DNA of 64,000 bases from Prostheceraeus crozeri (Eukaryota > Platyhelminthes > Polycladida > Euryleptidae): NCBI GenBank assembly GCA_907163375.1, contig CAJQUW010008996.1, positions 377,001-441,000 of the forward strand, read 5' to 3'. The number at the start of each line of letters is the position of its first letter. The stretch's first letter is position 1. Both the position numbers and the translations under genes were made by a program. The notes beneath the pieces are model-generated. The model searched no databases, was not told where the DNA came from, and saw nothing but the letters and a program-made list of their open reading frames with translations. Shown one piece after another: positions 1-64,000 of this stretch.

Positions 1-2
1 GC

Positions 3-434
3 GATCCCAATGTTGATCAATGGGCGAGAAAACACATTCATGGACTTAATCTGAAATATTTGAAAGACTACGGCTTTTCTTGTGACAGTGCTCTTCTTAT
101 TGACTTTAAACGATGGTTAGCTGCTTTCAATGTTATACGCATCTTTTGTAATAATCCTTGTAAGGAGAGGAAAGTATTTCCCAATCTAATCATTGATGAT
201 ATTTTGCTCCCGCCTTGGGATAGTAGAGTGAATCAACATTATCATGAAGTCACGAAACGTTTTAAGGATTTGTCTGTTCCTATTTTGTCTGTTCGTTGTA
301 GTAGCTACGTTCATAACCAATGCTTCTTTCCTCCTTACCTCAACACTGCCAAAGTCCTGTATAGTTATCATTGCTCGTTGTATGATAGTTACCAGCTGTA
401 TCTATTTTATCTCTTTCAAACAATTGATTTATAA
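3..434 (+). pseudogene. Polinton-associated conserved hypothetical protein, C-terminal part
   Basis: The frame is open from the left window edge to a stop at 432-434, so the N-terminus lies outside. The visible 143 residues include a Leu/Pro/Trp segment (ILLPPWDSRVNQHYHEVTKR), a short VPILSVRCSS stretch and an aromatic C-terminus rich in Tyr and Leu. It resembles a conserved Polinton protein of unknown function, but I recognise the family only tentatively. No catalytic motif or membrane segment is evident. It is the first of the rightward gene row, 87 bp before the next start. The first in-frame ATG cannot be judged because the gene is cut by the window edge. Confidence 0.45.
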
Positions 435-521
435 TGCATGCTTGTTACAGTTATTCAATAAATGTTACTATGAGAAGAGTTGTTGTTTTCATGCAATGGA
501 TGGTTTAGATAAAGGGCGATC

Positions 522-931
522 ATGTCTTTCTCAAACGACTGCGGAACATTACATTTTCATAGGCAAAGTTTAAAAGGAGCTGTTCAAGATTATGTGATAA
601 ATTTTCATAAAGATGAGACCGACATCGAAGCAGTGGTCGATGATGCTAGCACTCTATTTCTAGAGTTAATGAATACATTCTCTGATAGCATTGTCATGGC
701 ACGATTAGTTGCGAAAATTAAGTTTAGTCATTTTGGAAAGAAGAGGTGGAAAGTCGCTCTTTCCATTTTGCTTCTTATTCAATGGAAGTGGTAGATCACC
801 CCGAAGAATTTTTTAAAAGACATATGATAAAAATTGCTGAACGTCTTAACGCATTTAACCATCATGGCAGCAGTCTAGTGATTGAAGCGATTTCAGATAT
901 TCACATTCAACTTTCTATAAAGAAAAATTGA
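522..931 (+). pseudogene. Stand-alone protein resembling the N-terminal domain of Polinton PolB
   Basis: An ATG at 522 opens a frame whose continuation after about 738-746 lies in another frame, through 929-931, so one frameshift separates the halves. The second half has HFASYSMEVVDHPEEFF, a KIAERLNAFNHHGS stretch and a hydrophobic strand ending in an HIQLS-like segment. This layout matches the pre-catalytic domain of the element's own polymerase near 16.9-17.0 kb, which has the order Phe-His, acidic turn, helix with an F(N)-x-(R/H) tract, then strand. Here it ends without any polymerase domain. It may act beside the polymerase, for example in replication, but that is inference. The family assignment rests on pattern similarity only. 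Confidence 0.5.
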
Positions 932-938
932 AAATGCA

Positions 939-1299
939 GTGGTACTTGATTGTAGCACAACTGGTTTCGAGCTATGCCTGCTCACTCTCGAAGTATATTA
1001 CTTCTGTATATGCGTCTATTATTTAGAAAAGGCTAGAAAATTCATATCTTCAAAAAGACTTGCTATAGACATCAGTAACGGTGAAACTATGTGTTGCGAT
1101 GTATTTAAGCGAAAGGATGGAAATGAAAAGCGCATCTTCAAGAGATGTAAGCATGCTTTTTGTCAACGCTGATTCATACGTAATTGCATTCAACTTTGCA
1201 AATGTAACCACTGTGATATTGCTCATTTCGAGTGTCACTTATGCCGTAATAGTTAGTACCTATGCAAATGTGGTAAACGCAGGTTTTAGCAAAAACTAA
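939..1299 (+). pseudogene. Decayed Cys/His-rich ORF (possible zinc-binding protein)
   Basis: In the frame of positions 1143-1290 the translation is strikingly Cys-rich: CKHAFC, then after an in-frame TGA at 1170-1172 a dense CKCNHCDIAHFECHLC cluster, then after a TAG another CKCGKRRF. The spacing C-x-C-x2-C-x3-H-x3-C-x2-C suggests one or two zinc knuckles. Two in-frame stops make it a relic if real. The upstream part of the frame has no recognisable domain. It sits between the PolB-N-like gene and the basic protein gene. It could be chance, but Cys density this high in AT-rich DNA is uncommon. Confidence 0.3.
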
Positions 1300-1307
1300 C
1301 ACGGAAA

Positions 1308-1669
1308 ATGGCGAAACGTAAAATGACGAAACGTAAAAGTCAAAAGTCTTCAAAGCTTTCTTCAGCCATTCAAGCTCTCCGACGAATGAAAGCAAATCAG
1401 CGATACAATGCTATACGACATGCTAACGATAAATTCATTCGTGAAATTATTTCTCATGTGAGAAAGTTGAGGACGAAGAAATTAGCACCAAAACAACGAA
1501 AGTTACGTAAGCGATATGCTACGAAATTGCGTTTCATCTGCAATCCTAAAGTCACCCTTCAAAGAAAAAGGGAAACTCTAACACAAAAGGGCAGATTCCT
1601 TCCAGCGTTACTACCGATGCTCCTATCGTGGGCAACGTATTGGGTAATATCTTTGGCTGTAGACGTTAA
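1308..1669 (+). pseudogene. Small basic virion-type protein (adenovirus pX-like position)
   Basis: The ATG at 1308 starts a Lys/Arg-rich protein (MAKRKMTKRKSQKSSK) with about 90 residues of mostly basic helix. The hydrophobic Gly-containing tail expected of such core peptides lies in another frame (APIVGNVLGNIFG, stop 1667-1669), implying a frameshift near 1608-1616. Without that shift the frame runs straight on into the ATPase, producing an artificial 276-codon fusion. A basic core or condensing protein just before the ATPase is a common Polinton arrangement. A DNA-binding or core role is inferred from charge alone. I prefer two genes because the ATPase has its own ATG at 1701. Confidence 0.5.
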
Positions 1670-1700
1670 TTATGCAAATGTTGAATCTCAAAGTATTATA

Positions 1701-2317
1701 ATGGATTTCAGACTTCAATGTGATAAAGTTCTGACTGTATCAGGTCTATCTCATGCAGGTAAAACTGTTTTCACGCTGAATTTATTGGATAAAAGAAGGG
1801 AGTTGTTTAAGGAACCTACCAATCGAGTGATTTGGTGTTATGGCATTTATCAACCGTCGCTGTTTCAGGAATTGCAAAGTCACAACTTTATTCGACATGA
1901 AGGAATTATTCCAGTGAATAAACTTCAGTCTAATGATGTTGTTGTATTGGATGATCTATTAAAAGAAAGTAAGAATTCCAAAGATGTTACAGATATGTTC
2001 ACTCGCGCAGCACATCATAAAAGGTGCTATATCATCGATATCACACAAAATTTGTTTACTGATGGAAAAGAAGCTCGTACACGAAACCTGAATACACACT
2101 ATTATGCTATTTTCAAGAATCCGCGAGATAAAAGTTAATTTGAAATTTTAGCGCGACAAGTTGCACCCAGAGGATCAAAAGCCTTAATTGAAATTTTTCA
2201 AGCAGCTACTGAAAACCACACGGTTACTTATTCATTGACTTTACGCAAGAGTGTCCGGAAGAATTTAGATTTCGAAGTGATATTTTGAAAACTCCCATGA
2301 TTATGTACAAACTATGA
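1701..2317 (+). pseudogene. Polinton genome-packaging ATPase (FtsK/HerA-type), broken
   Basis: The FtsK/HerA-type P-loop ATPase packages DNA into the capsid in Polintons and related viruses. Walker A is GLSHAGKT at residues 15-22 counted from the ATG at 1701. Walker B is VVVLDDLL at about residue 80-87, followed by the conserved Asp-Met and HH-K regions. An in-frame TAA at 2136-2138 interrupts the C-terminal third. A frame change near 2216-2222 is needed to reach the conserved acidic-aromatic C-terminus (FTQECPEEFRFRS), which ends at 2315-2317. That stop overlaps the next gene's ATG as ATGA, a compact viral arrangement supporting both boundaries. Family assignment is confident; function is lost. 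Confidence 0.85.
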
Positions 2318-3006
2318 GTTCTTATTCTCGCATGATTGTTATTCCTCAGGATTAATATGTACAATTGACTGCTATACAACAAGTAAAGCAACCTCTTGCA
2401 AATCAAATGTATAGGAAAGAATTAGATTATCAGCAAAATGTTCACATCAAAGATCCACATCGTGCTGTATTATTACAATCGGAAACTGTTGAACAATTGA
2501 AAAATTTGAAGAATAAGATGCGTGACTCTGTGTCGACTGCTACACCTTTAGCATCTTGTGCACATGCCATATCTCTTTTCAACAGTATTGAACCTCACCT
2601 CAATGTAAATGATAGAGGAGAAGTCATTACAGATGAAAATAAAGTGATTGATGCTTCACTTCATGAAGACTTGATTCAGTATGCGACACGTAGAAAGCGC
2701 CGTCAGGGCTATGTTCCACCTGGTTGGACATACTTTCTTAAACTATTGAAAAAGCATAATGTGCCAAAATTTGCTTTGAATAATGAGACATTGAAAGAAC
2801 TTGATTCAACAGTGGCTACTGCTTCAATGCTTCAGACGATGAAAATGCCAACAAATTGGTTTAAGACGTCACCTGCTACATCCCCTCCCACACTCACTAA
2901 GCAAACAAGAGAAAGAACTCGACGTAGATCTACGCCACCACTAAAACTAGTAAAAGGAAAACGTAAAACAGCTCCTCCCAAGAAATTCATGTTCTCAGAC
3001 TATTAA
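2314..3006 (+). pseudogene. Conserved Polinton structural/accessory protein, nonsense-mutated
   Basis: The start ATG at 2314 overlaps the ATPase stop by four bases (ATGA). The frame reads MSSYSRMIVIPQD, then an in-frame TAA at 2353-2355, then is open to 3006, about 230 codons in all. The protein has a helical middle (EQLKNLKNKMRD), a GWTYFLKLLKKHNVP stretch and a basic Pro/Thr/Ser-rich tail with a likely nuclear-localisation cluster (KRKTAPPKKF). It resembles a conserved Polinton protein lying between ATPase and integrase whose role is not known. Virion association is inference from position. There is no ATG between the nonsense codon and the conserved region, so it is broken rather than restarted. 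Confidence 0.6.
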
Positions 3007-3007
3007 T

Positions 3008-3223
3008 ATGAAGCAGATGTGTTGCTTGCCATGTAATGAGCGGCCAGAGGTGAATGTCGTTGTCACTTGCACTTGCTGCGCCAGCTCTCACAATGAAACC
3101 CCTAAGCAATGTGAACACGATCGCAAAACCGCTAAAGCTAAATGCTGCAGTTGTTGTAGATGTAGAAAGGCAAGAAAACAAAAAGATGAGAAGGAGGAAA
3201 AAGAGTCAGTCGTCATCGACTGA
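3008..3223 (+). CDS. Cys-rich mini-protein (71 aa)
   Basis: The ATG follows the previous stop by one base. The 71-residue product has 13 cysteines in CC and CxC pairs (MCCLPC, CTCC, KCCSCCRC) and then a highly charged Lys/Glu tail (RKQKDEKEEKE). This could bind zinc or other metal, or act as a small nucleic-acid-binding peptide. No known family is recognised. Its 3' end overlaps the start of the integrase (ATG 3186) in another frame, as in compact viral genomes. The frame is intact, unlike its neighbours, but at this length that carries little weight. Confidence 0.4.
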   Translation: MKQMCCLPCNERPEVNVVVTCTCCASSHNETPKQCEHDRKTAKAKCCSCCRCRKARKQKDEKEEKESVVID

Positions 3224-4280
3224 ACGTTTGAAGTCAATCTATTATGATGTAAAACATCCGGCAGGATTTGCATCTATCAAGAAATTATCAAAAGCGAGTG
3301 GTCTTCCACAATCATAAGTAAAACGATGGTTAAAGGGTCAGGCTACCTATACAGTACACTCCACAAACAAGCGAAAAAGAAGTACCGCACCCTCCATTAT
3401 ATTGTTCATGACATCGATGAACAGTGGCAAGCAGATTTGTGTGATGTTGCCTACATTTCAAAACATAACTCGGGCAATAATTTTTTTTTAACCGTCATTG
3501 ATATTTTCTCGCGTTATGCGTGGGCTCAACCTTTAAAAACTAAAGAAGGGAAAGGAGTAGCAAAAGTATTCCAAACAATTTTTCGAGAAGGTCGCATTCC
3601 AAAAAGAATTCAGAGTGATCAAGGAAAAGAGTTTGAAAATCAGCATCTGAGAAGATTATTTGAGAGGCATGACATTGAGTTGTTTAGTGTAAAGAGTGCT
3701 TATAAAGCTGCACTCGTTGAACGTTTTAATCGCACATTAAAAAATCGCTTGTGGCGACATTTTACTGCCAACTTGACACAAAATTGGACAAAGGTTCTAC
3801 AAGATACACTCCATGCCTACAATCACTCTATCCATCGTTCTATTGGACTCAGACCAGTAGATGTAAATGCTGACAATGTAGATAAAGTGCGCGAATCATT
3901 CCAACGTAAACGCACTCATGTGAAAAGTGATGTGAAAATTGGTGATAAAGTTCGTATCTCAAAAGTGAAAAGTGTTTTTGCTAAAGGGTACCTTCCGAAT
4001 TGGACAGAGGAGGTATTTACAGTATCAAGGATTGATCAAAAAGACTCTCCCACCACCTACAAGTTGAAAGATTACGATAATGAAGAAATTGAGAGTAGCT
4101 TTTACCGCGATGAGATTGAGGTAGTCAATGAAAGTGAAACATATTTGGTAGAGAAAATCATTCGATGTAAAAAAACGACAAGGTGAAGAATGGTGTCTTG
4201 TTAAATGGACTGGTTATCCTTCAAGTATGAACTCTTGGATGCGTCGTGCCGACATCTTTCATCTAAGTGATCGACAGTGA
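3186..4280 (+). pseudogene. Polinton integrase (rve, DDE) with C-terminal chromodomain, broken
   Basis: The integrase inserts element DNA into the host chromosome. From ATG 3186 comes a basic N-terminus and a helical HHCC-like region, interrupted by an in-frame TAA at 3315-3317. A frame change near 3375-3382 leads into the rve core. The catalytic residues are visible: Asp in WQADLCDVAY, Asp in QSDQGKEF and Glu in LVERFNRTLK, with 33 residues between the last two. After the SH3-like segment (VKIGDKVRIS) another frame change near 4165 is needed to reach a chromodomain remnant (WCLVKWTGYPSSMNSWM), which ends at 4278-4280. Polinton integrases with a C-terminal chromodomain are established. Three lesions make it a pseudogene. 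Confidence 0.88.
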
Positions 4281-4321
4281 TTTATGCAAAGTTGTAACTA
4301 ACAATGTTTAGGGTTTGAGCT

Positions 4322-4777
4322 ATGAATCCAACTGCCTCATTTTATTCACGACCCTCCTATGTAAGTGGTGGAGGACAAATTTACATCGGCGCTCGCCACC
4401 AACGTGGAGGTAGCATACTTAGCGCACTGAAATCTGTTGTAGCACCTCTCATATCCAATGTCGGAAGATCTTTAAAACGAAATGTTTTAAGTAATGCCGT
4501 TGGCTTTGCTGGTGATGTTGCTAGTGATCTTTCCAGAGGTAAAAGTTTTAAGAGCAGTTTGTTGAATCGTGGGAAGGAACGCGGTTTAAAAACATTGAAG
4601 CAGACCCTTGCTGGTGCTACTCAAGGAAAGAAGTCGCCTAAACGAATGAATAAAGGAAGAAGGAAACATCGCGGAGCTGGTAAGGTGCGATCTTCAGTCA
4701 AAAGGCATTCACGCAAACGTCGCAGAGGCTCTAATCATTCATCAGGCGCTAAACGACGACGCTGCTATAACTTCTAA
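4322..4777 (+). CDS. Basic Gly-rich virion protein candidate (151 aa)
   Basis: This is an intact frame from ATG 4322 to TAA. A Ser/Tyr/Gly N-terminus (SGGGQIYIGARHQRGGS) leads into an amphipathic helix (ILSALKSVVAPLISNVGRSL), then a Ser/Lys-rich linker and a very basic Arg/Lys tail with bipartite nuclear-localisation-like runs (KRHSRKRRRG, AKRRRC). Proteins of this type always lie directly before the Polinton major capsid gene. By analogy with adenovirus minor and core proteins it may bind membranes or DNA inside the particle, but that is inference. The gap to the capsid ATG is two bases. Confidence 0.6.
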   Translation: MNPTASFYSRPSYVSGGGQIYIGARHQRGGSILSALKSVVAPLISNVGRSLKRNVLSNAVGFAGDVASDLSRGKSFKSSLLNRGKERGLKTLKQTLAGATQGKKSPKRMNKGRRKHRGAGKVRSSVKRHSRKRRRGSNHSSGAKRRRCYNF

Positions 4778-4779
4778 TC

Positions 4780-5801
4780 ATGGAGTGTAAAACTTCCGGG
4801 TTTTGTTTGTTTGATCAACAAGCCATACAGACAGATATTCTTAGTTCAAGTATTGTAGATTATCATCTTCGAACAGCTGAGAATGCTGGCCCCACTGAAT
4901 TTGTTATTCCTGGTGGTAGTGATGACTACATAGATTTGAGTTATGCGATGGTTGATTTGAGGTTTAGAATTCAGCAAGCAGATGGAACTGCTATTGACGA
5001 TACACATAAAGTTGGACTGAACAATTTACCATTGACTACATTACTTCGCGATGTTTCTCTAACGATTGGAGAGCAGCAGGTGGAAGATGGTCAAAGCGAT
5101 TATCCCTATAAATCATATTTCAATCATGTATCACAGTTTCATCCAGCAGCACAAAAAAGTCATATGGAAGCCATGGGATGGTACAGAGATGAAGTAGGAA
5201 AATTTGATGCTGAAACAAACAGTTGCTTTGTAAAGCGATCTGCTATGATTAAAGATGGTAAAGTATGTCAGCTATATGGTCCGCTGAATTTAGACTTTTT
5301 TAGACAGTCAAAGATGACATTGAATAAGCCTGAATTTGCGCTGAATGCATTTGGTAAAGTTGACAATTTTAGAATTCATGTGGAAGATATTGAACTGTAC
5401 ATTCGTCAAGTAGTACCGAATCCAAGTGTCATTAGAGGGCATGCTGAAGGTCTTAACCGCCAAAATGCCATTTACCCCGTTCAGCATACAAAGCTTCTCA
5501 CCTTTACAATTCCGAAAGATCAAAAGAGTTTCATGAAAGATGGCCTTTTTCCATCGGAAGCACCGAAGCTCCTCATGGTGGCAATGGTTGAAAATGATGC
5601 ATTTAATGGTAATATAAAGAAGAATCCTTTTAATTTTAAACACAATCAGTTAAGTGAAATTGCTTTACGTGTAAATGGTGTTAGTCATCTTGGTCCACCC
5701 TACAAACCAGATTTTTCTACGGATCAATTTATGCGCAGTTATGTTGATTTTATGGATGTCTTTGGTTTTTACAATACGGATGACACCAACGGACTTACTA
5801 T
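4780..5801 (+). pseudogene. Polinton major capsid protein (hexon-like), 5' part
   Basis: This is the N-terminal two thirds of the major capsid protein, about 340 codons, open from ATG 4780. It belongs to the double-jelly-roll capsid lineage, and in animal genome annotation the same family appears as the F54H12.2-like protein. Visible marks are TEFVIPGGSDDYIDLSYAMV near the N-terminus and DVSLTIGEQQVEDGQSDYPY, both typical of the first jelly roll. The gene is cut at 5797-5801 by a LINE in opposite orientation. The codons after that point belong to the LINE tail. The coding frame resumes at 8599. Confidence 0.88.
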
Positions 5802-8598
5802 AATAATAATAATAATGCTTTTTTTATTTGTGAAAATGAAAATCAGAATGTAGTGCATGGTAATACTGCTGCATACAGTGCCATAAGATCATTGACAAAA
5901 GAATTTTAAGAGAGTTATCATACTATGCCACGAAGTAAGTCATTATGCACAATGGTTGAAAACACAGTAAAGCAGTTTCTACGTCTATCTGTATGCGAGT
6001 ACGGGACCAAGACGCGGTCGTTCTGCATTGGCTGAACAATGGAGTGAAGAGGATGAGTCGGAGATTGCGCTGAAGAAAAGAGTCCTCTGATCATTTTCAG
6101 TCGTTTTTCATGGATGCTGTTGTCATACCTTTTGCAGTTGCATAATTTTGGACAAATAATCCGACGAGCGCGTCGCCATAATCTATCTATAATATTCATG
6201 CTTTTGAAGTCCAATGAACCGAAGAGTGGAGAACAGTAAAGTAGAACACTTTCGATCAGTGTCTCGTACACTTTCCAGAGTTCGTCATGATTGAGAACTG
6301 GTCTTAAAAGACGAAGAAAGTAAAGTCGTCTTGCACAGCGGGACTCCAAAACACGAAAATGACTTTGCCACATGAGATTTGATGACCAAATGACGCCCAA
6401 AAGCTTGAATTCAGAAACCTTCCTGATGGGCAAGGTAAGCTCGGTAACGTCAGAGTTCTTCTTTGGAAACACAGATGCAAAAGATTTTGACTCATTGAAG
6501 GTAAGACCGTTTAAAATTCCCCATTGACGGATGTTGTTGAGTTCATCATCTGCCAAATTTGAGATGTAAGAAGGCTGCAATTGCTGTTTGACTTCTATCG
6601 CTTCGCATATGTCGTCTGCATATTGCATGATAAAAGTATCATGATGAATAGGATTGAGGTCAAAACAATATGCATTGAACAAGTAGGGCCCTAATAAGGA
6701 GCCCTGAGGCACACCACTTCCGACTTGCTTTTGATGACTAAGCGTGGACTTGAGTCTTATCCTCTGTGTTCTACCATGGAGATAATTGTGAAGCCAGGCT
6801 CTGAAGCCAAAGGGTAGACGAAGCATTCTGAGCTTTTCCAATAGTAGCTCATGCGATAACGAGTCAAATGCTCTGCTAAAATCGTAGGACAGCAGTACAG
6901 TAGCGGATACACTTGGATTGTCCAAAGACTTCGTTATACGATCATGCAATGCGATGAGAGCCGACGTGGTACTGGATTTAGGTTTATAGGCGAACTGAAA
7001 ATTCGGAGAACAATGAAGCAATGACAGTTTCACAGAGTTCAAAACTTGCCGTTCGAGTAATTTACTAGGAACGCTCAGCAGTGAGATAGGACGGAGCTGA
7101 TTGAGTTTCGCCGGTGATGTCTTCGGTATAGGAGTGATGATACACTCTTTGAATATTTTCGGAACTCTCCTTTCGAGAACAGAGGAATTAAGGATGTTGC
7201 ACAGGGGCTCGGCAATAAAAGGCGCTGCAATTTTGTAGAAGCGATTAGGAATTCCATCGGAGCCAGTTGATTTTGAGACGGAAAGTTTGTCGAGAGCGTG
7301 GAAAACGTCTTGGACTTCTGTAAGCGGTAGCCAGTCGTTAAAATCTTCCTCTTGTTCCGGCAAAGGAAGGACGTCACGATCGCAGAAACCGACGGTTACA
7401 GCTTCATGAATAGCGTCTGCTGCTGCTTCGATGCTGTCGCAATCAGCTACGATGCAGTCAAGGGGATTTCGAAAAACTTTTCCAGTTACATCTCTGACAA
7501 GAGACCAGAAGTTTTTATCCTGACGCTTCAAGTTATCACTCCATGCTGCTTTACACCTCTCGATCATCTTTTTGCATTTAACCTTGAGGCTGTTAAATTC
7601 AGCAAAATCACCACTTCGGAAAGCATTCCACCGTCTTGTTATCAATAATTTAAGGTAGGGCGTCATCCATGGCTTGTCTCTTGGAGACATGATTACGATA
7701 TTCTGAGGGATCAATGACAGACACGACCGGAATTTCTCATAAAATATCATAGCTTTAACGTCTACATCAGGTTCAAGGTATACCGATCGGAAGTCAATTG
7801 ATTGCAGCTGATTCATAAATGCATTCAAATACTGAGCTCTGCAGTCGAACACTATACGCTCATTAGAATTGTCTATAGTGTCTGCTTGACTTGACTTCAG
7901 GAGCACTTGGCAGTGAGAATTGCGACGTTTTGAAAAGGGAGGTGGACCAACTTGAGCTCTGGGATAATCATCCTTAAGGGCATTACTGATATAAAAGGCG
8001 TCGAGGATGGCATCATCACGCGTTGGATCAAAAACCTTTTGCACCAGGTTGTGTGAATTGGTAATAGGGTCAACTTTCAACCGATTGAAGTCTCCACAGA
8101 AAATTATATGAGATGTAGGACTAGAATCCATGAGCACGTCAAGTTCACTAATAAAGAAATTTTGGAGTTGCTCATCAATGGCGCCACTTCTTGTTGGTGG
8201 AATGTATGTTGCGCAAAGAATGTATGTGGTGTTCCAGACTTTGAACGTGAGGAAAACATGTTCTCCAACAGGAGTGGCCAAATGTGGCAAATAGCGTTGA
8301 ACTGAAATGCTAGAATTCGACCAAACAATGACTCCACCACCCATTCTTCCTTCTCTATCCATTCGAAACGAAATATAACCATCAATTTGGAAGGGCATTG
8401 GGTCATGACTGTCATTTAACCACGATTCTGTGACGATGATAAAATCAGGCCGAATAGTGGAAATGGTTAGACGTAGTTCATCCATTTTTCCTGGAGAGGC
8501 GATTGATCTGGCGTTGAACATGAGGAAACTAGGGAAGTATGTATCACGGAAGATGTGAGCTTTGGGATAACGTGAGAGCGGAAGAAGCCCTGAGAGTC
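5802..8598 (-). mobile_element. Non-LTR retrotransposon (LINE) inserted in the capsid gene
   Basis: This 2,797-bp insertion is in reverse orientation to the capsid gene. The sequence ACTAT occurs at 5797-5801 and again at 8599-8603, a 5-bp target-site duplication. The 3' end lies at the left with a (TAA/ATT)n tail at 5800-5815. The open frame runs into the right junction without a stop, so the element is 5' truncated inside its ORF. A related 3' end occurs at about 36,970. The ORF is intact, so the insertion is younger than the decay of the Polinton. Confidence 0.9.
5918..8598 (-). CDS. LINE ORF2: APE endonuclease plus reverse transcriptase (5' truncated)
   Basis: The frame is open from the right junction through an internal ATG at 8519-8521 to a stop at 5918, about 890 codons. 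An exonuclease-endonuclease-phosphatase domain comes first, with NARS, TESWLND, GGGVIVW and CGDFNR blocks. The reverse transcriptase follows: SDGIPNRF, a YDFSRAFDSLSHELL palm motif, SGVPQGSLLGP and the catalytic YADD (IMQYADDICEAI). The C-terminus has a Cys-rich patch (RRARRIICPKLCNC). Domain order and motifs fit the CR1/Jockey-type group of LINEs, and I do not assign a clade. No nonsense codon is seen, so the copy was probably made recently by an active master element. Confidence 0.92.
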
Positions 8599-8826
8599 AC
8601 TATGAAAGAGTTTAAGGGTGGATCTACTATTTATGCATTTGATTTGACTGCTGACAGCGATATTAGTGCACCCTATCGTCAAGCGAACGTGCCTCATAAT
8701 ATTCGTTTGGATTTGACGTTCAAAGGAACACTACCTGAGACGATCAATGTATTAATTTATGCAGTCTTCGATTCAAACATTGAAATTACAAAGTATCGTG
8801 ACGTGATTCTTCAGTATAATTGTTAA
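8599..8826 (+). pseudogene. Polinton major capsid protein, 3' part
   Basis: This is the continuation of the capsid gene beyond the LINE. Conserved C-terminal blocks follow directly after the duplicated target site: GSTIYAFDLTADSDISAP, IRLDLTFKGTLPETINVLIY, and a final strand ending at TGT TAA (8824-8826). Together with 4780-5801 the whole capsid gene is present apart from the insertion. The protease frame starts within the last codons, as a short overlap. Confidence 0.85.
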
Positions 8827-9287
8827 CGAGTTGGTTTACTACTGACGATATTAAGACTAAAGTGCAGCGTAATGCAGACGAAGCGACGTTGAAAGCTTTC
8901 GATAATGTCTATTCGATCGATACCTTACCACCTGCAGTAAATCACTATCCCATCTTTATTGTGCTAAACACTCATTCGCAGAATTTAGGCGGTAAGCATT
9001 GGAAAGCGATCTTTATTGGAGAAGACCGACGTGGTGAGCTATTTGACTCTCTTGCTCAACCTCCAAATATACCAACAAAGCAGTGGTTGAGAAAACATAC
9101 GCGTCAATATCAGCGAAATGAACGCATACTACAACATCCACTCTCATCAACGTGTGGTGCTTTTGTACTGTACTTCATCTTAAAACGTTTACATGTATCT
9201 CGATTTGTATCTGTTATTCAAAACTTTTCATGTAATCCATCCTCTAATGAAAAAATGATTTGTAAGTTCTATCATGATCTGAAATAA
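8820..9287 (+). CDS. Adenain-like maturation cysteine protease
   Basis: This is a C5-type cysteine protease that processes virion proteins in adenoviruses and Polintons. Catalytic residues are visible: His in GGKHWKAIF (residue 60 counted from 8820), Asp in ELFDSLAQ (about 76), Gln in ERILQHPLSS (105) and Cys in STCGAFVLYF (112). Length of about 155 codons is slightly short for the family. The frame opens with TTG LTSW at the overlap with the capsid stop and has no upstream ATG, so the start codon may have been lost by one base change. Otherwise no lesion is seen. The stop codon overlaps an AATAAA polyadenylation signal. Confidence 0.85.
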   Translation: MLTSWFTTDDIKTKVQRNADEATLKAFDNVYSIDTLPPAVNHYPIFIVLNTHSQNLGGKHWKAIFIGEDRRGELFDSLAQPPNIPTKQWLRKHTRQYQRNERILQHPLSSTCGAFVLYFILKRLHVSRFVSVIQNFSCNPSSNEKMICKFYHDLK

Positions 9288-9289
9288 AA
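9284..9289 (+). terminator. AATAAA polyadenylation signal overlapping the protease stop
   Basis: The hexamer AATAAA includes the TAA stop of the protease (GAAATAAAAAC). Only 24 bases separate this stop from the stop of the convergent TBP-like gene at 9314, so the two transcripts probably overlap at their 3' ends. Confidence 0.5.
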
Positions 9290-9313
9290 ACATCATGTTG
9301 GAAAAATTGTTTT

Positions 9314-9859
9314 TTATATTACAATCCGCTGGGTACGTACGTACTCGATGAGATAGTCTAGGATCGCATTTGCTTGTACATGAGATTTTAGTCCAGTAAT
9401 GATCATTTTACTATTATGAAAGATTGCAACATGCACAGGTAACCAACAACTAATGAGAGCTGCAGGAAAAAGTTCGGGTTCATAACACAAATTGTAACTG
9501 CTGGTACGAATCTTCAAAACTGATACACTTTCACTCAATTGAATGGAGATCACCATATTGTCCACAGTCAGATTCGACATCACACACCTCTCCCTCTTCC
9601 ATATCTGACGTAGTAGTCTCTGTAGCTCTAAGCGCATTGACTGCGCCGATGAATGAAAAAGGGCGCCGAGAATCTGTACAGTCCCATTTGGGAAGAGTTG
9701 AAGATTCCGTGAATTGTTCATCTTCACCACTAACATTTGAGGTCGGCCCGGGTAATACTTGCTGTTTGGAAGGTGTTGGTGTAATGTTGTGAGATCGATT
9801 TTGGTGTAGAGTCTGAAGCGACGGAGAATGTTGACGATGGTGTAGCGATGGCGCTTCAT
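9314..9859 (-). CDS. TATA-binding-protein-like (TBP-fold) protein, viral
   Basis: This 181-codon frame starts at ATG 9857-9859 (MKRHRYTIVNIL) and matches the length of a TBP core of two pseudo-repeats. Repeat 1 has an N-V/I-strand start, a YYPGRPQMLVV helix-strand, and NLQLFPNGTVQILGAL, which corresponds to the F-x-x-G-K/T-V-x-x-x-GA signature. Repeat 2 is clearer: VDNMVISIQL, SYNLCYEPELFPAALI, then HVAIFHNSKMIITGLKS. The block YEPELFPxxI followed by F-x-S-K-x-I-x-TG is the hallmark of TBP repeat 2. The likely role is to recruit host RNA polymerase to viral promoters. It has no nonsense codon despite heavy decay around it. A longer frame to 10003 adds only codons overlapping the neighbouring gene. 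Confidence 0.75.
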   Translation of the reverse strand: MKRHRYTIVNILRRFRLYTKIDLTTLHQHLPNSKYYPGRPQMLVVKMNNSRNLQLFPNGTVQILGALFHSSAQSMRLELQRLLRQIWKRERCVMSNLTVDNMVISIQLSESVSVLKIRTSSYNLCYEPELFPAALISCWLPVHVAIFHNSKMIITGLKSHVQANAILDYLIEYVRTQRIVI

Positions 9860-10185
9860 GATGAAAGAATGAGTAAATTGAGCGATGTACCTTCCTTTTA
9901 TACTTCTCCCAACTACCTTGATGAAATGTGAAGTTAGTATGAAGTTGGGAATGATAGAGTTGAATTCGCCGATTGTTGACGCACAACCAGATGCGATTTC
10001 CAATACGTGAATGTCTTTTCATATAGAAGTATTTCAAATCCTTCATGCATGATATAATGTAGAGATTGAAAATGACGATAAGATAAAGCAAGCTCTCTTC
10101 TCACATTTCCAGTTGAATCTTTGAAATAGACGTTTCGATCATGATCCGTTTCAATACGTTGTAGGGAATCTAATTTCCAACTCAT
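9860..10185 (-). pseudogene. PC4-like small protein, copy 2 (frameshifted)
   Basis: The ATG at 10183-10185 starts a protein parallel to the intact copy at 10208-10576. Shared marks are LDSLQ, a D-x-N-V-Y-FKDS turn, an L-S-Y-R-H-F helix start, W-x-K-Y-K-R-x-VHRSI near the end. The N-terminal part (to about 10035) and the C-terminal part (GNRIWLCVNNRRIQLYHS onward) lie in different frames, so there is one frameshift. In the second frame the original stop is gone and the frame runs on into the TBP-like gene. Identity to copy 1 is moderate, so the duplication is old. Confidence 0.5.
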
Positions 10186-10207
10186 GGTGTGTGGTAGTCA
10201 TGTCTGA

Positions 10208-10576
10208 TTAAGATTTGCATAGTAGGGCGATGAACTCACGACGAATAAATGTCATGATGGAGCGATGTATGTATCTTCTATACTTCTCCCAATTGTATTT
10301 GCGAAATGAGAAACAGTTTGCGGAATGAGAATGGTAGATTTGAATTTCATTTCTGTAATGTTGAAGCCAAACTCGATCACCCAAGGAGATGAATCTTAAT
10401 GTTTCAAAATATTCCAAATCCCTCATGATATCATTGAGGTTGACAAATTGTCGCCATGTTAATGTAATACCTCTTGATGTATGACCATGAGAATTTTTGA
10501 AATGTACGTTTCCATCACGATCAACTCTGATATATTGTAGAGAGTCCAAAATCCAAGTCTTCATGATGTTATGCAA
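10208..10576 (-). CDS. PC4-like small protein, copy 1
   Basis: This is an intact 122-codon frame. The N-terminal half reads LDSLQYIRVDRDGNVHFK, a short turn, then SRGITLTWRQFVNLNDIM. This strand-strand-(K/R)GI-S/T-L-x-x-x-Q-F/W-x-x-L helix order resembles the C-terminal single-strand-binding domain of transcriptional coactivator PC4. The second half is rich in Tyr, Trp and His (NWEKYRRYIHRSIMTF) and unknown to me. It lies head to head with the minor-virion gene at 10600 across 23 bases that contain a TATAAAA box. Together with the TBP-like gene it may form a transcription-factor cassette. The PC4 link is a pattern match, not proven. Confidence 0.5.
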   Translation of the reverse strand: MHNIMKTWILDSLQYIRVDRDGNVHFKNSHGHTSRGITLTWRQFVNLNDIMRDLEYFETLRFISLGDRVWLQHYRNEIQIYHSHSANCFSFRKYNWEKYRRYIHRSIMTFIRREFIALLCKS

Positions 10577-10599
10577 AGTCGCAGATCAGCAATATAAAA
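10577..10599. promoter_or_regulatory. Compact divergent promoter with TATA-like box
   Basis: Only 23 bases separate the start codons of two divergent genes. The sequence AATATAAAA ends directly at the rightward ATG (10600). If it is a TATA box it serves the leftward gene or lies downstream of the rightward start, so real promoters may lie inside the neighbouring coding regions. Confidence 0.3.
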
Positions 10600-11997
10600 A
10601 TGTCGTTTTATCATATTTTGCTTAGCAATGCGGCCGCAAATAGATTTGCTAGTAATCGAGCCGCACTCTTTTCTACTCCCATTGATCATACACAACAGCT
10701 AAATGGAAATTGGGAAGTGGGTGTCACTCAACTTGTTTATAGCAACTGTGTCTATACTTTTGATCATCAGTTGATGACTATTAATATGAGGCGTACAGCT
10801 GCTTACCAATGTGAAAAGGGGTGCCGAGTATACATTCCACAGTGGCCAAAGAAAGATCTCTTATCATGTAAAAAGTTTATATATGATTTCTTGAATAAAG
10901 CGTGTAAACATATTGTCCAATTTACTCCGCACAATGATGATTATACCTATGTACATCATGTAGTTGAGAAAGATTGGATTGTTGGTTTAAGTCCAAGTTT
11001 AAGAAATAATTTACGTTACCTCGCTAGCGCCTTAACAATCTATGATAATTATAACGTTAATTACCACCCAAGTGGTCATAAACAGTTAATATATCGAGAG
11101 GAAGCTTATTATGTAGATCTTATTCCAAAAAATGAGAAGACGTTGGTGAAGAAGATTGTGATTAAGCCAAGAAAGACAAACATGACTTCTGAAGCACTAT
11201 TGAAGAAATTTAATTATCTCCTTTGAGTTGATGGTAAACAAGTGGCAACATTGACTTATATCAAATCATCTACTCATATTGTAATAAGTAAATTAAATGA
11301 TGATGATCTAGTATTAGTTTGTTCAAAAGATTTTCATCAGTTCTTACGACATCGTTCTGCAGCTGTTCATTGAAAATTTGATATGCAACATTTGCCATGT
11401 GAAAGGTCAAATCAATTTGATACAGAATGGACCGTATCTTTATACAGAAAGTGTGTAGAGCCTTTAGGTGGTATCTTACATGAAACAAGAGTGTTGATGC
11501 CTCGCATTATTACTTCAGTTAAATTGGTTGTACATTATTTAAATGAAGTGATTAATGAGCAACATATTTCATTTTCTGAAAAAGAAGGTACTTTGTCTCT
11601 CACTATAAGTGGAAAAGGTATTGAACTAATTATGGATAAAACTCTAATGGACATTTTGGGTTTTGATCAAAATATCTTTAAAAGTGTTACTGTAACCAAA
11701 GCTAGCGCAGACATGTCGCTATCGCGTCGTATTAACTATTTTCAGATATATTCCAATATTGGTGAAGATGTACGTGTTGGAGATGTTGAAGCTCCATTGC
11801 TAGCAATGATACCATACCAGCCAAAAAGCTGCAGTATTTTATCTGAGCATACTTTCAAGAAAGTGCATTATACAAAGCTGAAATCAAACTACATCCCACA
11901 AATTGATATTGCAATTTATGACGATGCTGGTGCGTTGATTCCTTTTCATAAAGATGCTGTAACAAGTATCACACTCCATTTCCGAATGAAGAGTTAA
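10600..11997 (+). pseudogene. Minor virion protein, WEVG family, copy A (two nonsense codons)
   Basis: The frame from ATG 10600 stays the same to 11997, about 465 codons, interrupted only by TGA at 11224-11226 and TGA at 11371-11373. The N-terminal signature is HILLSNAAANRF followed by NGNWEVGVTQLVYSN, shared with copy B. The C-terminal half holds DKTLMDILGFDQNIF and a final hydrophobic strand. Proteins of this type accompany Polinton capsid genes and are probably minor capsid or vertex components, but I do not assign penton status. The same frame on both sides of both stops indicates point mutations only. Confidence 0.6.
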
Positions 11998-12036
11998 TGC
12001 AAAAGTATGCTAATATATTTTTCCATTGTGATTAGT

Positions 12037-13563
12037 ATGGAAAGTGAAAATAGAGATTCGTTTCTAATTTACTTACCCAGTAATGCTTCTATGGATAAAT
12101 TTCCCAAAAATAAACCATCAGACTATCGAGTAGAATTAAATCGTCCACTACATTTAGAAGGTGAATGGGAGGTTGGCGTTTCTAGTATTTGCTATGATAG
12201 CAATATTCAGAATGTGAATGATGTGGAAGAAATGATATTGACTCCTCGCACCCATGATGGAATAACGATGAATAATGCATTCCAGTTCCCATACAATTTA
12301 ACGTCAGATGGAAAGTGGAACTATGAATGGATTCAGATAAAATCAGATTATTATGGTCCATTTGGGAATGAGAAAATTATTAAGGCGTTCAATAGTGGTA
12401 ATACTTCCATCATGAAGAATAAGGATCAGAAAGTTTATGAGTTTACTATCTATCATTGGAGTGGGAGACAGTTCCTTCGGTTTCATTGTTTTACTAAAGG
12501 TCTTACACTGAGGTTGGATAATGAATTCCATCCACATCTCGGTTTTGGCCACGGACTACATCTAACGTCAATTGCTACTGCAAATGTTAAAAAAGTTTAT
12601 TCAAGTCGAATCAACAAATTTCATTATAAATTTAAAATATTTGATGAAGATGTTGTAGAATGTGAAGAACGCATCATTTTGAAAAAGCGTGGTGTTCAAC
12701 CTTTATCACTTATTGAGTTAGTAAAACGATGGAATGAGACTGTGGGTAAGAAGTATGGAGAGAAAATTATGGCGGACAAAAATAAGTTGGTCATTCAGAA
12801 ATAGGATGACAAACTTACAGTTTATTTCTATCCAACCTTGCGTCATTTTGTAAGACATTATACACCTACATGTATTATTGGAAGCGGTTTGGTTTATGCT
12901 TCTCATGAATATCACACTAAAGCTGATTCAGTTGATGATGAATGGTGGGTGGACATCTATGGTGATCGCATCAAGAAAATTTACCAGTCTTATCAAGAAT
13001 CTAAAGTTGCTATCAATATAATGCCGCGTCTATATCATACAGTTGAAAGCTTCATTCATGTAGTAAATCCTTATATACAACAGAAGTTGAAGCATGTGAT
13101 GAAAAGTAAATATGATGTAAAGACACACCAAATTTCGTTTTCAATTGAAAATCAACGCGTTGTTCTGAAACTGGGTGATGACATTCAATGTCAATTGAGT
13201 AAAAATTTGAAAAAACTCTTTGGTTTTTCAATGCTACAAAATATGTTTACTGCTGCGCATGCGATTGGTATAGAAACACCAATGACACTTGATAAACATG
13301 AACAACACCTTTACATTCAAAGTGATTTGATTCTACCTATTTCTGTTGGCGAGGAAAAAGAACACATTTTACGTGATTTCATTCATGATAAGGATGCTTC
13401 ATATGGAATAATCGAGAAGATGTTTCAACCTATTTTCTACCATCCTGTTATCAAACAAACTATACCCTCTACTTCTATCAAAATTACAAATGGTCTACAT
13501 GAGTGCATCCATTTCAAAGATACTAAATCTCTCGTAATTTTAGTGTTTCGGAAAACAAAGTGA
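12037..13563 (+). pseudogene. Minor virion protein, WEVG family, copy B (one nonsense codon)
   Basis: The likely start is ATG 12037 (MESENRDSFLIYLPSNASMD); an upstream in-frame ATG at 12007 would add ten residues. The family mark LEGEWEVGVSSICYDSN follows. A single TAG at 12802-12804 splits a frame otherwise open to 13563, about 508 codons. The C-terminal half parallels copy A (KNLKKLFGFSML; hydrophobic end strand LVILVF). Copies A and B lie in tandem 39 bases apart and are clearly paralogous, but diverged. Function is inferred as for copy A. Confidence 0.6.
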
Positions 13564-13578
13564 AGTCATTGTGATATG

Positions 13579-13592
13579 TTTATTGAAATAAA
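13579..13592. terminator. Back-to-back polyadenylation signals of convergent genes
   Basis: TTTATT at 13579-13584 is AATAAA on the minus strand, serving the polymerase that ends at 13743. AATAAA at 13587-13592 serves the plus-strand minor virion gene that ends at 13563. The two hexamers lie two bases apart between the convergent genes. The rest of 13593-13742 shows nothing else. Confidence 0.6.
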
Positions 13593-16500
13593 AATATGTG
13601 TATGAAAAAGTCTTTTCACAGATATAGGGGGAATGGGGTGACTGTAGGCATATATTTACAAGGAAGAAACGATCTAATGCGATACATAAAACAACCATGT
13701 ATATCTACAAAAAGCAACATCAAAATACTGAGTTAAAGTTGATTATGTCAATACATCTCCTGAATGTGGTAGCGTGAGTTTTATTCTTTTGGGTGGAGGT
13801 ATGTTTGTGTCAGGATGTCCATGTGGAAGAGATGTGTTATGTCCATTCCAACACCTCTTATCCTCCCATGCTGAAAGCGCTCGTTTCTTGAACGTGTGCG
13901 TTTTCACAGTATAAACTTGAGATTTTAAGATTGTCATATTGACAAACGTTATAGTTTTATTTTTATAGGCCTTCTTATAGGAGCGATGTTTCTTTTTGTG
14001 AACAATGGATTTTGTTATACTTTTAGCACGCTTAATACTATCTGCACATTCTTTTAATTTCATGGAATACATTTTAGGACGGGGAGTAGAATCATTTCAT
14101 CTATTTCCTTTCCTGCTGTTTCATCCTTAAAACAACCAAGTTTGGCTTTATTCTGTATGGAATAGAGTGGATGAGTGGGATTGTAGTTAGATGTGTCGAA
14201 ATATTTTTCTGATGACTTAGCTACTTCATTAAAATTTAAATCTTTTTGAGTGGTAATACCTAAGAAGAAACTATCTGTATCACTACCCAACAAACGAACC
14301 TCTTTTACGAGAGGACATGGTTTTAGTATTTTATAAGAGTTGGTACATTTCAAGCTTAGAGTAATCTAGTACAGCTTGGCCAATATAGATGGGCTTCCAC
14401 AACTCAACTTCAGATTTTATCATTTTAACACCTACAAGGTCCTCATCGATAATGTCTCTATCGATGAATAGAGGTGATGAGGTCAATTTGTGATATTTTT
14501 GATCATCAATGACTAGTTTGTAGTTCATGCGTTTTTTTAATATCCTCCATCGTCTTACCAAATAGACTATTATTCTTATACTTATAAAAATCCTTTTCAA
14601 AATTATTTTGGGCTAGTGCACGTTTCTGGCTGTTACTATCTATGTAAGGTTTGAGGAAGGCTTTCTGTCTAAATTTGATGATGCGGTGAACTGACTTTAT
14701 AAGCATGCCCATTTCTAAATAGAATTTTAGTATGTAGAAGTGCACGAGATAATTTTTCTTATCATATTGGGTAAGTAAAAGTTTGCGGCATGGTTTATAC
14801 CTTGGCTGTCCACACTCTCTTAAGTCATCATGAAATTGTGACATGAATGGTGAAAGCATATCTTCAGTCACTTCACCAGATTCAGGTGCGAGTGGGAAAT
14901 CAGCAGTTTTATTTTTAATGCTATTTGGATAAATCAAATCCACTTCAAAATAACATCCCCAATCACCTTCATCTGAAATCTACAGTATGTTTGAAGGGTT
15001 GGAGTAATACTCAAGCTCATCTTGTTTTAACCAACTAAACTCGGAATGAGGTAGTGGTTTAGACAGTGAACTGCCATATAAATTATTTTAGTCATAGTAC
15101 TTTAGGTAGATATGATCATCACCTACTGTTTCAGATTTTATATGATGTTTATTTACAAATGTGAGACCACCACGTATTCCTTGCTCAAATATGTTATACA
15201 TCTCGGGGTCTTTTAAGAGATGAATGGTCTCACCAGTCATTTTAAAAGCAGACTTAAATGACATGGCTGGCAGACTGACAAAGTGGACGAGATCTAACTT
15301 ATCTTCTTCTAATGCCACTCGTCGAATCTCCTGAAATACATCAGCCAGCAAAAATACATCTAACTTAAGATAGGCAATCATATATTTGCCAAATGTATGG
15401 CGGTCAAATTTCATCCATGCATCTTGTGCATTATCATAATCTTCGGTCTTACATTCTGCGCCGGTCAAATCATTTTTAAATTTATCTATGGGCGGAAGAG
15501 AAGTCTCGCCGAGTTTACTAATCGCATCAAAATATGCATATGGAAAGACTCCTTTCCGTGTGATGACTTCATCGGTTAGATTTGGATATTGTTTCTTAAG
15601 ATTTTGTGTTAGTGGAAGAGACTTTAGATTTTGTACGAGAGAGGCCAGTGATGCAGTCATAAATTGGTAGGAATCTAAAAATTTTTTATATCAAAATAGA
15701 CCGTCTTATTTTTTTTAGTTTTATCGACAGGCACTTTTGCTGTCAGGGCCATAAACTTCTCTCTCGTTTGTGCTATTTCATCAAACTTCCACTCTTTCAT
15801 TTGACCTAAACCTCCTTTTATTATCATATGGCTGTCGTAGCCCTTGAAATTATGGAAAATGACGGGTAATGTACGCCGTTTCATCCTAAGTGAAAAATTG
15901 CATTTTGAACAGAGTGCGTTTCTAAATTTACCAGTGATGTGATCATGGTTGCGCACTTTCTTAATCTTATCATCATCAAATGTTTTACTACATTTGATGC
16001 TAACGTTGCAACTATCAAATTTTGCTTGATCATCTGCTGTCATATGCAATGATCTGCGATAGAGTTTAACATCATACTTTTATTGAAATTTTACAGCCTG
16101 TTCGAAGAATTGTAGGAATTGGTAAATACAATCTTCACCTTGACAGACGTGCATTTTATTTTTTCTATTTTGGAAATGGTCATGCCATACTTCATATCAG
16201 GATATGACTGCTGGCTTGTGTATGATATCATCGATATAGTATTCTATGTCTGTGTATATGACACGAAGAGGACTTAGTTCATCGCCATTCTCTCTATGTG
16301 AAAAGATTTTGTCTTTGGGCATGCGTTCCATTTGTAATTTACCCCGCTTGCACCATTCATAATGACTTAGAAATTTATGTTTACTCCAAAAGGAGCGGAT
16401 GCAGCGGTCGCATACAAAATGTTCACCACTTTTAGAGTGTCCCAAGTGTGTTTACAAGCGAGAGATTTTGGGAATACCACAGTAGTGCCATTCCTCGCTA

Positions 16501-17531
16501 TCATCTTGTTCTACTAATAAGAGGTTGACTGCACGTTCATAACAAGTTGAACGTGAATTATAGCGGTCACCCTTCAACCCCTTCTCCCACACGTGAACTA
16601 CAATTTTAATCTGATTATGTTTCTCGAACGTTTCTTCATCTTTTATTTTCATGTTGTCACTATCACAACCTTCAAAGTCTAGTTCATCCTCCCACTGTCT
16701 ATAGCTATAGGTGCGATCTCGATGCGCGTTGATATCATTATAGTGGAGAATGGATGGGACGGCATATTTGAAACACTGCGATTTACAATCGACATTGATG
16801 ACAGCTTTCTTATTACATAACGTTTTTGGTAGTTTAAATGTGCCTCGAGCTGCATGACTTTCTAATAGGGAAATTTTGAACATGGCTGAGTCCACGCCAT
16901 CAAAAATGAGAGCGCTGTCGCGCTGATTGAACTTATCTACATTTGATTTTAGACATTGAATATGGAAATTTAGCCAAGACTCGCAGTCTACAACTTCGGT
17001 TGCGGAAGAGGAAGGAACATGAAACTGCATTCTCTCCGTCACTTGACCCGTTTGAAAATCTATTTTAATATATTTTAGTTTGAGGTAGATGAGCGCCTTC
17101 ATTCTAAAATTGTCTAAATTGTTGAAGAGCGCTTCGATAATGTTAGAATTTTGAAGGAGCCACCCTGGAAAATCTACTATTTGAGTATTGGACTCCATGC
17201 AGTAGTCGCGTACTAAATGACTATGGGAAACGTCAATGAGGGAGATTGTAGAGGTACCGTTGGTGTAGTGATCATTTGCATGCGTGTGTTGAAGTCTGTG
17301 CGAAGATCGCTGAAAGGGGCTATCGAAAGAAAGAGGGCACAAATCACAAGGAAAGGAGATGTCATCGTCAGAATCAACTTCACCTCCGGAGATTGATGCC
17401 GCTTTGCGTTGACACACACGTTGTTTGATGTGTCGAAGGAGACTGTGCTTCCTTGTAAAAATATGTCCGCAGTCAGCACATTCCCACTCGTTGCCTTGTC
17501 GCGAGAATCCTGAGCTGGAACTAACATCACC

Positions 17532-17589
17532 TGAAAGAGAAATCATTCTATCATCTCTATTTAAGTCTCAGTGTATTGTTACAACCTAC
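17532..17589 (-). other. Intron 2 of the Polinton polymerase gene (58 bp)
   Basis: On the minus strand the donor GTGAAG|GTAGGT lies at 17590/17589 and the acceptor TTTCTCTTTCAG at 17532. Removing it keeps the frame of the 61-bp exon 2 (17590-17650) in register with the zinc-finger exon. The ATG inside this intron (17544-17546) gives only an artefactual start of MISLS. Confidence 0.7.
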
Positions 17590-17650
17590 CTTCACTCAAC
17601 AACTCTAAACGTTCCTCGAGAAGGGAGGGCTTTGGTGATGAAGTAGATAC

Positions 17651-17717
17651 CTGAAATTGAGGAAGATGCTATTAGTCACACGTTTGAGGGAGATGAGAGA
17701 GGAAATCTTCAACTTAC
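17651..17717 (-). other. Intron 1 of the Polinton polymerase gene (67 bp)
   Basis: On the minus strand an ATG at 17720-17718 is followed at once by GTAAGT, a consensus donor. The acceptor CCTCAATTTCAG ends at 17651. Exon 1 therefore contributes only the initiator Met, and exon 2 adds 20 codons plus one base. Frame is maintained through both junctions. Confidence 0.7.
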
Positions 17718-17861
17718 CATTTCAAGGAAATTATGTTTAAGGTTGATTCTTCAACAAGATAGAGACTTCACTCAAACAAATACGTCTTAAATTTGGAATT
17801 TACTAGAGAACACTTCACTTACACGTCTCAAAGACATAGTGAAATGACACGAATGTCACTT

Positions 17862-17930
17862 TGCATATATACTTTCATATTCATCATTCATTGGCTATTC
17901 ATTCTGATTGGTTGCTTGTTTATACTTAAG
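17862..17930. promoter_or_regulatory. Bidirectional promoter between polymerase and rightward ORF
   Basis: A TATATA box (17864-17873) faces the leftward polymerase gene. Two ATTGG sequences (17890-17894 and 17907-17911) are CCAAT boxes on the minus strand. A TTTATAC box (17919-17925) lies 44 bases before the rightward ATG at 17969. The arrangement fits a divergent promoter using general host, or viral TBP-like, transcription factors. Confidence 0.5.
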
Positions 17931-17968
17931 AATTAGAAAACATTTCAAAGTTATTATTCACAGTCAAC

Positions 17969-18328
17969 ATGACAAGCCCTCCGACAACACCGAACACGAC
18001 ATTGGAGTTCTCTTCTCCATGCTCATCGCCGAAGGCGCTCGTTGCGCCAAACGCTCCAGCGAAGGGGGAGGTGGAGAAAGTATACCGACTCGACAACATT
18101 AGAAAGTTGTCAATACCAGCGGACGACGAAGAGGAGAGTGTATGTGAGAAGGAGTGTCCCGACTTAACAGGCGTGAGGTGGAAGTATCTGCAGTACGATA
18201 CTGATGATGTGATGGAGATCACCAGCACACAGCGGTTAATTCGGCCGCACACACACATTTTGATATTAAACTTCTTGTTTTTATCGTTGTTTACCATGGT
18301 TAACTGTGAGGTAATGAAATTAGTATAA
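17969..18328 (+). CDS. Small accessory protein with C-terminal hydrophobic segment (119 aa)
   Basis: The ATG lies 44 bases after a TATA-like box. The protein starts with a Ser/Pro/Thr-rich disordered segment (MTSPPTTPNTTLEFSSPCSS), has an acidic middle (PADDEEESVCEKECPDL), and ends in a 17-residue hydrophobic stretch (ILILNFLFLSLFTMV) like a tail anchor. No known family is recognised. I checked for an LxCxE Rb-binding motif, seen in some adintovirus accessory proteins, and found none. Its place next to the element's end and its own promoter suggest an early accessory gene. Confidence 0.45.
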   Translation: MTSPPTTPNTTLEFSSPCSSPKALVAPNAPAKGEVEKVYRLDNIRKLSIPADDEEESVCEKECPDLTGVRWKYLQYDTDDVMEITSTQRLIRPHTHILILNFLFLSLFTMVNCEVMKLV

Positions 18329-18334
18329 GTTTTG

Positions 18335-18900
18335 AATCATGTAGTATACAGCCTAAAGCATAACACTTAGTGAGGAATGATAGATTTGAGTGTAGTGAGT
18401 GGCAGTCGATCCCGTCGACAGCCCGAAGGCCTTGTACTGATCACTAGGGAAGTGAAAGATCTTCCCCGATACCCGCTATTTACAGCTGAAGACATCATTG
18501 TCACTGCCCCGAAGTGGTAACAGCAACGCCGAGCCAAAGGTAGTGATCAGTAGCTGGGATCTAACCCCTCAAAGCTGCCTTAGCTTTAGTTAAATTTCAA
18601 ATCTGATAGCAGATTTGAACTCAGCAAACTTGAAAACCTTAGACTACAAGTTAAAACTTTGAAAAAACTGAAAATTAAGAATTTTTAAAAAATTCCCCAT
18701 TTTACTACTCATACTACTTTTAAAAATTTTATCAGTAGTAAAGACACTATCATACTCTATCACACAAACTTTGAAGTAAGAAGATAGCTTGCCTACTTCA
18801 AAAGATAGAGTCCTTTGAAACACCCGATATCGGGAGATCAGAGCGACGACCGTCGCTTACCTCGTCTTTCGATGAAGTGATCAGACTTACGTTGCCGGGG
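18335..18900. other. Non-coding segment rich in short palindromes
   Basis: No gene is seen. The segment contains TACTGATCACTA near 18,431 and its inverse TAGTGATCAGTA near 18,541, the stem TTTGAAGTA...TACTTCAAA around 18,770-18,800, and the perfect palindromes CCCGATATCGGG and GACGACCGTCG near 18,825-18,855. This may be part of the Polinton terminal repeat or a structured RNA. The partner repeat is outside the window. Confidence 0.4.
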
Positions 18901-18929
18901 GTTTATATATGCTCAGAAGAAAACTTAAA

Positions 18930-19070
18930 ATGGATCTATCTCCGAAAGTATTCATTGTAGCGACATGCGGTTTGTTGCAAACGATTTGTCTCATCATTCT
19001 CTATCCTATGACACCTGAACCATTCTCATGTGACCACGGGAAGTGGGTGGGTCAGCACATGGCCATGTAA
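18930..19070 (+). CDS. Micro-ORF with transmembrane segment (46 aa)
   Basis: The ATG lies 26 bases after a TATATA box (about 18,904). The product has a hydrophobic core (VFIVATCGLLQTICLIILY) flanked by a short N-terminus and a polar C-terminus with Cys, His and Trp. It could be a one-pass membrane peptide. No family is recognised and chance is possible. The combination of TATA box, short leader and strong hydrophobic core is why I list it. Confidence 0.3.
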   Translation: MDLSPKVFIVATCGLLQTICLIILYPMTPEPFSCDHGKWVGQHMAM

Positions 19071-19082
19071 CATGCCACAAGT

Positions 19083-19332
19083 GAAAAAATTCCTAAGTGT
19101 GGGAGCTCCAGTGTTGTGAAAATTTTGAAAAATTTTAAACTTCCGAATTTCAATCTGGGAGCCCTACCAAAACTTTCTTCATCACTTTTCATTGACCCCC
19201 TCCCCCCTACCGTTCGGAGAAATTTGATGAAAACTGTTTTGGTGAAGGTCCCAGGTCAAAAATTGACACTTTGGAAAAATTTTCAAAATTTTGTCCATAC
19301 AAAGTCACTCTGACACTTAGGATTTTTTCGTC
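19083..19332. repeat. Imperfect fold-back repeat
   Basis: The outer sequence GAAAAAATTCCTAAGTGT (about 19,083-19,101) returns inverted as ACACTTAGGATTTTTTC (about 19,313-19,329). Inner parts also match in inverted order, for example AAAATTTTGAAAA and ACCAAAAC. Arms are about 105 bp around a C-rich centre. It is probably a degraded non-autonomous element. The flank 19,333-19,490 holds no gene. Confidence 0.5.
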
Positions 19333-19489
19333 AAATCTGAGGTCTGACCTAAAATCTTGTAACAGCTCTAACTTTTGAACGGCTGATCCGATTGACTCGC
19401 AACAAAAATTTCATTGAGCAGTTTTTTCTCCTCTTTCAAATGAGTATCTATAAGACAAAATCCATCCACTAGAACCAAAATTAGAAGAT

Positions 19490-19760
19490 CGCTGCCGGGA
19501 GGGGTGGAAAAATTTTGTTAACCCAACTTTTGACGAGAAACACGATGGGAGGGGTCTCGCACCGAAATTCCACCCTTCCAACCTGGCCGGTACACCACGC
19601 CAACCTGGAGAGCGCACCACGAACAACCTCTCGCTACGCCGTCGGTCCCGAGGAGGGGAGTCGGACTCGAAGCAACCCGGTGGCGGACTAGGGCCGACGC
19701 CCTCGTCTGACCGGAGGGGGGAGGTCGGTCGACGGCGGCCATCTTGCGCCGTCCAGTTGT
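19490..19760. other. GC-rich patch at the Penelope 5' junction
   Basis: Base composition changes sharply to GC-rich (runs such as GGAGGGGGGAGG, CGACGGCGGCCATCTTG) between AT-rich flanks, and returns to AT-rich exactly where Penelope RT homology begins. The element's frame is formally open through it but has no ATG, so I read it as a foreign flank of a 5'-truncated insertion. CGGCCATCTTG resembles a YY1-type site, so a captured promoter or first-exon fragment is possible. Confidence 0.35.
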
Positions 19761-20593
19761 GTAGATTTACTTACTACTCATTTAGGAAAATTAACAAACA
19801 AATAAAAAATAGCAAGCACTTTTTAACACAAAACGAATTATCTGTTGTCGCCACAGACAAAAGTAACAGGCTTTGTGTTACCCATGACAATGATATTGTC
19901 AATAGAACCGAGAGTATCCTCATGGATGAAGCCATCTATAAACGCATTGATAAAGGTAAGCACAAATCTCTAGAAAAACAACCGAACCAATTAGTTAATA
20001 ACGTCTTAAAAAGCAAAATGAGTAGTTCTAACATGCAGCGTGTGTTGGTATCAGGCACTTCACCAGATTCTTTCTATACATTAATTAAAGATCACAAGGA
20101 GAAAACTGATGAAAATTCTTTTCCCCTGAGGCCTATAGCTTCCGTGGTGAATACACCAGGAAACAAAATCGATTGGTTTTGCGGTAGAATATTAAATCAA
20201 TTGACTAATTACGTACCATCACATCTATCAAGCTCTTTGCAGCTAATGAATGACTTCGGGAAATTTAACTCTAATGACATAGCCGACAATTCCACATTTA
20301 TTTCTTTAGATGTTGTGAGCCTCTACCACAGCGTTCCAATTGATAGAGCTATTTGCGTGATGTCTGATTTCGCTAAAAATCATTGGACTGATATTGATAA
20401 CTTCAGAATTACTCCAGATCAATTCATCAGCATGATCAAATTCGTATCCTACAACTATGAGATTGAATACAACAATAAAAATTACTTACAAATTAAAGGG
20501 TGTCCGATGGGCTCTCATTATGCACCCCCATTTTCGATCATATTCATGGGTTATATAGAAGAAAAGGCAATGTCTGTTATAAATTCACGCCTA
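19761..20593 (+). CDS. Penelope-like reverse transcriptase, N-terminal part
   Basis: The frame is open through the region and lacks an upstream ATG because the element is 5' truncated. RT blocks are visible: FYTLIKDHKE, FPLRPIASVVNTPG, the palm motif A region FISLDVVSLYHSVPID and the motif B region LQIKGCPMGSHYAPPFS. The frame stops being RT at 20593, where the MITE begins. The catalytic DD motif lies beyond the insertion at 21,615. Confidence 0.85.
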
Positions 20594-21585
20594 CACTGTA
20601 AATCGCTCAATACCAATCACATACGAAGGATGCATACCAAAATATTTTTTTGGTATATTTCTGTATGATCTTGGTATATATTTGTATGCTTTTCGCATGT
20701 TATTTCAAGTGTGGTATGCTTTACATACTAAAGCCATACCAGCACGATGTTAAAAGAAAGCATCAATCATGTCCAAAGTATGTTGATTTAAGGCTTTTTG
20801 TCAATAAAGATCACACTAATGCTACTACTGCTTTGTAAGTAGTGAGATAATGACATTTTATAGTCAAACTAACAATACTGAATTCGATTTTAATACATGC
20901 AAGTCCGAGGCATTTCATAAATAATCAATAAGTATTTGACCATCAACAATTATGCATTATGTAATTTTGGAACTAAGCATATTATCAATCCAAAATAAAG
21001 ACACATTATAATTCATGAACGCAAAAATCGTTATGTTTGAGATATATAAGTCAACATGGTTTCTGAAAAGTTATCGTTTTATTGAAATGATGTTTATCAA
21101 TTTAGTTCAAGGAAATGAGTTAATTATGAGTCTTGTGAATGCTATAAGAGAAGTTGCAAAGATGACATGCGGCTTTAATTCCACAAGAAATCTAATCTAG
21201 TTAAATACCACACTTTCACAAAGAAATATTCGCGGCTGGTATTACTGGAAAAAAGTTATTTGTAAGTAGTATGTAGTTTAACATATTTTTGCCATATGAC
21301 ATAAAGCTATTCATACGAAAGACATACGAAACACATACCAATTTGCATCGGGTCTCGTATATAAAACATACCAAGAATTCGTATTTCAACGTAAAACAGC
21401 CAATCACAGTTAACAGTTCGTATCGTTTACATACAAATCACATACGAAAGTAAATGGCCATTCGTATGAAAAACATACCAGATTTCTTTATATATACCAG
21501 AATCTCGTATCAAATGTTGGTTTCAAATTGTATGTAAACTTGGTATGTGTTTGTATTTAATTTTCGTATCCAGCGATTTACAGTG
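20594..21585. mobile_element. MITE with perfect 14-bp TIRs and TA duplication
   Basis: The ends are CACTGTAAATCGCT and AGCGATTTACAGTG, an exact inverted pair. TA dinucleotides flank both ends (20592-20593 and 21586-21587). Removing the element with one TA returns the Penelope reading frame to register, so the ends are exact. Both sides are packed with CATACGAA and CATACCA motifs in both orientations. No transposase is present. Small ORFs inside are chance. Confidence 0.9.
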
Positions 21586-22565
21586 TACAGTTAAATAACT
21601 TGATTTATAAAAGATACATCGATGACTGCATCATCGGTCCGTTGCAAAGAAACAAAGAATACTGTGACTTCATATTAGAGACATTCAATTCGATTGATGA
21701 CAACATTAAGTTTACCATTGAAAACCCCGAAGATGGGTTACTGAATTTTTTAGATTTAAGTATTTGGTTAGAGAATAGGAAAATCATGCACAAAAAATAT
21801 GTAAAAGACATGGCTTCTGGCAATGCTTTGAAAAAGGATAGTTGGCTACCGAGCTCCGTCAGAACTAATTTCGTAAAGCAGAGCATTATAGACACACGTA
21901 ATCGGTGTAGTTCAACGCTCTCTGACAACATTAAAATGGAATCGGAGAAAAAATGTAAAGAAAATTTAAAATTTAATGGATACACTAATAAGGATTTGAG
22001 TGTGTCTGATAGAAATACCCAAAAAAATAAAACTAGTAAAATCAATGATGATAAAAAAAGCATTTTGAAGTTACCGTTTATAAGCGACAGTCTTAATCGG
22101 AAAATTTATTACCAAATAAGAAAACATAGGTTGAATGTCCGTCTCGTCAGTACGGGCAACAAAAAACTGCGTAATGTTTTGAAGAAAAAATGCAAAAAAG
22201 TAAACAATGATTGTAGAATATGCAACAAGCTATTCCAAAATCATAACTGTGAGACATCGTGTGTTGTATATCAATTCTCTTGTAGAAAGTGTGGTGATAA
22301 ATATATAGGTAAAACTGCTAGACCATTCTACATTAGATACAGCGAACACAGTCTCAGTATTCGTAATAAAAATGATCTAAGTGCTTTGTCTGAACACAGT
22401 AAGACCTGTCTTGTTAACGGTTCGATTGATGATTTTGATGTTGAATTTCTTCGCTGCTTAAATGATCCTGTTGAAACAAGCGTGGTGGAATCGCGATTAA
22501 TCAACAAGTGCCATCCTAAAATGAACAAACGTCATGAGACAACCGGAGCTATACTGCGTATCTAA
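21586..22565 (+). CDS. Penelope-like RT C-terminal part plus GIY-YIG endonuclease
   Basis: This continues the RT with the catalytic YIDD (KRYIDDCIIGP) and the thumb region, then a Lys-rich linker. A Cys/His cluster (CRICNKLFQNHNCETSC) precedes the GIY-YIG endonuclease: VVYQFSCRKCGDKYIGKTAR with Arg and later Glu (VVESRLINKCHP). Order RT, linker, Zn cluster, GIY-YIG is standard for endonuclease-containing Penelope elements. No nonsense codon is seen, so apart from the MITE and 5' truncation this copy is well preserved. Confidence 0.9.
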
Positions 22566-22613
22566 CGAGTCAGTTTAGACAGTGTCATTTTATTGCTGCC
22601 CTGCCTTGAGAAA

Positions 22614-22634
22614 GGGTCTGGACCCGAAACGTCG
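22614..22634 (+). other. Penelope 3'-UTR hairpin and CGAAACGTCG motif
   Basis: GGGTC-TG-GACCC forms a small hairpin followed by CGAAACGTCG. The same CGAAACGTCG follows CTCTGGAAC at 24,715. I looked for the CTGATGA box of a hammerhead ribozyme nearby and found none. Confidence 0.45.
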
Positions 22635-22689
22635 GCTGTGTACATATTTTTTATTCGTAATTATTTAGTGGCATTAAATTACTCGGGAG

Positions 22690-23617
22690 AGAAAACTGAT
22701 TTTTTTCACATCATTGATTCATCACTTTCCTCATAATTTCACTTCAATTGGAAGCTGATTGTTCAATCAACACGTATGTTTCAATTTTTGACAAGCATTG
22801 CTTCTCATATAATTTCTTATTTCAACTGTGTGATGATGCCCACGAAGTAGGCATACGTTTGATTGAAACTTGCTCCGAGTAGACGATCTGACAAGACATT
22901 CATGAAGACTGCAAAGTACCATGCAACTGATTGTCACATATTGCTATGAAGGATTCATAATCCGCGAGCTAATGACACTTTCTTCCTAAATTCGCGCACA
23001 AAGGGCTTAATTCCATGGATACGTAGACCTTGAAACGTTGAATACAAAATTCAAATTCTTGAGTGTTACAGCCAGTCGCTTTCGGTTAAAGGTAAGGTTA
23101 AAGTATTCCAATTGGAATCCAATGGTAAAATTCAAGAACTATATATGGATTGTGAAACACTTGGCAAATTACAAACATTTTCTTTTGCAGAAAAGAAACT
23201 ATTTGTCAGAATGCCATGAAATTTGAAACAGGATTGAGTTCAGAATAGTAACTTCGAGTTGAAGTGAGTGACATGACTCAGTATTTGATGTTTGAGAGCC
23301 TCTACAAAATGAGCAGATTTCATGTTTGACTTAATTTTGGTGAATTCATAAGAAGCCCTGATAAAAGCATAATTAGTTAGTTGATCTTACTTGTATGTTT
23401 TTATTCTCCGACAAGTAACAAGCAAAAAAGTAATGCACATTGGTTCAAAGAAATTGCGATAGGCAGAATTTTTTTGAACTGTGCAATCTTGAAAGTAGAG
23501 TCTCCAAGCAACTCCCGTGTTGGATTCAGTGACCGCATCGGTGAATAAAATGATTAAATTTGTTGGGTCGACTGGTCGCATTACGTTTCCCACTCCCTAC
23601 TAGAGTAACTTAAGTAT

Positions 23618-23651
<34 letters not shown>

Positions 23652-24440
23652 CTACGCTCTGGACTTTCAGTAACCTACTTTTTACACAATTTCCCAGTAG
23701 GGTAGTTGTTTGAGAGAGAGAGAGAGAGAGAGAGACAGAGAAAGAGCATATTTGTCAACATGAAAATCAAAATGCACAGCAATGTCAGAGTCTTGCATAA
23801 CCACTTTGATGTAGCAAAAAAGCTATTGGAAAAGAATTTTGTCTATACAAGTTGTACGACAAAATGGAATCGTAACACGTCTGACTAAAATATATTCAAA
23901 GGATATAAATATATTCCGTCTAAATATATTTAAGGATAACAAAATATATTCAAAGGATGACATGGATCTCCTGAATTCATATACAACGACTCAAAGGCTC
24001 TGAACTTTTTGACAGACAGATTATCAGCAGTATTCGAACATATACATCTGACTTGCAAATTGTTTTCCTACAACGTTTAAAAATACGAGACAGCATGCAT
24101 CTCGCACCAGATGACAGAACACAAAAAGGTAGTAGAATGCAACATCAAACTTTCAATAATGTTATAGTAAACTTTATTTTAACTTTCGTATCTTCCGTTT
24201 CCTGGACTCTTCGAATTTTTTAACCGTGGCATGTTATAATTTGAAAGTTGGTATTGCAATATTATTGGTTATCATTCGCAAGGGAAAAATGAGTGCTATT
24301 TCATGATGTTATGATGCCATAATATTGTAATATGTATTTACCATCATTTTTGTAGTTATTGTACTTTATTGTAGTTAATTTTTCATAGTAGAGAGAAGTA
24401 GTAGTTTTAGTAAAACATTTATATTTTATTATGGAAATCA
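22690..24440. other. Intergenic, no gene recognised; simple repeats and a repeated 110-bp unit
   Basis: The segment 22,748-22,858 (CAATCAACACGTATGTTTCA and following) recurs at 25,161-25,265 in the same orientation. A (TA)n run lies at about 23,622-23,650 and a (GA)n run at about 23,712-23,736. Three AATATATT(C/T) units lie at 23,888-23,955. No coding region is supported. Confidence 0.5.
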
Positions 24441-24456
24441 CAACATGGTTTAGAGT

Positions 24457-24690
24457 TTACGACGTTTCGCATGGACACACATGAGGGCACAAAAGTTGCC
24501 TTTTGCAGCATCGTACGTGATAGAGAAATCCTAAAAACAGAGGAGCGGTGCTTAGGATATCTTTAGCACACATCTCGCTGAATAAATAGCGCGGAAGATT
24601 TTTTCCTGACAATAACACAGAAGCACAATTGCATCCTGCAGCACAGATAATTCCATGTGCTTTGCGTCTGACCTTCTTGAATTTCTCGGA
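24457..24690 (-). pseudogene. LINE ORF2 C-terminal fragment
   Basis: On the minus strand KKVRRKAHGIICAAGCNCAS resembles the Cys-rich C-terminus of LINE reverse transcriptases, and parallels RRARRIICPKLCNC of the element at 5.9-8.6 kb. Upstream RT blocks are absent. The plus strand here also carries the Penelope-type CGAAACGTCG motif at 24,715, so two relics may abut. Confidence 0.35.
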
Positions 24691-24759
24691 GCTTTTCGAA
24701 GAAGGCTCTGGAACCGAAACGTCGAGTGAAAATCTTTCCTTTTTTCTCATTTTTCTTTT

Positions 24760-25570
24760 TATTGAACTCTCAAGGTTTCGCAGAAATTCAAGGAAGTGAG
24801 TTGCTCGAATACGAGTGCAGCCAATTCATCATAATCATAAACATCTCGTTTGCTGCCATCACTTACATACAATTGTTCTATTTTATTCAATTTTCTTGAA
24901 AGTGTTATTCTACAATATACATGTACGTCGTCAAGCAGTAGACCAAATAATTTAAGACAAGTTTGGACAAATGGTTAAAAAGTTGCTGACCGATAAATTG
25001 CTTATATTAATTGATCTTAAACTGTACAGATCATTGGTCAGATCTTCCAATGAAAGAATGTCATAATTTGGATTGACGACTCCAATTCAATCCTATCTTG
25101 TGCTGTAATATTTTTTAGATAATCTGCAACTATTCGAAGTACGGACGTATATATAATAGCGGAAGCTGAATGTCCAATCAACACGTATGTTTCAAAATTT
25201 GACAAGCATTACTTCTTGTATATTTTTTCTTCAACTGCATGATGATGCCCACAAAATAGGCATCATTATCATCATCACCAGCTCTTATTTATTCCCACCA
25301 GAAATACATTATCAAACTCAAGAGGTCCAAGCACTACATTGTTATATAGAAGTATAAGTTCTGGAACAGTGAGAAAATATTTTCTGGCGCTTAATTACGA
25401 AGAGTCTTTGAGACATCTTCTTGCGAAGATCTTCGATTTGACAGTCCCAAGTAAATTTCGCGATTTATAATGCTCCCAAAATTTTCAAGTTCTCCACCAG
25501 TGTGACATTTGAAGGAGCTGTAGCTGAAGTAGCAATGATGTTGAATGTCGAAATAGTGATAGTGATTCAG
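24760..25570. other. Intergenic, no gene recognised
   Basis: It contains the second copy of the 110-bp unit at 25,161-25,265. No ORF of interest. Confidence 0.5.
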
Positions 25571-25639
25571 AAATTTGAATTGTCTTGCCAGAATTTACAG
25601 AAACATATCTTCAGCGGACTTTCTTTTGAATCGCAAGTA

Positions 25640-25810
25640 CTCGTCCGGCAGTCAGAATGAGTGCAGGGAACGAGACCGAAGATCAGACCTTCACACGATG
25701 ATGTGCACTTTATGCCTACTACGAATCTCCACGTGCGTCGAGTTCTACCGGGGTCCTCTTCTTGTCAGATACGATCAAAGAAAATCGCATGTCATGACTG
25801 CCGAATTTTG
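25640..25810 (+). repeat. Fragment of the GTCCGGCAG inverted-arm repeat family
   Basis: Sequence CCGGCAGTCAGAATGAGTGC onward, then CTACTACGAATC and GAGTTCTACC...CTTCTTGTCAGA, matches the arm sequence at 40,548 and 62,336 with divergence. It is a solo arm. Confidence 0.5.
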
Positions 25811-27042
25811 ACTTTCGTATTATTTGCTAAAAATTGTAAATTTACTCAAGTATACCCCTCATGGGATACCGGTAATGGGACGCATGGGGGAGAGAGGGGG
25901 AATGGCGACACATTTTGCCTTTTTGATTATATCTCTCGAACTGCGGGTCGTATAAGGTTCCATGGTCTGTTATTTGACCCCAGCCAACGTTGAAACCCAC
26001 AGATTAATTCTTAGTATTATCAATGTCCAACTCATTGTCCAAGAGAAGTTATTTACTATTCAATAAAAATTCAATTATGACACCATTACCCCGTGGTGTG
26101 GGGAATCGCGACAACCAAGTGGGTAATGGCGAAACTAGTGGGGGAATGGCGGCAAATTCTTATCTTAGTTAATCCATATCTATGATGATATTAGTCAACT
26201 GGTTAGTCAAATATTGTATTTTATGTCTTAGTTTATATGATATATGCTGGAGTGTAATCATAATTTCCCTATCTAAAGTAAAAGGCAGTTGAACACTTAC
26301 ATTTCAAGATAATAGTCCTTCTTTCTAGATTATTTAATTCAGTCTTAGATATACTTCGAACAATGATGTAAACATACATCCTATTATAAAATATACTTAA
26401 TTTATAATAACTGATAAGATACTACATGCAAATATGCCTATTATAAACTATTCAGTTAAAGAGACTAATTTTTCGTCCATTGAGAAATTCAAAAGTCGAA
26501 TAGTGAATTAAAAATTGAACAAATTTATTGTTTTACAAGATCTTATGGGATAAACAAAATAGCCATAATTATCAGACTAACACAAGCCAAATAGGCTAGG
26601 CTAGATATCAAATTACAAATCAACAAAAATCAAACATTGTGATCGTCAACTGACGGGATAGCCTAATCTACTGCCTACAGAAGTCACAGTAAAAAATTTA
26701 CTATATGTATATATTTTACTATATACAGTAAAAGTTCTGTATCCGCACATGCCTCGTGACACCAACGTTGGCACTTAACACACTTGATCCAATCTTCTGA
26801 AAGAGGTTCTTTATACTCTTCTGCACAAAAGATGCAGAAAAATCCGGTTTTGTCTTTTGCCTTTCTATATTTCTCTAATAAATCATCGTATTTATCTTGT
26901 TTTGTCAGAATCTCCGAGTGCTTTCTTTTGAAAGCACGTTTTTAACTGTTACTGTTAGATGCACGCTTTTGTGGTAATTGCAATATGTCAGCAAACTAAG
27001 TCTTACAACCACGAGGAGGTCCACCAGTCCTTGAAGATGGGT

Positions 27043-27140
27043 GGGAGACGATGATCCGCCGGAAGGTCCGCCAGCTACAGACGATTCTCCAAGCGGATGG
27101 GCGGGAGACGATGATCCGCCGGAAGGTCCGCCAGCTACAG
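27043..27140. repeat. Two tandem 60-bp units
   Basis: GGGAGACGATGATCCGCCGG and the following 18 bases occur at 27,043 and again at 27,103 without change. Both strands are open here. The minus strand is the transposase frame and encodes VAGGPSGGSSSP twice. Confidence 0.85.
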
Positions 27141-27398
27141 AAGTTGCAGGTGTGAGTTCTATTATTTCAATCTCTGGTAGGACCTTATGTAATCGCAAAC
27201 ATTCAGCAACAGCAAAGTCCTCATCTTGGAAGATGTTGCTATTGAAGGGGTAGATTCCTGTGGTGCGGAAACCTTATTCTGCTTTGGCGATGTTAGCACA
27301 CTTCAAATAGGCACTACTGAATAATTCTGCCATTTCATATTGAGTCACACGTTTACAAGGGTGCATGACCATGAAAGATTGAGCTTCTATTTCGAATG

Positions 27399-27472
27399 CT
27401 AAAATGAAAAAAAATACATGCTCATAAAACAAAATTGAATTATTACATAAGGTCACCTAAGTTGTTACATAC
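27399..27472 (-). other. Intron in the pogo transposase (74 bp)
   Basis: On the minus strand CAACAG|GTATGT begins the intron and TTCATTTTAG|CATTCG ends it. Codon phase is kept between FYKPLST and FEIEAQSF. Confidence 0.7.
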
Positions 27473-29474
27473 CTGTTGACAAAGGTTTGTAAAACGTGAC
27501 ATCCAAGGGTTGCATGCGATGTGAACAGTGCGGTAAGATCGATAGTAAATCAAAAAAATTGCTGCGACAAAATGTGTGAACTTCAATAGAAAGATGGGAC
27601 TCATGATTGTCAAGAATCAATAGAACATGACTATCACTTGTGGGTCTGATAATTTTAACAAAATGTTTCAGCCATCCCAAGAATAGATCTCTATTTATCC
27701 AGCCAGATTTTGAAGCTCCTCCAAGGGAACCCGCTACCGAGCCTTTCATCAATCTTAGGTTCAAATGTATACGAGGAAATATTATCATCGGAGGAATATA
27801 GGTTCCAGAAGCACTAAAACAACACACAAATGTGACATTGTGGCCTCGCTCAGCTGAGACAGCAATACCAACTTGTTTTTGACCTCTTTCCGCAAGGATT
27901 TTAGGACATGGTGTAACTGTTGTAAACCCCGTTTCACCGACATTATATATTTGACTTGTAGTATAATTATGTTTCGAATAGAGTTCACGTAAGTTATTGT
28001 AGAACATGTCAACTTCAAATCTGTTCATGTCTATTATACGGTTCAAACTTGTTGGCTCCGGTTTTCTCAGTGACACAGTAGGATTTCGGTTTAAAAATCC
28101 ATCAAGCCAATCCCTTCCTGCCATTTTGTTATCTGTGTTGAAATTATGTGGAATTTTATTTTTTCTGCCTATTCAAATGCAGCTCTTCTCAACTGTAACG
28201 GAGTTATTCCATAGAAAAGACGTGAGAGAATAAGTATGTGCTTAGTTAATTCCGCTTCTTGTTCTTCATTGAATGTGCTATATATCCCTAGTTTGGGCTT
28301 GTCAGAATTGCCTCTCTTTATTCTTGATATTAGAGTTGTGCGAGGAATATTATATATCGCTGCCGCCCTTTTCGCAGTCTCACCCTCTTTTACAGATTTC
28401 ATCGCAGCGGCTAGCTCACGTTTCGTCCATTTCGCAATTTCCGTCTTTCTCTTGTAAGTGCGCGACATTCGGCTACCTAAAACCAAATAAGAGATATTTC
28501 AGTAGGTCCCAATGTTACTCCACCAGATGTTTTAGGCAATGTAATTACTAAAGACCCCATATGGATGCAATATGGTCTAAGATTTTAGTGGTCTAAGGTT
28601 TTACATGACATGCTCGCATAGTTACATTTGGTGAATATGACTTCGTAATGATTAGACCGCAATGTACTATGCTAGAAAAAGCTATGTTATTCATGATATG
28701 ATTCAAAATATCTGATAGTCCATGGGTTGATATAGCTCGAAATCTTAATCACTATGTTATAGGCCCATTTCGGCTGGTCTAACAATAACTAAAGCTTCTA
28801 AATCAAATTACTGAATGAAAATACTACATGTTTGTAATGAGGGGTAATGGCGACACTTTTGACGCCATTAACCTAACCTAATAGATTTCATAAAACTTTA
28901 AATTTATTCTATAAGACGTTAACATTTGAGTTTGTTCTACTTATGGCTAACATCCTAATTAACTCTAGAATCGCATTGCGCTAATCTAAAAACCATTAAC
29001 ACACACTTTCCCATTACAAATTCACTCACCTGGGTCATCAAAAGAAATATCAAAATGTCTTCTAATTTTCGTCTGCAGCTCACGTATGATTGAACGAGAT
29101 ATTCGAATCTGATTGGCTCTGAGTCAGCCACATCGATGTAAGTTTCGTAAGGAACTCAGAACATATGTCAACACTGGCTGTGAAACTGAAAATCACTAGT
29201 GTCGCCATTTCCCCATGTTCCTCTAATTGTCTGATGACGAAATATCTTACAAAAGATCACAGAATATTACATTTGTCATGGACACACGCACCATTTATGA
29301 GGTAAATCGATTAGATCATGCTCTAGAGTGAATAGTTGGTCATGAAAATTAAATCCCTTGAAAATAATGAAAATTCAACATTGAATTTAAACTGGATGTT
29401 TCTAAATTTCAAATTCGAATTGCACTACATTTTGCAGAAGTGACTGACGCTAAACTGCCCTAAAACTGAAATAC

Positions 29475-29936
29475 CACTAGGTGATATGCCACGTGTATGT
29501 AATTCACGCGCAATTACGGAGCACCCCAAACATCCGTGGTTAAGGACATCCTATTCTTCTACTCGCGTACATACGCGCTGCACTAAGAATCAGAAATCAT
29601 TTGATCTGATGCTGTTAAAACATAGAATGCTTATGAATACTCGCGGGCGAGCGTTTGTAGTTCGCGCGTCCTCTTCGGTTGTCCGCGTTGCCGCTTGAAC
29701 CACGGATGAACCGCTAAGTATATTCTGTCTTCCCTGAGAATGAAATTGAGGTGCTGTCACATTGTTTAGCCTCTGATACATGCAAACACATGAGACACAA
29801 TGTCTATATAACAGGACTGCCGATAGATGTTGCAGAAATGTCACGCGTAGCTACGGATGCTTAGGGTCATGTGTAATTAATTACGCGTAGTCTACGCGTG
29901 AATTACGAGTAATCGAGCGTGGCATGTCACCTAGTG
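29475..29936. mobile_element. CACTA-ended MITE, copy 1 (462 bp)
   Basis: Ends CACTAGGTGATATGCCACG and CGTGGCATGTCACCTAGTG form TIRs, flanked by AC on both sides. The interior is rich in ACGCGTA. Two more copies lie at 42,655 and 59,250. No transposase. Confidence 0.85.
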
Positions 29937-30540
29937 ACAATTCATATAGCCTTATTACTATAACATCACTCTTGGATGGAACTAACGGACTAGCTCACTT
30001 GTGGCGAAAGATTTTTCTTATGGGACACATATGTCCCTTATCCCCTTGGTCTGAAAATTCCATATTAAGCTGGCCAAACTTCTGTACCTATTCCTGGGTT
30101 AATGAAACTTTCAACTTAGTCAAAAGTCTGGTGTGAGATTGCGAGCAATAATTGTTCAAAATCGGAAGTTCTAACCCTATGCTTCAATCTTGATCGAATC
30201 TCAACATTCCGTTGCTTGCAGTGTTACACGATCCTTCGTTTCAATTACTTCGGTCATATTCCGACACTCCCTCTATGCAATCAGTTTCTTCACAATCTAA
30301 TTGCTTCATGGGCACTATTGTATGACGCTGAAATCTTGACAAAACATTAATCAATCGTTTAATTTAACATAGAACATCGCGATCAACAGATCTCGAAATT
30401 CCTCTTTATTAATCCAACACTTCATTTCGTAGCACCTGTTTTCTTCCACGAATTCAATAATCAGATTCGCACAGTTGGAAATTTGTTTGGCCAGGTTTAC
30501 TAATATCCAAGTGGTTGGCTTTATTGCATTCCGGAAGAGA
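29937..30540. other. Region upstream of the lectin gene, nothing recognised
   Basis: Short ORFs only, none with recognisable domains. The 29,217-29,474 segment before the MITE is likewise empty. Confidence 0.4.
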
Positions 30541-30546
30541 AAGGAG

Positions 30547-30560
30547 TATAATATATTTAT
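30547..30560 (+). promoter_or_regulatory. Candidate TATA box of the lectin gene
   Basis: TATAATATATTTAT lies about 50 bases before the signal-peptide ATG at 30,608, a plausible core promoter with a short leader. AT-rich sequence makes chance possible. Confidence 0.35.
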
Positions 30561-30607
30561 TACGTGGTGTCAAAATTGGTTAGTATTCTTGGTCCCACGC
30601 AATCACA

Positions 30608-30680
30608 ATGTGGGCAATTCTTTCTACCTTGCTTGCGTCGATCTTAGTCAGTCAGTGCTTTGCTGATGAATGTAGTCAAA
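30608..30680 (+). CDS. Multi-CTLD secreted protein, exon 1 (signal peptide)
   Basis: ATG 30,608 encodes MWAILSTLLASILVSQCFAD, a clear signal peptide with a hydrophobic core and likely cleavage after CFA. The exon ends at AAA|GTAAGT, phase 1 (73 coding bases). This is the start of a host gene that spans at least 30 kb on the plus strand and encodes three C-type-lectin-like domains, each split over two exons. Such proteins are secreted and often act in recognition or immunity in invertebrates. Function is inferred from fold only. No homologue is named. Confidence 0.7.
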
Positions 30681-30744
30681 GTAAGTCGGTTTGTGAATTA
30701 AGCACTGAAAGCGTCAATTTCATCAATTTCCGTTCGCATTGCAG

Positions 30745-30762
30745 CGCCAATCGGGACAACGA
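30745..30762 (+). CDS. Multi-CTLD protein, exon 2 (18-bp microexon)
   Basis: Between the acceptor TTCGCATTGCAG and the donor CGA|GTAAGT lie 18 bases encoding TPIGT plus split codons, phase 1 on both sides. It keeps exon 1 and exon 3 in frame and could also be skipped without changing frame, giving two possible isoforms. Confidence 0.6.
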
Positions 30763-33700
30763 GTAAGTCACATTCAAGTTATATTTTAATCAAGGCTAAT
30801 TTAGTAGTAGCTAAATAGCTTCTACAGCTAATGATAACTTTTAGCATTTTGGAGTATTTTCTTCATGATTGTTTTCCTTATTCTTCTTCCTATTTCTTCC
30901 TTGTGGCCATGCTGTTGTTCATCCCACTATTATTCTTTTTGCGTTGGGTGAAGCAAGAATGCAGGGTGTACTTGCTTTTTCTCATGTTTGATCCGAAAAA
31001 TATTTGAGCCAAGGTATCTCTCCAACGCAAAGCTACAGTGCCGATGATCCCAAATAAAATAGGAGACAAGCTGCTTAACAAGAAAGTTTCCGTATCATGC
31101 CACAGCTGCTTACTGTATGCAGACAGGGTATTGGGCAAGGCTTCATTAAATGTATGTGCTTTAGAAACGGAACTATTAGCTAATCAATGAGTGTCACTGC
31201 AACTCGAAATAGATTTCCACCAAATCCACAATTCATTGCATCTATAAGCTCTGCATAAACCTTCCCATATAGTGAAATTATTGAAGGATCTGTAATAATT
31301 TTACAATAGATAGGTTGAGGAATACACAATGCTTCCAAAATTCGTGCAGCCTAGAATGTACGATTCTGGAAACTTTGTTTGAGATAAAGTAAGTGAGAAC
31401 TACATGTCTAAGTTGCCGGTAATCATTTTTTAGCTGTTTAAAGAACAGTTCGTAATATTTACATCACAAACTATACGTGTAGATTAGGTATATGACTATT
31501 TGACGTTTTTCTCTGATTCTTTTTCCTGTAGCAGGAATGAATGAACTATAATCACTACTAATTCCATTGAAATATAAAAAAGGTCACGCACAAATCACTT
31601 TGAAAATCTGAAAATCGCTTTTCCCCCATTTGTAACTATTTTCCGTAGTCCTAAGTTGCGATAAATTTGACTTCGTTTGTGATCAACACATATTTGTGTC
31701 AATCAATCTAAAAGTTATGTGTAGCGAACCAAAACTAAGAACTCACTTACATTGCATTAGAGCTCACTGTATCGCATTCCTGGAAAAATGGTTTGCATTG
31801 AGGTTCGAAGCTATCAACTGACGGATTATTTCTGGCTGATCGAAAATGTCTTTCATTTTGAGCTTCATTCAGGATTTCTGGAATAAAATTCATTTGAAAT
31901 TCAAAAACACCTCATTTTTGCATGTCCACACGAAAAGTACATTTTTTAGATTGCTGGAAAACAGGGAAACAAAAAGATATTTAAGCAGACTTTGGCTCAA
32001 AGAGCAACTGACACCCTTGAATCAAAGAAATAACAAGATTTGAGAGATAAAAATCATTGAAATCAGAGCTAGGTCAGCATATGGCTGTCCACAACTTTCT
32101 CCGTCATCACATCGACGGGATCAATTCAAATGAAACTGCACATGTAGGATGTCTAACTGGTCTTAAAAGTCGCTTAACAAATGCGCATTGATAATGTATC
32201 ATTTTTCTTGAAAAAATCCATATTTTCTCTAAAATGGGAGTCACAATTCGTCGTCACATCGGCGGCTTTAAATGTGATCTCCTTATCAGAAGAAGTGCTC
32301 AATAAATCTAATATTTTCATGATAAATAGCCTGCCCTTAGACTTCCATAATGGCACAATTAGATTTGACATTCGATCTTTTGACTTTGCTCTGTGCTTCA
32401 AAAATAGCACAAACTGTCATGATATCGATGCCGTCCATATTATGATTTTCAGCGTCGATTCGATGATGGAAATTTAAGTCGCACTGATTGACATAATATC
32501 CTTGGGAGATACTTGATGTACCAACGATGCAAGTGCCTTATGAAGTTATAAGTAGATCTGGAACGACTAGCCAATATTCAAAAATGTTGATTATGATTGA
32601 GATTATGATTAAAGTGTACAAAAGTTTGACTATGATCATGATTGATTGAAGTGTTGAAGAATGAGATTATGATTAAGGAAGCTATAGGCTTGATTATGAT
32701 TATGATTCATTAGGCTGTTCAAAATTGCGATTATGATTAATGTGGTCAGACGCTTCATTATAAGCGCTGGATGGGTTGAATATGATGTTTATTACGGTTT
32801 TCAGACACTCTGTCGAGTCAATGTTAGTTTTAGTGCGTTTAAGTAATAATTTGAATCGTGATAAAAATGATTAATACTGTGCAGTGATGGCAGTTTTTAT
32901 TTAAACCCATTTTCTTGTTCAATTAATAACCTTACTGAATTAGTATTACTGTTATTGTTCGATTTTGTTCAGCGACATCATAGCGTACAAATTGACGAAA
33001 ATATTGAATCCAGTAGACAATTGAGTATGTTTTGATTAGCTAAGGAACACGTGAAGAAAAAACATCGGAGGGAAGATGTTCCATGACGAGGCGTGAACGC
33101 ATGTTCTTGGCTGTGTATCAATAACTGACACTCTCGACGACATTGTGCACTTTCAGTCTTACGTATACGTAAGTGGACAAATCCAAAAAACTCCTAATTC
33201 ATTCATTGTCTTTGGTCAATCAGAGACATGCAATGGTTTCATTTTTTAGAACAATACATTGAACTTTAAGTTGATGCTAGATCTATCTAGTCCATATGCA
33301 TTTTAGATGCAGTTGTCATTGACCTTTGATAACGACGTGCTCAAAGTTCGAAAATGGTGTAAATTCGTATGTCCACAGCTTCAAGTACTAATTCTCGGTG
33401 TGCATATGTCATTGCTACTATCGAGTTAGAGATTACCAAAATGTGTTAAAATGCTGCTAAAGACACGCAGTTATCCGAAATATATTTAATTCGGAGCATG
33501 AATATCTAATTTTTGCGAAAATTGATAACATGTGCCTGTCCACAGTTTCAAATGTCACATAACCGACGCCATATTTGTCACATAACCGATGTTCAGATAT
33601 TAATCATATCAATAGCTAGAAAACTTCATTTTGAGACTGAGATGCGTGGATACATCCACAGAATAATATATTGCCACATCAATGTTATTAATCAATGATT

Positions 33701-33780
33701 TGCTGAACAAGGAACAATATTGTTAGAATATTGTAGAATGTATAATAATATAGAATATAATGATATTGTTAGAATGTATA
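30763..33780. other. Intron 2, first part: no gene recognised
   Basis: AT-rich intron. A cluster of GATTATGATT-like units occupies about 32,585-32,765. Two TGTCACATAACCGA units lie at about 33,555-33,590, related to the minisatellite at 35,903. No exon is needed here because phase passes directly from exon 2 to exon 3. Confidence 0.5.
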
Positions 33781-33789
33781 GTGTATATA

Positions 33790-33795
<6 letters not shown>

Positions 33796-33862
<67 letters not shown>
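33796..33862. repeat. (TA)n-(GA)n microsatellite
   Basis: An AT run of roughly 40 bases passes into GAGAGA for about 27 bases. A further (TA)n run lies at about 35,300-35,356. These two runs flank the inverted Penelope pair. Confidence 0.9.
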
Positions 33863-33863
<1 letters not shown>

Positions 33864-34085
33864 AATTAGAGAATGTTCAAAAATGGACTGAATATAAAGA
33901 AGATCAAGAATCAATCAAAGAAAAACTCAAAAGACTGCCCAAACCGGTTTCAACAGTCTGTCTGGCTTCTCACGGGCAAATGTATTGAATGCAAATGAAA
34001 GATATCACTAAGGTGACACAAAATGATGAGATCATATAGATTACTGAAATCTAGGAATTTATGCACATGAACATAGTAAACAATA

Positions 34086-34547
34086 TCACTTAATTAATCT
34101 GTTCAATGAAGGCTTGAGAATTTTAATACATAGATTTTCTTTGTCCTCACGAGTATATTTATCACTGTTATTTGGCAGCTTCAATATGGGCATAGCATGG
34201 AATGGAGGGTCAAAGTCCTTAGCACATGATGACACATGTTCACTTACATGTAGTGTTCTGTAATTTTGGCCACGGATCTGCTGGCGGTGGACTCTGATGC
34301 GTGATCTAAAAATGTCCCCTGTCTGTCCCACATAAATTTGATGACACCCTAGACATTTCAAGACATAAATTACATCCCTTGAAGCACACGATAAGTTCGA
34401 TTTTATTTGGAAGGTCTTCGTTTCATTATTAAGCAAATAAGAAAAGCAAGCCCCTTCTAGAATGCATCTACAACATTCAAATTTTTTGTCTCCGCACTTT
34501 TTAACTCCAGTTACTGTTGTCCTGTTATTTTTGCGCAATAGATGCAA
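34086..34547 (-). CDS. Penelope GIY-YIG endonuclease fragment (left arm)
   Basis: About 150 codons are open. A Cys cluster (KKFECCRCILEGACF) precedes the GIY-YIG domain: VIYVLKCLGCHQIYVGQTGD, then RSRIRVHRQQ and the catalytic-region Glu (DKENLCIKILKP). The RT part is missing. It belongs to a Penelope family different from the 19.8-22.6 kb element. Without upstream RT it is a non-functional relic of retrotransposition. Confidence 0.8.
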   Translation of the reverse strand: MHLLRKNNRTTVTGVKKCGDKKFECCRCILEGACFSYLLNNETKTFQIKSNLSCASRDVIYVLKCLGCHQIYVGQTGDIFRSRIRVHRQQIRGQNYRTLHVSEHVSSCAKDFDPPFHAMPILKLPNNSDKYTREDKENLCIKILKPSLNRLIK

Positions 34548-34607
34548 AAGTGAAGGTGGCTGACGTTTTCATCATTAAAGCTAAGCTCTCCTTTCGATAA
34601 ATATGAT

Positions 34608-35102
34608 TTGATCAACACTTTCCGTCAGCCACCTTCACTTTTGCATCGATTGCGCAAAAATAACAGGACAACAGTAACTGGAGTTAAAAAGTGCGGAGAC
34701 AAAAAATTTGAATGTTGTAGATGCATTCTAGAAGGGGCTTGCTTTTCTTATTTGCTTAATAATGAAACGAAGACCTTCCAAATAAAATCGAACTTATCGT
34801 GTGCCTCAAGGGATGTAATTTATGTCTTGAAATGTCTAGGGTGTCAACAAATTTATGTGGGACAGACTGGGGACATTTTTAGATCACGCATCAGAGTCCA
34901 CCGCCAGCAGATCCGTGACCAAAATTACAGAACACTACATGTAAGTGAACATGTGTCATCATGTGCTAAGGACTTTGACCCTCCATTCCATGCTATGCCC
35001 ATATTGAAGCTGCCAAATAACAGTGATAAATATACTCGTGAGGACAAAGAAAATCTATGTATTAAAATTCTCAAGCCTTCATTGAACAGATTAATTAAGT
35101 GA
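34608..35102 (+). CDS. Penelope GIY-YIG endonuclease fragment (right arm)
   Basis: This mirrors the left-arm ORF almost residue for residue. It has GCQQIYVGQTGD where the left copy has GCHQIYVGQTGD, and RDQN for RGQN. The first codons (MINTFRQPPSLLHR) come partly from the spacer. Both copies remain open, so the pair formed recently. Confidence 0.8.
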   Translation: MINTFRQPPSLLHRLRKNNRTTVTGVKKCGDKKFECCRCILEGACFSYLLNNETKTFQIKSNLSCASRDVIYVLKCLGCQQIYVGQTGDIFRSRIRVHRQQIRDQNYRTLHVSEHVSSCAKDFDPPFHAMPILKLPNNSDKYTREDKENLCIKILKPSLNRLIK

Positions 35103-35301
35103 TATTGTTTACTATGTTCATGTGCATAAATTCCTAGATTTCAGTAATCTATATGATCTCATCATTTTGTGTCACCTTAGTGATATCTTTCATTTGCATT
35201 CAATACATTTGCCCGTGAGAAGCCAGACAGACTGGTGAAACCGGTTTGGGCAGTCTTTTGAGTTTTTCTTTGATTGATTCCGAGGGACATTATCTTATTT
35301 A

Positions 35302-35356
<55 letters not shown>

Positions 35357-35358
<2 letters not shown>

Positions 35359-35900
35359 GATATAAGAAATATTGCGAACTGTTGGGTGACTACACACTCA
35401 ATCCTGCTTTTCCTGACCGTTGAAATCATTTTCTCATAAAGTTTGAATACAGAATCTATTAATACTATCATCAGATGATATCATCATATAAATGCTACGA
35501 GTATCTATCAGATGGCATTTTCTCTTCCATTTTTATACAGATCTAATTTTTGTACAGTACTACGTTTGCTATTTCATTCTATCAACAGTTTCTGCATTAA
35601 TATATGCTTACTGACAAGTAAATTATCTCAAAGACTTTCAATCAATTTGTTATGATGCGATGCATGTATAGCATTGTTCAAAACAGCAACGACATGCTCA
35701 AAAAAGAATGATACTGAATTATTGGTCTTGGACAATCGGCATGCTGGTATACTAGGCCTATATGAACTTTTGATGACCAACTTAGATAATGTAAAAATAT
35801 TTGAGCAAGTTGACCTGTAATATTGGAGTAATATCATCTCATGTAATTCATTACATAATATTTCATTGCAATTCCACGTCATTCGTTGAATGTCTGCATC
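35357..35900. other. Intron 2, nothing recognised
   Basis: No coding or repeat signal beyond AT-rich sequence. Confidence 0.4.
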
Positions 35901-35902
35901 GT

Positions 35903-35965
35903 TGTCACATAGCCAACGCCATGTGTCACATAACCAACGCCATGTGTCACATAACCGACGCCATG
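35903..35965 (+). repeat. Minisatellite, three 21-bp units
   Basis: Units TGTCACATAACCAACGCCATG repeat three times with one or two changes each. Related single units occur at about 33,555-33,590. Confidence 0.85.
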
Positions 35966-35969
35966 ATTT

Positions 35970-36960
35970 CAACTATGGTGATTTTTTAACAAATTACACA
36001 CAAATGTTGTGGTTCTCACATACTCAAGATTGATCTATGATGGAACACACATTATTTAATGTAACATTTAATGAAATCCGGGACAAAAATTTTCTAAGAC
36101 AAACAAAAATTGCTTCAAATTAGGAGCTTTTTTGATTTGCTCAAGTACTATATATAGTCTAGCTGTCAATCTGCCATCGGCGGCCCAGTTCTGATCTCAA
36201 CTGATGTTCGGATGACTAAGATAAAATTTAATCAAATTTGCTGATTAATTAACGTGATTTTGATTATGATTAGTGATTGATTAAATTTTCGGGACATTGA
36301 TTATGATTGAGATTAATAATTGAACTAAATTTGAATGACGTGATTATGATTAGCATCAAAAAGTTAATTGATTAAGATTTTGAATGATTAAATGATTGAT
36401 TAATCCAGCTCTAGTTACAAGTGTAGCGACTGGAAAACCAAGGCGCGGATTTCCCTGTTTCTACACCTACACCTTGCAAACAGTTCCTGTGCATCAATCG
36501 AGTGGGGTTTAAGTTTCTCTCTCTCCATCTTTCAATCAACGAGTCGCTTCTCTTAAAGGGAGAAAGTGATAAAAGAAGGAGCCGTTTTATTGATCACAAA
36601 CTCCGGTGCAATTCTGAAGATTTTTTACAGATAATCTATATTAAATGGGGTATCAGAATCTGAGAACGAGATAACAAGATGAGGATAACGGAAAGCACAG
36701 GAGAGAACAGCAACTGTCATGGCAGCTGGCATTGATGATCAAACTATACGAGTAATTGTGGAACTTGAGTTTTAAGTAGACTACCTAATTCATTTTAATA
36801 CAATGCATCCAACTGATATTAATGTAAAAATCAATATTCTCTAGAGTCTTGCATAGCCTACTGCACGTCAAGTCCAAACATAGGAATCTCTTCAACCTTG
36901 CGAGTATAGGGCTAGGCATAGATAATGCTAATTTTATCAAATCTCCTTTGAAAATAAAAA
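35970..36960. other. Intron 2, nothing coding; GATTATGATT-rich patch
   Basis: About 36,225-36,410 is rich in GATTATGATT/GATTGATTAA units like those at 32.6 kb, so both may be one degraded repeat family. No gene. Confidence 0.4.
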
Positions 36961-36969
36961 ACACAACAT

Positions 36970-37423
36970 AATCGTAATAATAACAATTCCTTTATTCAAT
37001 GAAAAGGAAATCAAAAAGACAATTAAGATAGACTATGCAAGATACAAATTCTCAGTGAAATAACAACTTATAAAATTGACTCAAGTCCATTGTAAATAAT
37101 AATTGAATACACTGTGAAACAATTCCCCCTCCTGCTCGTTAGACCTGCAGGAACAGAAACTCGATTGTCTGCAATTGATGGAACTAATGAGTGTAAGGGA
37201 TGGTCAAGTGAGTTCGCTGACCAGAGTAGCTTCTTGTAGGATGACTTGTACTTATCAAAAAAATGGTACAGCTAGCAAAGGCACACGAACAATCTGAAGA
37301 ACAGATGACACGTCGTGCACGACGAAAAGTTTTATCTACAATATGACAGCAATTAGAATTTAAATGACTAAAGAGAGATGCACAGTACAGAAATATACTT
37401 TCCATCATTGCTTTGTAAAACAA
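36970..37423 (-). pseudogene. LINE 3' end with ORF2 C-terminus
   Basis: The minus strand encodes ESIFLYCASLFSHLNSN and FRRARRVICSSDCSCA, matching the C-terminus of the LINE at 5.9-8.6 kb (VLLYCSPLFGSL; RRARRIICPKLCNC). The plus strand begins with AATAATAACAATTCCTTTATT, the same 3'-end tail as that LINE. It is a severely 5'-truncated copy of the same or a sister family. Confidence 0.65.
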
Positions 37424-37516
37424 CCATAATAAGTTGTAATAATTCCAATACTTTCATCTTTTTCATGCTGCACTCAAATGCTATAGAACTAGTGTTAGAT
37501 TTTGTCAATCACTTCA

Positions 37517-37765
37517 CACTGTAAACTGTAAATCGTAAATATCCTTTAAATTAACAGCTAAAGATGTTTTCACGGTTTTTTACAGTTATTTACAGTCTGA
37601 ACTGTTAATATCCGTGAAAACAGACGTTTTTTATCTGATATGAACGGATGGTAACTGTTACGTCATCACTCATCACGTGGTGACGTCATCACTTTAACAG
37701 ATTTTTACGGATATTTTCTGTGAAGCTTTTCTGTGTTTTTAACGGTGTACAGTTGCATTTTGACA
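37517..37765. repeat. Probable MITE with CACTGTAAACTG end
   Basis: It starts CACTGTAAACTGTAAATCG and contains inverted TTTTCACGG...CCGTGAAAA and a near-palindrome CATCACGTGGTGACGTCATC. The right end is uncertain (near GTGTACAGTTG). It fits the group of CACTGTAAA-ended elements in this window. Confidence 0.4.
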
Positions 37766-37769
37766 CTGT

Positions 37770-39640
37770 GGATTACTGCAATATTGCTATGGTGTTTATC
37801 ATGCGAGTATAAAGATCATGATGATGTGATCGCAAAATAGTAGAGTAGGTTAGAAGGCCTATGTTGAATGCCAACATGAAGCATGATAAAGAGTTTAAGC
37901 TTGCGCATTGTACATTATGGCATATTTGTTGATGAATAGCATTTATGATTATTCATTTCTTGTGTGTGTGTGTGTGTGTGCTAGGGCTACTGTACATGCA
38001 CTTGTCTTCCGTGTCTGTTTTTGGAGAGGCCTAGACCTTTCACAGAGGCAGATGTCTCATCAAGCATACTCAAATTCAAGTCTTCATTGATTCTTTATCA
38101 TCACATTGTTAAGAAAATGTTAACAAATTCGTCGGCAGAGCTTTGGTGACTTTTTTATACGTTGAATGTTGTGTTGGCCTATCACGACTCCGCCTTATAA
38201 AGCAATCACACTACAAACTATCCATGATCTAGGCTACTAAGACAAACCCTGCACAAAACCCAAAATTCAACCATTAAGCAACCAGAAATTTCTCCTAATC
38301 TAATTCTAAATAAATTCTATAACTTATTTTATATTATTATATTTTATATATTTATTTTATATTAGTTTTCGTGTAAACCGCATTGTGAAAATGCAGCAAT
38401 TCGAAGTCGATTTGGCCTAAATGTATCCGACCTATATCCTAGTCATGGCACTTATTCATGGATATCGATGCTCATCCTCAACTAAAACTTGCATGTACCT
38501 ATAACTTTGAAACTGAATCTTCAAAAAATATAATTGTCAAAGGAATCTCATATAGTCTACACTTGCGGCAACCTGTGGAAATGAAAGACTAATACCATAA
38601 TTCCATAAGTCAATAGAATTAATTGGATGTACACTACAAATTCATTATAAAGCATACATATAAATACATGCATGCCTGCATAAATCTACATCAGGGATGA
38701 AACTAATGGAGACAGTTGTGCTCCTCTGTTTGACTTTCAAATTAGTCTAGTTAATTATTTCAAGTAGGCCTAGTCTAGGCCTACCTCAATTCAAGATGTT
38801 TTAATGTGAATATAAGAGAATGACCATAAAGTAAGCAAGTAAATACATTCCCGCTGTTTTCAGCTATTAACTCTTGTTATAGAAACAGTATGACAGCTGG
38901 AAACAGTTCCGAAATTTGAATTTAGAATCGTATCTATTGCAGGCTAATTAAGCCTATTTGTGTTGCACCTTAAGTCTAGACTATCAGCTTACTGAATTCA
39001 TCATGAATACCATGATATGTGAAATTATGAATGGATGCCCTTCACAGACTATTGGAGCATAAAAATTAATAAAAACATGGATGTAATGATGTACATTAAC
39101 TTTCAGTTATCACATCGACACATCAGCGTCATCACATCGACGCCCTCGTATCAGAAACTCGGCTACAGATTTCCTACCAGTAATTAGATTGTGGTTTAGC
39201 ACGCATTTTGTATGTTGTAAGAGCCAAATACAACTATCAGGAGCAAAAGAAAAATTTTCGAGAATTTTTGAGTGGACAGAAAGGGGGACCACTTTTGTTG
39301 GATTTTCACACCATATACACAAATCAACCTGCCCAGAATAATCATTTATCTATATTAAAAACAAATTGCAATATATAAATACATATGTAGAGAGTATAAA
39401 TATACAATTGCAAATATATACAAACATATTGTACATATTACACAAATATATACAATACAATACATAAATATATATACAAATAATTTTTATATTTTATTAC
39501 ATGTGTTATCCGTCAGCGGACTTCAGTTACAATAAGATGAATCGCCCAATGAAGAGCCGCAGACCTTCAGTTGTGTTGCATATTAGTCTGCAATCGGTCG
39601 ACATCTTCTTTTCTTCTTTCACAAGCTAACAGCCGCTTAA
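37770..39640. other. Intron 2, nothing coding
   Basis: A (TG)n run lies at about 37,962-37,980 and AT-rich low-complexity DNA at 38,325-38,365 and 39,360-39,490. No exon or element recognised. Confidence 0.4.
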
Positions 39641-39647
39641 TATTAAC

Positions 39648-39835
39648 AGGCGCAGTGGCCTTGCGGTAGAGTGCTTGCTCCGCGTCCGGGAGACCTGTGC
39701 TCAAGCCATGACCGGTTCGAACCTCTGACTTCTCAAATAGGCAGGCACACTTTGTTTTCTTGCTCAGCGCAAAACAATTAGAGTGGGATGCATAGACTTC
39801 CATCACATGGAGAAAGCGTCTCCCCTAAAATGTAA
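39648..39835 (+). mobile_element. tRNA-derived SINE
   Basis: The head resembles a tRNA gene: GGCGCAGTGGCCTTGCGGTAG with A-box-like TTGCGGTAGAGTG and a perfect B box GGTTCGAAC at about 39,713. Spacing of A to B box fits RNA polymerase III promoters. A non-tRNA body follows (CAGCGCAAAACAATTAGAG...). It is not a functional tRNA because the cloverleaf arms do not close. Confidence 0.6.
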
Positions 39836-40068
39836 ACAGAATCTTTATGAATTTTGTACATTAATTTATTGTACTAGAAGAATGTTGACTATGTACATGC
39901 TTTTCAATTGCGCATATTAAGGGATATCAGCTGCAGGGAATCATCGATTTTCCGGAAGACTTGAGGCAAAGGGCTGGCCAATGATCCGGATTACGACGCC
40001 CTGCTAGTATATTTGCATTAATCTATACATGCGACAACTTTATCTAAATTAGATTATTATATTTTCAG

Positions 40069-40297
40069 AAAAAGGTTTCCAAGTCATTGTTGGTCTCTTT
40101 ACTCACCAACAAGCTATAGAAAAATGCGAAAGAGAAGGTGGGAAGATTGCTCGCATCCGGGGTGCTCTTGAACAAGCAGCACTGGAAGCTGCTTTGATGG
40201 AAGTTCCCCACGTCCAACGAAAAGCCTGGATTGGACTTAGAAGGATCAACGGAGCTACGATCCTATTTGACCTTTCGGACAAATGGTTCAGATTCCA
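40069..40297 (+). CDS. Multi-CTLD protein, exon 3 (CTLD1, first half)
   Basis: The acceptor TATTTTCAG leads into GFQVIVGLFTHQQAIEKCER, then EGGKIARIRG, a helix, and RKAWIGLRRI...DKWFRF: strand, helix alpha-1 with the first canonical Cys, and the WIGL hallmark of C-type-lectin folds. The exon starts in phase 1 and ends at CCA|GTGAGT in phase 2. No nonsense codon is present. Confidence 0.75.
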
Positions 40298-40547
40298 GTG
40301 AGTACATGCGTAAAATCAAATGACAACCGACAAACAGCCAATCAAGAACACGATGACACCACTGCTGTGCGGAAAAATCTTGTCCTCTAAATCTGTGAAG
40401 GCAGACTGCCATGATATGAAAATTGAAGACATTAATGTAGGACATTAGAGGGTGCGTAGGTGCCTGAAAATGTCCTACATTGTTGCTCGAAAATATCTAA
40501 GTTAATATTATTGTGTGTAATTGAAATGGCGTGGGCAGCAATGCATA
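40298..40547. other. Start of intron 3, nothing recognised
   Basis: No coding or repeat signal seen. Confidence 0.3.
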
Positions 40548-41350
40548 ATAGTCCGGCAGCCAGAACGAGTTTCTGCAGGGAACGAGGCCGAAAATGAGAC
40601 TTTCACAGAATGATGCTCACCCTATCACTACTACGAATCGGTACGTCTGCCGAGTTCTAGTTCTTGTCAGACACGATCAAAGAAAAACACAGTAAATCCA
40701 ATGGGACGCAGATTGGAGTTTTTGGTTAAAATCAGATTTCCTATGTTTTCGTTTATCAAGTGGAGAGTATTAAGTCTAGAGTCACAATTTTTGACAAGGA
40801 ATCAATGTTATCATGCTTCTGATGGGCAATGTATTTGAGAATGTGATTGGAAGTGGATAAAGTTGCTCAAAGTGTTTGTGTTTGCCGACATTAAGAGGCT
40901 CGCCAAATTTAAATGTGCTTTGCTTTACAGACAGGGGTGCATGAACATAAAAGGAAATGACCTGAAGACATTCCATGCCAAAAAATTATCACTCTGGGCT
41001 TAGTGATTTTCGTTTAATTAGAGAAAACAGACTAAATTTCATTTTAGCCAAAAACTGCAATCTGTGTCCCATTGGACTTCCATGATCGTGTCTGACAAGA
41101 AGAAGAACTCACTAGAACTCGTATAGGTAAATGTTTACGGAAAATACTCCAACTGTTATTAACTTTCTCTTTATTGATGCAGACGTTTCGGTGGCTGCTG
41201 CGCACCTTGATCACTGCCGATTACAGAATGGAACTCACTAAAACTCGGCAGACGCGCGGATTAGTAGTAGGCATTAGGTGTACATCATTCTATGAAAGTC
41301 TCATTTTCGGCCTCGTTCCCTGCAGAAACTCATGCTGGCTGCCGGACTAT
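40548..41350. repeat. GTCCGGCAG element with long inverted arms
   Basis: It begins ATAGTCCGGCAGCC and ends GGCTGCCGGACTAT. Arms of over 200 bp match in inverted order (GCAGGGAACGAGGCCGA; GTCTGCCGAGTT; CCAATGGGACGCAGATT). The right arm is interrupted by about 115 bp flanked by two AACTCACTA copies (about 41,106 and 41,222). The core at 40,800-40,960 matches 62,640-62,800. No transposase. Confidence 0.65.
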
Positions 41351-41351
41351 A

Positions 41352-42300
41352 ACTGCGAGCATATTTGAGAGGACAGCAATGACTAGACGAGGCTGGCAGT
41401 CATTGCTGTCCGAATTCAAGCATGCTCACAGTTGAATTGATTCTATGGTAAAATCATTGCGGTGAGGATTACATGATACATGTACATATAGAATATGCAA
41501 TACATAGATATCATGTTACAATGCTATGAATACACATGTAGATATACGCTAATTGTCAGTTCTAGTCTACGAGATTGCTACTTTATAGCATTCCACGAGT
41601 TATACATGTATATCTTAAATGTAAAGTTCACGTTTTGTAAACCCAATATTTTAGCCACAGGAGCCATGAAATAATTTACCAACACCTTTTTCGATATTTT
41701 TTGATTTCCACCTCTAACTATATGAATTTTGAGTTTGAAGTTGATTTGCAACTTCAGTAGTTTGCCCGTTCAGGAAATATGCTAGAGTAATTATGTTAAT
41801 TGATACTCCCATACTTTTTACCTCTTCATGATGACTAATATTACGGATGCTCTATACATACTACTTATAAATACACATTCATAAATAAATAACTGAGCGA
41901 ATTACGCACCGAGTAATTCTCTAGTATTCGCCGATGTTGTTCTGAAAGATTTAGTGATATAATTATTGATACATGAAGCTATAAATCTTACTGATATGAT
42001 TCAGACAAATATTTTTTCTACAAATACTTTTGCGATAACTAAATTTTAAATGCTATTTGTAGTGACAAGAGCCGTTTGAAATGCAAAATCGACAACATCA
42101 CCAGATGGAGCATGCTATAAACAAGTTTTACTGTATTTTAGATGCAATTGCGATTCTTTTGAAAAATGACTGCTAGAATTTTAAAATGCTATTTATAGTA
42201 ACAGGATCAACTTGGAATGGAAAACTGATACCACCATCGCACAATCATTTATGTTGTGCCATATAATTCAATGATTTAGAAGATCTTAGGAGCACCTAAT
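41352..42300. other. Intron 3, nothing recognised
   Basis: AT-rich, no gene or clear repeat. Confidence 0.3.
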
Positions 42301-42654
42301 GCAGGGTGTCCATATAGAAACCGGACGATTTCTCAGATTGAATAGATATCGTCCTAATACGACTTTTTAGATACTTTGGAATGCGCGATTCTGTTTTCTA
42401 GTAAAGAATTTCTTCATGCAATAATCATTTGTTTCAAACAATCATGTTTTTGACAATGAAGTCAAATGAACGCATGGTCAGAGACTTTTAACTAAAAGAC
42501 CAGCTTTGATCCGTGTAATTTCTTTATTCTACGTCAAAAATAGAGAGGAAAATCATTTCTTTCCAAGGACATAGGGAAAATGTGCACCATTCATTACTAA
42601 ACAGACACCCACTCGTACATCGAAATTTACAATCAGTCTTTGCAAGACATCAGG

Positions 42655-43096
42655 ACACTAGGTGACATTGCCACGCGTAATTCACGCGTAATTACGGAGC
42701 ACCCCAAACATCCGTGGTTAAGGGAAGTTTATACTTCTACGCGCATGCATGCGCGCTGCACTAGGAGTCAGCAATCACGTGATCTGATGCTGTCAAAACT
42801 TGGGGAATGTTTACGAATACGTGCGGGCGAGCGTTTATAGTTTACGCGTCCTCAACGGTTCCGCGCTGCCACTTGAACCACGGATGTTCTGTCTTCCCTG
42901 AGCATGAAATTGAGGTGCTAACACATTGTTTAGCCTCTGATACGTACAGATGCATCAGACGCAAAGTCTACATAACAGAACTGCCGATAGATGTTGCAGA
43001 AATGTCACGCGTAGCCACGGATGTTCAGGGTCATGTGTGTTTACTCGTAGTCTACGCGTGAAATACGCGTAATTGAACGCGGCATGTCACCTAGTG
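42655..43096. mobile_element. CACTA-ended MITE, copy 2 (442 bp)
   Basis: Ends CACTAGGTGACATTGCCACG and GCGGCATGTCACCTAGTG, with GA on both flanks (42653-42654 and 43097-43098). It is highly similar to copies at 29,475 and 59,250. Confidence 0.85.
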
Positions 43097-43098
43097 GA

Positions 43099-43275
43099 GT
43101 TAATTATGCCGTCGATGGCGCTCGAGATTCCTGCTTTGAGGTCATTCAATGAAATGGGCACGCCGTCGCGATAGGCCACATCTTTCAGGTAGCCGAACAA
43201 CCAAAAGACGTTGGGGGCAAGATCGGGACACCTTGGGGGCCAGCACGGATCTTTTCTGATAACCCGCCACCCAAA
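43099..43275 (-). pseudogene. Mariner-type transposase, C-terminal fragment
   Basis: The minus strand encodes CWPPRCPDLAPNVFWLFGYL, the W-P-x-x-S-P-D-L-x-P block with the third catalytic acidic residue region, then KDVAYRDGVPISLNDLK. The preceding part lies about 1.8 kb away at 45,085 onward, beyond the GGGTCA region. The MITE copy 2 follows directly on its 3' side. Confidence 0.65.
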
Positions 43276-43277
43276 GA

Positions 43278-43386
43278 CAGAGTTGTAAGTGGATCGTGGG
43301 TCATGGGTCAAGTGGGTCAGGTGGGTAACAAAATCGCGTGGGTCACGTGGGTCGTGGGTCAGACTTAGTTGACCCACTTCCAACCA
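43278..43386. repeat. GGGTCA array, left
   Basis: GTTGTAAGTGGATC at the left is met by GACCCACTTCCAAC at the right. Between them are about eight GGGTCA-like units (GTGGGTCAAGTGGGTCAGG). It sits where the transposase is broken. 43,390-44,925 holds no recognised gene. Confidence 0.6.
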
Positions 43387-44927
43387 GTTTGACCCATGAT
43401 AGATTTGACAATCTCAAATACTGTAAACTTCATTTATTCGCATTCTTATCATTCATGAGACATGATTGAGTCAGTGTCATTGAAAGGAGTGATGGATGCA
43501 CACAGTCAAAATATGCAACACCATTGACTTTCACAAGTCTGATGCAGTTTCGAAAGGGGACGGAATTCACACAAATTAAAGGCTCGAAAACAATTGCTGC
43601 TGTCTACTGAGAGAGAGAAGCTTGGTGGATGGAGAGAAGTTGTTTGAGTACAATTGTGTCTGCTCGATTATCGGTCGCTATGTCTGACGATACCCAATGA
43701 TGTGTGACCTTGATTTCAGAGATACAGCTACTGAAGAAGTCAAGTATTCAGAGGTTTTATTCATCTTGAAAATTTTCTTGCAATGCCAGCTGACCTTCGT
43801 TTTGTTTGTTTCGTTTGATTTTGTTGGTCTTTCGTAGAAAATATCCTCTGGTAGAGATTAGAATGGTAAATCTCTGGTAAAGAGCCTAAATATTTTCGAA
43901 ATTTGTAATTGATAAAAATATCTTGACAATATGCATGCTTCATATCTAAAGTATTTAGCCGTCCAATCTACTTTCACATCATACATGTTCCATGCATCTC
44001 CATTGCTCATTCGATGCATGATAATCTGGAATGCGCTAATTCATACGACGGTCATTGATATAGACTTATCCCTTTCACACAGACTTATTACGGCAGAGCT
44101 CTGTGAGGAGATTTTTCTTGACACTTCGTATCAATAAAAAGTTTCGTTTTGATATTTGATTTGGTATCAATAAAAATAGGAATATTTACATGATGTCGCT
44201 AGTGATTGTTATCACAACGTACTCGCACATGTAGCGCCACTCATCAGTTCATATATGTACATTATAAGCTAATTAATGAATTATAATATTGTCATCGTCC
44301 GATTTTCTATTCACGCGTTACGCGTGCTTACTTACTCCATTTGCTTTTCAATGAATGTCATTCTTACATCAAATATACAACCTTCTACTTAAATCTAACA
44401 TTAGCGGAAGTAAATGAAATTTGAATCGATTGCCATCAGAAGCAACAAAATACTAGTTTGATGATCTTTTTGGGATAATTTTCACACATGTAGTATATAA
44501 CATAATAAATGCATGCATAAAGGATTTAGGCCTACTGCAGTCTTATTTTTTAACTTCATTTGATTAAGAAATGTCAAAATTTGAAATTTAGTCTGTTGGG
44601 CCCTCAACTTAACTAATCATCTCTCTACGAGTTAAATAGGTAGCACTTAAAAGGATAGTCAAGAGTTATAACAAGAAACAGAATCGTTTAAATTTTTTTA
44701 GAACCTTGGGCATTTGTGGCGCATAAACTTTGTTTGATTATAAGATAATTTTGATGAGGTTGCATGTCTATTTATCATGTGACAAGTCATCTGATACACT
44801 TAAATCTTCATAACAAATCTTAACAACAACTTTGATACTAACTAGATTGACACAGAATCTTGAATGAAAATGAATCTAAAGATGATACCAGTAAAGTAAA
44901 TTGGATTCACATCATTCACCCTTGCAG

Positions 44928-45082
44928 CATGTGGGTCAGGTGGGTCAAGTGGGTCAAAGATGTGGTGGGTCAGATGGGTCGTGGGTCATGTTTCGTGAAA
45001 AGTCGATGGGTCAGGTGGGTCGTTGGTCACATATGCCGTGGGTCAGGTGGGTCATGGGTTGAATTTTGTTGACCCACTTCCA
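44928..45082. repeat. GGGTCA array, right
   Basis: At least ten GGGTCA units occur, several as direct repeats spaced by three bases (GGGTCAGGTGGGTCAAGTGG). It ends GACCCACTTCCAACTC, the same terminus as the left array. Confidence 0.6.
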
Positions 45083-45084
45083 AC

Positions 45085-45400
45085 TCTGCCCAAAGATGGA
45101 ATGCAGAAGCTCCATGGTGACATTGACAGTGTGCGGAGTTGCGTTGTCCTGCTGAAACTAGACCAATGATAAGTCGACATTGGCTGCTTTCAAAGCAGAA
45201 AATCGTCTCGAATAATGCTCCGATAGAGAACTTGATCGATGTTTTGTGAGTCGTCACTGAAATGCACTCTTGAAATAAAGTCTTCATCATTCAATACCTT
45301 ATCGCAAATCCACTAACAGAACGTGACACGTAGCGCGTGTTCGTTGGGCTGAAGCGGATGATAAAGTTGATTGCGGTGGGGATAGAGCTTCAGCATTCGC
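45085..45400 (-). pseudogene. Mariner-type transposase, N-terminal/middle fragment
   Basis: The minus strand reads, in changing frames, EDFISRVHFSDDS (first catalytic Asp region) and FQQDNATPHTVNVTMELLHS (second catalytic Asp, QQDNAxxH). A TAG precedes FQQDN. It pairs with 43,099-43,275 to make one transposase split by the GGGTCA-bounded insertion. Confidence 0.65.
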
Positions 45401-45945
45401 CGACAGATATTATGCACAAATGACTTTGAGTGACTAACTTGCTTGGAGACCTACACATGCAGACGTAAAATCTCAAATTTTCCTTTAAAAAGTCCATGTC
45501 AGTAATCAAATTCGACGAAACGCAACTGTATGAAATTAGACAAGAAATCTATGTTATCTTTATTAACGTGTCAGTTAACAAAATTCAACGCCCACTCATG
45601 ATCGATGCCCTCTGAAAGTTCAGTACGAATACATATTCGCAATAACCGGCATAGATATCTCTACATGTTGCACTAGCGATGCACACAATCACAATTGCAT
45701 ACTTCTGAGACAGCCCTCGTACTAGAAAACAGAATCGCACATTCCAAAGCATTTAAAAAATCATATTAGCACGATATCTATTCAAACTATGAAGATTGAT
45801 AATAAAATGAAACCGTCCGGATTGTTTATGGACCGACAGCAAAAAGCTTGAGGCAAATAGGGTTAAAACTAGGACATGAATATTAGCATAAATCAATTAA
45901 TTAGTAAATGAATACCAAATTTCGCACTTATTTACCTTTTTACAG

Positions 45946-46085
45946 GAGGTGGACCCCTGGAGGCATAGACAAAAAAGGCAATTGTGGAATGGCTGGATCA
46001 GACTCAACGAAGCCAGCATTGTGGGCTATGGATGACTGTGAAGAAAAAATGTCTGTTGTTTGCCAATTTCCCAAGCTTCCTGACG
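45946..46085 (+). CDS. Multi-CTLD protein, exon 4 (CTLD1, second half)
   Basis: The acceptor CCTTTTTACAG leads into RWTPGGIDKKGNCGMAGSDS, then WAMDDCEEKMSVVCQF. The GNC, DDC and VCQ cysteines complete the CTLD disulfides with the Cys in exon 3. The W-T-P-G-G and W-A-M-D-D blocks replace the EPN/QPD and WND calcium and sugar residues, so classical sugar binding is unlikely. Entry phase is 2 and exit phase 1 at GACG|GTAAAT. Confidence 0.78.
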
Positions 46086-46136
46086 GTAAATATGAAAGTC
46101 ATTATCACTGAAACCATGCAGATCCTTGCCTTAAGA

Positions 46137-46602
46137 CAGTGTTTTTCAACCACGACCTAGTAGTCCGCGGGACAGGTCAGTTTAGTCCGCGAAGTTAATG
46201 TGAAAAAAGATCGCCTTTGGTATAACACGGTTAATCAATGTCGGATTTGGTTCAAAGGCGTCTTCCTTTGTCTTTAATTTGGTTTATTAATGCGATGACG
46301 CTGTCTCAGATTCGAAGAAGAATTTCTTTAATGTGATTAGCATACAAAGCATCTACAGATCATGTGTCTTCATATGAGGCTACGCTGACATAGCTGCGAG
46401 TTAATGATAGCGCTATTTTGCTGCAAACTGCGATTCAGTCAGCGTCAATTATCCATCACTAGGGTGACGCATTGTGTCTGACGATTTCTCACGGTTGCCT
46501 AAAGAATGCATTGTTCTAATTGGTTCACTTAGTTGATGTGCCATTGTGTTGTATGCATGGTATAGCCTACATAAATAAAAAAGTAAAGGTTGAGAAACAC
46601 TG
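46137..46602. mobile_element. hAT-type MITE with perfect 8-bp duplication
   Basis: Ends CAGTGTTTTTCAACC and GGTTGAGAAACACTG. The 8-bp sequence CCTTAAGA is repeated at 46129-46136 and 46603-46610. No transposase inside. The length of 466 bp and TSD fit the hAT superfamily. Confidence 0.9.
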
Positions 46603-46610
46603 CCTTAAGA

Positions 46611-47440
46611 CGATGCGATGTATCTTGAAATGCCCAATCAGAATAATTCTGTGCTTAAAAGAGAAGTGAGATTTGTCGAGATTTTCTGAATATTTACAAC
46701 TTTATTTCCTAATCCGGTAGTGACTTGCGAAGCGAATCCGATTGTGATTTTTTGACATCTTCTTTTGTCTTTTCATATTTTTTTACTTCTATTGCTCACT
46801 TATTCTAATAAAGAGTCACCAGACGTGCAGTATAGTACAATGTAGCTCGCCAGATATGGAAGGACTTTATGATGATGCATTCATTCTGTCCAATTCTCAA
46901 AGGCTATAATTATATGGAGCAGAAGAAGTGCAATAAGTATATTTTCAATGATTATCATCCAAAAGCGCCAAATATATTCTGAGATATGACAACTTGCCAA
47001 TTTTTTCTTGGAATGCAGAGTTCGTAGCTTAGTAGTGCTATTGTTCATATAGTGATTGCGTAGATAAATCGTCGTGGATGAACATATCATCATGATTTGA
47101 TGTATATTATTCAGATGATAAAATTCAATTAGATTTTAAGATGCGGATTCCAATGCATTGGAGCTGTCATCTTTAGAGTTTTATCAGTATTAGTTATATC
47201 TGTTGCAAGTTTTGCGTCGCAACTTCACACTGTAAATGGTGGCTGCCAAATCGATGGAATGCTTGCTACCAAACACTTTATTTCCGTTCATCTGGTATCG
47301 TTGTTGCTGTCTGGTAGCAAAGGTACTAAACCTGTGAAATGTCTGCAGGTGCCTCATTTTCTTTTAGCCACGCAAATATGTCAAAAGTTGCATGGCACCT
47401 TTTTACATTGTTATAAGTATCAAGATATTAGCATTTAAAG
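46611..47440. other. Intron 4, no gene; possible partial MITE at 47,225
   Basis: CACACTGTAAATGGTGGCTG at about 47,228 resembles the left end of CACTGTAAA elements and is followed by TGGTAGC/CTACCA units, but no matching right end was found. Confidence 0.3.
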
Positions 47441-48250
47441 ATCGATTAGACGCATGTCTGAGAGAATTTCATATTTAAGCCAGAAGTGCACAATTTTATG
47501 AAGTTTTGAAGATAATAATGATTGTAAATTTCATGAAGGAAAATTTATTTGATGAATTGATGAAGGAAAATGAAGGAATGTGTATGCACTTTCGATTTTA
47601 TTAAATGAACTTAAGGGAGATACAGGTGGTATTGTCACCAAATGTGAGATGTGCATATTTTTGAAGTTTTGAAGAAATTACAACGAATTGACTGATCATG
47701 ACTGTAATGCAAAAGGAATGATGGTATTTCACAGATTCTCATTACATCCTTGGAGATTTAATGTTTGTTAAATTGGCAATTCGATGAATTCCTATAACTT
47801 TCATGCTCAACCTCAAGAGGGTATTTTCTTAAGCGTGATCATCACAGGCAACCTGCCACTGGCACACAAAAATAGCAGAATCAAAGACAATGATTTCAAC
47901 TAACTTTGAAAGATGTAAATGGGTCCACATCACTATTCAGATTCAAGAAATGAAACATGAATTTAGTGAATCATTTAATCATGCCGATGAAAATTGAATA
48001 AAAAAACTTGAAATTTCAGCCAAGAAAGCACGAATAATATCGTGACCTTTTCATGAAGACTTCCATTATAATACGGATCATGAAATTCCCTTGATAATCA
48101 GCCTAATTTCCGCTTAGTTAGGATGCTTATTATCAAATATTCATTCCTTTTGATATCCAACTTGTATCATACTACTTATATAGGAGGGTCATCTCGGCAT
48201 CTCGGTAGTATATAAATTAGCAAAATTTTGACTTTTTTTAGAACTGCTCA
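47440..48250 (+). repeat. Dispersed 0.7-0.8-kb repeat, copy 1
   Basis: Marker blocks GCCGATGAAAATTGAAT, AAATTTCAGCCAAGAAAGCA, CATGAAGACTTCCATTATAA and CATTCCTTTTGATATCCAAC recur at 51.6-52.0 kb and, inverted, at 57.06-57.74 kb. No ORF is conserved. Element type unknown. Confidence 0.7.
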
Positions 48251-48532
48251 TTTTTTTGGACCGCGGGATATCTTTTGATATAAGAATTTTCACTTTACAT
48301 ATATATCCCTACTCTATGCAGCCTTTCCTTATTTTCACGGCCTTCTCTATTAACACAGCTGCTTTCCTACAGAAAGAAATTGTGCTTTTTTTGCTATTAA
48401 CTTTTATCTGTGAATGTCAACATTCCTGAATTGTGAAGTGAAGTCGTCAAGGATGCTTCATGACGACTATTTTGACGATTCAAGAGTGTGCGCTTTGGGC
48501 ATCATAGAGTAAGTACGGTAGAGTAGCAACTA

Positions 48533-50081
48533 CAGTCCGTTTCATAAAAAGTGGACCTCCTAAAATTTGACTAAATAAAACATAAGTATGATACAGAAAG
48601 CATTTTTCATGTTATTTCATGTCCCTAATATATTTAAATGTTCTTATATAATCTGATAATCTATGATACAGTAACAGTTCTCAAGAAGCTAATATTTTGT
48701 GGCCCTACCCTTATTGTCAATGACATTACCAATTCGTCTAGGCATTGATTCGATGATATCGTTGATTTTTGACTGATCTAACTTTCTCCACTCTCTTTTT
48801 AACAGTGACGTAAGTTGTGATACGCCATCTGTAGGTAGCAGTGAACGACGAACGTTACGTTTTAGAATACTCCATACATTTTCTATGGGATTCAGATCAG
48901 GAGAACGAGCTGGCCAAGATAATGTCCTAAGCCCTAATTGAGACTTGCATAAGTTGACTCTACTACTCCTGTGACACGTAGCATTATCATCCATAAATAA
49001 CCAAGTCGATGGATCACCAAGTTGATCTGTCATTTGGCCAATGTTCATTCGTAAAGCATTCACATAGCGTTCAGAATTCATGGTTCCTTGCTGTATGTGA
49101 AGTTCAGAGCGGCCATTGGTCCAAATGCCAGCCCAAATCAGTAGAGTCGCACCACCTTGTACCCGGGGACGATGTAAATGTCTCGGAATTTCCTGATCAG
49201 ATTTTATCCATAATCTCAATCGACCATCACTATCCTTCAGACGGACTGATGCCTCATCAGACCAGACAACTCGATCCCATTGATTTCGCCAGTGACAATG
49301 ACTCATTGCCCATCTGAGACGTCTTTTTGTATGCTGATCTGATAATTCGATCTGAGAGGGCCTCTTGCAGCTCTTGAAATTCGACTCAATACGTCTTTTA
49401 CGAATAGTGGACTTAGAAATAGACGAGTCTAGTGCAGCCATCTCAGTTAACGAGAGACTTGGTTCAACTTTAACAAATCTCAAAATTAGGCGGTCTCTAC
49501 GTTTGGATGTTTTGCGTGGACGGCCAGAGCCCTCTTTTGTGAATTGCCTTTTGTGAATGCGATCTCGTTATTGTTCATTTGTGCCTTGTATTGTTTTCAA
49601 CCGGTAAGAGATAGATTTCTAGCTGAAAGCAATCAGGAGTGCTGCCAACACCACCGCAACGAAGTCAGGAAGCTATGGAACATGAAGTCCAGTTAATCAC
49701 ATGTAGCAGTTACATTATTGTTGATGAATAATGGTGCTATACTGGCTCTGATTGACCGATTTTCTTTATTTTTGTTTTGCTTGATAGCTTTTGGCTAGTA
49801 GAACAACATATTACATAACAAAGGAAACAAATGTAATTTTATAAGAGTGAGGTATGATTTTGTGTAACATTGCTAAATGAAGATCAAATTATCTACTACT
49901 TTTTTATCTATAACAGGAAAACAACTCAATATTCATGCCTGAAATTTCCAACAATGATACTAGTAAGCACAACCGACATATCTTCCAAATTTCAGAGAAA
50001 TTCGTTCAAGTTTGGCGGAGTTAGACAAAGTTGAAGTTAAGGCGACGTTTAAGGGTGATCCATTTTTTATGAAACAATCTG
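48533..50081 (-). mobile_element. Tc1-type DNA transposon
   Basis: TIRs CAGTCCGTTTCATAAAAAGT (left) and the inverse of ATTTTTTATGAAACAATCTG (right) are flanked by TA at 48531-48532 and 50082-50083. Size 1,549 bp is typical. It contains one transposase on the minus strand. Confidence 0.9.
48689..49567 (-). CDS. Tc1-type transposase (DD34E), N-terminally truncated
   Basis: The catalytic triad is complete: VVWSDEAS, FMDDNATCH and SPDLNPIENVW, with 34 residues between the second Asp and the Glu, which is the DD34E spacing. An AT-hook-like GRPRK and a second helix-turn-helix part (ISKSTIRKRRIE) are present. The frame is open upstream only to a stop at 49568-49570, so most of the first DNA-binding helix-turn-helix is missing, probably by a deletion. 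No nonsense codon occurs in the catalytic domain. It lies in intron 4 of the lectin gene. Confidence 0.9.
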   Translation of the reverse strand, partial: RDRIHKRQFTKEGSGRPRKTSKRRDRLILRFVKVEPSLSLTEMAALDSSISKSTIRKRRIESNFKSCKRPSQIELSDQHTKRRLRWAMSHCHWRNQWDRVVWSDEASVRLKDSDGRLRLWIKSDQEIPRHLHRPRVQGGATLLIWAGIWTNGRSELHIQQGTMNSERYVNALRMNIGQMTDQLGDPSTWLFMDDNATCHRSSRVNLCKSQLGLRTLSWPARSPDLNPIENVWSILKRNVRRSLLPTDGVSQLTSLLKREWRKLDQSKINDIIESMPRRIGNVIDNKGRATKY

Positions 50082-50104
50082 TATCAATTAAATTCAATTT
50101 TCAG

Positions 50105-50717
50105 GAGAATTATGTTTTAGCGGCATTTAGTTAAAGGACTGCAAGACCACTTTACAATGATAATAAAAGCATAGAATCCGAGACAAGGTAAGTAGGCGCC
50201 AGTTGATGATAGCAGGAGAAGGCAAGAGTGCACAATCTATAGTCAATGCGTTTCTCAATTGGCAACCACTGAAGATCTCTAAGCAGGGGATTGGTTGCAC
50301 AATAGCGAGAGGCACCATTCACCAAATGGGCCGCAGCATTTAGAACTGATTGCAACCGTCTAAGACGACAAGAGGGCAAGCCATATCCTATAGAGAGACA
50401 ATAATCCAGGAGTTATATCACCAAGAAAGAGATCACATTCCTTAAAACTGAACGAGGTAATGACGCTTTGATGGACCGGATTTGTCTTAGCATCGAAAAA
50501 CAGGCGGCAGCCCGTTTATTAACATGGACATGAAAAGATAGTTCAGAATCAATATGGACTCCCAAGCATCGAGCAGAGGAAGAAGATATCCAAAGTAATT
50601 CCGTCTTTTCCTGATTTGACAGCAGCTTATTCGAACCAAACCAATCAATGACGTCATCCAAACATTTAGACATTTGGGAAGTATGGGACACAGTCGAATT
50701 ACAAATGTGCATAGCAT
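50105..50717 (-). pseudogene. LINE (CR1/L2-like) reverse transcriptase C-terminal fragment
   Basis: The minus strand shows WFGSNKLLSNQEKTELLWIS, CLGVHIDSELSFHVHVN, then LPSCRLRRLQSVLNAAAHLV and LLRDLQWLPIEKRIDYRLC, the typical thumb and C-terminal blocks of CR1/L2-type elements. A frame change lies between the two parts near 50,380-50,413. It differs from the family at 5.9-8.6 kb. Confidence 0.75.
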
Positions 50718-50750
50718 CGATTTTCTTAAATCAACTCGAGTTGAGACCTA

Positions 50751-51459
50751 CACTGCAAACTGTAGACAGCCAAAAATCAGACAAAATAGCAGCCAAAATG
50801 ATCAGACAATTGCAACAGACAACATGAGACAATGAACAACCAAAAGTGGCTGTTCAGAGCAGACAAGATGAGACAATTATTCGCCAAAATATCAGACAAT
50901 TCTGTCTACTTTTCTAAAAGTATTGTCTCTCAAACTGAAAGTGTTTAAATATGATCAAACTATTAAACATCAGCTAATAGTAACTAGTCACTCCTAATCA
51001 CATAGCTTCTAACTCTGCTCCACTCATTCACAATCGCATTATGAACAGCTCTGATACTTTAAAAGTCCGCTGTGTCAACGTTAACTTAAGGGAAGTATAT
51101 AGACCCTTAAAAGCTGTAAAAAACATTGTAAAAACAGAATTAAAAGATGGCATCAATACGTGAAATATCCAGACCGTTATTGCCATGCCTCAAGGTGTAT
51201 ACAAAGAACCCTACTTATCTACAACATTGCATATTCTATAATTGAAAACTATCAAGGATATCATCCAATTTCAATAAAAGTGTATATATTAGTCATAAGT
51301 AGTATGATAGGCAGTAAACGCAATAATGTAAATTAGTTCGTGCGATGAGACAAAAATTGTCTGACAAGCAGGAAATTGGTCTGATAATACGCAGTAAGTG
51401 CCAAAATACTGATGTGGCTCACAAATTGTCCGATAAGTGGCAGTTTACAGTTTACAGTG
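50751..51459. mobile_element. MITE with CACTGCAAACTG ends and CAGACAA motifs (709 bp)
   Basis: Left CACTGCAAACTGTAGACAGC and right GGCAGTTTACAGTTTACAGTG. TA lies on both sides (50749-50750 and 51460-51461). Near both ends CAGACAA(TT) or its inverse TTGTCTG/TTGTCTC recurs many times. No transposase. Confidence 0.8.
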
Positions 51460-51589
51460 TAGTACCAAATATAACATTAGAAAATGTCTTGTAGCTTTGA
51501 AGAAATTGACTGTTCAAGATAGCAGTTCAGAAGAATTCAGAAGCAATTCGATAGACTACTATTGCTCAGCCTTATTCATGAGAGTTTTT

Positions 51590-51975
51590 CTTAAGCGTGA
51601 TTATGTCACAGACTACGTGCAACCTCTGAAATAGCAAAATATCATAATCAAAGTCATCCTAAATAACTTTAAAAGATGTATATTAACATTCAGATTGAAG
51701 AAATGGAACATAAATTTAGTGAATTATAAAATCATGACGATGAAAATTGAATTAAAAACTCGAAATTTCAGCCAATAAGTACAATGAGATCTCACGTTTT
51801 TCATGAAGACTTGCATTATAATGCGGTTCATGAAATTTCTTTGATTATTAGTTTAATTTCCGCTTAATTAAGATATCTCCAAGAAAATTTTCATTCCTTT
51901 TTTTATATATGATAAGTTTCATACTACTTACATGGAGGTTCCAAATCGCTAGTATGTAAACACAGGAATGATTTG
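51590..51975 (+). repeat. Dispersed 0.7-0.8-kb repeat, copy 2 (partial)
   Basis: It matches copy 1 from TTTCTTAAGCGTGAT through GATGAAAATTGAATTAAAAA, CATGAAGACTTGCATTATAA and TACTACTTACATGGAGG, same orientation, left part missing. Confidence 0.65.
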
Positions 51976-52246
51976 CAAAAATTTAACTTCTGAAAAAGTA
52001 TTTTCAAATATTTTTTAGTCTGCACGTGTAAGCTGACATTTTTTTGAATTGACATTTTATTTCCTCTATGTTGTACACTTTCTGATACAAAAGGTGCTAT
52101 TTACCGATTTCATCAATAAAATGCCAATTACTGACATATCTTACTGTATAATTAGCGTGGCTTTAATGGACACATCTCAATATCTTGTCATGCAACAAAG
52201 TCCTATAAAACCAATCATTTATCAAAGAATCCTCTCTTCCTTACAG

Positions 52247-52463
52247 GATATTCGTACCTCATCAGCGTATCTGATAAAAAAATTGACTATGAAGATGCAA
52301 TGGAACTTTGTAAAAAACGAGGAGCAACATTGGCAAGCTTCGAAAGTGAAGCGAGTTATGAACCTTTGAGAGACGCGGTCGCAAAAAGTGGCAAAATTTT
52401 CTTCATGGCATACATGTACAAAAGCAACAAATGGCAAGTGGACCAGGGCAAAGGAGTTGTCAC
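52247..52463 (+). CDS. Multi-CTLD protein, exon 5 (CTLD2, first half)
   Basis: The acceptor CTTCCTTACAG leads into YSYLISVSDKKIDYEDAMEL, CKKRGATLASFESEASYEP, then KIFFMAYMYKSNKWQVDQGK. Helix alpha-1 with Cys and the RGATLAS turn are canonical. The WIGL-like position reads FFMAY. Entry phase 1 and exit phase 2 at TCAC|GTAAGT match CTLD1. Confidence 0.75.
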
Positions 52464-52956
52464 GTAAGTGAAGCAAAGAAATTCAAGCCGACTGATATTT
52501 AAGTCCTTATGTTGAAATGTTTAGCCAATTTCAACCATGTACCGGCATGTATAATGCATTTGAGATATTCAAAGCCAATCACTGACCAAGACCACCATTT
52601 TTAAAGGCGTTCATCTTGCATTTATCAGAAAACATCATAGAACAATTTGTAACTCTTGAATATAAGTATGCACATACATGATAAAGATGCATAATGCAGA
52701 TGGCCCACTTGTACTGGTCACAGGGTGACGCAGAATGAACTAAAAGGATCTTTTCCAGTAATGTGAAGATATCTCATTGGCTTTTATGTTGAATTTTACT
52801 GTCGGCATTAATGAGTTAAGTTCGGTAATTCTAATACTCTTCTGTTTAGTACTCCGATTCATACTTAAATAGGACTTATGATTTGGTGTAGTGTCGGCAA
52901 ATGCTGCAAATGCGCTGCCTCACAATTTTAGAGATTGTTTTACTTTTACTCTGCAG
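52464..52956. other. Intron 5 (493 bp)
   Basis: GT-AG intron with nothing recognised inside. Confidence 0.6.
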
Positions 52957-53081
52957 AATGGATTTCCAATCTAATCAAGTGAATGGTGGATGCGCGGCGA
53001 ATCAAGTTCGAAAGAGCAATATTGTCTCTTATAATTGCCAAATGGAAATTGCTGACGGTGCCATTTGCAAATTCGAGCAAT
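52957..53081 (+). CDS. Multi-CTLD protein, exon 6 (CTLD2, second half)
   Basis: The acceptor TTTACTCTGCAG leads into MDFQSNQVNGGCAANQVRKS, then SYNCQMEIADGAICKFE. The three Cys (GGC, YNC, ICK) complete the fold with the Cys in exon 5. No WND calcium site. Phase 2 in, phase 1 out at CAAT|GTAAGT. Confidence 0.72.
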
Positions 53082-53910
53082 GTAAGTTGTGCTAGAAGTT
53101 ATTTGCTATCAAATAGCGTGAAAAATTGCAAGATTTTTCCATCAATGCTGTCCTTTTTTACTTACTTTTCCTTTTAATATCTACTTCCCATCGTCGTTAG
53201 GGTTGACGTTCGTCTGTTGATAGTGCACTCTTTTAGGTGTAAAGGCAATAAGCCAGTTGCAAAAATAGAAATAACATTACTAATCTGAGAAGACTTCTCT
53301 TTCATAAAATGTCATAGTAAATTATCTCCTGAAGATGAAGACTATATTCTAAATAGTCATAATTTGCAACACTCTGTTTCATGAAATATCTGCATTTATG
53401 ATAGCTTTATAGTTAATACCGTGATGGTCTGCTTTGGTAGGCAGCATTGAATTGCAGATTGAATTGCACCAAAGAAGAGTATAATCCACCGATTTCCAAG
53501 ATCGATCGTCAATCTTCTGAAGAAGCAGAGAAGATGAAGACAATGAAGGTCTGGAAAAATAAATTTCAGAATCGTTGGACAGAAATTCATCTGAAGATCA
53601 TATCAAGTGAAATTTCGTCCTCAGATCAGAATAGCAAGTTCTGCAAGTTTTACCTGCAACTTTTACGATTGTCTTCTCAACATTTCATCCACTTCAGTGG
53701 AAATGGAGAGTGTTTCCACTTGGCTTGGCTTCCCGATCGGCTGTCATGCAAAACACTAAATGCTTTGTGGTTCATTTGCTGAAACATTGATCAGATAGAA
53801 AATCTTCGTAATTGACGACTGTGACAACTTTTAACATGGCGTAGTCATACGCAAGTACCTAGTGCATTTGCTACCTTCAACACGATTTGCTCGACGAAAC
53901 CACATGTCAT
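53082..53910. other. Intron 6, first part, nothing recognised
   Basis: An open frame of 111 codons at 53,447-53,782 shows no domain and no splice context. Confidence 0.4.
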
Positions 53911-54222
53911 CAGGGTTGGGACCGGTTAATCGGTTAAAATCGGTTAAATGAGGATTCCCGGTATCCAGTATTTATTTAGTTGTCAAAGTCTATCTACAAC
54001 TATAGAACCTTGTCAATTTGGGTATCGACCGAATTCCTCCAATTGCTGTGCTTTGATTTCATTGCATGACTACATTACTTCACGTTTAGATGATAGTTTA
54101 ATTGATGCTGCTGTGATTGCTGCCTACGACTATTCAAAGGCCTTTGACGTAGTAACCGATTTTAACCGGTTGAGGAAATTGTAGCCGGTGAACGGGTTAT
54201 CAGCTAACCGATCCAATACCTG
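53911..54222. mobile_element. hAT-type MITE carrying a reverse-transcriptase fragment
   Basis: Ends CAGGGTTGGGACCGGTTAAT and the inverse of CTAACCGATCCAATACCTG. Flanks CATGTCAT and CATGCTAT are an 8-bp duplication with two differences. The interior 53,970-54,150 encodes EPCQFGYRPNSSNCCALISL and AAYDYSKAFDVV, an RT finger/palm piece of the LINE family at 5.9-8.6 kb. ACCGGTTAA-type units lie at both ends. Confidence 0.7.
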
Positions 54223-54347
54223 CATGCTATAGATAGCTTTTCGTGTTTTTATCGTATAACCGGTAAAACCTCATTGCTTAGAAACCGAAATACTGGTTAT
54301 TCGAAACATTATTCGAAGTATTCAAATTTATATCACTTCTTCTTCAG

Positions 54348-54594
54348 CTGCCAAAATTCCAACCACAGGAAAAGTGCTCTTCATTCTCAATACGAAAGGA
54401 AGCTACTCGTACCTAGAAAATATCTGTGCTTCTAGAGGAGCAACAATTGCAAAAATAGAGACAATTGAAGATCAACAACGTGCCGTCCAAACCATTGCGC
54501 GTGCTCCTGGCTATTACAAAGCTTTCTATCTCCAATCAATGAAGATTTCAGGAGGAAAGGCCATTTGGAACGACGGGAAGCGATTGCTAGTCGA
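54348..54594 (+). CDS. Multi-CTLD protein, exon 7 (CTLD3, first half)
   Basis: The acceptor CTTCTTCTTCAG leads into AKIPTTGKVLFILNTKGSYS, then LENICASRGATIAKIETIED and KAFYLQSMKISGGKAIWNDG. Helix alpha-1 Cys and the RGATIAKI turn parallel CTLD2. Phase 1 in, phase 2 out at TCGA|GTGAGT. There is no lesion. Confidence 0.74.
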
Positions 54595-54619
54595 GTGAGT
54601 TCTAAATTGATCAACTCTA

Positions 54620-54891
54620 CATCGTAAACTGTGCAACACTAACGCTATTTACGAAACCGATGTACAAAACGAGAATAACAAAATGCACGAAAGCGGTATT
54701 GTTCATGCTCATACACTACGAAAGCGATTGGCTTTTCCGTTGGATTGTCTTCACCATTCAATAGTAAAGCCAATCACTTTCGTAGTGTATGAGCATGAAC
54801 AATACCGCTTTCGTACATTTTGTTATTCTCGTTTTGTACATTGCTTTCGTAGTCAAAATCAGGCAGCTTTCGTACTCTGCAGTTTACAGGG
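54620..54891. mobile_element. Fold-back MITE with TACGAAA motifs, copy 1
   Basis: It is nearly a complete palindrome. The left arm GATGTACAAAACGAGAATAA and CACGAAAGCGGTATTGTTCA returns inverted after a short centre. Ends are CATCGTAAACTG and CAGTTTACAGGG, flanked by TA (54618-54619 and 54892-54893). Copy 2 lies at 55,906. Confidence 0.8.
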
Positions 54892-54894
54892 TAC

Positions 54895-55615
54895 TGCTTT
54901 TATTCTATTCTAGTAGCATTCTATCTACTTTACAGTTTCTTTGCGAAATATTTTAATTCATTATTGTAATATTTATTATTCTTTTATTACCGTTGGGTGT
55001 GTCAATTATGAATTGTAGTCACATACATGACTATGTTCCAGATTCTCATTGCGTTCATTTACAGTGCGCACATCTTGAGCTAATGAACTGTATCCGACGA
55101 AGAACATTTGTTATTTTCTCTCAATTATGAGGATATCTTAAGTTCTTTCTTGCAGAATTCACGTAGGACTGGAAGTTCCTATAGTAGTATGAAAGTGTTG
55201 TATTTGCCTCCGTGCACGTAATGTAGATATCCTATCACTCAACTTGACCTGTAAAGAAGGTTTTTTCCCACCCTATGTGTAGACATCTTGAAGATCATTT
55301 TGCGGACTACATGTAGATGCAGGTTTTATCAGCCATCAACAGCATCTAGGACAATAACGGCAATTTCAGTTTAAAAATGGCAAGTAGCAATCTGAAGGGG
55401 TAATTCCAAGCCAATAGCAAAACTTTTCAGTACAACAACGGAAAAAGTGTAGAAATTAGTGTGAAATACAAATCTATAAAAATATTTGAATACAGATTTG
55501 TCAGATTTCATTCAGCTGTGCATCTTTTCTTATCATTTTTTGTGTTTTTTTCTGATATTAGAGTTTGATTATAACTTTGCCATTTTTATACTGTTTGCGA
55601 ACATCCGTCTAACTT
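54895..55615. other. Intron 7, nothing recognised
   Basis: AT-rich, no coding or clear repeat signal. Confidence 0.3.
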
Positions 55616-55617
55616 TT

Positions 55618-55860
55618 TTAACTTGTCATAATTGAAGCTCTTTTAGCTTGTGCAATTGAGAAAGCGATTTCTTCCTTCATTTTTACGGAATCATTTTCAT
55701 ATTTATAGAAGTTTTCCACGTCCACTCCCTGATTTTTTTTCAAAAGCAATGAATACATTCCACTTTTGCCGATGAAACACCACTTATCTGCTGCTTCATC
55801 AACTTTTGATGGAATTATCAAATATGCTTGATCTTTCGTCTTGGCACTAGCATCATACCA
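55618..55860 (-). other. Unrecognised open frame on the minus strand
   Basis: About 80 codons are open, including KDQAYLIIPSKVDEAADKWC and MKEEIAFSIAQAKRASIMTS. The composition looks protein-like, with mixed charged and hydrophobic residues, but I recognise no family. It may be a retroelement or captured exon fragment. It abuts the MITE at 55,906. Confidence 0.25.
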
Positions 55861-55905
55861 TGCTTTTCTACTTCAATATTTGTCTCCGCGTCCTCCACCT
55901 ACTAT

Positions 55906-56182
55906 CACTGTAAGCTGCAGACTACGAAAGCTGGCTGATTTTGAATACGAAACCGATGTACAAAAGGAGAATAACAAAATTTACGAATGCACTATTGTTT
56001 TTGTTCATACACTACGAAGGCGATTGGCTTTCTAATCGGATGATAAAGATAAACCAATATGAAAGCCAATTGCTTCCGTAGCGTATCAACACGAACAATA
56101 GTGCTTTCGTACATTTTGTTATTCTCGTTTTGTACATCGATTTCGTAAATAGCTTTGGTATCGTGGAGTTTACAGTTTACCC
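55906..56182. mobile_element. Fold-back MITE with TACGAAA motifs, copy 2
   Basis: CACTGTAAGCTGCAG at the left and GGAGTTTACAGTTTACCC at the right enclose inverted arms that match copy 1 (GATGTACAAAAGGAGAATAA; GTTCATACACTACGAAGGCG). It is more diverged than copy 1, and no clear TA pair is left. Confidence 0.65.
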
Positions 56183-56269
56183 TTACTGACCCCTTTCGTC
56201 AATTCGTGAACACCCGCGAGTTCTTGAGAGCCATGAATAAAATTTGTTTTCCACAATAGAAATCACCAT

Positions 56270-56710
56270 CGACTTACCTATTTCCAGGCCCCATTGCTTG
56301 ATAGCTGTTCAATATACTCCTGTCTATGCGGCTTAACGGTTGCTCAATTGCGATTTTCTTTGATTCCCTCCAACTTCTTCATAGTAAGCAATTCCTCATG
56401 CAACATTTGTTAAATAGAAGTTATGCTCATCTGAAGATTATTGTCCATATCTGAAACGTACTTCCAAATCTCACTTGATTTGATTTGATTTAGTGTGTAT
56501 TCTCGGTGATGCATCAGTACATCTTGCACTGCATGAACGCATGCGTCAGACATTTTCTCATCAATCTTTTTGTTGTACGATCCCCTTTGAACCCAAGATA
56601 CTGAGATAAACATTTGATATCGTCGGACAATGGACAATGCGGTTCCACGTGTTATCCTAAGACGCGAGCTACAATCTTCAAAACAAGACTCGCAAGCTTT
56701 GTTTATCATT
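56270..56710 (-). pseudogene. IS630/Tc1-type transposase, N-terminal fragment
   Basis: The minus strand encodes SSRLRITRGTALSIVRRYQM, then KIDEKMSDACVHAVQDVLMH and HREYTLNQIKSSEIWKYVSD. After a frame change the segment KKLEGIKENRN with a TGA follows, and HRQEYIEQLSSNGAW comes last. The paired helix-turn-helix layout is that of IS630-Tc1-mariner transposases. The catalytic part is missing. Confidence 0.5.
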
Positions 56711-57059
56711 TACTGACATTTGCGATCCTTGAATTGGGCCTTAGCCACACTGCAATTTTTTCCAAGCGCCTCCGAGCAAAACGTTTTACAATGAATATAA
56801 AGTCATCATTGCAGCAGTTGTAGACTGGCACACAGCGAGCAAGGCACAGCAGAGCTATTAATAGCCTGCGGACATACGTTTGCTCGGGACGCTTTCCTTT
56901 GCCTTCATTGTGACTGAGGCCTTACGCAGGTGGGCTGTCAATTGAATGGAATATGCAAACGAATGAGTGTCAACTTAAGAAAAGTATCTGCATACAATGA
57001 AAATTTTTATATCAATAGATTCATTTTTTTGAGGAGATTGCGTTCCCGTGGTCCAAAAG

Positions 57060-57740
57060 CTTATTTGAGCACTTTTGAAAAAATTCAAATTTTTGCCAAT
57101 TTATATACTACCGAGATGACGCTCCGTTATAAGTAGTAAGGCAGGATTGGATATCAAAAGGAATGAATATTTGCTAATAGGCATCCTAACTAAGCAGAAA
57201 TAAAGCTTATTTGCAAAGGAATTTCATCAGCCCCATTATAATGGAAGTCTTCATAAAAAAGTGATTTTGCTTTCTTGACTGAAATTTCAAGTTTTTAATT
57301 CAATTTTCATCGGCATGATTTTATGATTCACTATATTCATACCTCTTTTCTTGAACCTTAATAGTGATGTGGATCCATTTACATCCTCAAAGTTAATTGA
57401 AATCATTGTCTTTGATTCTGCTATTTTGCTCTCCAAGTAGCAGGTTGCCTGTGATATTATCACGCTAAAGAAAAAGCTCTTGAGGTTGAGCGTGAAAGTA
57501 ACAGAAACCCATCGAATTGCTAATTTAACAAACATTGACTCTGCAAGGCTGTCATGACACTGAGAATCTGTGAAAACCATCATTCCTTCTGCATTACTGT
57601 CATGATCACTCAATTCCGTTGTAATTTCCTCAAAACTGCAAAAATTTGCATATCTCACATGTGGTAACAATTACCAACTATATCCCCTCGAGTTCATTTA
57701 ACAAAATCGAAAGTGTACACACAATGGGGATTTAATAAAT
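57060..57740 (-). repeat. Dispersed 0.7-0.8-kb repeat, copy 3 (inverted)
   Basis: Inverse of copies at 47.4 and 51.6 kb, for example ATATACTACCGAGATGACGC, GGATATCAAAAGGAATGAAT and TTCATCGGCATGATTTTATG. Confidence 0.7.
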
Positions 57741-57744
57741 TCGG

Positions 57745-58410
57745 AGTTGCTACTCCACCTAATATACCTTCTCCATGGAACTGGAATTGCCGTTGCTGTA
57801 TTGAAAAAATCTACGTTTGATGTAAAAATTGTCTATTACGGACCTCCAGCCTGGCCCTATTGTTGCAGTATTATCGAATTCCGTTTGAAATCTGTTGTTG
57901 ACCACCAGGAATAGAATCTAATTGCTATAAATCGTATGCTATACGAGCATGAACAAAATACATAATGCATTCCTACAGCGTTTGTGAGTATTAACGATTA
58001 ATGGATGTTCAATTTTTTATGCGCTAAGTATGTTTGTGGTGTGTACACACCCCATATCCATGTATGTGGATTTTAATTAATTATTCAAGAAGAAATCATC
58101 TGTACGAGTAATTCGTGGTTTATGATGTCTGTAATATGTCCGTCTACATGCACCTGCACTGTTTTACAGTTCCTTTTTTGAAATATAATATATAATTGTA
58201 TACAGCATTTATATATAATCATGTAGTATATATTTTTTTAACATAGGCTATATATTTGTGGCGACATTGCATAATACATTTTTTTTGATATAAAGTAGTT
58301 TGAGAAAGTGTAATGGATGAAATCTTTCCTGATTGGATTATAGTTTCAAAGTAATAAATATGTGTAATAAAAGATAATGAAAGTGTTTATTTTTAACTGA
58401 AAATGTTTAC
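57745..58410. other. Intron 7, nothing coding; one GGTGTGTACACACC palindrome
   Basis: GGTGTGTACACACC at about 58,038 resembles two related palindromes at 59,991 and 60,168. Confidence 0.4.
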
Positions 58411-58412
58411 AA

Positions 58413-58560
58413 CAGTGCTTCCCAACGGGTGTGCCGCGAGATTTAGTGTGCCGCAAGGTGTGCCGCGAAGAAGACGGAGGAGTATTTTCCGCTGTGGATC
58501 TCACATCCAGAGAACTTAATAGCGGCCTTTCTGAGCAGAAGTTGTAAGAAAGGAGTTGAA
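58413..58560 (+). repeat. hAT-type end (CAGTGCTTCCCAAC...GTGTGCCGCG), partial
   Basis: CAGTGCTTCCCAACGGGTGT followed by repeated GTGTGCCGCG/GTGCCGCAAG is typical for one terminus of hAT elements. No matching right end was found, so this is a solo or truncated end. 58,560-59,249 shows no gene. Confidence 0.45.
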
Positions 58561-59249
58561 ATTATCGAAGGCAATGTAATGATTTTTGATCTAAAAGTTA
58601 TGACTGAGTGGTTTATCTTAACTTCTATTATATTTGTCGCGTCGCACCATATGAATAAATGTGTCTTTACAAGATATAGCCTAATTATACATTCTCCGCT
58701 CGCTTAGTTACAAGATCAGGTACAGAATAGCTGAATTTGCATCATATACATACATGCGTAGGAAGTTTATGAGTGGATATTGAATAGAAGAAAGAATTGT
58801 ACAGTGATCGAATGGTGTATCATAAGACGTGATGATTCAAACACAGTCAGTGCAGGAAAGAGTAAAATGAGATGGACAAACAAAGTTTTCGCAAATTGCA
58901 CTTGTCACTTTTCTAGGACAATTTGTGTAACGTCCTTGTATAGTCGTTGGTCGTCCAAATTTTCGATTTGGTTTCACTATAAAACTTCACTATTTCTGGT
59001 TTTCCATCTTCGAGTCGTATTTCTCACTCTTCCGTGCATCGAAGAAAGGAGAAGCACTGGTTTGTTCGATTTGCCGAAGAATGAGCATAATGTCATGCTG
59101 CCACTGTAGTAATGAATCGAATCACCTCGAGTCCGTTCAGTATACGTTTTGCGTGATCACTAATTTCTCTTTTGCTTCGTCGCATGATTCCAACGATAGT
59201 GGTGGCTTGAGAAGAAAGTTTTTCACAAAGATGTTCTGACATGAAATAA

Positions 59250-59711
59250 CACTAGATGACATGCCAGCGTAATTCACGCGTAATTACGGAGCACCCCAAA
59301 CATCCGTGGTTAAAGACGTTCCATCCTTCTACGCGCATACATGCGCGCTGCACTAAGAGTCAGAAATCACGTGATCCGATGCTGTCTAATCATGAGGAAT
59401 GTTTACGAATACGTGCGGGCGAGCGTTTATTGTTTGTGCGTCGTCTACAGTTGCATGCGTTGTCGCTTGAACCACGGATGAATCGCTAAGCATGCTCTGT
59501 CTTCCCTGAGCATGAAATAGAGATCCTTTCACATTGTTTAGCCTCTGATACATGATACATGCAGAGACATGAGACGCAAAGTCTTTATAACAGGACTGCC
59601 TACAGATGTTGCAGCAATGTCACGCATGGCCACGGATGTTTAGGGTCATGTGTAATTACGCGTAGTTTACGCGTGAATTACGCGTAATTGAGCGTGGCAT
59701 GTCACCTAGTG
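59250..59711. mobile_element. CACTA-ended MITE, copy 3 (462 bp)
   Basis: Ends CACTAGATGACATGCC and GGCATGTCACCTAGTG. The flanking dinucleotides differ (AA and TG), unlike copies 1 and 2. The interior matches the other copies closely. Confidence 0.82.
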
Positions 59712-59984
59712 TGGTTAGCATGCGATGACAGTATAATATAAGAACAACGCGTAGGAATAGGAAACAATGATTAGAGATGGATATTTGTTATTCCTTGATC
59801 TTTGTGCTCTGCACTGGCTTTAGTAAACAAAATCTGAACAATAATGAGGACAGACACAGAATCAAAATTGTTTGCTACATGCTCTAGCTGATTTATATGT
59901 ATCCATCAATATGTATTATGATTATGTATTATGTATATGATATTCAATTCCAACTCCGTATCTATTTTTTCGATAGTACATATA

Positions 59985-60190
59985 ATTCATCGTGGGGTGT
60001 GTACAAACCCCAAACGTACTTAACTATGAATTCATTGGTACACATATACACGTTGAATATATCAAAATCATATTTTACCACAAATTTTTTATTATATTTG
60101 TAAAAAATCATGTCTTGACAACTTAATTGGGTCAAATAAAACAAGTTGGATTCCTTTAAATGTCTTTGGGGTGTAAACACACCCCAAATA
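59985..60190. repeat. Segment bounded by GGGGTGT...ACACCCC palindromes
   Basis: GTGGGGTGTGTACAAACCCC at about 59,990 and TTGGGGTGTAAACACACCCC at about 60,166 bound an AT-rich core. A third related palindrome lies at 58,038. Possibly ends of a small element. Confidence 0.35.
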
Positions 60191-60263
60191 TTCATTAACC
60201 GTTAATATTGCATGTACTCAGAGAAGTTTTGTTTTATTTAATCTCTATTACAATATGCATGTA

Positions 60264-60439
60264 CAGCCTCTCCCGATTAATTCGTCACTAGCTAAATTTG
60301 GAAGCCGATTTATTGGGGCGGCTTGTATTTTACATTATAGACATCGGCATCATAGAACGACATTCCGGTTTGTTGGGCCACCGGCTTAATTGGTGGCAAA
60401 ATTGCTGTAACATCAATACCCAATAAAGCGGGATTGACT
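60264..60439. mobile_element. Pogo/Tigger-type MITE (about 176 bp)
   Basis: Left CAGCCTCTCCCGATTAATTC and inverted right AGTCAATCCCGCTTTATTGG are near-matching TIRs, with TA on both sides (60262-60263 and 60440-60441). The family style C-A-G-...-C-C-C-G-(A/C)-TTAATT is common in Tigger-derived MITEs. Confidence 0.5.
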
Positions 60440-60482
60440 TAATAATCTGACTTGACTTAATTAATTTTAAGTCTTTGTAAGA

Positions 60483-60600
60483 TTCGTAAGATTCATGAGA
60501 TTTGTAAGATTTGTAAGATTCATAAGATTCATAAGATTCATAAGATTCATAAGATTCATAAGATTCATAAGATTCATAAGATTCGTAAGGTTCTTAAGGT
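60483..60600 (+). repeat. 10-bp minisatellite (AAGATTCATA)n
   Basis: About twelve 10-bp units, the central ones identical. One frame reads IRFIRFIRF, which is a by-product. It ends about 110 bp before exon 8. Confidence 0.9.
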
Positions 60601-60710
60601 TCTTGACATTCGCAAGATGCATGCAATTCAAAAAGGAAAACATTCACATTCATACAGCGCCAGAAATAGAAGTGAAGAAAAGCTCTAATTTTCTGTTCTT
60701 TACTTTTCAG

Positions 60711-60889
60711 CTTATTCCTTAAGGATCCTAGCAAGAGATTGAAAAATGGTGACACTCTATGTCCTTACATAATTTATAATGCAAACAGACAAGGTCAATG
60801 GTCCTACACACCACATTGCCAGGATGCATCAAGTTCCAAAAGACCGTCTCTCACAGCATCTGGAGTACTGTGCAGCATTGATGCTTCAG
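60711..60889 (+). CDS. Multi-CTLD protein, exon 8 (CTLD3, second half)
   Basis: The acceptor TTACTTTTCAG leads into LFLKDPSKRLKNGDTLCPYI, then GQWSYTPHCQDASSSKRPSL and GVLCSIDAS. Cys in LCP, PHC and VLC complete CTLD3. There is no calcium-site WND. Phase 2 in, phase 1 out at TTCAG|GTATGA. The gene must continue, because the phase-1 exit needs a further exon, which I could not find before 64,000. Confidence 0.68.
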
Positions 60890-61730
60890 GTATGATAAAA
60901 TGCGTTGATAAGCTGTTATCTTCATCTTTCCATTTCCTCTGAGAAGTCCGGTATACTCCTAAGTAATGCCTCACTGATTTCAGGAGATACATTTAGAGAA
61001 CATTGAAATCCGACGCTCACTAATAATAAAGGACTAGAACAACCAAGGACATTAAAACAATAGAATGTCATGGACAAACGGTTTCATAACAACGGTACCT
61101 ACGATGGCGCACTGAAAAAGCAGATTACTAGAAAAGCGTTTCACTTTGCTAGAAGTCTGGCAAATGTATTACATGACCTGATTGATCTGAGAGCGTTAGT
61201 CTTGTTTTTTTTAATGAATAATGAAATATGCAGACGAATTCATATCAGAAATGGAATCATTCTCTAGACGCAATGCAAAGTCTAGCACGCCAGTTATTGT
61301 TTGCAGCATACAAAGGAGCCCGCCATGTCCAAGGTCCTGCTTTAATCAACCTTTACTGCTACGCGACATTAAAAAGGATACCACAGAGATTGGATTGGTC
61401 AACGTGTCACTTTGATAGAAGTGCAAACTGATTCAAAACGATGGCACATGCAAGAACTTGCTAAGTGGGCAACAGGAAATTATTATGCCTTACGGAGATA
61501 GGAAAACAGTCTTACACCGCTTGCGGATTGCTGTGAATTCCCTCAAAATGCTCCGGTCAACACGATTCCTTCAGATTCGAAGAATTCAGATCATTGCACA
61601 AAAGTTTTGTCGGTAATTCTCGGTCCTTCTGATAATTATTAAAATAGTTAGCAGGCGCACGAAAAATCGTTCACAAACGTCTCTGTAGAACTTGACATCG
61701 GCTGTGTCTCTTTGCTGTGTGATTCGGTTG
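60890..61730. other. Intron 8, nothing recognised
   Basis: Short open frames at 61,070-61,431 show no domain. Confidence 0.3.
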
Positions 61731-61732
61731 CA

Positions 61733-62199
61733 GGGACATCTATGATTAATATAAGATATCTAAGGGACGCTCAACTCCCAGAGCATGTACTGGACTGAAG
61801 GCCAGCTACTTTGGTAGATTTGATTAATGACGATAGTATGTCTCTGGATGAAACCATGGAACAAGTTGGAAACAATTCACTTCATTATTGTGAAGTACAT
61901 CAGAATTCAGCTGAACTGATTGCTGTACATACTAGCTAATTAATACGCCCGGTCCAGTCTTGCAGAGAAATTGTCGGAAGAATCTGTGCACTGTACATGT
62001 ACACATACAAGCATGTCATCAGCGGTCAATTTCAAATAAATTGTGACTATCCATTTTCATTGATTTTCCCACTGTCTTATCTAAAACTTCCACCTGTATC
62101 ATAATTTGGACCAATGGTGGACTTTATTCGAGAATTCAACAGCACATGCTCCGGCAGTTGAACGTCCCTTAGATATCTTATATTAATCATAGATGTCCC
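61733..62199. repeat. Inverted repeat with about 55-bp arms
   Basis: GGGACATCTATGATTAATAT with TAAGGGACGCTCAACT at 61,733-61,788 returns inverted at 62,143-62,199. The spacer of about 350 bp has no gene. Confidence 0.7.
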
Positions 62200-62335
62200 T
62201 GTCCGGTTAATAATAGTCACTGAAACTTCGCACAATTTGACGTGCTTAATGTTGAACTGATTGCTCATTGTTCGATTACTACGGTGTTATGTCAGCAGAT
62301 TGTGCCATTTCATTAACGTTACATGTTCCAATTAG

Positions 62336-62850
62336 TCCGGCAGCCAAAACGAGTTTCTGCAGGGAACGAGGCCGAAAGTGAGACTTTCACAGAATGATGT
62401 ACACCCCATGCCTACTACGAATCGGCACGTCTGCCGAGTTCTAGTGAGTTCCTCTTCTTGTCAAACAGGATAAAAGAAAAACACACGTGAATCCAATGGG
62501 ACGCAGATTGCAGTTTTTGGCTAAAATGAAATTTTGTATGTTTTCTCTGATTAAACGAAAAGTACTAAGCCCAGAGTCATAATTTTTGGCATGGAATGTC
62601 TTCAGGTCATTTCCTATGATGTGCATGTGGTTTTATCATGCTTCTGATGGGCAATGTATGTGAGAATGTGTTTGAAAGTGGATAAAGTTGCTCAAAGTGT
62701 TTGTGTTTGCCGACAATAAGAGGCTCGCCAAATTTAAATGTGCTTTGCTTTACAGACAGGGGTGCATGAACATGAAAGTAAGTGACCTGAAGACATTCCA
62801 TGCCAAAAATTATGACTCTGGGATTAGTACTTTTCATTTAATCAGAGAAT
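62336..62850 (+). repeat. GTCCGGCAG element, truncated copy
   Basis: It begins GTCCGGCAGCCAAAACGAG and matches 40,549 onward. The core GGATAAAGTTGCTCAAAGTG and TTACAGACAGGGGTGCATGA matches 40,855-40,945. Inner arms GACTCTGGG...TTTCATTTAATCAGAGAA repeat in inverse order within the copy. The outer right arm is absent. Confidence 0.65.
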
Positions 62851-62859
62851 ATCCATGAA

Positions 62860-64000
62860 ATCAGTGGGATAAAGTATCCTACGCCTATGCCGATTTTCCC
62901 GTTTTTGTAAATGAATAGAAATGACTATTAGACTAGCCCACAGAAGTAGAATCAACACACGGCATCCAACATAGATAAGTGATGTTTGCCTGTAGGAAAG
63001 AGTGGATCTCCGTTGTTGCAATAACCTGTGGTCACCAAGATGTGTTCGTCTGTCGCTGTTACTCTAGAGGTGACCTTTCTAGTAAGCTTTCAGTACAGCA
63101 GTTTGCATGTTACTGAGAGACACAAAACGAATGAAATGAATGAATTCGATGTCTTTCGATTACACGACATTGTTCTCGTCTGCCTAGACAAGCATTCTAG
63201 ACAATGCACAGATACCGATCAACAGTCGCATATTGAGGAGATCCATCTGTGTGAGATGAGTGATTAGTCACGATTCTAGTTAGCGATGAAAGTGAGAATT
63301 GAATTCCAAACAAATTGCAAAAGATTGAAACATTACTTAGTCTACTGACTGCTATATTTGGTGAATAGTCATGAAAATTTCACTGGAGCAATTTCAGAAC
63401 ATAATCGTTCTAAACATATGAAGTTTGTTGAATTTGGAAACGATATTCTGTACGTAATTTACGTTTACCCATTTCAATTCTTTGAGAACAAACCTGTAGT
63501 ATCGTATTCTATGGTTTTCAATATCACTGTTTGATCGCAGTGTCCGGTTTGTTTGATTTCATGCAGGAGGGACCATGTAAGGATATGTAGACTTGACAAT
63601 ACTCAGTCTACAGAGATGGATTCGTCTGTCACTGTTAGTCTAGAGGTGACGCAATTCTACCTCAGCCATTGTATGCAATGGTAGAGAGATTTAGCTTACG
63701 TGATTGGCCAAGCGCGCGCAATTCGCAAGGAACGTTGTATAGGGAACACACGAGCTGTCGTTGTCCAATTGAAGACTGAACATCTCCAAGTGAACTGTTT
63801 CTATCTTTGACTCAATGTTTCTCCGTCATGAATCCATCAAATAGTATTCAAATATATCATATAATATCATAATAATATCATATATAATATCAAATATTAT
63901 TCCATTGTTCGACTCCTCACAATCTAAATTTACTGACTGTGTACGCTCAATGCGGTGTCAATGATTTAGTTAGTCATAATGTAAACTTGAATTTGCATTT
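62860..64000. other. Nothing recognised to the window end
   Basis: No exon with phase-1 entry and CTLD-like content is seen. An ATATCATATAATATCATAAT low-complexity run lies at about 63,855-63,900. Confidence 0.3.

Follow-up and report, generated by a model that had tools for sequence, protein, structure and literature searches.

Three genes lie on the minus strand of a degraded Polinton/adintovirus-like element, between its protease gene and a plus-strand gene that starts at 10600. Two of them are small and related, and we call them paralogue 1 and paralogue 2; the third belongs to the TBP family. The element occupies the left part of the window, by which we mean the whole 64-kb stretch of DNA that was analysed. 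Coordinates are collected in Table 1.

Table 1. Features of the cassette, of the element that carries it and of the boxes discussed in the text
Feature	Positions	Strand	Remarks
Degraded Polinton/adintovirus-like element	~1-18 kb of the 64-kb window		Integrase, protease and PolB pieces
Integrase (rve)	3326..4186	+	Pfam PF00665, E 1.6e-11
Ulp1/adenain-like cysteine protease	8820..9287	+	PF02902, E 3.8e-4, 20.8 bits (cut-off 20.7)
Type B DNA polymerase piece, broken	15088..15660	-	PF03175, E 9.4e-6, 25.2 bits (cut-off 25.8)
TBP-family gene, 181 codons	9314..9859	-	Pfam TBP; intact, ATG to stop without lesion
Paralogue 1, tandem PC4-like/Pur-alpha-like gene, intact	10208..10564	-	118 codons from the ATG at 10564
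Paralogue 2, N-terminal piece	10042..10185	-	48% identity to paralogue 1
Paralogue 2, C-terminal piece, other frame	9855..10046	-	44% identity to paralogue 1; 3' end overlaps the TBP start
TATGCAAA	10570..10577	+	30 bp before ATG 10600
TATGCAAA	10214..10221	-	36 bp before the ATG of paralogue 2 (10185)
TATGCAAA	4283..4290	+	39 bp before ATG 4322
TATGCAAA	1261..1268	+	47 bp before ATG 1308
TATGCAAA	1671..1678	+	Weak: 30 bp before internal ATG 1701 of ORF 1308-2138, not a listed start
TATGCAAA	17860..17867	-	Weak: 30 bp before ATG 17837, which opens only 16 codons here
TATAAAAG	9895..9902	-	43 nt upstream of the TBP ATG, within paralogue 2; 3 copies in 64 kb, both strands

The element

A retroviral-type integrase, a type B DNA polymerase and an adenain-like protease make up the Polinton/Maverick gene set. 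All three are present here, the polymerase piece scoring 0.6 bits under its Pfam cut-off and the protease 0.1 bits over that of PF02902; against PF00770 the protease gives E 0.037, below the cut-off. The polymerase is of the viral/organellar kind, and its pieces lie on the minus strand at about 14-17 kb. Two capsid candidates, 4780-5853 and 4322-4777, have Pfam matches below the cut-offs only and a putative resemblance to the adintovirus capsid. We take 4780-5853 together with 8539-8826 to be the likely major capsid gene. A non-LTR retrotransposon ORF of 867 codons (5918-8521, minus strand), with endonuclease and reverse transcriptase and without an internal stop, is inserted in the element and likely splits this presumed capsid gene in two. 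A search of positions 1-20500 for terminal inverted repeats gave three weak pairs, none of which bounds the element; the copy is degraded and its left end may fall outside the window. Neither an RNA polymerase gene nor a TFIIB gene was seen among the ORFs scanned, and the 64-kb window holds no tRNA and no Rfam family.

Several other frames deserve a brief description. The plus-strand frames 10600-11226 and 12007-12804 share an N-terminal pattern (LNGNWEVGVTQLVY and LEGEWEVGVSSICY respectively) and look like paralogues, with no Pfam family above the cut-off. The plus-strand ORF 1308-2138 is one open frame in which a basic N-terminal part, rich in Lys and Arg, is followed by a P-loop ATPase-like part that begins near 1701. 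To the right of the element lie several transposon remnants. In 19757-22565 a reverse transcriptase piece is followed by a weak GIY-YIG frame, both below the Pfam cut-offs, as in Penelope-like retroelements. Two GIY-YIG-like frames, 34086-34547 (minus) and 34608-35102 (plus), stand head to head in a region (about 33989-35193) whose short outer stretches are nearly identical on opposite strands, and which looks like an inverted duplication. The minus-strand frames 48689-49483 and 27465-28124 encode transposases of the Tc1/mariner type (HTH_Tnp_Tc3_2 and DDE_3) and of the DDE_1 type.

A family of TBPs

The original prediction gave the 181-codon frame the two-repeat layout of TBP and noted that it has no lesion, and we agree on both counts. 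Its product passes the Pfam TBP model (PF00352) in two matched stretches (E 5.3e-20, 71.5 bits, cut-off 22.9) and contains the two blocks singled out at the time, CYEPELFPAALI and FHNSKMIITG. Structure prediction, the check then proposed, gives a TBP saddle whose two repeats span all 181 residues. Identity to the solved TBPs listed is 19-26%. A database of 5.8 billion sequences yielded 68 candidate proteins, of which 56 qualify as relatives at E <= 1e-3 and share 31-76% identity with the window TBP over the alignment. The Pfam match and the 56 relatives together mean that the frame is not there by chance. The worry that it might be an overlap without homologues can therefore be dropped, and the PC4-like genes have homologues too. 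What is new here, as judged from sequence, is this family of 56 related TBPs, known from protein sequences, with the Polinton setting seen for the window copy. No locus came from viral contigs in searches with the TBP, the TBP alignment, the PC4-like protein, the capsid-like ORF, the integrase and two other family members; nor did one come from genome contigs searched with the TBP alignment, or from phage records. By eye the relatives fall into two groups, P0002-P0043 and the more divergent P0044-P0057. Members of the divergent group carry a G-R-P-T-M-L and FFPNGT signature.

In yeast TBP the four intercalating phenylalanines are F99, F116, F190 and F207, and the residues that contact TFIIB form an E-x-E-L sequence in the C-terminal stirrup. 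We set residue roles and positions against the yeast numbering, and counted over up to 57 rows. The C half keeps the DNA contacts N101 (57/57), V103 (57/57), F131 (56/57), F147 (57/57) and T155 (56/57); at the V213 position, the sixth contact examined there, 39 of the 57 rows have I, 12 have M and 4 have V. The residues that face TFIIB are kept as well: E127 in 56/57, E129 in 57/57 and L130 in 52/57. With most of its C-half DNA contacts and its TFIIB contacts in place, the protein would be expected to have kept the ability to bend minor-groove DNA and to bring in host TFIIB and RNA polymerase II.

The N half tells a different story. N10 (48/48) and F56 (57/57) are retained there. The first intercalating phenylalanine (F99 in yeast) has given way to Pro in 53 of 54 rows while the other three, F56, F131 and F147, are kept, and the canonical four-Phe set of a TATA-box TBP is not found in this family. 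The Val122 position, Q62 in the window protein, is Gln in all 57. The Thr124 position, L64 in the window protein, is Leu in 53 and Met in 4 of 57. Among 50 rows the Val71 position has Met 34 times, His 11 times and Leu 5 times. Polar residues at the Q62 position also occur outside the family: the archaeal TBP of Methanocaldococcus has Asn there. Because the replacements are as conserved as the residues that were retained, the N half looks remodelled, not decayed. With its N-terminal repeat remodelled, the TBP would be expected to favour a site different from the TATA box of the host.

The small genes

Two related small genes on the same strand as the TBP gene, with N-terminal halves resembling PC4, were part of the original prediction. 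Both are present and they are related to each other. Paralogue 2 (10185 to about 9855) turns out to be broken by a frameshift, its two frames joining near 10042-10046, and the TBP start codon sits within its 3' end in a different frame. Paralogue 1 has 122 codons if it is counted from a TTG (10576-10208); four homologues, P0058-P0061, also start at the position of its ATG at 10564. The likeness to PC4 survived modelling in a changed form. The predicted structure is a tandem PC4-like fold of two strand-rich units, each closed by a helix, and the likeness spans the whole protein instead of its N-terminal half. The model is also nearer to Pur-alpha than to PC4 itself. Foldseek against the PDB gave no match at E <= 0.001 (PURA rank 2, E 0.077), and it is a second structural comparison, not Foldseek by itself, that makes Pur-alpha (PURA) the closest fold.

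Sequence does not support membership of the PC4 family proper. Pfam has no match for paralogue 1, the PC4 model matches none of 8 rows, and a PDB profile search returned no PC4 chain, so the PC4 likeness is one of fold. A tRNA_int_endo match of an 83-aa frame (Pfam E 0.051, below the cut-off) was set aside as chance.

Apparent recurrence of the pairing

Synteny can be approached indirectly through those relatives whose sequence extends above the TBP start, by reading the N-terminal extension as out-of-frame PC4-like coding sequence. Extensions of at least 20 residues up to the TBP start are present in 13 of the 56 relatives; those of the other 43 are not long enough. For both of the other frames, all readings compatible with the codons were scored against a PC4-like profile, with 20 column-shuffled profiles and 60 shuffled extensions for each.

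Eleven of the 13 extensions are best placed at the same spot in one frame, the TBP start Met falling on profile column 109 (10 cases) or 108 (1 case). Against the column-shuffled profiles ten of these placements reach z 2.5 to 7.2 and P0030 reaches 0.7. A profile made from paralogue-1 rows only, without the paralogue 2 of the window, gives the same placements with z 2.0 to 5.5 (P0030 0.4). The shuffled extensions never reached the score in 9 of the 13. The exceptions are P0009, for which 1 of 60 shuffles reached it, P0030 and P0053, with 10 each, and P0044, with 22. When the other shifted frame is read, 2 of 13 beat all 60 shuffles: P0026 with end column 38, at an unrelated position, and P0030 with end column 108, close to the expected one. 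For this reason P0030 favours neither frame. The two that fail the placement, P0044 and P0053, both come from the divergent group; they are the members of that group that could be scored, and their upstream sequence has no PC4-like overlap. It is important to realize that the eleven cases are not independent, because the extensions are related to each other.

Two further observations concern the pairing directly. A TBP (P0002) and a PC4-like protein (P0059) are each 79% identical to the window genes, and each has a longest contig of 1771 bases. Another homologue, P0062, runs from an apparent paralogue-1 tail straight into a paralogue 2, in the order seen in the window. With 11 of the 13 readable extensions fitting a PC4-like gene whose overlap with the TBP start falls at one shared position, the pairing, and with it the cassette, seems to be conserved.

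A candidate promoter box

The octanucleotide TATGCAAA was first noticed by eye in printed upstream regions. It stands 30-47 bp before 4 of the 14 listed gene starts, always in the sense direction, and is absent from the other 10. Six copies fall in positions 1-18,500, the element, and 2 in the remaining 45.5 kb. No other 8-mer is as frequent upstream of the 14 starts, and 3 of 3000 sets of windows placed at random in the same element attained its count; the best 7-mer and 6-mer counts were reached by 47 and 794 of 3000. With other window sizes the 8-mer count was reached by 1 to 65 of 2000 random sets and the 7-mer count by 2 to 174 of 2000. Over the whole 64 kb the box shows no surplus: 8 copies stand against 5.74 expected, and 19 of 100 shuffles reach 8. 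The two outside the element are likewise followed by an ATG, at 45 and 49 bp, and four of the six inside it have a nearer ATG too. A downstream ATG alone therefore proves nothing, and the cases at 1701 and 17837 are weak. ORF 1308-2138, whose ATPase-like part seems to begin at the first of them, might represent two genes that became joined in this copy of the element. Because the box was noticed by eye first and its total in the window is unremarkable, we treat it as a lead, and a promising one, for a promoter element.

Ordinary TATA boxes are also found. Besides TATAAAAG upstream of the TBP gene there is a TATAAAA just before ATG 10600. Enrichment of TATT-box and TATA sequences upstream of genes was uninformative: TATTWAA 0 (0.26 expected), TATAAA 2 (0.91) and TATAAAA 2 (0.34). 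Of the 11 relatives that fit the overlap, 10 have Ile-Lys at the place of TATAAAAG, a pair of residues that ATAAA in the DNA could encode. This Ile-Lys might be imposed by the overlapping PC4-like protein.

What the cassette may do

We think it somewhat more likely than not that the cassette serves a Polinton/adintovirus-like element as its module for transcription initiation, and that promoters are recognised for the element by its own TBP-family protein. The family, the predicted fold, the residue pattern and the fit of the overlap are the grounds for this reading. The original prediction had said that the element brought its own promoter-recognition factors, and these observations support it; use at the element's own promoters is something we infer. 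The TBP gene would first be read by host TBP from TATAAAAG just upstream. The element TBP would then bend minor-groove DNA and dock host TFIIB and RNA polymerase II through its C half, while the remodelled N half would give it a preference for a site that is not the host TATA box, the best candidate being TATGCAAA. In this way it could activate further genes of the element, much as beta- and gamma-herpesviruses use their TBP-like proteins at late TATT promoters. Its presumed partner, the PC4-like protein, would bind the melted single strand, in the role of a coactivator or of a single-strand binding protein for the element.

It is nearly an even call that TATGCAAA is a host POU/octamer site, a replication signal or a chance repeat, and that the element TBP reads ordinary TATA boxes. 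Such boxes are at hand before ATG 10600 and before the TBP gene, chance could give the count of TATGCAAA under some window sizes, and ATGCAAAT is the classical octamer site of host POU factors. The narrow range of distances to the ATG (30, 36, 39 and 47 bp) and the sense orientation in all four cases resemble those of a TATA box, however; octamers usually lie further upstream and in either orientation. A separate doubt concerns the partnership. The PC4-like genes could be replication proteins, binding single strands during strand-displacement replication and merely lying beside the TBP gene, with no joint transcription module. We regard this as a serious possibility, one we lean against. A modelled fold closest to Pur-alpha suits it, as does the element's DNA polymerase of viral/organellar kind, and PC4-like-fold domains are described as binding DNA and RNA and separating strands (PMC11042805). 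But the overlap with the TBP start, which fits 11 of 13 scored relatives, argues for coupled expression, even if coupling is no proof of a shared process.

The TBP-like protein itself can also be read in other ways. It would be a decoy if it docked host TFIIB without directing initiation and so dampened host transcription. Near-invariant TFIIB contacts beside a DNA-contact face that is half changed are what a squelcher might show, and so is the low identity to solved TBPs. We still think a decoy quite improbable. Five of six C-half contacts examined (N101, V103, F131, F147 and T155), as well as N10 and F56, hardly vary, which is the pattern that selection for DNA binding would leave, and the new N-half residues P40, Q62 and L64 are conserved, which looks like a changed DNA contact and not a lost one. 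Least credible is the idea that this one element happened to pick up a TBP paralogue or pseudogene of its host. The element is indeed degraded and sits in a host genome, but the closest relatives of its TBP are the family of 56, with fixed signature residues and 19-26% identity to solved TBPs, and PC4-like sequence seems to travel with the gene. That idea is already largely contradicted, and it has very little chance of being right.

If the cassette is an initiation module as we propose, the element may choose its own promoters and not rely only on those of its host. A bolder version, which we consider rather unlikely in full, is that Polinton-type elements run a private two-step programme. 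Host TBP would read an ordinary TATA box, and the rebuilt TBP made from it would recognise TATGCAAA, whose central G-C step, disfavoured by normal TBP, would be read by the family-invariant Gln; a PC4/Pur-like partner from the overlapping gene would help to open the promoter. A compact element TBP with a conserved companion would give Polintons and adintoviruses a promoter switch comparable to those of herpesviruses or giant viruses. The element TBP would also be a useful marker for intact elements, and a natural experiment in altered TBP DNA preference in a protein small enough for direct tests.

Comparison with known systems

In the searchable literature we found no explanation of how Polintons or adintoviruses turn on their genes. 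Among the literature matches listed for Polintons, Mavericks, adintoviruses and viral TBPs, a scope that leaves out the adintovirus founding paper (doi 10.1093/ve/veaa055), we found no description of a TBP in a Polinton or adintovirus. The words TATA and TBP are absent from PMC11071308, PMC10120064, PMC9683012, PMC5803895 and PMC8715426; TATA is absent from PMC8363768 and occurs in PMC11640650 within a primer only and in PMC12220804 within an author name only.

Like cellular TBP, the TFIID subunit (PF00352), the element protein has a two-repeat saddle, invariant repeat asparagines, three of the four intercalating phenylalanines and a TFIIB-contact EPEL stirrup. It differs in its 19-26% identity, in the first intercalating Phe, which has become Pro in a G-R-P motif, and in the concave face of the N half, where Val has become an invariant Gln and Thr has become Leu. 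The fold predicted for the small gene has as known members Pur-alpha repeats I-II, MRP1/MRP2, Whirly and PC4. Within the same class of elements its structural likeness is to adintovirus MOSUB proteins, BFVD A0A5H3CIS2 (rank 2, Foldseek probability 1.00, TM 0.69 by query) and A0A5H3CT48 (rank 8, 0.98 and 0.56). The MOSUB proteins differ in having about 200 residues. Their E-values, 7.5e-3 and 4.4e-2, indicate weak matches; the top rank goes to an unnamed protein, and phage proteins stand in the same ranking.

Giant and algal viruses encode TBP as well, according to reports on Megavirus chilensis, Chrysochromulina parva virus BQ1 and the Yellowstone Lake phycodnaviruses (PMC11464507, PMC12085832, PMC4602308), and for CpV-BQ1 the authors propose that its TBP redirects host RNA polymerase. 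TBP is also reported in 59% of mirusvirus genomes (PMC10132985) and in elements of mirusvirus origin (PMC10675990). The likeness to our element is that a DNA virus-type element encodes a TBP. The difference, compared by description, is that those are large viruses, the giant ones with their own TFIIB, whereas here the TBP is in a small Polinton-type element with no TFIIB in the ORFs scanned. Herpesviruses offer what may be the closest functional analogy. The TBP-like proteins of beta- and gamma-herpesviruses, such as EBV BcRF1 and MHV-68 ORF24, bind late TATT boxes, are only distantly related to TBP and act in a multi-protein viral complex (PMC4893493). They share with our element a TBP-family protein of the element's own and a possible variant TATA box at its own genes, a parallel of function. 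As far as such descriptions go, the element's protein stands apart from them as a compact, recognisable TBP with a PC4-like neighbour.
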